A stretch of 38,972 nucleotides of DNA from Acidobacteriota bacterium (GTDB taxonomy: Bacteria > Acidobacteriota > Terriglobia > Acidiferrales > UBA7541). A program made the position numbers and the translations under genes. Within the stretch, counting starts at the first letter, position 1, and each line of letters begins with the position of its first letter. The stretch covers positions 1 to 38,972 of the forward strand of contig QHZB01000065.1 in assembly GCA_003224525.1 (NCBI GenBank). The letters run 5' to 3'. Under the pieces are notes generated by a model that saw only the letters and a program-made list of their open reading frames with translations, was not told where the DNA came from and made no database searches. Shown in pieces: positions 1 through 38,972 of the stretch.

Positions 1-12
1 ATGGTCTCCTCC

Positions 13-825
13 TCAATTCAGTTTGCTTTTGGCCCACTCGACGCGTTGTCGCACCGTGGGATTCAGATTCGGGGCTTGCTGCAGGGCCTGGAGCCGCTCC
101 GCAGCATCGGGATCCCTCCATTCGAGCAAAAGATCGATCAGGGCTACCTGCACCAGGGGCGATTGCTGCTGCTGGAGAGAATCCAAGACTGCCTTGTGAA
201 TCTGGGGCTGCCGCCCGTGGCGGCCGAGAGCATCGAGAGCCGCCAAGCGCACATCCACGCTCGCGTCGTAGCGCAGCGTGTGAAGGAGAGCGGAAAGCAC
301 CTGCGGATCAAGTTGCTGGTCGCGCGTGCTCCAAGTTACGCCCTCGAGCCGCGCACTGGCCGATTGCTGCTGCAGCATCGAAAGCACGACCAATTGCTTC
401 ATGCTGGTGAGTTCAGATTGCATGGCAACAAAGTCTGGGGAAGGAGGCTTAGGACCCGCCAGGTGTAGGCCAGTGAAAACGCCGATCGCGAGCAGCGCCA
501 TGCCCCACGCCATCGTCCCCACGGGCGAGCGCAGCCAATGAAACACGTTCCAGTTCCAGGCTGAAGCTCGCTTTCTCCATTCCGAGCCGCCCTCGGGCTG
601 ATTCGAACGACCCGCCTGGTACGCCTGCAGCATGGCCTCAAAACGCGCGCGAGACGCAGGGCCTGGCTGTTCGACGGGCAGAAGCGAGAGTTTCCTCCAA
701 ATGACCACTTCTTCGGAACAGTCCGCGCACTGTCCGAGGTGGGCTTCGACGTTGTGGTGCTGCTCGGCGCTTAAGCGCCTTTGCAGGTAGTCCGGCAAGA
801 GTTCCGCGATGTGTTCACACTTCAT
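13..825 (-). CDS. Anti-sigma factor with zinc finger, one membrane segment and HEAT repeats
   Basis: This gene likely encodes the membrane-bound anti-sigma partner of the ECF sigma factor just upstream, holding it inactive at the inner membrane until a signal arrives. The first 40 residues carry a zinc-finger anti-sigma motif, with His29, Cys33 and Cys36 in HxxxCxxC spacing plus Cys3. One hydrophobic segment spans about residues 103-124. The C-terminal part (about 170-265) is made of alpha-helical HEAT-like units (e.g. VRLAALDALGRHG) and would lie outside the cytoplasm. Its start overlaps the end of the sigma gene by 11 bases, which suggests translational coupling. The HEAT-like sensor end is less usual than the common short anti-sigma tail and may bind a protein ligand; that ligand is unknown. 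The pairing is inferred from overlap and motif. Confidence 0.85.
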   Translation of the reverse strand: MKCEHIAELLPDYLQRRLSAEQHHNVEAHLGQCADCSEEVVIWRKLSLLPVEQPGPASRARFEAMLQAYQAGRSNQPEGGSEWRKRASAWNWNVFHWLRSPVGTMAWGMALLAIGVFTGLHLAGPKPPSPDFVAMQSELTSMKQLVVLSMLQQQSASARLEGVTWSTRDQQLDPQVLSALLHTLRYDASVDVRLAALDALGRHGRQPQIHKAVLDSLQQQQSPLVQVALIDLLLEWRDPDAAERLQALQQAPNLNPTVRQRVEWAKSKLN

Positions 826-1420
826 GGCGACCTCCTCGGGGAGGAATGTTCTCTGCAGCTGCCGCTTCGGCTTTCTTCAGCATCGTGCCGCGTGCGAGTT
901 GATGAAAAGCCTTGCGCAAATCCTGCAGGGCACGGTGGATGCGCGTTCTGACGGTGTTGAGTTCGCAGCCGAGAAGAGCGGCAATTTCCTCATACTTCAG
1001 TTCTTGAAAGCGGCAGAGAAGCAGGATTTCTCTTTTTTCCTCCGGCAACTGCTGGAGCGCGCGTTGCAACAGTTCGACTTCCTGCTGCTGCTGCGCGGAA
1101 TCCGTGGGAAGAACAGGGGGCAGCATTTCCGGCTCGAGAGCGGTCTGAGGAGGAAACTTGCGAAAGTGATCGATGCGCGCGTTCCGCGCAATCTGGTAGA
1201 CCCAAGCGCGGAAAGGGGTGCCAGGGCTGTAGCTCTGGCGGTATTTCAGGATACGGAGGAATACTTCCTGGACAAGGTCTTCGCTCAGCGTGCGGTCGCC
1301 CGTCAACTTAGAATAGAAATTGAAGAGCGGCGTTTGGTAGCGATCAAACAACAAGCCTAGCGTTTCGCCCGCGCCATCGCGCACTTGGAGCATCAGATCC
1401 TCGTCGGTAGCCAAAGTCAT
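815..1420 (-). CDS. ECF-type RNA polymerase sigma factor
   Basis: A group 4 (ECF) sigma factor of about 201 residues that should direct RNA polymerase to a small stress or envelope regulon. Region 2 is visible in LLFDRYQTPLFNFYSKLTG and SEDLVQEVFLRI. Region 4 is visible in LPEEKREILLLCRFQELKYE followed by the helix-turn-helix LLGCELNTVRTRIHRAL. The reading frame stays open upstream to 1540, but the first 40 codons there show no sigma-factor resemblance and cover a candidate promoter and a tRNA-like remnant. I therefore chose the ATG at 1418-1420, where the typical MTLATDEDLM beginning appears. No strong Shine-Dalgarno sequence precedes it. The anti-sigma gene follows with an 11-base overlap. 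Confidence 0.88.
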   Translation of the reverse strand: MTLATDEDLMLQVRDGAGETLGLLFDRYQTPLFNFYSKLTGDRTLSEDLVQEVFLRILKYRQSYSPGTPFRAWVYQIARNARIDHFRKFPPQTALEPEMLPPVLPTDSAQQQQEVELLQRALQQLPEEKREILLLCRFQELKYEEIAALLGCELNTVRTRIHRALQDLRKAFHQLARGTMLKKAEAAAAENIPPRGGRHEV

Positions 1421-1467
1421 CGCCGAATTATGGTCTAAACGGCTGTAGTTGCCCTTACAAAGAGTGA

Positions 1468-1494
1468 ATACTGCGGATAGTGGAAAAGGTTCCC
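1468..1494 (-). promoter_or_regulatory. Candidate ECF-type autoregulatory promoter
   Basis: On the minus strand a GGGAACC box (1488-1494) is followed after 16 bases by GTAT (1468-1471), about 48 bases before the chosen sigma-factor start. The GGAAC-type -35 element and the spacing are typical of ECF promoters, which are often autoregulated. This is a pattern match only. Confidence 0.35.
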
Positions 1495-1556
1495 GCGCAC
1501 TGGCCGGCTCGAAGACAAGGGCTAGGCAGGGCTCTCCCACTGAGCTACCCGCCTAC
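1491..1556 (-). pseudogene. Truncated tRNA-like sequence (5' acceptor and D-arm)
   Basis: Read on the minus strand, 1530-1554 gives GCGGGTAGCTCAGTGGGAG followed by AGC, the near-universal tRNA 5' region with a perfect GCTC/GAGC D-stem. The following bases do not fold into an anticodon stem, and although TTCGAGCC resembles a T-loop, no 3' acceptor complementary to the start is present. I read it as the 5' part of a tRNA gene whose 3' part was lost or rearranged. The original amino-acid identity cannot be assigned. Confidence 0.45.
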
Positions 1557-1640
1557 GCGGTGTAACGGTTTCTACCGGGGAATTTGCAGGCGTTTCAAAT
1601 TGACGGTATCCGCGTGACGGTCATCTTGTAAGTTCGTAAT

Positions 1641-2210
1641 ATGATTATGACTAACGATCTCGTTGAAACCTTCTTTAAATGCCCCACCAAATGCTTCCTT
1701 CGGTCATGCGGAGAAGTTGGGACGGGAAACGCTTATGCCGACTGGGTTCGAACTAAAAACGACATCTTCCGCATCGAAGGGACCAAACGCTTGGTGACAG
1801 AGGTCGCGCCCGATAAATGTGCCATCGGCGCACAGGCTATGGGGAGCCCTAAGCCGGCTCAAATGGCACTTGGGCATAGATTTGCTGTACAGAGTCAGAA
1901 CTTGCAATGTTCCTGTCACGCAGTGCAACAAATTCCCGCGGCCGGCCGAGGTCGAACCGCACAGTTTGTCCCGATTCGATTCGTATTCAGAAACAAGCTC
2001 AACCGGGACGACAAGCTTCTAGTGGCATTTGATGCGCGAGTATTGTCGGAAGTGCTTAGGCGAGAGGTCGGCTTCGGCAAGATTGTGCACGGGGAGAACT
2101 ATGCGACCCGGAAAGTGAAGACCTCGGCTCTGGTGGGTAAGGTACGCAAGTTGACCGACAAAATTGGTACGTTGCTTGCCAGTCCCTCACCTCCCGACCT
2201 AGGCGGACCT
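1641..2210 (+). pseudogene. N-terminal remnant of a RecB/Cas4-like (TM0106-type) nuclease
   Basis: The open frame upstream of the DUF433 gene is not a natural extension of it. It begins with a KCPTKCFLRSCGEVGTGNAYADWVRT-type stretch (quoted here only as KCPTKCFLRSCGEVGTGNAY), which I associate from memory with TM0106-family RecB-like nucleases, and continues through IPIRFVFRNK-like sequence (PIRFVFRNKL, KIVHGEN). Resemblance stops near SPSPPDL at about 2205, where the cysteine-rich C-terminal part should follow. The nuclease C-terminus and any helicase part are missing, and the frame runs directly into the DUF433 gene. It is most likely a deletion scar that joined two unrelated genes. The family assignment needs a profile search. 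Confidence 0.5.
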
Positions 2211-2264
2211 GGGCCGGACTTGCCCACCTGCGGTGACGTGTGTAATGATTCGGCCCAAGGCGCT

Positions 2265-2531
2265 ATGTCAAAGATCTATGTCATGAAGGTTGAGGATACC
2301 TACCGGGTGGCCGGAACGCGCATCTCGCTCGACTCGCTGGTATATCTCTACCGTGAGGGGATCTCCCCCGAGGGCATGGTGGAAAGCTACCCGACGTTGA
2401 CGCTGGAGCAAGTGCATGGCGCACTCGCCTATTATTTGGCCAATCAGAAAGAGATCGACCACACCTGGCGCGGGCGGACGCAGTCGCCGAGCGCCAGCAT
2501 CAAGAGTCACGGCGAAGTAACGCAGAACTGA
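2265..2531 (+). CDS. DUF433 antitoxin-like protein
   Basis: An 88-residue DUF433 protein. It has the characteristic early strand YRVAGTRISLDSLVYLYREG, then a helix-turn-helix-like segment with EGMVESYPTLTLEQVHGALA and YYLANQKEID. DUF433 proteins are small DNA-binding proteins usually encoded just before a DUF5615 PIN-like partner, and the pair is regarded as a VapBC-like toxin-antitoxin module. I start it at the ATG at 2265 because everything upstream in the frame belongs to a different family. The partner toxin follows at 2556 but is truncated, so this looks like an orphan antitoxin. No clear ribosome-binding site precedes the ATG, so translation may depend on the upstream fused frame. Confidence 0.75.
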   Translation: MSKIYVMKVEDTYRVAGTRISLDSLVYLYREGISPEGMVESYPTLTLEQVHGALAYYLANQKEIDHTWRGRTQSPSASIKSHGEVTQN

Positions 2532-2555
2532 TCGCGAAACTGCGGCGGATGCGCC

Positions 2556-2654
2556 ATGCGAATCAAATTCCAGGCTGACGCCGACGCCGATTTGGACGGG
2601 CGCATTCTCCGCGGTTTGCGGCGGGTTGCGCCCGAAGTTCCAAAGGGTCAATGA
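2556..2654 (+). pseudogene. Truncated DUF5615 PIN-like toxin
   Basis: A 32-codon frame starts 24 bases after the DUF433 stop and reads MRIKFQADADADLDGRILRG, the recognisable start of DUF5615 PIN-like toxins with the early acidic residues. After RRVAPEVPKGQ it hits a stop and the rest of the roughly 110-residue family is absent. The downstream bases already belong to the promoter region of the TonB-dependent receptor. The remaining piece lacks most of the putative nuclease centre, so it should be inactive. Confidence 0.65.
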
Positions 2655-2707
2655 AATTTTGCGTGGAACTGTGGCGCCATTACAGCATCCCATGTGCGTA
2701 AATCCCC

Positions 2708-2736
2708 TTGACAGAGGCAAAACACGGTACTTAAAT
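2708..2736 (+). promoter_or_regulatory. Sigma-70 promoter for the first TonB-dependent receptor
   Basis: A consensus TTGACA (2708-2713) is separated by exactly 17 bases from TTAAAT (2731-2736). It faces the receptor gene that starts at 2897, giving a leader of about 150 bases. It lies directly downstream of the broken toxin gene. Confidence 0.6.
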
Positions 2737-2896
2737 CGGTTCAAAGGGGGTGGGAGATGTGCCTCTTTCGTAGTCCCTTTCTGTCCGCCGGACATACCCC
2801 GAATCTTGCCCCGCCACCCCGGGGTGCGAAGTCATCGTCGGAACCCCAGACGGTGCCGTGGATTAATGACAATTCGATTATGCAAAGGAGACTGCC

Positions 2897-5800
2897 ATGA
2901 TCCTCTTTAAACCATGCGCAAAGTGCCTGAGCAGAGTCTCGCGTGTAGCGCTGTTCGTTGTGCTGCTGCTCTTGCCCGCGGCTTTGTTGGCTCAGGGCTA
3001 CTTTGGAACGGTGAGTGGGGAATTGACTGACCCGAGCAGCGCGGTCATTCAAGGGGCAAAAGTCACTCTGACTGACCAGGAAAAGGGGTTCACATTTACC
3101 GCTCCTTCAGACAGCGCCGGGCACTATCTGTTCGCTGCTGTTCCACCGGGGCTCTACACGGTGACCGTGGAAATGCAGGGGTTCCAGAAGGCGGTGCGCA
3201 CCAATGTCAAGGTGAACGTCAGCGAGAACGCCTCCGCGAACCTGCAACTGAAGGTGGCCACCGCAACGCAGTCCATCCAGGTAGAGGCCCAAACGCAAAC
3301 TCTCTCGACCGAGGACGCGGTAACAGGGCAAGTGGTCAACCGGCGATTCATTAACGACCTGCCGCTGGTGGACCGCAACGTTGTCGTGCTGACTTCGTTA
3401 GCGCCGGGCGTCACCGAGATGGACGATCAGTGCGACGTCACCTGCACCGGCACGAACTTCGTCTCCAACGGCAGCCGCGGATCCACGGCCGACATTCTGA
3501 CCGATGGCGCTTCGGTCACGAACTCCGAACCCAATGGGGGAATCACGTCGGCCACCTATATTCCATCGCCGGAAGCGGTGGAGGAGTTCAAGGTGCAGCA
3601 GACGAACTTCAGCGCCGAATATGGCTTCTCCGGGGGGTCTGTCGTCAATATGATCACGCGCTCGGGAACGAACAAGTTTCATGGAAGCGCGTACGACTTC
3701 GTCCGTGATGCCAGCCTTGACGCGAACAACTGGTTCGCCAATCGGGCCGGCGAACCCATTCCGTCGCTACGCCGAAACAATTACGGCTTCACCATCGGCG
3801 GCCCGATTATCAAAAACAAGACGTTCTTCTTCTTCGATTATGACGGCCTGCGCTCTTCTGGGTTGAGCACGGCCAGCGGGGCAGTTCCCACCGATCTCAT
3901 GCGGGCTGGCGATTTTGGCGAGGTGTGTGCGGCACAGGGAGGGGGGTTCGACAGCACGGGCCTATGCAGTGTGCCCGCCGGTCAGATTTGGGACCCATAC
4001 TCCGGAACCTACGACTCCGGCGCTGGGGGAGCTGTGCGCAGCACGTTCATTCCGTTTAACAACATTGCCACATACATCAGCTCGGGTAACCCCAAGTTGC
4101 CGGCGAATCTTCAGCCAGCTCCCGGCGTTGCGGGGAATCTGATTGATCCCGTCGCGCATAATATGATGAGCCTGTTTCCAGAGCCCAATTTCTCTGGAGG
4201 CATTTACCAAAACTGGTTCGGTTCTGGTTCAAACCAGAGTAACAACGACCAGTTCGACATCAAGGTCGACCATCGCTTCACCCAGAACAATTTGATGTCC
4301 GCGAAGTATTCGTATCAGTACAGTCACAACAAGGGCCTTGACTGTTTCAAGAATTTCTCTGACCCCTGTCAGGGCGGTCCCGGTTGGACCAACGCCCACC
4401 TGTTTGCCATCAATGATACTCACACGTTCAGTCCAAGCCTGTTTCTAAACGTAACCCTCGGATTTACTCGCGGGGTATGGCACATCGATGCCTACAATCC
4501 TCACAAGGTGGATGATCCTCTTGGCAACCTGGGCTTCCCCTCGTATCTGCAGAGCAACGGATTCAAGGGTGTTCCTGCGATCTTTATCGACGTGTACCCA
4601 TCTGCCGGATATACCAACATTGGCACCGACCCGTACGGCAATTACCGGCTGGGCCAGGACACGGGACAACTCTCGGCCACGCTAGATAAGGTGCATGGCC
4701 AACACGAGATCAAGTTCGGGGTCGACGGCCGGATTCACCAGTTGAACTACATTCAGACCAACGCCCCCAATGGCTTTTTCAGCTTCAATGCAGATGGTTC
4801 CTATGCCTGCCCCTCGGGACTGGACGCATGCGGCGGCGATCCCATGGCCAGTTTCATGATGGGCCAGGTTACCCAGGGCTGTGCCAGTAACGGCTGTGGG
4901 TCCTATTATGAAATCCAGTTCCGACCGGCCACTACAAACTACCAATACGGCTTCTTCGCGCAGGACAACTGGAAGGTCACTGCAAAGCTGACCTTGAATC
5001 TGGGCCTGCGGTACGATTTTACATTGCCGCGCACAGATCGCTATAACCACCAGAACTGGTTTGATGCGAATGTCACGAGTCCGTTGAACGGCGGTAGTCT
5101 CACATACACTGATGCTGTCACCGGCCAGCCCGTCACTGCCCAACTGCATGGCGGTGAGGTTTTTGCGTCTTCGAGCCAGCGCACCAACTATGTGACTGAC
5201 TGGCACGACATTCAGCCGCGTTTCGGCTTCGCTTATCGGTTCGCCCCGCAGATGGTTGTGCGCGGAGGGTACGGCATCTACTACGGGCAGTCGCGGTCGG
5301 GAGTAACTGGTGTCGTCCCGTATGGGAGCCAAGGTTTCAATCAGTTCACCAATGTGATCACCACCTATCAGAACGATGGCGCCACACCGTACCTGCACCT
5401 GAGCAATCCGTTCCCCAACGGATTGATCCAGCCCGCGGGGAATTCGCTCGGCCTGATGAACGATGTTGGCTTCGACGCGAAAGGCCCGCTGCGCACTCCG
5501 GGTGCGAACCATACACCGTACGAGCAGAGCTGGAGCCTGGGGATCGAGCGCCAACTACCCAGCAATATCTTGATCAGCGTACAATATATCGGCAAGAAAG
5601 GAACCCACCTGCCTTTCAGCGGCTCCACCGAACGTAGCTTCCTTGGCCCCTGGGTAGAGAGTTTGCCCATCACCGTTGCTGACCCTAACAACCCGTGCCA
5701 AACGCTCACCGTGCCCTGCCTCAATAGCTTTGTGAACAATCCCTTCGCCGGAGTCATCACCGACCCCAACAGCACCCTGTCCAGCCCGCAAGTTCAGTAC

Positions 5801-6613
5801 CTTCAGTTGCTCCGTCCGTATCCGCAGTTCACCGGGGTTGCCACGGAACCTCAGCTCATTGCCAATTCCAACTATCACACGTTGCAACTCCTGGCGGAGA
5901 AGCGGTACTCGAACGGCTTACAGTTCCTGGCGACGTTCACATGGTCGAAGTCGATCGATGACTCCTCGCAAGCCGACGACAATGTGACCTGGCTGGGCAG
6001 TTTCTCGAGCTTGCAGGATCCGAACAAGCCGTGGCAGGAACGGAGTTTGTCGACGTTCGACATCCCCTATGTGATTCAGTTCAGCTACAGCTACGATCTG
6101 CCGTTTGGCCGCGGGCGGGCATTCTTGGGGAGCATGCCGCGATGGGCGGAGGCGATCATCGGCGGATGGAAGACGAATGGCATCTGGCGAATCGCCGATG
6201 GACGTCCGTTGGCTTTCACCGTTGCAGACGGTAATCCGCTGCCCACGTATGGTACCCAGCGACCCAACATCGTGGGGACGCCCAGACGCAATCATAGCTC
6301 GGATTGGGTGGACAACTACCTTGTGGATAACACCGTTTTCCAACGCCCGGACGATTTCACGCTGGGCGATGCTCCGCGAGCGCTGGGCAGCGTCCGCAGC
6401 CCGTCGTCGTTCACCACGAATCTGTCTTTGGGGAAGCAGTTCAAGTTGCGCGAGGAGATGAACCTCGAATTTCGCCTTGAGGCCAAGAATGCGTTCAATC
6501 ATCCGGTGTTCGGCACGCCGAATACCTCAGTAGACGATCAAAACTTCGGGAAGATCTTCTATACCTCGGTTGGGCCGCGCGAGGTGCAACTGGCCCTCAA
6601 ATTCTCGTTCTAG
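2897..6613 (+). CDS. Oar-type TonB-dependent receptor with carboxypeptidase-regulatory domain
   Basis: A 1238-residue outer-membrane receptor, the usual length for the Acidobacteriota Oar-like class. After a signal peptide with a leucine-rich core (VALFVVLLLLPAALLAQ), residues 35-115 form a carboxypeptidase-regulatory-like beta-sandwich (GTVSGELTDPSSAVIQGAKV). A plug domain follows (about 130-260; RRFINDLPLVDRNVVVLTSL). The rest is a beta-barrel with aromatic-rich strands, ending in VQLALKFSF, a typical C-terminal phenylalanine signal for barrel insertion. An AGGAG ribosome-binding site lies just before the ATG. Such receptors import large ligands, often glycans or peptides, using TonB energy; the ligand here is unknown. 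It stands alone, with its own promoter upstream and IS debris downstream. Confidence 0.93.
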   Translation: MILFKPCAKCLSRVSRVALFVVLLLLPAALLAQGYFGTVSGELTDPSSAVIQGAKVTLTDQEKGFTFTAPSDSAGHYLFAAVPPGLYTVTVEMQGFQKAVRTNVKVNVSENASANLQLKVATATQSIQVEAQTQTLSTEDAVTGQVVNRRFINDLPLVDRNVVVLTSLAPGVTEMDDQCDVTCTGTNFVSNGSRGSTADILTDGASVTNSEPNGGITSATYIPSPEAVEEFKVQQTNFSAEYGFSGGSVVNMITRSGTNKFHGSAYDFVRDASLDANNWFANRAGEPIPSLRRNNYGFTIGGPIIKNKTFFFFDYDGLRSSGLSTASGAVPTDLMRAGDFGEVCAAQGGGFDSTGLCSVPAGQIWDPYSGTYDSGAGGAVRSTFIPFNNIATYISSGNPKLPANLQPAPGVAGNLIDPVAHNMMSLFPEPNFSGGIYQNWFGSGSNQSNNDQFDIKVDHRFTQNNLMSAKYSYQYSHNKGLDCFKNFSDPCQGGPGWTNAHLFAINDTHTFSPSLFLNVTLGFTRGVWHIDAYNPHKVDDPLGNLGFPSYLQSNGFKGVPAIFIDVYPSAGYTNIGTDPYGNYRLGQDTGQLSATLDKVHGQHEIKFGVDGRIHQLNYIQTNAPNGFFSFNADGSYACPSGLDACGGDPMASFMMGQVTQGCASNGCGSYYEIQFRPATTNYQYGFFAQDNWKVTAKLTLNLGLRYDFTLPRTDRYNHQNWFDANVTSPLNGGSLTYTDAVTGQPVTAQLHGGEVFASSSQRTNYVTDWHDIQPRFGFAYRFAPQMVVRGGYGIYYGQSRSGVTGVVPYGSQGFNQFTNVITTYQNDGATPYLHLSNPFPNGLIQPAGNSLGLMNDVGFDAKGPLRTPGANHTPYEQSWSLGIERQLPSNILISVQYIGKKGTHLPFSGSTERSFLGPWVESLPITVADPNNPCQTLTVPCLNSFVNNPFAGVITDPNSTLSSPQVQYLQLLRPYPQFTGVATEPQLIANSNYHTLQLLAEKRYSNGLQFLATFTWSKSIDDSSQADDNVTWLGSFSSLQDPNKPWQERSLSTFDIPYVIQFSYSYDLPFGRGRAFLGSMPRWAEAIIGGWKTNGIWRIADGRPLAFTVADGNPLPTYGTQRPNIVGTPRRNHSSDWVDNYLVDNTVFQRPDDFTLGDAPRALGSVRSPSSFTTNLSLGKQFKLREEMNLEFRLEAKNAFNHPVFGTPNTSVDDQNFGKIFYTSVGPREVQLALKFSF

Positions 6614-7052
6614 CAATCGAAAAACAAAGCGAATAGCGTCCCAACAGGCGAAGAACCAGACCGGTTTTCTTCGGCGGGTAATCCTTCAACGGCTTTTCGA
6701 TGGTCTTGTCCATGTGCGATTGTCGCTTGTCCGGCTTGGCATCGCGGTCTACTGAAATTCAACCACGACAATGGGGACTTGGCCCTCGCCACAGCCTAAA
6801 TCGCAAAAGAGTCATTGTCGCCGGAAGGCGCCAAGAAATTCGAGCAGTTCATTCAAGGTCATAAGGGCGCAATCTCGATGAATCAAGGAGTGATATAACG
6901 CTCGGACCGATGCTCACTGTCCTGTGAGTGCTTGCTAGGTCTGATTAGCCCGACTGCGTCTTCGACGCGTCGCTAGTTGCTAGTGGGGTACTCGGAAACT
7001 TTAGATTCCATATGGACGTGTTAATCGTCCCAGTGGAGTCGCTTCCTCCGGA
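6614..7052. other. Gene-free stretch with a possible short coding relic
   Basis: No intact gene is visible. On the plus strand 6800-6898 reads as a short protein end (ESLSPEGAKKFEQFIQGHKG, then a stop at 6896-6898), preceded in the same frame by protein-like sequence and one stop at 6797. It may be the tail of a decayed gene that I cannot identify. The remainder shows no hairpin, repeat or RNA that I can support. Confidence 0.3.
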
Positions 7053-7328
7053 CTAGAAAATTAATGCGAGAGGCGTCGGGTCGTCGTGCTCCGACAGAGA
7101 CGTGAGCATTTCTCGTTTCGCAAACAGGCACAGACCATCGCCCGACCACCAAAGGAGTTTAATCAAATCCCCACGTCGCCCACGGAAAACAAAAACATGA
7201 CCCGAGAACGGATTTTCCTGGAGGGTGGTCTGCACCATCCCACTCAGCCCGGTGAAACCGCGCCGCAGATCGGTGATTCCTGCAGCGATCCAGATGCGCA
7301 TCCCTGCCGGCGTGTTGGCCTCCACCAC
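7053..7328 (-). mobile_element. IS66-family TnpB (accessory protein) remnant
   Basis: The minus strand encodes RIWIAAGITDLRRGFTGLSG and SGHVFVFRGRRGDLIKLLWW, then DGLCLFAKRE. This is the hallmark of the IS66 TnpB/Orf2 accessory protein, normally about 115 residues. Here the frame starts at a GTG, and after LFAKRE the natural C-terminus is replaced by unrelated sequence. No IS66 TnpC transposase gene is found beside it, and no terminal inverted repeats were recognised. This is a dead fragment of an insertion sequence. Confidence 0.8.
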
Positions 7329-7589
7329 GAATACCGGCGGGAAAGAATCGCCGCGTGAAGGACAAGAAGAGCTCAGAGGACCCGGCGCTTTGACTGCGTC
7401 TCCTTAATTTCTAGTGGCTGTACGGGCGCAACTGGCAGTGCCTTTCGTTCGCAGCGAGGCGAACGAGCTGGGGGAAGAACAGACAACGGTCTATATAAAG
7501 GTTGAGCGGATGGTTTGTTTCTCGGACCGGTTAGACTTCGAACCTGGACGGAATTTTTGCGCAGCACAACCGTCTAAAAAAACGACCCT

Positions 7590-7771
7590 CTCGGGGCTTT
7601 TATTTGGCGGATGGACAAAAGGACCTCGCGCGGCAGTATGCCGAAAGAGCATTGGCGCTGCTGGATTCTCATGTGGCGCGGGCATCCTCGTGGTCCGATA
7701 CCGAGCAACGGCGCGGGGAGATTCGCCGCGGTGCGCAGGATGTACTCAAGAAGCTAGATGCGGCGCATTGA
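7590..7771 (+). pseudogene. C-terminal fragment of an unidentified TPR-like protein end
   Basis: One frame reads GFYLADGQKDLARQYAERAL and ALLDSHVARASSWSDTEQRR, ending KKLDAAH and a stop at 7769-7771. It has the helical look of a protein C-terminus with a TPR-like helix pair. No start codon or upstream domain is present, so it is a relic, probably cut by the same rearrangements that broke the neighbouring insertion sequences. The parent family is not identified. Confidence 0.45.
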
Positions 7772-7818
7772 TAAGCTGAATGCTTCCGTGTCGCGCGCGT
7801 TCCCAAGCGGACGAGTCG

Positions 7819-7970
7819 CTGAACTATGACAAATCAATCGTCACAAATTTTAGAAATGACCGCGATCACGGCGGGACGATCCTATACGCTAAGTTTTACT
7901 TTGACCGGCCGGGCTCAGGGCCCACGATCCTTTACATTCACGGACTGGGCTGTTCGAAAGCAGACCCAGG
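7819..7970 (+). pseudogene. Fragment resembling an alpha/beta-hydrolase N-terminus
   Basis: The frame contains FDRPGSGPTILYIHGLGCSK, which matches the first beta-strands and the HG oxyanion-hole motif of alpha/beta hydrolases. The homology stops after about 50 codons, well before any nucleophile elbow (GxSxG), and the frame soon ends. It is a short broken piece within the mobile-element debris. Identification rests on one motif. Confidence 0.35.
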
Positions 7971-8101
7971 AGTCCAGACGGTCCCTGTCTGGATCGAGCA
8001 CCGATCGAGCACCAGAAGTAGCCGACGTTAACCTGTGAACGCCACAAACCTTCTGTAAGGGGAGATCTTCGGATACCGGTCAGACGGCACGATAATGGAT
8101 T

Positions 8102-9238
8102 TCAAAGCTTTCGTTGTATCAGGGATTTCCTGGTCCTCGCGATTTCCTCCGCCAGTTTCTTTTCATCAGGCAAGGCTAGTTTGTATTCGCTGGATAGGAC
8201 TTTGTTACGCAGGTTCCCTAACGCATAGTGGGCCACGGCTTCGTTTTTCTCGGAACTAAGAATCAGACCAATCGGCGGATTTTCACCGGGCAGGGTCCAG
8301 TGTTCACGCGCGTAGTTGAGGTAGAGATTCATTTGTCCAGCATCTGCATGCGCAAACCTGCCAATTTTTAGGTCGATGATTACAAGACATCGCAAACGGC
8401 GGTGAAAAAAGAGGAGGTCCACCCGATACCATTCGTCTCCGACCCGCAGACGTTTCTGCCGAGCAATAAACGAGAAATCATTTCCGAGTTCCAAGAGGAA
8501 TTGTTCCAAGCGGTGAATGAGAGCGTCTTCAAGGGCACTCTCGGAGTACTCATCCTTGAGGCCAAGGAACTCCAGGACCATTGGGTCCTTTATTTCTTCC
8601 TCGGCAGTCAGTTGGTCTTCTGGAATGGATCGCTGGGGTCTTTTGATCAGTGCGGCTTTGTTCCGGGAGAGTGCTGTGCGCTCATAGAACTGAGTTGCGA
8701 TCTGACGGTCGAGTTGCCGGACAGACCATCCTCCCCGCAACGCTTCAGTTTCATAAAAGACCCGCGCCTCTTTGCCCTTCACAGCAAGCAAGCGGACGTA
8801 GTGCGACCATGGCAGGGGAAATCGCTGAAGCCGTCCTTCTTGATGTTCACCTGAAACTCCAGACAATGTCTGGAACTTTGGGGTGTCCACTGATATGGGT
8901 TTTGACGGGCGGGATTCTCCAGACGCTGTCTGGAGAATTGGCCAAGCGAGATAAAAATCTCTCATTTGCCAGAGGTTACTTTGAGAGAAGCCTCTGCCGA
9001 ACTTCCCTGTGAGGTCCAAAGCAAGCCGTTCGATTAGGGCCTCTCCATAGACGGCCCGCTTCTTCCCATGCTGCTCGTGCTCCACGATTCTTCGCCCGAC
9101 CTCCCAATAGGTATGGGTCATGATGGCATTGACAGAACGAGCGGAATACTTCCTCGCCCGTTCGAGTAGTTCGGCCACTTCGGTGAAGAATTGGGAATAA
9201 GAAAGCTCTGCCAGATTAGTACGCTTCTTGGTCACCAT
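8102..9238 (-). CDS. DUF1016 (YhcG-type) PD-(D/E)XK nuclease
   Basis: A 378-residue, apparently intact protein with the two-part DUF1016 structure. The N-terminal helical domain (about 10-180) holds THTYWEVGRRIVEHEQ, FGRGFSQSNLWQMRDFY and PLPWSHYVRLL. The C-terminal PD-(D/E)XK nuclease domain (about 215-365) has Asp274 in EWYRVDLLFFHRR and Asp289-Leu-Lys291 in IIDLKIG, the expected catalytic acid and DxK residues. Members of this family are linked to mobile elements, restriction-like loci and phage defence, though the role is not settled. A low-complexity insert at residues 103-135 is encoded by two palindromes (listed separately). The gene stands alone, flanked by IS66 and IS630 remnants, which suggests arrival by transfer. 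Confidence 0.9.
   Translation of the reverse strand: MVTKKRTNLAELSYSQFFTEVAELLERARKYSARSVNAIMTHTYWEVGRRIVEHEQHGKKRAVYGEALIERLALDLTGKFGRGFSQSNLWQMRDFYLAWPILQTASGESRPSKPISVDTPKFQTLSGVSGEHQEGRLQRFPLPWSHYVRLLAVKGKEARVFYETEALRGGWSVRQLDRQIATQFYERTALSRNKAALIKRPQRSIPEDQLTAEEEIKDPMVLEFLGLKDEYSESALEDALIHRLEQFLLELGNDFSFIARQKRLRVGDEWYRVDLLFFHRRLRCLVIIDLKIGRFAHADAGQMNLYLNYAREHWTLPGENPPIGLILSSEKNEAVAHYALGNLRNKVLSSEYKLALPDEKKLAEEIARTRKSLIQRKL
8858..8874. repeat. Palindrome inside the DUF1016 gene (7-base arms)
   Basis: TCCAGAC-AAT-GTCTGGA is a perfect inverted repeat. It encodes the FQTLSG part of the linker on the minus strand and shares its core with a second palindrome 40 bases away. Confidence 0.8.
8914..8938. 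repeat. Palindrome inside the DUF1016 gene (11-base arms)
   Basis: ATTCTCCAGAC-GCT-GTCTGGAGAAT is a perfect inverted repeat with 11-base arms and a 3-base loop. It encodes the ILQTASGE segment of the linker. The shared TCCAGAC/GTCTGGA core with the neighbouring palindrome suggests a small repeated element inserted in frame. Confidence 0.85.
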
Positions 9239-9289
9239 GAGTTCCTAACTTCAGAGCTCTGACACGCCCACTTGGGAAACAGCCCAAAA

Positions 9290-10109
9290 TCACCTGAATG
9301 GTGAAGCAGACGATGCCATCTCCTTTTGCATTGTAGCTGTAACCTCAGGCTTAAGCAGCTGTACGTGACGCTGGAAGGTACTCACAGAGCTCACGTCCCG
9401 GCCGCACCTGGCCAGGGCGGCTAGATAGGCCGCCAGCCGCTTGTATTCGTGCTCGATTTTCATAGGCTGACCGGGTTGTGTGGATAAAGATTGGGCTTTT
9501 CGGGAGCGCGCCTGAATGCTGGTCTTCTCATCCGCAGAGAGGACGAACTCGTTGGCACTGAGTTTACGGCCCTTCCAGATGCGTTGGTACAAATCCAAAA
9601 TTCGTCCGGCCTTCGATTCGAAATGCGGGTCACGCGGAAAAATCCAGCAGCAGTGCTGCCAAGGACGGATGGCGTCCTCGTTCAGCCATCGCCAGATGGT
9701 GGTGTCACTGAGGGATGCCGTCAGACCGCAGGCGCGAACATGGGAGCCGAGTTCCGCTACGCTCCAGCGAGAAAAGGGCGCACCGACGCGACTGGGAAAT
9801 TCGCAGGCGATGGCTTTAACCTGCACGACCAGTTCTGGAGGGGAAAATCCGGGGGCGGCCGGGGCGTGGGCAGTCTTCCAGACCGGCCAGCCGTTTTTCG
9901 AAGAATCGTTTTCGCCAGCGGCTGACGATCTCGCGCCGAGTGCTGAGGCGATCGGCGATCTGATCGTTGGAGAGGCCTTGCTGGGCCAGGAGCATCATCT
10001 TGGCGCGGGTTACCGTACAATATGGTAACGTATATCGATTCGCGCGTCGTTCCAACTCTTCTCGTTCTTGCTTGGTGAGGATGATCTTATACGGACTTTT
10101 GCGGGCCAA
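9290..10109 (-). pseudogene. IS630-family transposase, frameshifted and truncated
   Basis: Two overlapping minus-strand frames make up one transposase. The first starts near a TTG at 10107-10109 (ARKSPYKIILTKQEREELER) and contains the helix-turn-helix GLSNDQIADRLSTRREIVSR and the GRPRIFP linker. It then shifts frame at about 9820-9830. The second frame has RWSVAELGSHVRACGLTASL, TIWRWLNEDAIRPWQH and the first catalytic aspartate in LSADEKTSIQAR. After KIEHEYKRL the sequence departs from the family, so the other two acidic residues of the DDE triad are missing. It cannot be active. Confidence 0.8.
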
Positions 10110-10288
10110 ATCGGCGCCCTCCAGACAACAGCATAACAGCGTGGGGGCACCGGTGATAAATAATACGTTAGTGTATTTATGAAATGAAGTACTAAGCTGC
10201 GCGCCCCTCGGGTAAGGCGTCAGAGCAGATTCGTGGTAACTTCGGTACACCCGGGGTCAAGATTTTCAGAAGAGAGAACCCATAAGTG

Positions 10289-10364
10289 ACGCTCAGCAAC
10301 GCATTTGGGGATTTCGCCTTCTTTGTTTGAAGACAGACCCTCTATCCAGATGGGCTACGGCCGC
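10289..10364 (-). pseudogene. Degenerate tRNA-Arg-like relic
   Basis: Read on the minus strand from 10364, GCGGCCGTAGCCCATCTGGA followed by TAGAGGGTCTGTCTTC closely resembles the 5' two-thirds of a bacterial tRNA-Arg gene. The D-stem has mismatches, the anticodon stem is imperfect, and the T-arm is reduced to CGAAATCCCC. The 3' acceptor strand does not pair with the 5' end, so this is not a working tRNA. Confidence 0.35.
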
Positions 10365-10518
10365 ACGGCTCAATCTGAGTCTAAAGCATTTACGGCGTTC
10401 GACGGACACTCTTTGATTTCGAGATCGAGCAGTTCGGCAATGCGGTATCGGATCGAGGCCGCGACCAAGAAGCGTCCGGCACGCTGGACTTGTGACCTTA
10501 GTGAAAATTTCCATGGTG

Positions 10519-12978
10519 CTAGAGCGTTACAGAAAGAGTTGCTGTCTGAGTCGTGCTGTTATACGAAGCTGAGATAGTGACCGAGGTTGAGACGAGAACC
10601 ACGGAGGTACTCACCGCAAACGTTGCACTGGTAGCTCCGGCCGGAACGAACACCCTCGAAGGTACGCTAGCCGCACCGTTGTTACTAGAAAGCACAACTT
10701 GCGCGCCACCTGCGGGAGCCGGCCCGCTCAGGGTTACCGTGCCGGTGGTGGAATTCACGCCGCCTATCACACTCGTCGGGTTGAGTGTCAGCGAAGAGAC
10801 GGTTGGAAGTGGTGGGGGCGTCACAGTGAGTGTGGCCGATTTGCTTACACCACCATAGGCAGCGGAGATGGTGACCGTGGTTGATGCAGTCACGACGCTG
10901 GTGTTGACCGTGAAGGTTGCGGTGGTGGCTCCGGCGGGAACCGCCACGCTCGAAGCTACGCTAGCCGCCCCGTTGTTACTAGAAAGCGCAACTTGCGCAC
11001 CTCCTGTGGGTGCTGGGCCGCTTAGCGTCACCGTGCCCGTGGAAGATTGCGCGCCGCCAATACCGCTCGTGGGGTTCAGCGTCAGCGAGGAGAGCGAGGG
11101 CGCGGGGGGAGAGGCAGGCGTCACCGTGAGCGAGGCAGTTTTAGTAACGCCACCGTGGGCCGCGGAGATAGCGACCGTGGTCGACGCCGCCACGGCACTG
11201 GTGCTGACCGTGAAGGTTGCGCTGGTGGCTCCGGCGGGAACCGCCAAGCTCGAAGGTACGCTCGCCGCCCCGTTGTTACTAGAAAGCGCCACTTGCGCAC
11301 CACCTGCGGGTGCTGCTCCGCTCAACGTTACTGTGCCGGTCGAGGAATTCCCGCCCGTAACACTGGTCGGGTTCAGCGAAAGCGACGAAAGAGAGACAGA
11401 CGCGAGAGCTGAGGAAGATAGCTCGAAGTCCAAGACGGCGGGATTGGGATCGTTCATTGAAACGGCCACGAACTTCGAAGGAGAGATCATATAGATGACG
11501 GCGTTGCCGGAAGTGACCGTCATTATTCCCCGGCCATTGGTGGGCGATGGGGATATCGAGTAGGTGGCGTTGAAAGCCACGCCGGGGTTCGGCCCGTTCG
11601 AAGCGCCGATGTCTTCGGTGCCGGCCATAGTGCCTGTGGGGCTGGCGCCGTTCGCCGCAAACTCGCCCGAGAAAACCGTCACTCCGAAGCCCACCGGGTT
11701 GGTCGCAAAGCCGGCGTACGCACCTTTCAGCGAGGTATTGGTGAAGGACACCGCCGTCTGGGGTTCGCCGACCCCGAACAGAACATTAACATCGGAGACG
11801 AAGAGGAAAATTTGATTCACGTTCATCAGGTAGGCCACCAGGCTGTAGCCGCCGATGGTGATCGATGCCCGGCCATTGCTGGCTACGCTGTACGTTCCTG
11901 GCGCGCCGGTGACAGAATTGGGCGCCCGGCAGAAGTTCTCGTCGTAGGTCAGAGAAAGGGCGCCGCTGCCGTTGGTGGTGAGCAAACCGACGACCGCCTT
12001 GGGCACGCCTGATACGGTGCCGCAAGCGGAGTGCCCGGTGAGGGAAATCACCAGGTTGCCATTCAGCGAAGCGTTGGTGAAACCTCCCGCAGGAATTTGC
12101 TGCTGCACCACCACGCCATTTAGCAACGGGGTCGCCGTCGTGACCGGATCGCTCTCCATCACAAAGAGTTTTCCGGAATTCACGATGTAAAAGACGAAAT
12201 TCATGGTGTCGGGTGTTCCGCCAAACGTGAAGGCGAGGTTCATGGTGCCGCGGCCCGTGGCGACATCGGACACCGCATAGTTCGCTGCCGTAAAGTTCAT
12301 CGCATAATCCGTGCCATAGCCGTCGACGTCTCCCGCGGCGTTGGCGAGCACGCCTGTACCGTTCGAAGTAAACCGGCCTTCGATGGCGGCGCGATTATTT
12401 GCGGTATCGAAACCGGCGGCGCCAAACGCGTAGTCACCGATTATTCGGGAGGTGCTGTAAGCGGTGGCGTCCGCTTTTTCCATGGTCCCCGAGCCGACCG
12501 TTCCCGCCCCTCCCACAGCATCGAACTCGATGAACCGGGCGTTACCGTTGGCCAGCATCGCGAAGGCGCACTTCGCCGAGCTGCCCGAAAAATTCAGGGT
12601 CATCACACCGCGATTGTCGGCACCGATCGAATAGGTCCCGGTAAACGATTGAGCGACCAGCGCGGCTCCGGCGCCTACGCCATTGGTTTCCAGCTCGCCG
12701 TTCGTCAAATTACCGGCCCCGTCCGCCGTGAATCTTCCCACGGTGGCAATAACAGAGGAGACGCTTCCATTCCCGGTGATCCCGCTGAAGGTAAATGCGT
12801 AGTTGCCATTCAACTCGGCGTCGTTGTTCACCGCGGGATTGGTCGGGCCTTGACTTATGGATGTCGCGCACTGGCCGGAGCAACCGGCTGACGGTGTCTG
12901 GCTGGCGCAACCGGCTCCGGATGTCGCAGCAAAAAGCAACGCGAAACACATGATCAGCTGAACACTTAGCTCACGCAT
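10519..12978 (-). CDS. Large lipoprotein with C-terminal Ig-like repeats
   Basis: An 819-residue predicted surface lipoprotein. The signal peptide ends in a lipobox with Cys24 (ATSGAGC). Residues 50-510 contain at least four copies of a beta-rich module of about 110 residues, each with an LNGNYAF-like start and an FTANG/FTSNG turn (GRFTADGAGNLTNGE, GRFTSNGTGVLANAAGD). This pattern is common in Acidobacteriota exported proteins of unknown function. From about 520 onward three Ig-like repeats of about 99 residues follow (LNPTSVTGG, SSNNGAASV, VPAGATSATF). There are no catalytic motifs. A role in surface adhesion or as a structural protein is an inference. It is monocistronic, and a long gap lies upstream. 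Confidence 0.85.
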   Translation of the reverse strand: MRELSVQLIMCFALLFAATSGAGCASQTPSAGCSGQCATSISQGPTNPAVNNDAELNGNYAFTFSGITGNGSVSSVIATVGRFTADGAGNLTNGELETNGVGAGAALVAQSFTGTYSIGADNRGVMTLNFSGSSAKCAFAMLANGNARFIEFDAVGGAGTVGSGTMEKADATAYSTSRIIGDYAFGAAGFDTANNRAAIEGRFTSNGTGVLANAAGDVDGYGTDYAMNFTAANYAVSDVATGRGTMNLAFTFGGTPDTMNFVFYIVNSGKLFVMESDPVTTATPLLNGVVVQQQIPAGGFTNASLNGNLVISLTGHSACGTVSGVPKAVVGLLTTNGSGALSLTYDENFCRAPNSVTGAPGTYSVASNGRASITIGGYSLVAYLMNVNQIFLFVSDVNVLFGVGEPQTAVSFTNTSLKGAYAGFATNPVGFGVTVFSGEFAANGASPTGTMAGTEDIGASNGPNPGVAFNATYSISPSPTNGRGIMTVTSGNAVIYMISPSKFVAVSMNDPNPAVLDFELSSSALASVSLSSLSLNPTSVTGGNSSTGTVTLSGAAPAGGAQVALSSNNGAASVPSSLAVPAGATSATFTVSTSAVAASTTVAISAAHGGVTKTASLTVTPASPPAPSLSSLTLNPTSGIGGAQSSTGTVTLSGPAPTGGAQVALSSNNGAASVASSVAVPAGATTATFTVNTSVVTASTTVTISAAYGGVSKSATLTVTPPPLPTVSSLTLNPTSVIGGVNSTTGTVTLSGPAPAGGAQVVLSSNNGAASVPSRVFVPAGATSATFAVSTSVVLVSTSVTISASYNSTTQTATLSVTL
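10525..11400 (-). repeat. Three tandem coding repeats of about 300 bases
   Basis: The DNA encoding the Ig-like domains is repeated. The stretch GTTGTTACTAGAAAGC recurs with spacings of 294 and 300 bases (near 10678, 10972 and 11272), and long flanks are near-identical. Such similarity favours unequal recombination and repeat-number change. Confidence 0.85.
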
Positions 12979-13677
12979 CTTTCCTCCACCTAATGGCTGG
13001 GCGATTGAATCTGTGGCTCTCCTTGAGAGCGTTGGGCCCTTAACTGAGGCGCCCGGGAGGGGAGGGCGCCACGCCTTTAACCAGCGTTATGCGCGCGGCT
13101 GCCGCGAGGAACACCGAGAATTCGCACCTAGGGAGCTGCACATTTCCAGAACGTTGAGTTCCAGCGTGAGGTTCTCAAGTTCTTGTTCACACGCCATGAA
13201 TTAACTCACACACCTTTTCTACTCGCTTCTGATCATACGGGTCACCAGGTCGTCGTTTGATATACCGAGGAAGAGAGAAACCGAAAATAATGTTAAGCAA
13301 AGAGTCTGACGAAGCGCTCGGCCTCGCGAATCACGGTGTTAACCGAAGGGTTGCAGGTTTGAGTGCCACCTGGGCATTCCGACGAAGCGCGCACGACGGC
13401 GCAGCGCCAAAGACTTAAGGACAGAACTCTCGGGTCGCTACACGCCCACTTCTACGACTACATCATTACTAAAGCATTTTTGGAAACTCGTCACGCGGAT
13501 GAACTCCGGAGCTGTTCCAAAACTGTTCCAAACTCCATCGCCTTGATGTTGTTGCGCTCCATTGTTTCAATCGGCACTACACTTCAAAAACGAAGCGCGG
13601 TATCGTCCTGAGGGCATCCGATGAGGATGCCCCAAGGACCTCAACGTAAGAATCCACCATCCACATTCACCGATGAG
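12979..13677. other. Long gene-free gap with a tRNA fragment
   Basis: About 700 bases lie between the lipoprotein start and the glycosidase end. I see no credible gene. It contains the tRNA-like 3' fragment listed below. At 13510-13600 the minus strand has a short protein-like stretch (MEFGTVLEQLRSSSA and a stop, with the direct repeat TGTTCCAAA in the plus strand) of unknown origin, possibly the end of a lost gene. The sequence near 12979-13010 must contain the lipoprotein promoter, but no convincing boxes were recognised. Confidence 0.4.
13331..13380 (+). pseudogene. tRNA-Asn-like 3' fragment
   Basis: CGGTGTTAACCGAAGGGTTG followed by CAGGTTTGAGT looks like the anticodon arm (GTT anticodon, CGG/CCG stem), variable loop and start of the T-arm of a tRNA-Asn gene. 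The T-stem does not close properly and no 5' half is present upstream. Partial 3' tRNA copies are typical scars of integrative elements that recombine at tRNA genes, so this may be an old attachment site. It is a visual match only. Confidence 0.4.
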
Positions 13678-16293
13678 CTAGTGCTTTTCCGGCATGCCTT
13701 TTTTCTGCCCCGTCGAAAAATGGACAACAACCTTTGCGTGTGGGTACGGCTCCGAATCGCTCGGCGGAATTTGAATCCAGGGCGTCGGCTCCCCGAGGGC
13801 CGCTCCTTCTAACTTCTGGATCTGGTCTTTATTCCAGATTTTCAGCTCGTATTCATGCCCCGCTGCCCCAGCAACTTCCAGTGCCAGTTGATCCCTCGAA
13901 GCCGACCACGTCTCCGAAAGCACACGCAGCCCCCGGCTCGCGCTTCCGAGCGCTGGCAAAGTAGATTGTTCGCTCAATCCAAAGTCATTCAGCAGACGAA
14001 TCCGCAAAGAGTACTTTCCTTTCGTGATCGGAAACTGCACCACAATGTGTTGATCGGCCCCATGGGTTTCCACTTGGAAAGGAACAGGCTTGGCGTTCAA
14101 CTCAACCCTCTGTACTTTGGCCTGCAAGCTGATGGCAGGGTGAAATTCGACGGTGCACTCTTCACTTCCCGAAGTTAGGCCCGTCTCCAATACGATTCCC
14201 TCGTCCGTCTTCGTATAATTGATCAGCAGCGTGTTCTTCCCAAGCCGTACATTCTCCACACTGAACCGCGTCCAATCCGCCGGAATATGCGGCGCCAATT
14301 TCACAGTGTGATGGATCGCATCCGTCTCTAGCCCCAGCATCCCGCGCAAAATGGGGCTCACCACCATCGCCGCCGACCAGATCTGGTGCGGCGAACTCGT
14401 CGAGAGCGGCTGGTAATAGTCGCCGGAAAGAACTTCCGTCACGTGTCCGAGCGAGCCATCCAGCGCCAGCAGCGCGTTGGCCCGCAGATTCGCATACGCC
14501 GGAAAAGTTTGGTGATAGCGGTACTCCGCGACCGACGCCCAGCCCGTGAAAAGCGGCCACACCGAACCGTAGTGATACCCGCCGCCGCTGAAGACCGGCG
14601 AGCGATTCGAAATGATGCGCATCCCCCAATCCGTCTGAAGATCGAAGTCCGCCAGTTGCTGGATCATCGACACCGCATCCGCCTCGCTGGCCAGGCCAAA
14701 CCACATCGGCACGGTCGCCAACACGCTCGGCTCGTCCACTTTCTTGTCGTTCTTGTCGAGCGCAAACGCGAATCGTTTCTTGTCCGCGATCCAGAAACTT
14801 TCGTTCACCAGCGCCCGTTGCTTTTCGAAATCTTTTTCCAGCGCGTTGCTCATCTCCTCCTGGCCCGTCACCCGCGCAAGATTCGAAAGCGCGCGCAACG
14901 CCTGCGCTCCCAACCCGCTTTGGTAGAACTCCGTTTTGACTGGCAGCAGCGGCCCGCCTTCCACCCAGCCGTGCCCCACGCCAAAATTCTGCGGCAGTCC
15001 TCGCGTATCATAGGTCGATTTCAGAAACGCATAAGCCAACTGCAAACTCCCCCACTTCTCTTTGGCAAACGCCGCGTCGCCGCTCTCCACGACGTAGTCA
15101 TTCACTGCGATGATGTACAGAGGCGTGGCGTCGGCTGAAGCATAGGGATACGGATAGCCTTTGAACCAATCCACGAAATTGGCGCCCTGCGAAATTTCGT
15201 GCGGGATCTTGCCATCTTCCCGCTGAAACTTGCTGATGAACCCCAGCGCTGTGCGTGAATTCGAAAAATCTCCCTCGGCATTCAGCGCCAACGAAGTCCA
15301 GAACGAATCGCGCCCGAAAAACCACGCGAATCCTGGCCGCTGGCTCTCTCCCGAAGTACGGTACCCCGCGACCAGCCCCGTGCCCAGAAAAGGATTTGTC
15401 ACCATCCCCTGCAACAAGCTCACCCGCGACCAGTCGTAGGCCTGCTGAATCTGCGAGTCCGGCAAATCCAAGCTCACCGTCTGCGCCAAATAGGTGTGAT
15501 AATATTCCGCTGCTTCCTTCAATAAATCCGCATAGTCCCCCGTCAGATGGTGATAGGTTTTCTCCGCCGCTGCTCGCCCCTCCATCGAGCCCGCAATGAC
15601 GATCAACTTCCTCTCTTTTCCTTTCGCTGTCGCGCCCAGCCGGAAAGAGCTTTCCTGTGCTTCCGAATAATTCGTCTGGTATTCCTGCTGCGGCTGCGCA
15701 GCCGTTGGCGAACCCACCAGCGCCGCAAATTTCCGTTGCTCCTCTCCAAAATAAAACGCGCGTTCTTCCGCTGTCCAATTCGAATAGGTCGCGCCCAGCG
15801 CCGCCGGCCACTCCAGTTGAAAATCGCGGTGGAATGCCGCTTCGATTTCGAACGGCTGCTCGGTTTCCACGTCGAGTAGAATGACGGCGCCTTGCTCGTG
15901 CACCGGAACAAATAAGGTTTCCCGCACCGCGAACGTGTCCCCAGCGTAGAGAATCGTGCTGGATTCCGGACGAACCGTAAGCGTTCGCGCCAGCGCTTCC
16001 GCCGGCAGAACGCGCCCTTCCGTGTGGAATTTCAGGTGAAATTCGCGCAGGATTTTCAGCGGATACACCCACGCTTCCATCCGCCCGGATTCATCGCCCA
16101 ACAATCCCGCGCGCATCCCTGTGACAGGCAGGAATTCCCACGGCCGTACCGTTCGCGAGAGCTCCAGCGAATGCTTGGGTTCTTGTGCTCGCGAAGCCCC
16201 GGCCAGGGCCATAAGAAAAAACACCGGAGCCGCCACCAAGAATCGCGTTCGTAGGATTCGCCGCCATGGAAATGTAGTCTGCCTGTTTGTCAT
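13678..16293 (-). CDS. Exported six-hairpin glycosidase (glycogen-debranching/GH15-like)
   Basis: An 871-residue secreted glycosidase. I start it at the ATG at 16291-16293 because a proper signal peptide follows there (RTRFLVAAPVFFLMALAGAS, then RAQE); the frame is open further upstream but covers the divergent promoter region. An N-terminal beta-sandwich (about 30-290) precedes an (alpha/alpha)6 barrel with GFAWFFGRDSFWTSLALNAE, KFQREDGKIPHEIS and GYHYGSVWPLFTGW. This combination is typical of amylo-alpha-1,6-glucosidase/GH15-type enzymes that cut alpha-glucans or related oligosaccharides. The exact substrate cannot be told from sequence alone. No Shine-Dalgarno sequence is evident. It diverges from the CRTAC1/GH130 pair. 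Confidence 0.8.
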   Translation of the reverse strand: MTNRQTTFPWRRILRTRFLVAAPVFFLMALAGASRAQEPKHSLELSRTVRPWEFLPVTGMRAGLLGDESGRMEAWVYPLKILREFHLKFHTEGRVLPAEALARTLTVRPESSTILYAGDTFAVRETLFVPVHEQGAVILLDVETEQPFEIEAAFHRDFQLEWPAALGATYSNWTAEERAFYFGEEQRKFAALVGSPTAAQPQQEYQTNYSEAQESSFRLGATAKGKERKLIVIAGSMEGRAAAEKTYHHLTGDYADLLKEAAEYYHTYLAQTVSLDLPDSQIQQAYDWSRVSLLQGMVTNPFLGTGLVAGYRTSGESQRPGFAWFFGRDSFWTSLALNAEGDFSNSRTALGFISKFQREDGKIPHEISQGANFVDWFKGYPYPYASADATPLYIIAVNDYVVESGDAAFAKEKWGSLQLAYAFLKSTYDTRGLPQNFGVGHGWVEGGPLLPVKTEFYQSGLGAQALRALSNLARVTGQEEMSNALEKDFEKQRALVNESFWIADKKRFAFALDKNDKKVDEPSVLATVPMWFGLASEADAVSMIQQLADFDLQTDWGMRIISNRSPVFSGGGYHYGSVWPLFTGWASVAEYRYHQTFPAYANLRANALLALDGSLGHVTEVLSGDYYQPLSTSSPHQIWSAAMVVSPILRGMLGLETDAIHHTVKLAPHIPADWTRFSVENVRLGKNTLLINYTKTDEGIVLETGLTSGSEECTVEFHPAISLQAKVQRVELNAKPVPFQVETHGADQHIVVQFPITKGKYSLRIRLLNDFGLSEQSTLPALGSASRGLRVLSETWSASRDQLALEVAGAAGHEYELKIWNKDQIQKLEGAALGEPTPWIQIPPSDSEPYPHAKVVVHFSTGQKKGMPEKH

Positions 16294-16347
16294 GGTAGGA
16301 AATTCTCGCTGCGCGCAAGACGCGGGGAATTTCGACGCCCCCTCCGC

Positions 16348-16376
16348 TTGCAAAGCCATTTTGCCCTTACTATAAA
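16348..16376 (+). promoter_or_regulatory. Sigma-70 promoter for the CRTAC1-GH130 unit
   Basis: TTGCAA (16348-16353) and TATAAA (16371-16376) are spaced by 17 bases and face the CRTAC1 gene at 16428, giving a leader of about 45 bases. It lies inside the divergent intergenic region next to the glycosidase start. Confidence 0.55.
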
Positions 16377-16427
16377 GGATGGCGGCAGATTTTAGCATGA
16401 GCCAAAGCAGGGAAGGTACCATTCGAT

Positions 16428-18204
16428 TTGTCTTCCTCACGGCGAGCCTTTCTTAAATCGTTGAGTCGTTCTGCGATTGTATTGCCATTGGAGAAGATCC
16501 TGGCGCTCGCGCCGCCAAGCCGGCGGGGCTCCACATCTTTCTACGCGCGGGAAGCTTTCGAACCGCCTGTTGCGCTTTCGAACGATCTTGGCGTGACCTT
16601 TCTCAACGTCGCGCGCGAATCCGGTCTCAACGCCAAAACAATTTTCGGCGGCGAACACAAGAATAAATATCTTCTCGAGACCACTGGCTGCGGTGTCGCC
16701 TTCTATGATTACGACAACGACGGCTGGCTGGATATTTTTCTCGTGAACGGCTGGCGCCTCGAAGGCTTCCCCGCCGGACAAGAACCCGCTTCGCATCTTT
16801 TCAAAAATAACCGCGACGGCACTTTCACCGACGTCACCGCACAACGACGGCTTCGACGATCTGTTCGTCACCTACTTCGGGAAAAATGTCCTCTATCACA
16901 ACAACGGCAACGGCACCTTCACCGACGTCAGCGAAAAATCCGGCGTCGCCGGAAACGGCAAGCGCTGGAACACCGGCTGCGCGTTTGTCGATTACGACCG
17001 CGACGGCCGCCTCGATCTCTTCGTCGCGAATTACATCGATCTCGATTTGAAGACCGCTCCCGTCCCCGAGTCCGGCCCGTGTCTCTACAAAGGCGTCATG
17101 GTGGCGTGCGGTCCTCCCGGATTAAACGGCGGAAAAAATCTCTTGTATCACAATAACGGTGACGGCACGTTCACCGATGTCAGCGAAAAATCCGGCATCC
17201 TCAAAGCCAACGGCACTTACGGCCTTGGCGTGCTTACCGCCGATCTCGACAACGATGGCTGGCCCGACATTTATGTTGCCAACGATTCCACCGCGAGCGC
17301 TCTTTATCAAAATAAAAAGAACGGCACCTTCACCGATATCGCTCTCGAAGCGGGCTGCGCTCTCAGCGCTGACGGCAAGCCCCAGGCCGGCATGGGCATC
17401 TCCGCCGCCGATTACGATCTCGACGGCAATCTCGATCTCGTCAAAACGAATTTTGCCGGCGATACTCCTTCGCTCTACCGCAATCTGGGCGGCTCGAATT
17501 TCGAGGACACCACGTTTCAGGGCGGCCTCGGCAAGCACACGCAATATCTCGGCTGGGGCTGCGGCTTTTTCGACTTCGACAACGACGGCTGGGCCGACAT
17601 CCTGATTTGCAACGGCCACGTGTATCCCGAGGTCGAGCAACTCAAAACGGAAGCGGGCTACCCGCAGCGCAAGCTGCTCTACAAAAATTTGCGCACCGGC
17701 CGCTTTGACGACGTTTCCTTCAATGCCGGGCCGGGCATCTCCACGCCAGTGGCCGCGCGGGGCTGCGCGTTCGGAGATTTCGACAACGACGGCGACGTCG
17801 ACGTGCTCGTCAACACCGTCAATGATTTTCCTCAATTGTTGCGGTGCGATTCACGCACGGCAAACAATTGGATCAAAATCAAAACCATCGGCACGAAATC
17901 GAATCGCAGCGGCATCGGCGCGCGCATCAAATGCGTCACACATCTGCCGGGCGAAAAAAACGTTCACCCGCAGATCGACGAAGTGCGCAGCGGCGGCGGA
18001 TATTTTTCGCAGAATGATTTGCGCGTCCATTTCGGCATTGGCAAAGCGGAAAAGGTGGAACTGCTGGAGATACGCTGGCCCAGCGGCCTGGTGGAAACCT
18101 TGAAGGACATCAAGCCGAACCAGGTGATCGTGGTAAAAGAAGGCCAAGGCATCGTCCGCACGATGCAATTCGAGCCACCCAAGAATCCCAACCCAGCGAA
18201 GTGA
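16428..18204 (+). pseudogene. CRTAC1/ASPIC-UnbV beta-propeller protein, frameshifted
   Basis: The gene encodes an exported FG-GAP/VCBS beta-propeller with an ASPIC/UnbV C-terminal domain, interrupted by one frameshift near 16838. The first frame has a twin-arginine-like start (SSRRAFLKSLSRSAIVLPL), GGEHKNKYLLETTGCGVAFY and the calcium-type loop DYDNDGWLDIF. At NRDGTFTDVTA the frame changes, and the second frame resumes with NDGFDDLFVTYFGKNVLYHN and stays open to the stop. Compared with the intact paralogue at 20258-22009, about 18-19 residues of the KAGLTHAGWGQGVCVGDYD type are absent; the junction fits a deletion of about 56 bases. The rest, including DEVRSGGGYFSQNDLRVHFG and RWPSGLVETL, is well preserved. 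Either a recent mutation or an assembly error. Confidence 0.85.
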
Positions 18205-18217
18205 GGAGTCACCGAAC

Positions 18218-19225
18218 ATGCATGACGTAAAGCCCAAGATTTTCATCGCGCCGTTGCTCCTGGCTGCCTCGCTCGCTTTCGCGGCGCCGGCAACGGATCT
18301 TCCTTTCGGCGCATGGACGCGCGCCTCAAACGAGCCCATCCTTTCTCCGCAGGGCAGGACGTGGGAATCGGCCGGTACGTTCAATCCCACCGTCACATTT
18401 TTTCGGGCCAAGGATGCCAACAAACAAGATCCTGGCAAATTCGTAATGCTTTACCGTGCGCAGGACGCTGCAGGTACGTCGCGCCTCGGCTATGCCGAGA
18501 GTACCGATGGGATTCACTTCACGCCACGCCCCGATCCAGTCCTCTGGCCTGAAACCGCCTACGAAAAAGACGGCGGCGTCGAAGACCCACGCCTCCAGAA
18601 ATTCGGCGACACCTTTTACCTCACCTACACCGGCTATAACAAAAAGGATGCGCAGCTCTGCCTGGCCACCTCCCGCGATCTGATCCATTGGGATCGCAAA
18701 GGCGTGATCCTGCCCGCCTACAAAGGAAACTGGAATGTGGCCTGGACCAAGTCCGGCGCCATCGTGCCCGAAAAAATCGACGGCAAGTATTGGATGTACT
18801 GGCTTGGCACTGCCGCGGACAAGACCGACCAAATGGGCCTGTCGTATTCCACCGATTTGATTCACTGGACAGAAGCGACGGATGCGCCGGTGCTGCCGCG
18901 CCGCCCGGAGAAATTTGATTCGCGCGTGGTCGAGCCCGGTCCTCCACCGATCCTCGCACCGGGCGGCATCGTCCTGATCTACAACGGCGCCGACGACAAA
19001 CTTGTGTATCGCACCGGCGTCGCGGTCTTCGACCGCAAGGATCCCCGCAAACTCCTCTCGCGATCCGACGCCCCCATCTTCGCCCCGGAAAAAGAATGGG
19101 AGAGGGCCGGGCAAGTGCCGAACGTTATATTCGTGGAGGGGATGGTGCAACAGGGCAAGCGGTGGCTCTTTTACTATGGGGGAGCAGACAAATATATAGG
19201 GGTGGCGGAAGCACCCTCGAAATGA
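18218..19225 (+). CDS. Exported GH130-type mannoside phosphorylase/hydrolase
   Basis: A 335-residue five-bladed beta-propeller glycosidase of the GH130 type, with a signal peptide (FIAPLLLAASLAFAAPA). Family features are ESAGTFNPTVTF, MLYRAQDAAGTSRLGYAES, GGVEDPRLQKFGDTFYLTYT with the conserved VEDPR acidic motif, ESRDLIHW-like TSRDLIHWDRKG, VVEPGPPPI and WLFYYGGADKYIGVAEA. GH130 enzymes act on beta-mannosides. Most are cytoplasmic phosphorylases, but some exported members are beta-1,2-mannosidases. Export here favours hydrolysis, since periplasmic phosphate is limited; this is an inference. A GAGGAG ribosome-binding site precedes the ATG. It lies 13 bases after the CRTAC1 gene, so the two are probably cotranscribed. 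Confidence 0.85.
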   Translation: MHDVKPKIFIAPLLLAASLAFAAPATDLPFGAWTRASNEPILSPQGRTWESAGTFNPTVTFFRAKDANKQDPGKFVMLYRAQDAAGTSRLGYAESTDGIHFTPRPDPVLWPETAYEKDGGVEDPRLQKFGDTFYLTYTGYNKKDAQLCLATSRDLIHWDRKGVILPAYKGNWNVAWTKSGAIVPEKIDGKYWMYWLGTAADKTDQMGLSYSTDLIHWTEATDAPVLPRRPEKFDSRVVEPGPPPILAPGGIVLIYNGADDKLVYRTGVAVFDRKDPRKLLSRSDAPIFAPEKEWERAGQVPNVIFVEGMVQQGKRWLFYYGGADKYIGVAEAPSK

Positions 19226-19478
19226 GATGGTCTCTCCGGAAGCGGGGGGCCAGCTTGACTCCCACAGGAATCCTCGCGCAGATCTTGCGGGATTTCTGGT
19301 TAACAAAATCTACCGCCATCCCCCTTTTTTTTGGACCTGCGCGTTCTAAAGGAATTTGCTATCACTCAGGCCGGGCGACCGAGTGAATATCGCTGCATTT
19401 TTTTTAAATTGCGACGCAGCAGGAAAGGGCACGCCTTTGCGGTTCAGCGTTGGCCGAAGGCACTCACCACGCAGCGGG

Positions 19479-19856
19479 CTATACATGCCACTTGAATGAG
19501 GGTCCCTCGAATGCTATGCCCACACAATAACTACCGTTCGGCTGCGGATGACAATAGACTACTCGCGCGTGCTTGGGAAACTCGCCAATCAAAGGGGTAA
19601 GCAGCGGGGCTTCGCCGGGCTGCCAGTATCGCTTGGTGAGCACTCGAGCGCCGTGCGGACTGACGTCTTCCGTGACCGTCCGTTCCCGAGCGCGGGGGTC
19701 GTCCAAGCTGGCGAGGTAGAGCTGGACTGGGAGAGGTTCGCGCTTCTCAATTCTCGCATCGGAACTCTTCAGGCGAAGAATCTTCCGCTGCGTACTTTGA
19801 GAACCTGCCTGTTCGCTTAAATTCTCGACTGGCTCAATTCTTTTCGGATGCGGCAT
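19479..19856 (-). CDS. PilZ-domain c-di-GMP-binding protein
   Basis: A small 125-residue cytoplasmic protein with a single PilZ domain. Both cyclic-di-GMP motifs are present: RIEKR (Arg35-Arg39, RxxxR) and DVSPHG (Asp64-Gly69, D/NxSxxG), on a beta-barrel with VQLYLASLDD and VVYCHPQPNGSYCVGIAFEG. The start is set by a GGAGG sequence six bases before the ATG at 19854-19856; the frame is open further upstream, but no family resemblance lies there. Single-domain PilZ proteins relay c-di-GMP levels to motility or exopolysaccharide systems. No partner gene is next to it, so the output is unknown. Confidence 0.8.
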   Translation of the reverse strand: MPHPKRIEPVENLSEQAGSQSTQRKILRLKSSDARIEKREPLPVQLYLASLDDPRARERTVTEDVSPHGARVLTKRYWQPGEAPLLTPLIGEFPKHARVVYCHPQPNGSYCVGIAFEGPSFKWHV

Positions 19857-20257
19857 GGTCTGCCTCCGGCACGGATTCTGAATGCGAGACGTAACGGCCA
19901 GAGCCAAGGACCCAAAGTTTCCCTCTGGAATGCCCAACGCCTTTGCTCTGCCGCTCTTCATTCGAGGGAGTGGGGCCAATAGTTAGCATAGACGGCGCTG
20001 GCTGACAAGCAGGAAAAGACTGTAGTTGTGGTACAGGTTATCCCGCAAACCAAATTCGCCCTCCAGTCTAAGTCCATTTGTTTCAATGAAAAGTCCTGCG
20101 CAACAGAACCCCTCCAATCAGAAGAGCCTCGGAGGGGTTGGTTAACAAGCCTTCGAGGAGCCCGGCGTTGCAATTGCGGCTTGCTTCCCAGATGGCGAGA
20201 TGGCGGCCGGAACGAAGCCACGGGAGCTGCGGCGGAGCAAGTGGGAGATTGAGCGGG
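19857..20257. other. Gene-free gap
   Basis: About 400 bases between the PilZ start and the end of the intact CRTAC1 gene. No open frame, tRNA or repeat that I can support was seen. The PilZ promoter should lie here but no clear boxes stand out. Confidence 0.4.
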
Positions 20258-22009
20258 TCAGTTTTTCCCGGGGCCTGCGACGACGGGCGTGCCAGAGCCT
20301 TCCTTCAGAGTGTGAATGGCGTCGGCGGAAAGGTTGCCGAATTCTTCGAGGAGACCGCTAGGCCAGCGGACTTGGACTCCATCGATTTTGGCGGAGGCGC
20401 CGAGGCCGAAGTGCACGCGCTTGTCGTTATTGGAGACAAAGCTGGAGCCGCTGCGGACTTCGTCCACGAGAGAGCGCGCGGCTTTCACGGTGACTTTCGC
20501 GCCGATTCCATCGCGATTGGACTTGACACCGATTGTGCGGAAGGCGATCCAGTGATTGCCGTTGCGGACGTCATTGACGAGAAGAGACGGAAGAGCATTC
20601 ATGTTGCTGACGACCGCGGAAATGCGGCCGTCATTCCATAAATCGCCGACGGCCAGGCCGCGCGAAGAACTTACCGCCGTGATGCCCGGCCCGGCAGCGG
20701 CGGAGATATCGGTAAAAGTTCCGTTGCCATTGTTGCGATAGAGGATGCGCGGTTCCCGGAAATTGCTGCCGAGGTGCTGGCTGTCGACTTCGGGATAGAC
20801 GTGGCCGTTGACGAGGAGCAGATCGGGCCAGCCATCATTGTCGAAATCGAGGAACATGACGCCCCACCCGAGATATTGCGTGTTCAAACCGAAACCGGCG
20901 GAAAAGGTCTTGTCGTCGAAGGTGCCGTCACCGTTGTTGCGGTAAAGCGTGGAGGTGTCGTCGGAGAAATTGGTCTTGAAAAGGTCAAGTTTCCCGTCGC
21001 CGTCATAATCCGCAACAGTCGATCCCATGCCAGCCTGCTCGCGGCCGTCGTCGTTGAAGGCTGCGCCCGAGACGACAGCGACGTCGGTAAACGTTCCATC
21101 GTGATTGTTGCGATAGAGGATACTCGCCGTGCTGTCGCAGGCCACATAGATGTCCGGCCAGCCATCGTCATCATAGTCAAACGTGGAAACGCTGAAGGCG
21201 TAATGCCCGTTGGTTTGATCGATGTGCGCTTTGGCGGTGACGTCTTCGAAGGCGCCGTTGCCGAGATTGCGATAGAGGATATTTTTCGCCCAGGGCAATC
21301 CGCGCGGCCCGCACATGACTGGAACACCTTTCCACATGCAGGAGGGCCGCTCTCCCGGCGCGAGAGCGGTGGCGGAATCATAGTCGACATAATTCGCGAC
21401 CATTAGATCGAGTTTGCCGTCGCGGTCGTAGTCCAGGAAAGCGCAGCCTGTACCCCAGGCTTTGCCGGTCCCCGCGACATGGGCTTTTTCGCCGACGTCG
21501 GTAAAGGTGCTGTTGCCATTGTTGTGATAGAGAACGTTCTTGCCGTAGTAGGTGACGTAGAGATCCTCGAATCCGTCGTTATCGTAGTCGCCCACACAGA
21601 CACCCTGGCCCCATCCAGCGTGGGTCAAACCGGCTTTGGCGGTGACGTCGGTGAACGTGCCATCGTGGTTGTTGTGATAGAGGTGGCTCGTCGGGGCCTT
21701 GGCAGACGGCAATTGTTCCAATGTTGTGCCGTTGACGACAAATATGTCCGGCCAGCCGTCATTGTCATAATCGAACATGGCGACGCCGGTCCCCGTGGTC
21801 TCGATGATGTATTTCTTGGTGTTTTCGCCGCCGAAGATGACCGGTGTTGTAAGACCGGCTTTCTGCGCGATGTCGGTAAAATACGCGATCGGCTTGGCGT
21901 TTGCGCCCTCTGAATTACCCGCGCTAGGAGAATTGGCGGAATGTATTGAAAGCCAAGCGCAAAGCCCCAGGAAGCAGAGAAGCCGGAGAAAAGAGGAATG
22001 AAGAATCAT
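20258..22009 (-). CDS. CRTAC1/ASPIC-UnbV beta-propeller protein (intact)
   Basis: A 583-residue exported protein with a signal peptide (FLRLLCFLGLCAWLSIHS). It carries a chain of FG-GAP/VCBS blades, each with a calcium-type loop such as DYDNDGWPDIFVVNG, DYDNDGFEDLYVTYYG, DYDRDGKLDLMVANY and DFDNDGWPDLLLVNG. The C-terminal ASPIC/UnbV domain shows VDEVRSGSSFVSNNDKRVHF and VRWPSGLLEEF. A GGAG ribosome-binding site is five bases before the ATG. In Acidobacteriota and Planctomycetota these proteins are often encoded beside TPR proteins, as here, where a long TPR gene diverges 133 bases away. The biochemical role is not known; a seven-bladed ligand- or protein-binding scaffold is likely. It is the paralogue of the damaged gene at 16428-18204. 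Confidence 0.9.
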   Translation of the reverse strand: MILHSSFLRLLCFLGLCAWLSIHSANSPSAGNSEGANAKPIAYFTDIAQKAGLTTPVIFGGENTKKYIIETTGTGVAMFDYDNDGWPDIFVVNGTTLEQLPSAKAPTSHLYHNNHDGTFTDVTAKAGLTHAGWGQGVCVGDYDNDGFEDLYVTYYGKNVLYHNNGNSTFTDVGEKAHVAGTGKAWGTGCAFLDYDRDGKLDLMVANYVDYDSATALAPGERPSCMWKGVPVMCGPRGLPWAKNILYRNLGNGAFEDVTAKAHIDQTNGHYAFSVSTFDYDDDGWPDIYVACDSTASILYRNNHDGTFTDVAVVSGAAFNDDGREQAGMGSTVADYDGDGKLDLFKTNFSDDTSTLYRNNGDGTFDDKTFSAGFGLNTQYLGWGVMFLDFDNDGWPDLLLVNGHVYPEVDSQHLGSNFREPRILYRNNGNGTFTDISAAAGPGITAVSSSRGLAVGDLWNDGRISAVVSNMNALPSLLVNDVRNGNHWIAFRTIGVKSNRDGIGAKVTVKAARSLVDEVRSGSSFVSNNDKRVHFGLGASAKIDGVQVRWPSGLLEEFGNLSADAIHTLKEGSGTPVVAGPGKN

Positions 22010-22142
22010 GAATCTCCAATAATAGCAAGGTCTGGTCCGACACAGGTCAACCTGGCGGGAATCTCAGCCAAACAGCTTGGGGGAGAGGGCGCGGGTGTGA
22101 ACATGCTAGTATTTTTGAGAACGCTTAACAGGTATCTTTCGC

Positions 22143-23951
22143 GTGAAATTGATTCTCGTTCATCACCGGACGCCTTTTTTCCGACTCTCTAACGCGCTGC
22201 TGTTTTTCTTCTGCGCTGCTGCGGTGATATGCGCCGCGCAATCCGCGGGTTCTTCGAAGGCGGATTCAGCTTCGCGGGCGACTGCGACTTACCAGCAAGG
22301 TATGTTGGCGCTGCAGAAGGGCGATCTGGTTTCCGCTCGCGCAGCTTTCGAAAAAGTGGTGCGGCTTGCACCGAGGAGCCCCGAGGGACACAACTCTCTC
22401 GGCTGGGTCTTGCTTGCGCAAGGAGAGATCGATGCTGCAACCGTTCACTTCCGGTCTGCGGTGAAACTGAATCCCGATTTTGCGCTGGCCCACATGAATT
22501 TCTCCAGCGCGCTAGTCCGGAAGGGTGATGTGCTTGCCGCGCTCCAGGAGGCCAAGGAGGCGGTGCGGCTAGCCCCGGGCGACTCCGAGACTCATCACAT
22601 TTTGGCGCGCGCGCTCGATTTTTCAGGGGACCTCGACGGGGCCATCGGCGAGTTTCGGCGGGCGCTCGAGCTTGAGCCGCAAAGGGCGGAATTGCACGAC
22701 GATCTCGGGGCTGTGTTGGTGCAAAAGTCTGACTCGCAAGGCGCAGCCGCGGAATTCTCCGAAGCGCTCCGGCTGCAGCCCAATTATGCGCTAGCACATT
22801 TTCATCTCGGCGTTTTGCTTTACCAGGAAAAATCTCTCGAACAGGCCGCGCAACACCTGCAAGCTGCAGTGCAACTGAATTCCGCGGACCCGGGCGGTCA
22901 CTATTATTTCTCGCAAGTTCTAAACAGCAGGAGCGAGACGGATGCGGCGATCCGCGAGCTGCAAGCTTGTATTGCATTGAAGCCGGACTACCCTGACGCG
23001 CAAAATAGCCTGGGCTTGCTGCTCCAGCACAACGGCGAGGCTGAGCAATCCATCAAAGCCTTTCGTCAGGCGGCGAAGCAGCAACCGGAAAGCCCGGACA
23101 CACACAATAATCTGGGGCTCGCCTTGTTGCAGACTGGTGACGGCAATGGGGCGATCGCCGAGTTCGAAACGGCAGTCCGTTTGCGGCCCGAGGACAGTGG
23201 ATACAAAGGGAACCTGGGAGCAGCGCATTTGCAAGTGGCAGACTTCGACGCCGCTATTTATGAATTCGAATCGGCGCTTAAGCTTGCGCCGCTGGACGCA
23301 ACCCTGCACTACGACCTCGGGCTCGCGCTCAAATTGAAAGACAAACTGCCGGAGGCCATGGCCGAACTGCGCAAGGCAGCAGAATTAGATCCCGGGCAAG
23401 CGGATGTGCACTACACGCTGGGGGTGACACTTTGGCAGCAAGGCGACTTTGCTGCGGCCGCGGAGGAACTCCACGCAGCCATTCATGCCAAACCGGACTA
23501 TGCCGAGGCCTACTACACGCTGGGAACGGTGCTGAAGCAGAAGGGCGAGCTCCAAGAGGCTGCAGCTGCTTTGCGGGAAGCGATTCGCCTGCAGCCAGAA
23601 TTTGCAGGTGCTCATACCACCCTGGCAACGGTGCTGCGCCAACTGGGTGACGCGGAAGGTGCGGCTGCGGAAGGCCGTACTGGAATGGAAATCGCAAAAC
23701 AAAAGACCAGCGATCAGGCGGCGCTCTTTGCAACAAATTCGGGGCGCAGGCTTCTCAACGCGGGAGACCTGCAGGGCGCCATTTCGCAATTTCGCGCCGC
23801 GATCGGTTCTTCGCCAAAGTATGCGGCCGCCCACTTTGAATTGGGGATGGCTTTGCGTCAGCAGGGCAAATCCGGGGAGGCCCAAGAAGAATTTCGAAAG
23901 GCCGCAGAACTCGATCCTCGCCTGACGCCTCCGCCGTCTCCAAAGAAATAG
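22143..23951 (+). CDS. Exported long TPR-repeat protein
   Basis: A 602-residue protein made almost entirely of tetratricopeptide repeats, roughly 15 copies, after an N-terminal signal sequence (SNALLFFFCAAAVICAAQ). Repeats such as EGHNSLGWVLLAQGEIDAAT, PDTHNNLGLALLQTGDGNGA and AEAYYTLGTVLKQKGELQEA show the canonical W/L-G-Y-A-F-A-P spacing with few breaks. The frame begins with a GTG codon, and no strong ribosome-binding site is visible, so the exact start is uncertain. TPR arrays bind proteins and assemble complexes; in this position the divergent CRTAC1 protein is the obvious candidate partner. No catalytic domain is present. Confidence 0.88.
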   Translation: MKLILVHHRTPFFRLSNALLFFFCAAAVICAAQSAGSSKADSASRATATYQQGMLALQKGDLVSARAAFEKVVRLAPRSPEGHNSLGWVLLAQGEIDAATVHFRSAVKLNPDFALAHMNFSSALVRKGDVLAALQEAKEAVRLAPGDSETHHILARALDFSGDLDGAIGEFRRALELEPQRAELHDDLGAVLVQKSDSQGAAAEFSEALRLQPNYALAHFHLGVLLYQEKSLEQAAQHLQAAVQLNSADPGGHYYFSQVLNSRSETDAAIRELQACIALKPDYPDAQNSLGLLLQHNGEAEQSIKAFRQAAKQQPESPDTHNNLGLALLQTGDGNGAIAEFETAVRLRPEDSGYKGNLGAAHLQVADFDAAIYEFESALKLAPLDATLHYDLGLALKLKDKLPEAMAELRKAAELDPGQADVHYTLGVTLWQQGDFAAAAEELHAAIHAKPDYAEAYYTLGTVLKQKGELQEAAAALREAIRLQPEFAGAHTTLATVLRQLGDAEGAAAEGRTGMEIAKQKTSDQAALFATNSGRRLLNAGDLQGAISQFRAAIGSSPKYAAAHFELGMALRQQGKSGEAQEEFRKAAELDPRLTPPPSPKK

Positions 23952-24024
23952 CGAAACAGAAGCTACAGAATCTCTTGGGATGAGGCGCTGCTAATCGAGT
24001 AGGGATTGGTTCTTTCGAATGAGG

Positions 24025-25284
24025 CTATTGAGGGCTCTTACGCAGCGCAACGAGTTCCGAACTAACTGGAACTCCCTTGGCGACTTTCACGCGAATTACC
24101 GCTTCGAACGGCTTCAGTTCACCTGAGTTCGAAACAGAGAGCCGCAAGAGCAACTCTTCCAACGAATTTTGCTGGCAGACGTATTCCACGGCAGCTTGCG
24201 TGCCGATGGTGGTGGCGCCTGCCAGAATCAGGACCGAATGTGCGGGATTCAATCCCCGCTTTAGCGCTATGATTGAATAGTCTTCCGCCAGGGTCTCGTC
24301 AGGCAGAGACGGAAGAAACTCCTTCGGTTCGCCCGATTCCGGATGAAAATTGATGATCTCCATGGTGCCCGTGCGCGGCCCGGAAGTGATCTGTTTGAAG
24401 GCGAATTCCTGGGTGTTTGGTAATTCCAAGAGCGTCAGATTTTCCGAAGGCGACCCAATGAAGATGAGATCGTTGTTCTTGGCGTCATCCAGGGAGAACA
24501 AGCTGCCGCGCTTGACGTGAATTTGCTGATGAAGTCTTCCGAAAACGCTGTCGAGAGCGTGCACCGCAAGCACTTCGCCGACTCCGGTATAGTGATCCAG
24601 GATCGCCGCGCCGGAATCCTTGGCTCGATTGTAGTAGCGCATGCCAACGTACGGCCGGCCGACAAAGGCTGCGTTACTGAAGATGACCCACGGCTCCTGC
24701 GGTCCGGTGAGAAAGCCCTTCCAGAAAACGTGAAAAGCAACCGGCACATCCGGGTTATCGCTTGCGAGCCGGGCTTCCGCTATTTTGCGGTTCAGGAAGC
24801 GGTCCGTGGCAACAGCGACGGCGGAGGCGAGAACAACTGAGAGCGCAACGACGGTGACGATCCAGGCACGCGAAGTCCGGGCGTTGACCTGCAAATTGTT
24901 TGGTGCTTCCTGAGAAGTATTCGCGTGGTTCCGCCCCGCCCCGTGGGTACGCGGATGGAAAGCTAGGGCGTAGGTGCCTTTGAGCAGTTCCACCATGATT
25001 TGGTCGTCTGCACCCTCAGAGGCATAGTATTCGGCTAATTTGGTGCGCAAGCGGCCCGCCTGGACGCGGACCATCGAGTCCACGTGCGGATCGAAGTCCT
25101 GCTGGCGCCCGAGCACTTCTGTCGCAATTTGGTACTCCTTTGGGGAGAGACCCGGGTGATCCATGGAATGATTCGCCAGATAACGCAATAGTTTGCAAAG
25201 GGACTCCGAACCGTGCAGAGTATGGCTGCTGAGGAGCTTCTCGATTTGAGCGAGATTTTGGACTCTTTCAGTCACGGGGACCAC
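24025..25284 (-). CDS. Membrane-tethered winged-helix regulator with periplasmic sensor domain
   Basis: A 419-residue one-component regulator. Residues 10-115 form a DNA-binding winged-helix-like domain of a type I know from Acidobacteriota (KEYQIATEVLGRQQDFDPHV, DSMVRVQAGRLRTKLAEYYA, IMVELLKGTYALAF). One membrane helix follows at about 143-168 (AWIVTVVALSVVLASAVAVA). The remaining 250 residues should be periplasmic and contain NNDLIFIGSPSENLTLLELP and VAFHVFWKGFLTG. The arrangement resembles CadC/ToxR-type regulators that read a signal outside the membrane and bind DNA directly. It is divergent from the second TonB-dependent receptor, its most likely target. The start codon is a GTG without a clear ribosome-binding site; a slightly shorter form is possible. 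Confidence 0.75.
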   Translation of the reverse strand: MVPVTERVQNLAQIEKLLSSHTLHGSESLCKLLRYLANHSMDHPGLSPKEYQIATEVLGRQQDFDPHVDSMVRVQAGRLRTKLAEYYASEGADDQIMVELLKGTYALAFHPRTHGAGRNHANTSQEAPNNLQVNARTSRAWIVTVVALSVVLASAVAVATDRFLNRKIAEARLASDNPDVPVAFHVFWKGFLTGPQEPWVIFSNAAFVGRPYVGMRYYNRAKDSGAAILDHYTGVGEVLAVHALDSVFGRLHQQIHVKRGSLFSLDDAKNNDLIFIGSPSENLTLLELPNTQEFAFKQITSGPRTGTMEIINFHPESGEPKEFLPSLPDETLAEDYSIIALKRGLNPAHSVLILAGATTIGTQAAVEYVCQQNSLEELLLRLSVSNSGELKPFEAVIRVKVAKGVPVSSELVALRKSPQ

Positions 25285-25720
25285 CGCTCGGGCATTGTAA
25301 CATCAAGGTAACGCGCTCCGCATCTCTTTAGGAGACCACAACTTATCTCGCGTAACCGTATCAGACTCATAGAGACTATCCAGGTCACTCAAAAAACTGA
25401 TAGAAGGCATCATAACTCTTCGTCACCCCTAGTTTGGGTGCGGGCCTCTCTGTGTGGGGAGGGCTCAAGAGTAGTAACGATTGTGCGGTGGTGACGAAGC
25501 GAGAGAAGTTCGAGGAGTTTGGGGGCCGTTCGCTGCGGACAGTTGGGTCCAACAGGTTGCCGTTTATTCCATTTTTATCTTGAAGACTGCCCAAATCAGT
25601 TAAGCCCTGCCGAGGCGCGGGCGTGGTACCTGTTGAACTAAGCTGGCGAACGTGGTGGATTCCCCGTTTATGCGGCGAGTGGACCTATTCGAAGAGTCAA
25701 CGGTGCACAGGAGGGGTGTA
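25285..25720. other. Divergent regulatory region between regulator and receptor
   Basis: About 435 bases separate the regulator from the receptor gene. No gene or confident promoter was recognised. The only clear signal is the AGGAGG ribosome-binding site of the receptor. Operator sites for the regulator would be expected here, but I see no inverted repeat strong enough to list. Confidence 0.4.
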
Positions 25721-28700
25721 ATGAAAAAGCAAGCAATTCTAGGATGGATTCTGGTTCTTTGTCTCGCGCTTGGGTTCGGCGCCAGCACGTCTCTGGGACA
25801 GGCCGTGTACGGAAGCATTATTGGCACCGTAACTGACCAGCAAGGAAACGCAGTTGCTGGAGCTAAAGTTACGGTAACGTCGGTAACAAAAAACACGAGT
25901 GAGGAAACCACGACGAATGATAGTGGAAATTTTTCGGTAATCCACCTGATCCCTGACACCTATAAGGTCAAAATCGAGGCGGCGGGATTCAAGGTCAATG
26001 ATGTGGCTAGCGTCCTGGTGCAGGTGGACACGACAGCGCGCGTCGATGCGCAGTTGCAAGTTGGCGCCGTCACACAAACGGTCGAAGTCACTGGCGAGGT
26101 TCCGCAGCTCAAGACGGACCGCGCCGACATCTCACTGGATTTTAGTTCGGACTACGTCGAGAAGCTCCCCTTGGTGAACCGCAATTTTCAGTCGCTCCTC
26201 TTGGATGCGCCCGGGTCACAGCAACTGGTGGGTTGGAGCCATGCCGCCACGGAAAATCCACAGGGGTCGCAGCAGACTTTCGTCCAAGGCCAGCACTTCA
26301 GTGGTACGGGTTATGAACTGGACGGTACCGACAATCAGGACCCCATCTTGGGGATCATCATCATCAACCCCAACTTGGACTCCGTTGGGGAAGCGAAGAT
26401 TACGCTTTCGAACTTTGACGCTGAGTTCGGAAAGGCCATTGCTGGCTTGATGGTGGCGTCGACCAAGTCCGGCACCAACGACATTCACGGCAGCGCTTTC
26501 TGGTTCCGGAATTCCGACGCCACGCAGGCGCGCAACCCCTTCAACCAGGGACCGAATACGCCGCTCCCGTCCGCAAAATGGAATCAGTTTGGCGGTTCGG
26601 TCGGCGGTGCGGTTATCAAGAATAAGTTATTTTACTTTGGCGATTACCAGGGGACTCGTCAGGCCAGCGGAGTCACCAACAATATAACCATTCCTACGTC
26701 CACGGTTTTGAGCACATGTACGGCTTCAACAGGTACGTGCGACTTGAGCCAATATCTGGGCAACGTTTCTGGCGGCAACGGCCAGATTTATGATCCAAAC
26801 ACAGGAGATCCGAATACCGGCGTGGGACGCACTGCTTTTCCCGGCAACAAGATTCCAGTCGGCATGTTGTCTCCCGTGGCTGTTGCCATTTTGAAACTTT
26901 TTCCGCAGCCGATTAACAATAACCTGACCAATAACTTCTTCGGCTCCGGTTCTGGCCCGTTCCACGGAAATTCCTTTGACGCTCGGGGTGACTACCAAGC
27001 GGCGGGAAACCTACATATCTTTGGGCGTTACACCCGAGCGTTCTACAGCCTAACTGGGCAACCCAATTTGGGTATTGCGCTTGGTGGTGTGGGAGGCGGA
27101 GTCGGGGGACTGAGCGGCAGCTCCAACATTCACAACCACAGCTTAGCGACAGGGTTCGACAAAGCCATCAGCACAACGCTCCTGACCGACTTCCGGTTCG
27201 GCTGGTTCCAATACAATCCGCATTCCATAAAGCCGGACGCTAACGTCGCGGCGGCAGAAGCTTTGGGGCTGCACGGATTGAACCTTCCCAGCGACTCGTC
27301 CACCGGAGGTCTACCGGCTTTCGTGTGGGACAGCGGGGATAACAAAAATACGCAATTGACTGATTTTGGAGACGGCTTGGATCCCTCAAGGTGCAACTGC
27401 CCGTTGATCGAGAAAGAGCACCAATACCAGTTTGTGAACAACTGGACGAAGATAAGCGGCAACCACACCATGAAGGTTGGCGCGGACATCCGCTTCGCAC
27501 ACAACCTGCGTTTCCCGAGCGATGCGAATCGAACGGGTCAACTCTCTTTCAACCACCTGGAGACATCCAACAGGGTCCAAGACCCCGTGACTCTCAAATT
27601 TTCACAAGTCGGCGGTTTGGATCTGGCCTCGTTCCTCTTGGGTGATGTTTCTTTCTTTGAGCGTTTCGCGAGCACGACGCAGACCGCATCGGAAAGCCAG
27701 AAGCGCTTTTTCCTTTACGCTCAAGACAGTTTCCGATTGACCAGCAAATTGACGTTCACCTACGGCATGCGCTGGGAGGACTACACTCCCGAATCCGTGA
27801 ACACCAAGGGTAACGGCGGTTTCGCCAACCTCTCCCAAGGCGTTATTCGCGTGGGCGGTTTCGGTCCCTACGGCCTTAATGGCGGCATCAACAGTTACCT
27901 CGGCGGGTTCGCGCCTCGCCTCGGCATCGCGTATCAGGTACGGCCAAAGACCGTGGTGCGTATCGGCTACGGGCGCAGCTTTGACATAGGAGTGTTCGGC
28001 TCGAACTTTGGTCATGCGGTAACGCAAAATCTCCCCGTGCTGGTTCATCAGACGCTCAACCCGAATGATACCAATCCGCTGGCCATCAATGGTAACGTCC
28101 CGGTGTATAACATATCCGGACTAAATGGACTTCCCGACCAGCCGACGACAGCCCCGTTTCCGGTCGTTCCTTCCAGTGGCATATTGCCGCTGAAGGGCCC
28201 GAATGGAAATGTGGACCCGAGGATTCGTCCCACAACACAGCGAGTGGCTGCGGTAGATATGTGGAACGCGACGGTTCAACATCAACTAACGTCAACGATA
28301 AGCGTTGAGGTCGCGTACCTTGGCAATAAGGGAACACACGGCTTTGCCGGTGACGGGCCTGCATATAACGTCAATCCAAGAAGCATCGTCGGGTTTGGTG
28401 GTCCGAATCCGGACAACCGACGCCCCTACTTTGGAAAATTTTCGACACCCTACTTCGATCCAGCAACTAGCATAACGACCAATGTTGTGTGCTGCTCGAC
28501 GGACTTGGGCAACTACTTTGGCATGGATGCGAGCAGCAATTACAACGCGTTGCAGCTTAAGGTAGAAAAGCGGGTCTCGCAGGGCCTTCAATTCGTCTCA
28601 CATTACACTTGGTCTCGGGCGAGGTTCCACGATTCCAATTATTATGCGATCGATCCAAGCGTTGCGTATGGGCCCGACGATCAGAACCGCAATCACGTCT

Positions 28701-29317
28701 GGGTAACAAACATTTTGTATGAGTTGCCGTTCGGCAAAGGCAAGAAGTATATGAGCAGCGCCAACACGCTGACGGACCACGTCATCAGTGGTTGGAGATT
28801 GACCAGCACTACGAATTGGAGTGGTGGTCTGCCGTGGACGCCGAGCTACAGCTTATGTGACAAAGACCAGGATGTCGGTGTCTGCCGTCCCGATAGAGGC
28901 TCAGGCGCGTTCTCTCAGGGTGTTCACAGAGATCCGAGCTCAGGCGCTCTCGTGTGGTTCACACCCATTCCGCTACTGGCTACTAACGGCGCGACAGGAG
29001 GAGCTTTCAGTCGTCCGGCGGCGGGTACGCTCGGCAACATCGGCTTCGACTCGTTCCGCGGGCCGCACCTGTTTACCTCAAACCTCTCGCTCGCGAAAAA
29101 CTTCCGAATCACCGAGCGATACAAGGCGGAATTCCGCATGGACGCGAATAACATTTTCAACCACCCGGTAATGGGTTTCAACGCCAACCAGGGGAACCAT
29201 TGCATCGATTGCGCGGGTCCGAACACGGATCCTAAAGCCGATGCAGGGAAGATCACCAACATCGAACAAGACACGAATATGCGACTACTCACGTTCGGGT
29301 TGAGATTCTCTTTCTAA
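25721..29317 (+). CDS. Second Oar-type TonB-dependent receptor
   Basis: A 1198-residue outer-membrane receptor. The frame is open from 25652, but the ATG at 25721 has an AGGAGG ribosome-binding site and starts a proper signal peptide (MKKQAILGWILVLCLALGFG). A carboxypeptidase-regulatory-like domain follows (about 30-110; YGSIIGTVTDQQGNAVAGAK), then a plug domain (about 120-250; YVEKLPLVNRNFQSLLLDAP) and a long beta-barrel ending in LLTFGLRFSF with the C-terminal phenylalanine. It is clearly a distant paralogue of the receptor at 2897, with the same domain order. It is followed by a redoxin and a copper-monooxygenase-like gene, and a membrane regulator is divergent to it. The ligand is unknown. 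Confidence 0.93.
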   Translation: MKKQAILGWILVLCLALGFGASTSLGQAVYGSIIGTVTDQQGNAVAGAKVTVTSVTKNTSEETTTNDSGNFSVIHLIPDTYKVKIEAAGFKVNDVASVLVQVDTTARVDAQLQVGAVTQTVEVTGEVPQLKTDRADISLDFSSDYVEKLPLVNRNFQSLLLDAPGSQQLVGWSHAATENPQGSQQTFVQGQHFSGTGYELDGTDNQDPILGIIIINPNLDSVGEAKITLSNFDAEFGKAIAGLMVASTKSGTNDIHGSAFWFRNSDATQARNPFNQGPNTPLPSAKWNQFGGSVGGAVIKNKLFYFGDYQGTRQASGVTNNITIPTSTVLSTCTASTGTCDLSQYLGNVSGGNGQIYDPNTGDPNTGVGRTAFPGNKIPVGMLSPVAVAILKLFPQPINNNLTNNFFGSGSGPFHGNSFDARGDYQAAGNLHIFGRYTRAFYSLTGQPNLGIALGGVGGGVGGLSGSSNIHNHSLATGFDKAISTTLLTDFRFGWFQYNPHSIKPDANVAAAEALGLHGLNLPSDSSTGGLPAFVWDSGDNKNTQLTDFGDGLDPSRCNCPLIEKEHQYQFVNNWTKISGNHTMKVGADIRFAHNLRFPSDANRTGQLSFNHLETSNRVQDPVTLKFSQVGGLDLASFLLGDVSFFERFASTTQTASESQKRFFLYAQDSFRLTSKLTFTYGMRWEDYTPESVNTKGNGGFANLSQGVIRVGGFGPYGLNGGINSYLGGFAPRLGIAYQVRPKTVVRIGYGRSFDIGVFGSNFGHAVTQNLPVLVHQTLNPNDTNPLAINGNVPVYNISGLNGLPDQPTTAPFPVVPSSGILPLKGPNGNVDPRIRPTTQRVAAVDMWNATVQHQLTSTISVEVAYLGNKGTHGFAGDGPAYNVNPRSIVGFGGPNPDNRRPYFGKFSTPYFDPATSITTNVVCCSTDLGNYFGMDASSNYNALQLKVEKRVSQGLQFVSHYTWSRARFHDSNYYAIDPSVAYGPDDQNRNHVWVTNILYELPFGKGKKYMSSANTLTDHVISGWRLTSTTNWSGGLPWTPSYSLCDKDQDVGVCRPDRGSGAFSQGVHRDPSSGALVWFTPIPLLATNGATGGAFSRPAAGTLGNIGFDSFRGPHLFTSNLSLAKNFRITERYKAEFRMDANNIFNHPVMGFNANQGNHCIDCAGPNTDPKADAGKITNIEQDTNMRLLTFGLRFSF

Positions 29318-29480
29318 CAGGGACGAGGACACCCCCACCACCCCGACGGGGAGCCTCCTGACAGGCTACCTGTTTTAACTCTAAGTCTGTGTGGAGCGTT
29401 TCAACAAAACGCTTGGGAATTGGACAGAGTGCTTTATCCCGAAGTAAGATTTTTGGTGTCAGTCCCTCAGGGACACACTC

Positions 29481-30077
29481 ATGCGTAGTCGTAGCCCTAC
29501 TTTGCGGCAACTATTATCTTTCCTCCTGTCTATTGTGGTGGCAGCACCTCTCCTTCTAGCATTGCCCTCTTCGCCCGCCGCTCAGAAGACGGCTCTGTAT
29601 CTCGACGGCACCCCGGCAGATCCCTTTTTGGCAGCTTCGGGAAAGCCTGTTGTGCTCATCTTCGTACGTACCGACTGCCCTATCTCCAACCGCTATGCGC
29701 CGCTGATTCAGCGAATCAGCTCCGAATACGGCGCTAAGGTTGCGTTGTGGCTCGTCTACCCCAGCAGGACCTCTTCCGCTGAAAAAATTCGCGAACATGA
29801 ACACGACTACGGCTACAAACTCCCCGCGCTGCGCGATCCACAACACGCACTCGTGACTCAAGCTCAAGTCCAGGTCACCCCGGAAGCGGCTGTTTTCGAC
29901 GCCAATCACCACCTGCTCTATCACGGCCGCATCGATGACTTGTACCAGGATTTCGGGCGCGCCCGCCCCGCGGCCACCACACACGAACTCGACGATGCCA
30001 TCCGAGCCGCTCTCAGCGGGAAAACACCGCCACCCAATGCGCCCGGGGTGGGATGCTACATCGCGGACCTCGAATGA
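29481..30077 (+). CDS. Exported redoxin-like protein
   Basis: A 198-residue thioredoxin-fold protein exported by a signal peptide (LLSFLLSIVVAAPLLLALPS). The active-site region reads VLIFVRTDCPISNRYAP with Cys66; the second CxxC cysteine is replaced by serine (CPIS). A second cysteine, Cys192, sits near the C-terminus in GVGCYIADLE. These DCPISN redoxins are known to me from Acidobacteriota and Planctomycetota, where they are often fused or adjacent to cytochrome c and copper-dependent monooxygenase-like domains. That fits here: the next gene starts at an ATGA overlap with this stop codon, so the two are translationally coupled. A role in copper delivery or thiol redox control of the partner is plausible but unproven. 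Confidence 0.82.
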   Translation: MRSRSPTLRQLLSFLLSIVVAAPLLLALPSSPAAQKTALYLDGTPADPFLAASGKPVVLIFVRTDCPISNRYAPLIQRISSEYGAKVALWLVYPSRTSSAEKIREHEHDYGYKLPALRDPQHALVTQAQVQVTPEAAVFDANHHLLYHGRIDDLYQDFGRARPAATTHELDDAIRAALSGKTPPPNAPGVGCYIADLE

Positions 30078-31862
30078 CCTCTTCAGGCCGAACTATCGTT
30101 GCATGGTTGCTCGGATTCAGCTCCGCCACTGCAGCGGCCTTTGCCACACACGACGGTGCCACCGAGCGGCCCTCCATGCCTACCGCACAGCAGGCCACCT
30201 TCAATCGCGATATCGCTCCCATTCTTTTTCGGTACTGTGCCCCGTGCCACCGCCCCGGCGAAGCTGGCCCTTTCCCGCTACTTACCTACGCAGATGCAAA
30301 GGCCCGCGCCCGCCAGATCGGCGCACTAACCTTGAAGCGCATCATGCCTCCGTGGCTGCCGGAGCCGCAGGAGTTGAGATTTGCCGACGAACTCCGCCTG
30401 TCCGACGAGCAGATTACACTGATTCAAAAGTGGGTCGAGCAGGGGACGGTCGAGGGCGCTCCCGCCGATCTGCCACCTGCCCCACAACTTGTCCCAGGCT
30501 GGCAGCTCGGCCGTCCGGATGAAATCATCGAAGCGGAAAAACCGTACGCTCTTCCCGCGAGTGGCTCCGACATGTATTGGAATTTCATCTTTCGAACGCC
30601 TGTCGATCGCACGCGCTGGCTAAAAGCCATCGAGATCCGGCCCGGCGACAAACGTGTCGTTCACCACGCGAATATTCTCGTGGATCGCAATCAATCCGCG
30701 CGCCGCTTGGAGGCAGAGCCGCGCGCGGGTTTCCCCGGGATGGAACTCAAGATCGAATCAGAAGCGTTTGATCCGGACAGCCACTTCCTCTTCTGGAAAC
30801 CCGGCACCGTGCCTAAGCCCGAGCCTGAAGGTATGTCTCTGCGCCTGGACAAAGACACTGATTCCGAATCTTGGGCTGTACTTCACAGACAAGCCCGCGA
30901 CCCACTTCCCTCTGCTGCTCCAATTGGAAAACGACAAGCAGCTCGACATCCCTCCTGGCGAAAAACGCTTCTTGGTCACAGACGAATTTACGCTGCCGGT
31001 CGATGTGGATCTGCTAGCGATCTATCCCCACGCGCATTATCTCGGCAAGGATCTACAAGCCCTCGCCACTCTACCCGACGGCTCGACGAAAACACTCATT
31101 CACATTCCGCAATGGAACTTGAACTGGCAAGCTGTCTACCGCTACGCAGATCCCGTGCCTTTGCCGAAGGGTACCACCATCTCCATGCGCTATACTTACG
31201 ACAATTCCGTTGAAAATCTTGCCAACCCAAACGACCCTCCACGCCGCGTCGCCGCCGGGAATCGCTCCAGCGATGAGATGGCTCACCTTTGGCTTCAGGT
31301 CCTTCCACGCGTCTCCTCCAATGCAGATTTCGATCCGCGCATGTTGTTGCAGGAAACTATGGCCCGGCACAACTTGGAAAAGAATCCTGCCGATTTCGAA
31401 GCACACTACAACCTCGCGGCCATGCTCCAAGCCCGCGGTGCGCAAGCCGAGGCGATCCAGAACTTCGAACTCGCGGTGCGTCTTCGCCCTCAAGACCCTA
31501 CCGCCAATAATGCCCTGGGCGCGTCTCTCCTGGCCGCGGGGCGAATCGGCGAGGCCATACCATATCTGAATGCCGCGCTCCGGGCGCAGCCAGACAATTT
31601 TGACGCGCAGTACAATTTGGCAAGTGCTCTTGCTTCTCAGGATAAGTTCCTCGAGGCAATTGCGCACTATCGCGCCGCTATCCGCTTGCATCCGGACGAC
31701 GCCAACGCGGAGGCCAACCTGGGTAACGCTCTGGCCGAAGCGGGCAAGCTCTCTGAGGCCAAGCTGCATTTTCAGCGCGCCCTGCGGATCGATCCCAATC
31801 ACAAATTAGCACGCGAGAATCTCGAACAAATCAACCGCGATCCAAAGAATCTTCAGCAGTAA
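30074..31862 (+). pseudogene. Cytochrome c / copper type II monooxygenase-like / TPR protein, frameshifted
   Basis: A multi-domain exported protein with one frameshift near 30863. Residues 44-125 are a cytochrome-c-like domain with the haem motif CAPCH (Cys55, Cys58, His59). A domain like peptidylglycine alpha-hydroxylating monooxygenase follows: His197-His198 in KRVVHHANIL match the CuH pair, and after the shift HAH (YPHAHYLG) and the methionine of SSDEMAHLW match the CuM site. At least four TPR units form the C-terminus (AHYNLAAMLQARGAQAEAIQ). At RLDKDTD the frame breaks and resumes at LGLYFTDKPATHF. About 15-20 residues that normally hold the third CuH histidine are missing. It starts in an ATGA overlap with the redoxin. 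As written it cannot give a full protein. Confidence 0.82.
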
Positions 31863-31989
31863 CGGAGAGTTTGCTTATTCTTGAAGTTGCAAGAGTATCG
31901 GGACTGATGATCGTGCTTGAGCCAGTTGCACTAGAGGTTCCAACATTCGCAAAGTTCGCCATACGACCGACATTTTAGCGGCGGGACTA

Positions 31990-33030
31990 TTGGCTGGTTT
32001 TCTGCCCGTCTGGGGTGTCGTTTCGGCGCATACGGCTTCGCAAAGAATGCCCCCTCAGTCGGGCAAGGCAGCGAAGCAAGAGTCGGACGGTTCACAAGAT
32101 CCGGCGTTTGCCGAGGCGCGGCGCCTTTCACAGCAGGCCAAATTCGATGAGGCAATCGCGAAACTCGAGGCACTGGCAACAAATGACCCGAACTTGAGGG
32201 GACTTGCGCATGAGCTGGGGGTTACCTATTACAAGAAGAGCGACTATCTGAAGGCGGTGGCCAGCTTCAAGAAAGCGCTGGAGGAAGATCCTGGCGATAA
32301 CGAAGCGGTGCAATTGATGGGGCTGTCGTATTACCTCGCTGGGCGGCCTGGGGAGGCCATAGCGCCGCTTGAAAAGGTCCAGACGTGGTACCCCAGCTCA
32401 AATGTCGATGCCTCCTACATTCTTGGAATTTGCTACCTGCAGACAAAAGACTATCCCAACGCGCGGAAGGCCTTCGCTAAGATGTTTGCTGTGCCGGCCG
32501 ATTCCGCGGCCAGTTATCTGTTTACGGCTCGGATGTTGCTGCGGCAGGATTTTGGACCTGTTGCGGAGGAATACGCAAAAAAGGCGGTGGAAATGGATCC
32601 CAAGCTTCCGCTGGCACATTCGCTGCTCGGAGAGCTGTATCTCTATAAGTCCCGCATGCCGGAAGCCGTCGAGCAGTTTCAGAAGGAGCTGGAGCTGAAT
32701 CCGGGGGAAGCGGCGGTGTATTACAAGCTGGCGGATGCTTATAGCCGATTGCAGAAATACGAGGAGGCGGAAAGACTTCTTCAGCGCTCCATCTGGCTGG
32801 ATGCCACATCGACGGGGCCTTATATCCTGATGGGAAAGGTCCTGGAGAAGAAAGGCGAGACCGCCCTTGCCGTGCGCGCCTTACAGCGCGCCATCGCCAT
32901 GGATCCCAATAACCCCATGCCTCACCATCTGCTCGGACAGGCCTATCGCGAATTGGGCCGGACCGAAGAGGCGGAGCGCGAACTTAAGTTGGCGGAGCAA
33001 TTGCAGATTCATCAAGACGCAAAGCCTTGA
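31990..33030 (+). CDS. Exported TPR-repeat protein
   Basis: A protein of about 346-361 residues made of roughly eight TPR units (LAHELGVTYYKKSDYLKAVA, YYKLADAYSRLQKYEEAERL, PHHLLGQAYRELGRTEEAER). The first recognised start is a TTG at 31990, but this would cut into the signal peptide. In frame upstream is RKVRHTTDILAAGLLAGFLP, a good export signal, preceded by ATT at 31945 with an AGAGG sequence before it. The true start may therefore be this rare ATT, or a mutated ATG. It follows the copper-monooxygenase-like gene by about 125 bases and precedes the GH13 enzyme by 40 bases, so it may belong to the same transcription unit. Its partner is unknown. Confidence 0.82.
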   Translation: MAGFLPVWGVVSAHTASQRMPPQSGKAAKQESDGSQDPAFAEARRLSQQAKFDEAIAKLEALATNDPNLRGLAHELGVTYYKKSDYLKAVASFKKALEEDPGDNEAVQLMGLSYYLAGRPGEAIAPLEKVQTWYPSSNVDASYILGICYLQTKDYPNARKAFAKMFAVPADSAASYLFTARMLLRQDFGPVAEEYAKKAVEMDPKLPLAHSLLGELYLYKSRMPEAVEQFQKELELNPGEAAVYYKLADAYSRLQKYEEAERLLQRSIWLDATSTGPYILMGKVLEKKGETALAVRALQRAIAMDPNNPMPHHLLGQAYRELGRTEEAERELKLAEQLQIHQDAKP

Positions 33031-33070
33031 GCAACGCAGTCGAGGCGTAGCAGAATCAGGGAGATCAACC

Positions 33071-34828
33071 GTGTTGAAACGCGCAAAGATTATCTTCCCC
33101 CTCGTCACGATCGGCCTTTGCCTCGCGGCAGGTCCCGGCCGGACACAGCAAGCTCCGGCGAAAAGTCCGAAAGCGGAGCACGCTCCTGAGAAGGCGCCGG
33201 ACCCGTGGTGGAAGCACGCGGTCATTTACGAGATTTATCCGCGCAGCTTCCAGGATTCGAACGGTGACGGCGTCGGCGACATCAACGGGATTACTTCGCG
33301 CCTGGATTACCTTCGCGAGTTGGGCATCGATGCCATCTGGATTAGCCCCATGTACCCGTCACCCTTGGTGGATTTCGGTTACGACGTCTCCGACTACACA
33401 GCCATCGATCCTCTTTACGGCACACTGGCGGATTTCGACCGGTTAGTGAGTGAAGGGAAAAAACGAAATATCCGCGTGATCATGGATTTTGTTCCGAATC
33501 ACACGTCGGACCAGCATGCCTGGTTTGCGGAATCGCGTTCTTCGCGTACAAACCCGAAGCGCAACTGGTACATCTGGCGAGACGGGAAAGGGTCTGGCGA
33601 GCCGCCCAACAACTGGCAATCGTGGTTTGGCCATTCCGCGTGGAAATTCGACCCAATCACCAACCAGTATTACTACCATCACTTCTACACGGAACAGCCC
33701 GATCTGAACTGGCGCAATCCCCAAGTCCGGAACGCCATGTACGACGCCATGCGCTTCTGGCTCGGCCGTGGCGTGGCAGGGTTTCGAATCGACGCCGTGT
33801 CGCGCTTGTTTGAAGACCCGAATCTGCATGACGACCCCATCCTGCCCGGGAAGAATGCTTATGGCGATCCAAATATCGCCCACAAATACACGGACAATTT
33901 GCCGGAGGTTCATCAGGTGCTCCGCGAAATGAGAAGCGTGGTGAACGAGTATCCAGGGGATGCAGTCCTGATCAGTGAGGCCGACGAACCGAATATCGCT
34001 GAACTCACGAAAATGTATGGCAGCAAGAACGATGAAATCCAGCTGCCGATGGATTTTCAGATTGCCGACGTCAACAAACTCTCCGCGCCGGATTTCCGCA
34101 GGCTACTGGATGAAATCGACCGGAACCCGGCAGGCGGGCAGCCCCACTATTTCTTCAGCAATCATGATCAGCCGCGCCAGTGGGATCGCTACGGGGACGG
34201 CGTCCACAACGATCAGATCGCCAAGCTCATGGCGGCGCTCCTTCTAACCACTCGCGCGACGCCACTTATGTACTACGGCGAAGAGATCGGCATGCGGACC
34301 ACCGATCCCGTTCGCAAGGAAGACGTGCAGGATCCCATCGGACAACTCGGCTGGCCGCAGGAGAAGGGCCGCGACGGTGAACGCACGCCCATGCAATGGG
34401 ACACCTCAAAGGACGCGGGGTTCAGCACGGCGGAGCGCCCTTGGCTGCCCGTGCCGCCCAGTTCGGCCGAATACAATGTGAAGGCCGAATCGCAAGATCC
34501 CAACTCCATTCTGTCCTTCTACAAACGGCTGCTCGCGTTGCGCCGGAGCGAGCCGGCATTGCGAGATGGAAAATATCTGCCCGTGGATCAAGGCAACCCG
34601 GATGTTCTCAGTTTTCTGCGCAAGACTCCCGGGAAAGGCGACTCGATTCTTGTTGTGCTTAACATGAGTGCTGAACCAAGGACGGTCAGCTTCGCTCTCG
34701 ATGCTCACGGAGTCAGGGAAACTACTGCGAAGCCGCTAATTTCTGTTCCGAAAATTGCTCGTGAGTCGGCAGTCCTGGCTCATTTCACCGTTCCCGCTTT
34801 GGGAGTTTTTATCGGATCGGTTCACTGA
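33071..34828 (+). CDS. Exported GH13 alpha-glucosidase
   Basis: A 585-residue oligosaccharide alpha-glucosidase of the GH13 type. I start it at the GTG at 33071, which has a GGAG sequence six bases upstream and begins a signal peptide (IIFPLVTIGLCLAAGPG). The frame is open further upstream, but there it overlaps the TPR gene. The catalytic barrel shows YEIYPRSFQDSNGDGVGD, DFVPNHTS (region I), GFRIDAVS with the nucleophile Asp241 (region II), LISEAD with the acid/base Glu303 (region III) and SNHDQPR with Asp366 (region IV). The C-terminal beta domain ends in ALGVFIGSVH. It should split alpha-1,4 or alpha-1,6 glucosides outside the cytoplasm. The enzyme appears intact. Confidence 0.92.
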   Translation: MLKRAKIIFPLVTIGLCLAAGPGRTQQAPAKSPKAEHAPEKAPDPWWKHAVIYEIYPRSFQDSNGDGVGDINGITSRLDYLRELGIDAIWISPMYPSPLVDFGYDVSDYTAIDPLYGTLADFDRLVSEGKKRNIRVIMDFVPNHTSDQHAWFAESRSSRTNPKRNWYIWRDGKGSGEPPNNWQSWFGHSAWKFDPITNQYYYHHFYTEQPDLNWRNPQVRNAMYDAMRFWLGRGVAGFRIDAVSRLFEDPNLHDDPILPGKNAYGDPNIAHKYTDNLPEVHQVLREMRSVVNEYPGDAVLISEADEPNIAELTKMYGSKNDEIQLPMDFQIADVNKLSAPDFRRLLDEIDRNPAGGQPHYFFSNHDQPRQWDRYGDGVHNDQIAKLMAALLLTTRATPLMYYGEEIGMRTTDPVRKEDVQDPIGQLGWPQEKGRDGERTPMQWDTSKDAGFSTAERPWLPVPPSSAEYNVKAESQDPNSILSFYKRLLALRRSEPALRDGKYLPVDQGNPDVLSFLRKTPGKGDSILVVLNMSAEPRTVSFALDAHGVRETTAKPLISVPKIARESAVLAHFTVPALGVFIGSVH

Positions 34829-34898
34829 GGAATTTCGCGATTTCGATAAGCACGCTGTATCCTCCGTTCTGGCAACTGCCAGCTGCGGACTATGGAAC

Positions 34899-35237
34899 TC
34901 AGCTTTCCAGCTTGAAAATCCTTTCCAGCGGCAGCCACTTCTCCCCCGGCCGCGCTTCTGGCAAAGCCTTCTGAAACTTCCACATCAGCTTTTCCCACTC
35001 CTGCACTTTTTGATTCTTGCGGTCCGCCTCGGCTTTTTTCTCAAACGAAAAACTCTCGCTCACTTCCATGATCATGAACATTCGTGTCCCACGGAGATAA
35101 ATTTCCAGGTCCTCGATTCCTGCTTCCTTGATGCTTTTCGTGATCTCCGGCCAGATTTTTTCGTGGTAACGCTTATATTCGGCAATCAGCTTTGCATCGT
35201 CCTTCAAATCGAGCGTCAAGCAGTAGCGTCTGCTCAT
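34899..35237 (-). CDS. L-rhamnose/L-fucose-type mutarotase (RhaM family)
   Basis: A 112-residue protein of the RhaM/DUF718 dimeric alpha/beta-barrel family that interconverts the alpha and beta forms of a deoxy sugar. Family signs are CLTLDLKDDAKLIAEYKRYH, KIWPEI, YLRGTRMFMIMEVSESF and WEKLMWKFQKALPEA, with the active-site His/Trp segment YHEKIWPE. Its ATG overlaps the fucP stop codon in an ATGA arrangement, so it is the last gene of the fucose operon. The operon context suggests L-fucose rather than L-rhamnose as the substrate; sequence alone cannot separate them. Confidence 0.9.
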   Translation of the reverse strand: MSRRYCLTLDLKDDAKLIAEYKRYHEKIWPEITKSIKEAGIEDLEIYLRGTRMFMIMEVSESFSFEKKAEADRKNQKVQEWEKLMWKFQKALPEARPGEKWLPLERIFKLES

Positions 35238-36580
35238 AGCGGCGCGCCTTCATTTCCCAATGAAGCCCTCTCTAGCCCCGGTATGGCGGTGGGCTTGTAT
35301 CCGGACAGCCCAAAATAAAGGATAAACACGTAGCACAGCAGCGGCACGAGGAACGCTCTCTGAATACTCGCCGCATCGGAAATGCGCCCCATGAGCGCAG
35401 GAAAAAAAGCGCCGCCCACGATCGCCATAACCAGTAGCGATGAACCGCGCTTGGTGAGCGCACCCAGATTCTTGATACTCAGCGCGAAGATCGTTGGGAA
35501 CATGATGGAGTGAAAGAAACCGATGACCACAACCGCCCACACCGGTATAATTCCGGTAGCCAGCAAAGCGACTGCGGCACAAACGAGAGATGCTCCGGCA
35601 AAAAGAGACAGCAAGCGCGGCGCCGCAATCTTTTTCATCAGCGCCGAGCCGATGAACCGCCCGGCCATGAATCCCATCTGGTGCAGCAACAAGTACAGCG
35701 CTGCCACTTTCGCGGTTATTCCCGGAACCGAGAACTGCGCGTAGCGAATCACAAAGCTCGCTACTCCAACCTGAGCACCCACATAAAAGAATTGCGCGAC
35801 GACGCCTTTCACCAGATGCGCGTGAGACAGCACGCTCTCCGCGCTCTTTTCCGTCCCGGCCGCTCCTACTTCCACGGCCGTTTCCTGTAAGTCGGGCAAG
35901 TGCGCCAGCTGAATCAGCACCGCAACAACCACGAAAATGGCGGCGATCATCAAGTAAGGACCCTTCACCGTGCTGGCTTCGGCGGCGCGGTACGCTCCCA
36001 GCTGCGCCGCACTCATTGCCGCAATCTGCGCCGGCGCGTACTCGACGCCCGTGAGAATGAAGGTTCGTCCGAGAATCGGCGAAAGTACTGCTCCCACCGC
36101 GTTGAACGACTGCGCAAAATTCAGCCGGCGCTCGGCGCTTGCCGCAGGGCCAAGGATGGTCACGTAAGGATTCGCGGCGACTTCGAGGAAGCTCTGCCCG
36201 CAAGCCATCACAAACAGCGCGAAAAGGAAGAAGCCGTAAACCCGCGAAGAGGATGCCGGCAGAAAGAGCACCGCGCCCGCGGCGCACAAAAAAAGACCCG
36301 CAAGGATTCCTTTCTTGTACCCAATCTTCTCCATCACCCGCCCGGCGGGAAAGGCCGCCAGGAAATACCCGCCAAAAAATGCCACCTGGATAAAGGAAGA
36401 CTGAAAATCGGTAAGCCCGAAAGCCTTCTTCAGATGTGGGATGAGAATGTCGTTCAGGTTGACGCCGAAGGCCCACAAAAAAAACAGGCTGGTGATGAGA
36501 AGGAAAGGCGCCAGGAAGCGGCGCTCCGTTATGGGGACAGATCGGCCGCCGTTCGCCGCTGGGCCCGGGGAATTCGTCAT
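35234..36580 (-). CDS. fucP: L-fucose:proton symporter, MFS permease
   Basis: A 448-residue permease with 12 predicted membrane helices and strong FucP features: FFLWAFGVNLNDILIPHLKK near helix 1 with its conserved Asn-Asp, GRVMEKIGYKKGILAG in the loop after helix 2, and GQSFLEVAANPYVTILGP, in which the glutamate matches the functionally important acidic residue of helix 4 in E. coli FucP. It moves L-fucose (or a related sugar) with protons across the inner membrane. The stop codon overlaps the start of the mutarotase gene, and its own start lies 12 bases after the SDR gene with a GGAG upstream. The gene is intact. Related sugars such as glucose/galactose cannot be excluded from sequence. Confidence 0.88.
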   Translation of the reverse strand: MTNSPGPAANGGRSVPITERRFLAPFLLITSLFFLWAFGVNLNDILIPHLKKAFGLTDFQSSFIQVAFFGGYFLAAFPAGRVMEKIGYKKGILAGLFLCAAGAVLFLPASSSRVYGFFLFALFVMACGQSFLEVAANPYVTILGPAASAERRLNFAQSFNAVGAVLSPILGRTFILTGVEYAPAQIAAMSAAQLGAYRAAEASTVKGPYLMIAAIFVVVAVLIQLAHLPDLQETAVEVGAAGTEKSAESVLSHAHLVKGVVAQFFYVGAQVGVASFVIRYAQFSVPGITAKVAALYLLLHQMGFMAGRFIGSALMKKIAAPRLLSLFAGASLVCAAVALLATGIIPVWAVVVIGFFHSIMFPTIFALSIKNLGALTKRGSSLLVMAIVGGAFFPALMGRISDAASIQRAFLVPLLCYVFILYFGLSGYKPTAIPGLERASLGNEGAPL

Positions 36581-36592
36581 CCCTAGTCTCCG

Positions 36593-38093
<1,501 letters not shown>

Positions 38094-38099
38094 GATTCT

Positions 38100-38972
38100 T
38101 CAGAGCGAGATACCTCTTTTCCAGGGAATGAAATCTTCCTGGCCTTTCCCTTCTGCCTTCGTGCGCACCTCTCCGCTGGCGGTTTGGATGACAACCTCCA
38201 GTATCTCTTCACCCATCTGCTGGATGGTTTTCTCTCCGGAAATAATCCCGCCCGTGTCGACGTCGATGATGTCCCGCATCCTCTGAGCCAGCCCCGAATT
38301 CGTGGATAGTTTCACGACTGGCACGATCGGATTCCCCGTCGGTGTCCCCAGGCCGGTTGTGAACAGTACCACGTTTGCACCGGCGCCGACTTGCGCCGTT
38401 ACGCATTCCACGTCGTTTCCCGGCGTGCACTGCAGGTTCAGCCCCGGCTCGGTCGAGTACTCTGGATAGTCCAGCACCGCCGTCACCGTGGAATTCCCGC
38501 CCTTTTTCGCCGCGCCGGCGGATTTCATCGCGTCCGTCAATAATCCGTCGCGCATGTTCCCCGGGCTAGGATTCATTTCAAATCCCGATCCCACCGCCTT
38601 GGCCCGCGCTCCGTAACTTTTCATCAGTTGCATGAACCGGTCCGCAACTTCCTTGCGCGCGCTTCGATTGATGAGTTCCTGCTCCACCCCGCACAATTCC
38701 GGAAACTCGGAGAGTATCGTTCGCCCGCCGAGTGCCGCCAGAATATCTGCCGTGTGCCCTATGGCTGGGTTCGCTGAGAGGCCGGAAAAACCGTCCGAGC
38801 CGCCGCATTTCAATCCGAGGCACAAGCTGGAAAGCGGTGCGCGCGTCCGCTGGCATCGATTCGCTTCCATCAAACCCAGAAACGTGTTTCGAATGGCCTC
38901 CGTCAGCATCGCCATTTCCGTTCCGCTCTGCTGCTGTTCCACGATCACCAGCGGCTTATCGAATTTCGGATT
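38100..38972 (-). CDS. UxaA-family sugar-acid dehydratase, C-terminal part
   Basis: The visible 290 residues form the large C-terminal domain of altronate/galactarate dehydratases (GD_AH_C). Diagnostic pieces are [57 protein letters not shown] and [20 protein letters not shown]. The frame is open to the window end at 38972, so the N-terminal part, including the SAF-like domain if it is in the same gene, lies outside. In this operon it likely dehydrates L-fuconate or a similar acid. Its stop overlaps the possible CTG start of the next SDR gene by three bases. Confidence 0.88.

Follow-up and report, generated by a model that had tools for sequence, protein, structure and literature searches.

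A syntenic Oar-receptor locus of Acidobacteriota with an apparently exchangeable receptor and an optional redoxin/PHM cargo

Acidobacteriota rank with the most abundant bacteria of soil. Does the group of envelope genes around an Oar-type receptor in one of their genomes form a single system, and what would such a system do? The window analysed here is the whole stretch of 38,972 nucleotides of contig QHZB01000065.1 (assembly GCA_003224525.1), in which a sequence-only reading had proposed an envelope system of CRTAC1, TPR proteins, a membrane regulator, an Oar receptor, a redoxin and a copper monooxygenase. A limited search of the open-licence literature found no description of this gene set, nor of the ligands and partners of the many Oar candidates in this genome. 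The locus contains the following features.

20258..22009, minus strand: CRTAC1, FG-GAP propeller with ASPIC/UnbV (UnbV_ASPIC), predicted exported, core (Pfam; synteny)
22143..23951, plus strand: TPR1, predicted exported TPR protein, 602 aa, core (Pfam; synteny)
24025..25284, minus strand: CadC-like membrane regulator, 419 aa, core (same-genus matches; structure model, pLDDT 78; weak Trans_reg_C)
25297..25312, plus strand: candidate operator, a direct repeat GTAAC-N6-GTAAC with an 11-bp period (intergenic conservation)
25352..25377, plus strand: box GTAACCGTATCAGAC-N5-GAGACT, conserved within the divergent promoter region of cadC and oar (intergenic conservation, genome counts)
25721..29317, plus strand: Oar-type outer-membrane receptor (CarboxypepD_reg and OMP_b-brl_4), apparently exchangeable (Pfam; swap analysis)
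29481..30077, plus strand: redoxin (DCPIS...GC), predicted exported, optional cargo (conservation upstream of PHM; relatives 2cvb, 3u5r)
30074..31862, plus strand: cytochrome c-PHM-TPR gene, interrupted by a 50-bp deletion near 30864 (open reading frames; alignments with relatives)
About 31990..33030, plus strand: TPR3, predicted exported TPR protein, core (Pfam; synteny)
33071..34828, plus strand: exported GH13 alpha-amylase-family enzyme, accessory (Pfam)

The CRTAC1, TPR, Oar, redoxin and second TPR genes named by the sequence-only reading were each recovered at these coordinates by Pfam and open reading frames (the Oar frame opens at 25652, 25721 being the likely start judged from the N-terminus). 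The export signals it had assigned to all but the regulator agree with hydrophobic N-termini in every locus protein except that one, the N-terminus of TPR3 being weak unless its start lies upstream of 31990. At 30074 the cytochrome c gene starts on an ATGA overlap with the redoxin stop, as the sequence-only reading had noted, but the single open frame it assumed is in fact two frames.

The gene set is two things, a conserved core and an optional redoxin/PHM cargo. The core order CRTAC1 - TPR1 - CadC-like regulator - Oar - TPR3 is syntenic across the genus: the regulator was matched in 29 of 36 same-genus genomes (own genome included, some matches cut), and in these 29 all five core genes are present in 19, while the locus is cut by a contig end in 7 and rearranged or reduced in 3. 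This linkage exceeds chance, since 20 arbitrary same-genus stretches (305 kb) contained no match to Oar or CadC; weak matches to CRTAC1, TPR1 and TPR3 occurred in 2, 2 and 1 of them. The idea that the six gene types form one inseparable unit was rejected, because TPR3 lies directly 3' of Oar where redoxin-PHM is absent. CadC-Oar together with redoxin-PHM recur in MAGs whose titles name other lineages of Acidobacteriota (L065-L068, L072, L073, L084, L089), at about 43-74% identity to the window proteins, some of these loci lacking one or more of the genes. Of 22 CRTAC1 genes on loci fetched from other parts of the own genome, 15 have an Oar match within 5 kb, the expectation of about 24% coming from a loose candidate count in which neighbouring CRTAC1 genes are treated as independent. 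The sequence-only reading had named an absence of conserved linkage as its refutation, and it was not refuted: linkage was found for the core within the genus and for CadC-Oar/redoxin-PHM in other lineages. Redoxin-PHM proved optional, and the proposed envelope system, partly supported, splits into a core and a cargo with one broken gene.

Carbohydrate genes surround the locus (GH13, GH130, an MGH1-like glycoside hydrolase, MFS, SDRs and a galactarate/altronate dehydratase) and are not a fixed part of it. The window contains both a carbohydrate enzyme and an inner-membrane transporter, but among relatives with enough sequence only half (10/20) have a GH13 gene in the 2 kb that follow TPR3, and an MFS gene was found in two fetched relatives (L033, L165). 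In the carbohydrate-utilisation (CUT) loci of Xanthomonas campestris (PMC1790865), a TonB-type receptor is accompanied by degradative enzymes, a transporter of the inner membrane and a regulator, and receptors are overrepresented. The window resembles them in having a putative TonB-type receptor near enzymes, transporter and regulator, and in receptor overrepresentation; here, instead, the regulator is a CadC-like membrane protein, the partners are TPR and CRTAC1 proteins, the enzymes are not conserved and the receptor appears to be exchanged. On first look, the own genome holds about 116 Oar candidates. The SusC/SusD uptake pairs of Bacteroidetes combine a TonB-type receptor with exported proteins of helical repeats, SusD having a TPR fold, and the locus with its putative TonB-type receptor is like them in this; the partners here are, however, plain TPR and CRTAC1 proteins, and of the 25 best Pfam/NCBIfam rows for TPR1 and TPR3 none is a SusD family.

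The regulator is predicted to comprise a winged helix, one membrane helix and an alpha/beta outer domain (model pLDDT 78). Its hydrophobic segment peaks at about residue 142 and the model places a helix at 139-174, with low confidence there, so that a single membrane helix separates the predicted DNA-binding and outer domains. The window protein has no significant Pfam match, no Trans_reg_C and no curated family; Trans_reg_C gave weak matches (E up to 1, best 0.0015) in 10 of the 18 members of its family, and in the fold search the DNA-binding part matched the ArlR domain at E 0.17 (prob 0.91). Fold matches to the outer domain were weak and unconvincing (S-layer anchor 9fsa, E 0.0096). The label CadC-like is drawn from the weak Trans_reg_C matches and the predicted fold, and support for the DNA-binding domain is weak. 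The predicted layout of the protein, with a winged helix at the N-terminus, then a single membrane helix and an outer domain, resembles that of CadC/ToxR-type one-component regulators, from which it differs in matching no curated family and in the weak fold matches of its outer domain.

In the intergenic regions the GTAAC repeat is perfect in 13 of 32 and within one mismatch in 21 of 32 (shuffled mean 0.15), with an 11-bp spacing like that of OmpR/PhoB-type operators. In all 32, the box agrees with its extended pattern at 16 or more of the 19 positions. Allowing up to one mismatch, 20 of 25 same-genus genomes carry a single copy and 0 of 16 others have any; the box lies just upstream of cadC in 19 of the 20 genomes that carry it, and is absent from all 4 searched genus genomes without CadC. 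Control of the locus by its regulator, as earlier proposed, gains from this conserved cis element in the cadC-oar promoter, to which the regulator would presumably bind.

The identities of the flanking genes correlate at 0.81-0.89 among CRTAC1, TPR1 and CadC and at 0.53-0.57 with TPR3, and Oar identity correlates with those of its flanks at 0.17-0.38 (pairs involving TPR1, TPR3 or CRTAC1 being computed without L034, L162, L177 and L040, in which TPR1 matches are off-target). Between the window and L033, Oar is 51% and CadC 93% identical; between L037 and L166 the values are 92% and 71%. Oar identity switches inside the gene, past the 5' part. These comparisons indicate that the receptor has been swapped between relatives while its flanks stay. 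The exchange was an unexpected result. Oar matches OMP_b-brl_4 and TonB_dep_Rec_b-barrel; as no Plug domain was reported for it (Pfam, E 0.001), active transport is unproven. In a tblastn search against plasmids Oar matched 20 records, none of which reached 60% identity.

The two genes of the copper module form a cargo that is separable from the core. Redoxin and the PHM enzyme are at the locus in 12 of the 36 genomes and elsewhere in 8, with no ortholog found in 16; in 58 of 79 wider relatives the gene immediately upstream of PHM is the redoxin, and in 1 the two are fused. The CadC locus is present in all 20 genomes with a PHM ortholog, including those in which PHM is not linked to it (Fisher p 0.0014, kinship and MAG gaps being ignored). 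Loci with and without the cargo number 3 and 3 in receptor class A, 2 and 2 in B, 1 and 2 in C, and 2 and 1 in D, and the module is present anywhere in the genome in 3/6, 3/4, 3/3 and 3/3, respectively. Whether the cargo sits at the locus is unrelated to receptor class, a claim weakened by the four class B-D loci without cargo whose genomes carry the module at another place. The same genome contains a second PHM-CRTAC1-Oar-TPR-TPR cluster (L052), and in relatives a heptahaem cytochrome c-TPR gene is found near Oar and redoxin.

Since the PHM domain matched no PDB sequence at E 1, a fold search was needed. For the modelled intact homologue L053 the top 28 Foldseek rows are all PHM/DBH, and its PHM domain aligns with rat PHM over 262 residues (VIA Z 20.5, rmsd 3.3); PF03712 scores are 21.6 bits for the window (curated cut-off 23), 18.3 for L053 and 27.8 for L127. 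H197, H198 and H269 are kept in 78/78 homologues with the region and H336 and H338 in 77/77 (L131 is without the N-half), CxxCH occurs in all homologues that include its region, and of 77 residues at position 388, 64 are Met, 12 Leu and 1 Phe. Matched by order, the histidines would correspond to rat H107/H108/H172/H242/H244; H107, H108, H172 and M314 of rat are named in PDB titles of the fold matches. On the model and these alignments, intact homologues of the window gene carry the PHM fold and the copper histidine set. In predicted fold and ligand order they resemble PHM and dopamine beta-hydroxylase, and they differ in being fused to cytochrome c and TPR, in their redoxin partner and in a sixth ligand (Met) that is not universal; the window copy, in addition, is without one histidine and a continuous frame.

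An intact single PHM gene in the window was rejected, given two frames and a 50-bp loss. The frame from 30074 stops at 31213, and the PHM C-half and TPR lie in another frame ending at 31862; the deletion near 30864 takes the codon of the copper ligand His269 and shifts the frame, so the ligand set is incomplete. In the alignment with 14 relatives' loci the 50 bp are missing only in the window, and blastn against 11 close relatives' loci gives a single 50-bp gap in 7, the remaining 4 showing gaps of 45 bp or of 27+23 bp. The gene is broken in this contig, perhaps by an assembly fault. We give an even chance to such a fault in place of a pseudogene, a matter that concerns the lesion only and is compatible with any other reading: another CRTAC1 gene of the window has a second short frameshifting deletion (56 bp), and conserved genes look similarly interrupted in 5 of 9 gp2-AA MAG loci with a close PHM relative (L055, L056, L059, L060, L087), whereas none of the 14 relatives' loci shows a loss at the PHM site, and the early end of the PHM frame in the wider homologue L098 means that real decay occurs, or is mimicked, too.

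With confidence evenly balanced, we explain the whole as a conserved Acidobacteriota outer-membrane uptake locus, probably of TonB type and working like a CUT locus, with an exchangeable receptor and an optional redox cargo. Oar would take up or bind an extracellular substrate (we infer both uptake and substrate class), with the exported TPR and CRTAC1 proteins as putative accessory capture or scaffold proteins. The membrane-anchored regulator may sense an extracytoplasmic signal and use the GTAAC repeats and the box to control the divergent cadC/oar promoter. Recombination between relatives would exchange the receptor barrel, so that specificity changes and the machinery stays. The redoxin and cytochrome c-PHM-TPR pair may be an optional extracytoplasmic copper-oxidation module, apparently broken in the window copy, in which haem c would pass electrons to the PHM-type dicopper site and the redoxin might keep or load that site.

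The sequence-only reading had joined everything in one pathway, in which the receptor brings in a ligand, the redoxin/cytochrome/PHM set oxidises it and TPR and CRTAC1 proteins form the scaffold. Linkage of redoxin-PHM to the core in 12/36 same-genus genomes and in other lineages speaks for it, as do the nesting of PHM in CadC presence (20/20, with a p-value that ignores kinship and MAG gaps), the module carried somewhere in the genome by every member of receptor classes C and D, the second cluster of the same genome and the heptahaem gene of relatives. The module was, however, not found in 16/36 genomes and is unlinked in 8/36, its presence at the locus is independent of receptor class, and class A has it in only 3/6 genomes; because the copper module is separable and the window's copper enzyme broken, this pathway is graded unproven, and we consider it unlikely. 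Slightly less probable still is surface variation driven by phages or bacteriocins, the barrel being swapped to escape predators and nutrient uptake secondary; the decorrelation of Oar from its flanks and the switch within the gene fit such variation, but selection for new substrates would give the same pattern.

A bolder reading is tentative and rather doubtful, though ahead of both alternatives: a fixed chassis of CRTAC1, two TPR proteins, a CadC-type sensor and a genome-unique operator, with Oar barrels and the optional redox cargo swapped between species. If true, TPR and CRTAC1 proteins would be SusD-like partners of Acidobacterial Oar receptors. The locus names candidate Oar partners, a regulator for which one operator is predicted in each genome, and receptors swapped in nature; taken together, these would open Oar function to direct tests. 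The locus also exposes a bacterial family of redoxin / cytochrome c-PHM-TPR enzymes.

The window corresponds to contig C22 in a genome assembled to 6.47 Mb (516 contigs, 98% complete); among its named relatives, the closest are MAGs that bear the label Acidobacteria 'gp2 AA'. Pfam and ORF scans confirmed CRTAC1, TPR1, the regulator, the receptor, the redoxin and TPR3 where the sequence-only reading had placed them; the regulator is a CadC-like protein of 419 aa, the receptor is of the Oar/OMP_b-brl_4 type, and an exported GH13 enzyme follows TPR3. Carbohydrate genes flank the locus at 13678-19225 and 33071-38972 (MGH1-like GH, GH130, GH13, MFS, two SDRs, galactarate/altronate dehydratase). A second CRTAC1 gene, on the forward strand at 16347-18201 and adjoining the GH130 gene, is interrupted near 16840, where 56 bp are missing in comparison with L050 and the frame is shifted.

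Of 36 genomes of the genus, the window's own among them, 29 gave a regulator match, and 19 of these 29 carried CRTAC1, TPR1, cadC, oar and TPR3 together, which bears out the proposal of an unusual conserved envelope set. The locus was cut by contig ends in seven genomes (G001, G005, G008, G011, G014, G021, G029) and rearranged or reduced in three (G019, G020, G023). Twenty arbitrary same-genus stretches (305 kb) contained no Oar or CadC match, and weak matches to CRTAC1 in two, TPR1 in two and TPR3 in one. MAGs titled as other Acidobacteriota lineages carried CadC, Oar, redoxin and PHM genes at ~43-74% identity (L065-L068, L072, L073, L084, L089), the remaining locus genes not being all present in each. 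In locus L109, Oar, TPR3, TPR1 and CRTAC1 all lie on the same strand. Locus L091 (CAJCHZ010000001), titled Betaproteobacteria, carries the genes at gp2-like identity, and its title is apparently mislabelled.

Within this fixed locus, oar (25721-29317) is exchanged between genomes of the genus while its flanks are not. Over 22 loci, protein identities were correlated among the flanks (CRTAC1-TPR1 0.89, TPR1-CadC 0.88, CRTAC1-CadC 0.81; only 0.53-0.57 where TPR3 was involved), and those of Oar correlated at 0.27 with CadC, 0.22 with CRTAC1, 0.38 with TPR1 and 0.17 with TPR3. The window and L033 share 93% identity in CadC and 51% in Oar; for L037 and L166 the values are 71% and 92%. Inside oar, DNA identity shifts past the first few hundred bases. 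At 70% identity, the 20 usable loci (L041 and L165 had no usable pairings) fell into four multi-member Oar classes and four singletons. The copper module, i.e. the redoxin and cytochrome c/PHM/TPR gene pair, was present and absent at the locus in 3 and 3 members of class A, 2 and 2 of B, 1 and 2 of C, and 2 and 1 of D. In four loci scored as lacking it (L162, L168, L170, L173), a different contig of the genome carries the module, so that at genome level only A (3/6) and B (3/4) vary; independence of the module from Oar class is suggestive, not proven.

At a threshold of 60% identity or more, a PHM ortholog occurred in 20 of the 36 genomes: at the core locus in 12, own included (G008 and G029 were scored through TPR3 downstream, the upstream Oar fragment of G029 being a distant one), and on a contig other than that of cadC in eight (G001, G003, G004, G015, G021, G023, G025, G031). 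The remaining 16 genomes yielded none, and several of them are incompletely assembled. All 20 ortholog-bearing genomes had the regulator; nine had the regulator without the ortholog and seven had neither (Fisher p 0.0014 over 36 genomes, uncorrected for kinship). L053/L033 and several other loci contain a further gene, not found in the window:

L053:7353-8939, heptahaem cytochrome c-TPR gene between Oar and redoxin
L084:7270-9180, heptahaem cytochrome c-TPR gene between Oar and redoxin

In an alignment of 59 homologues of the enzyme, out of 79 PHM loci, C55, C58, H59, M91, H197, H198, H269, H336 and H338 were invariant, and position 388 was Met in 53 and Leu in six. With the 20 others, of which some are complete and some cut (L131 lacks the N-half), H197, H198 and H269 held in 78/78, H336 and H338 in 77/77, and the haem motif and M91 in 77/77; position 388 was Met in 64/77, Leu in 12 and Phe in one. 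The predicted model of the intact homologue L053 (mean pLDDT 89) matched rat PHM over residues 149-447 (Z 20.5, rmsd 3.3, 262 residues, 19% identity). By profile search, a redoxin was the next upstream ORF in 58 of the 79 loci and fused in one; among the 20 without a match, the enzyme gene lies at a contig edge in L117, L126 and L131, and 17 are true misses for the profile used. The fusion, in a Bryobacterales MAG (L122:9599-11626), joins redoxin, cytochrome c, PHM and TPR in one 675-aa ORF, which argues for a functional partnership. Solved relatives of the redoxin include 2cvb, with which it shares a C-terminal GC motif. The Planctomycetota PHM-TPR homologues L119 and L127 have several CRTAC1 matches (29-32%) upstream, and no redoxin match at their loci in the profile search.

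The intact copper enzyme previously read in the window did not stand. The cytochrome c/PHM/TPR gene occupies two frames, not one, owing to a 50-base gap near 30864 that deletes the segment containing H269 and puts what follows in another frame; when aligned with 14 relatives' loci, the window alone had the gap. By blastn it was a single 50-bp gap against seven of 11 close relatives' loci (L053, a repeat of L033, left out), and 45 or 27+23 against the other four.

The expectation that the regulator controls the locus fared better. The comparison covered 32 cadC-oar regions: that of the window and those of 31 relatives, chosen for having cadC and oar together and an uncut cadC 5' end, and all retained. 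Within the first 200 bases, the pattern GTAACNGTATNAGACN5GANACTT matched at no fewer than 16 of its 19 positions in all 32; when the bases were simply shuffled, 20 times over, no match arose. With one mismatch at most, whole-genome scans found the pattern exactly once in each of 20 genus genomes out of 25, and nowhere in 16 genomes from outside the genus; a reversed control pattern gave no match. By coordinates, 19 of the 20 matches lay ~65-90 bases away from where the cadC match begins; in G001, the match and its cut cadC are on different contigs. Five genus genomes gave no match: G002, G007, G009 and G010, which lack cadC, and G011, whose cadC is missing its 5' end. Near the cadC start, a GTAAC-N6-GTAAC repeat was perfect in 13/32 regions and within one mismatch in 21/32. 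We infer that the regulator, as likely controller, binds the conserved element, which could instead be another type of promoter element.

Receptor and CRTAC1 genes also keep company elsewhere in the own genome (6.5 Mb), where a first look gave 116 Oar-type candidates (40 scored, 41 matches) and UnbV_ASPIC matched 27 times. An Oar match lay within 5 kb of 15 of the 22 CRTAC1 genes outside the window, three short CRTAC1 matches on C441, C423 and C218 being left out. The expectation was ~24% given 116 candidates (p 1e-5; p 0.004 assuming 200 Oar genes), in a test that counts neighbouring CRTAC1 genes as independent. A second cluster (L052) holds a PHM gene, CRTAC1, Oar, TPR and TPR on one strand.

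The single oxidative envelope pathway that the sequence-only reading had drawn from these genes is unproven. CUT loci are defined jointly by a receptor, degradative enzymes, a transporter and a sugar-related regulator (PMC1790865). Among the readings considered, the evidence best supports a CUT-like receptor locus whose receptor is exchangeable and whose redox cargo is optional.
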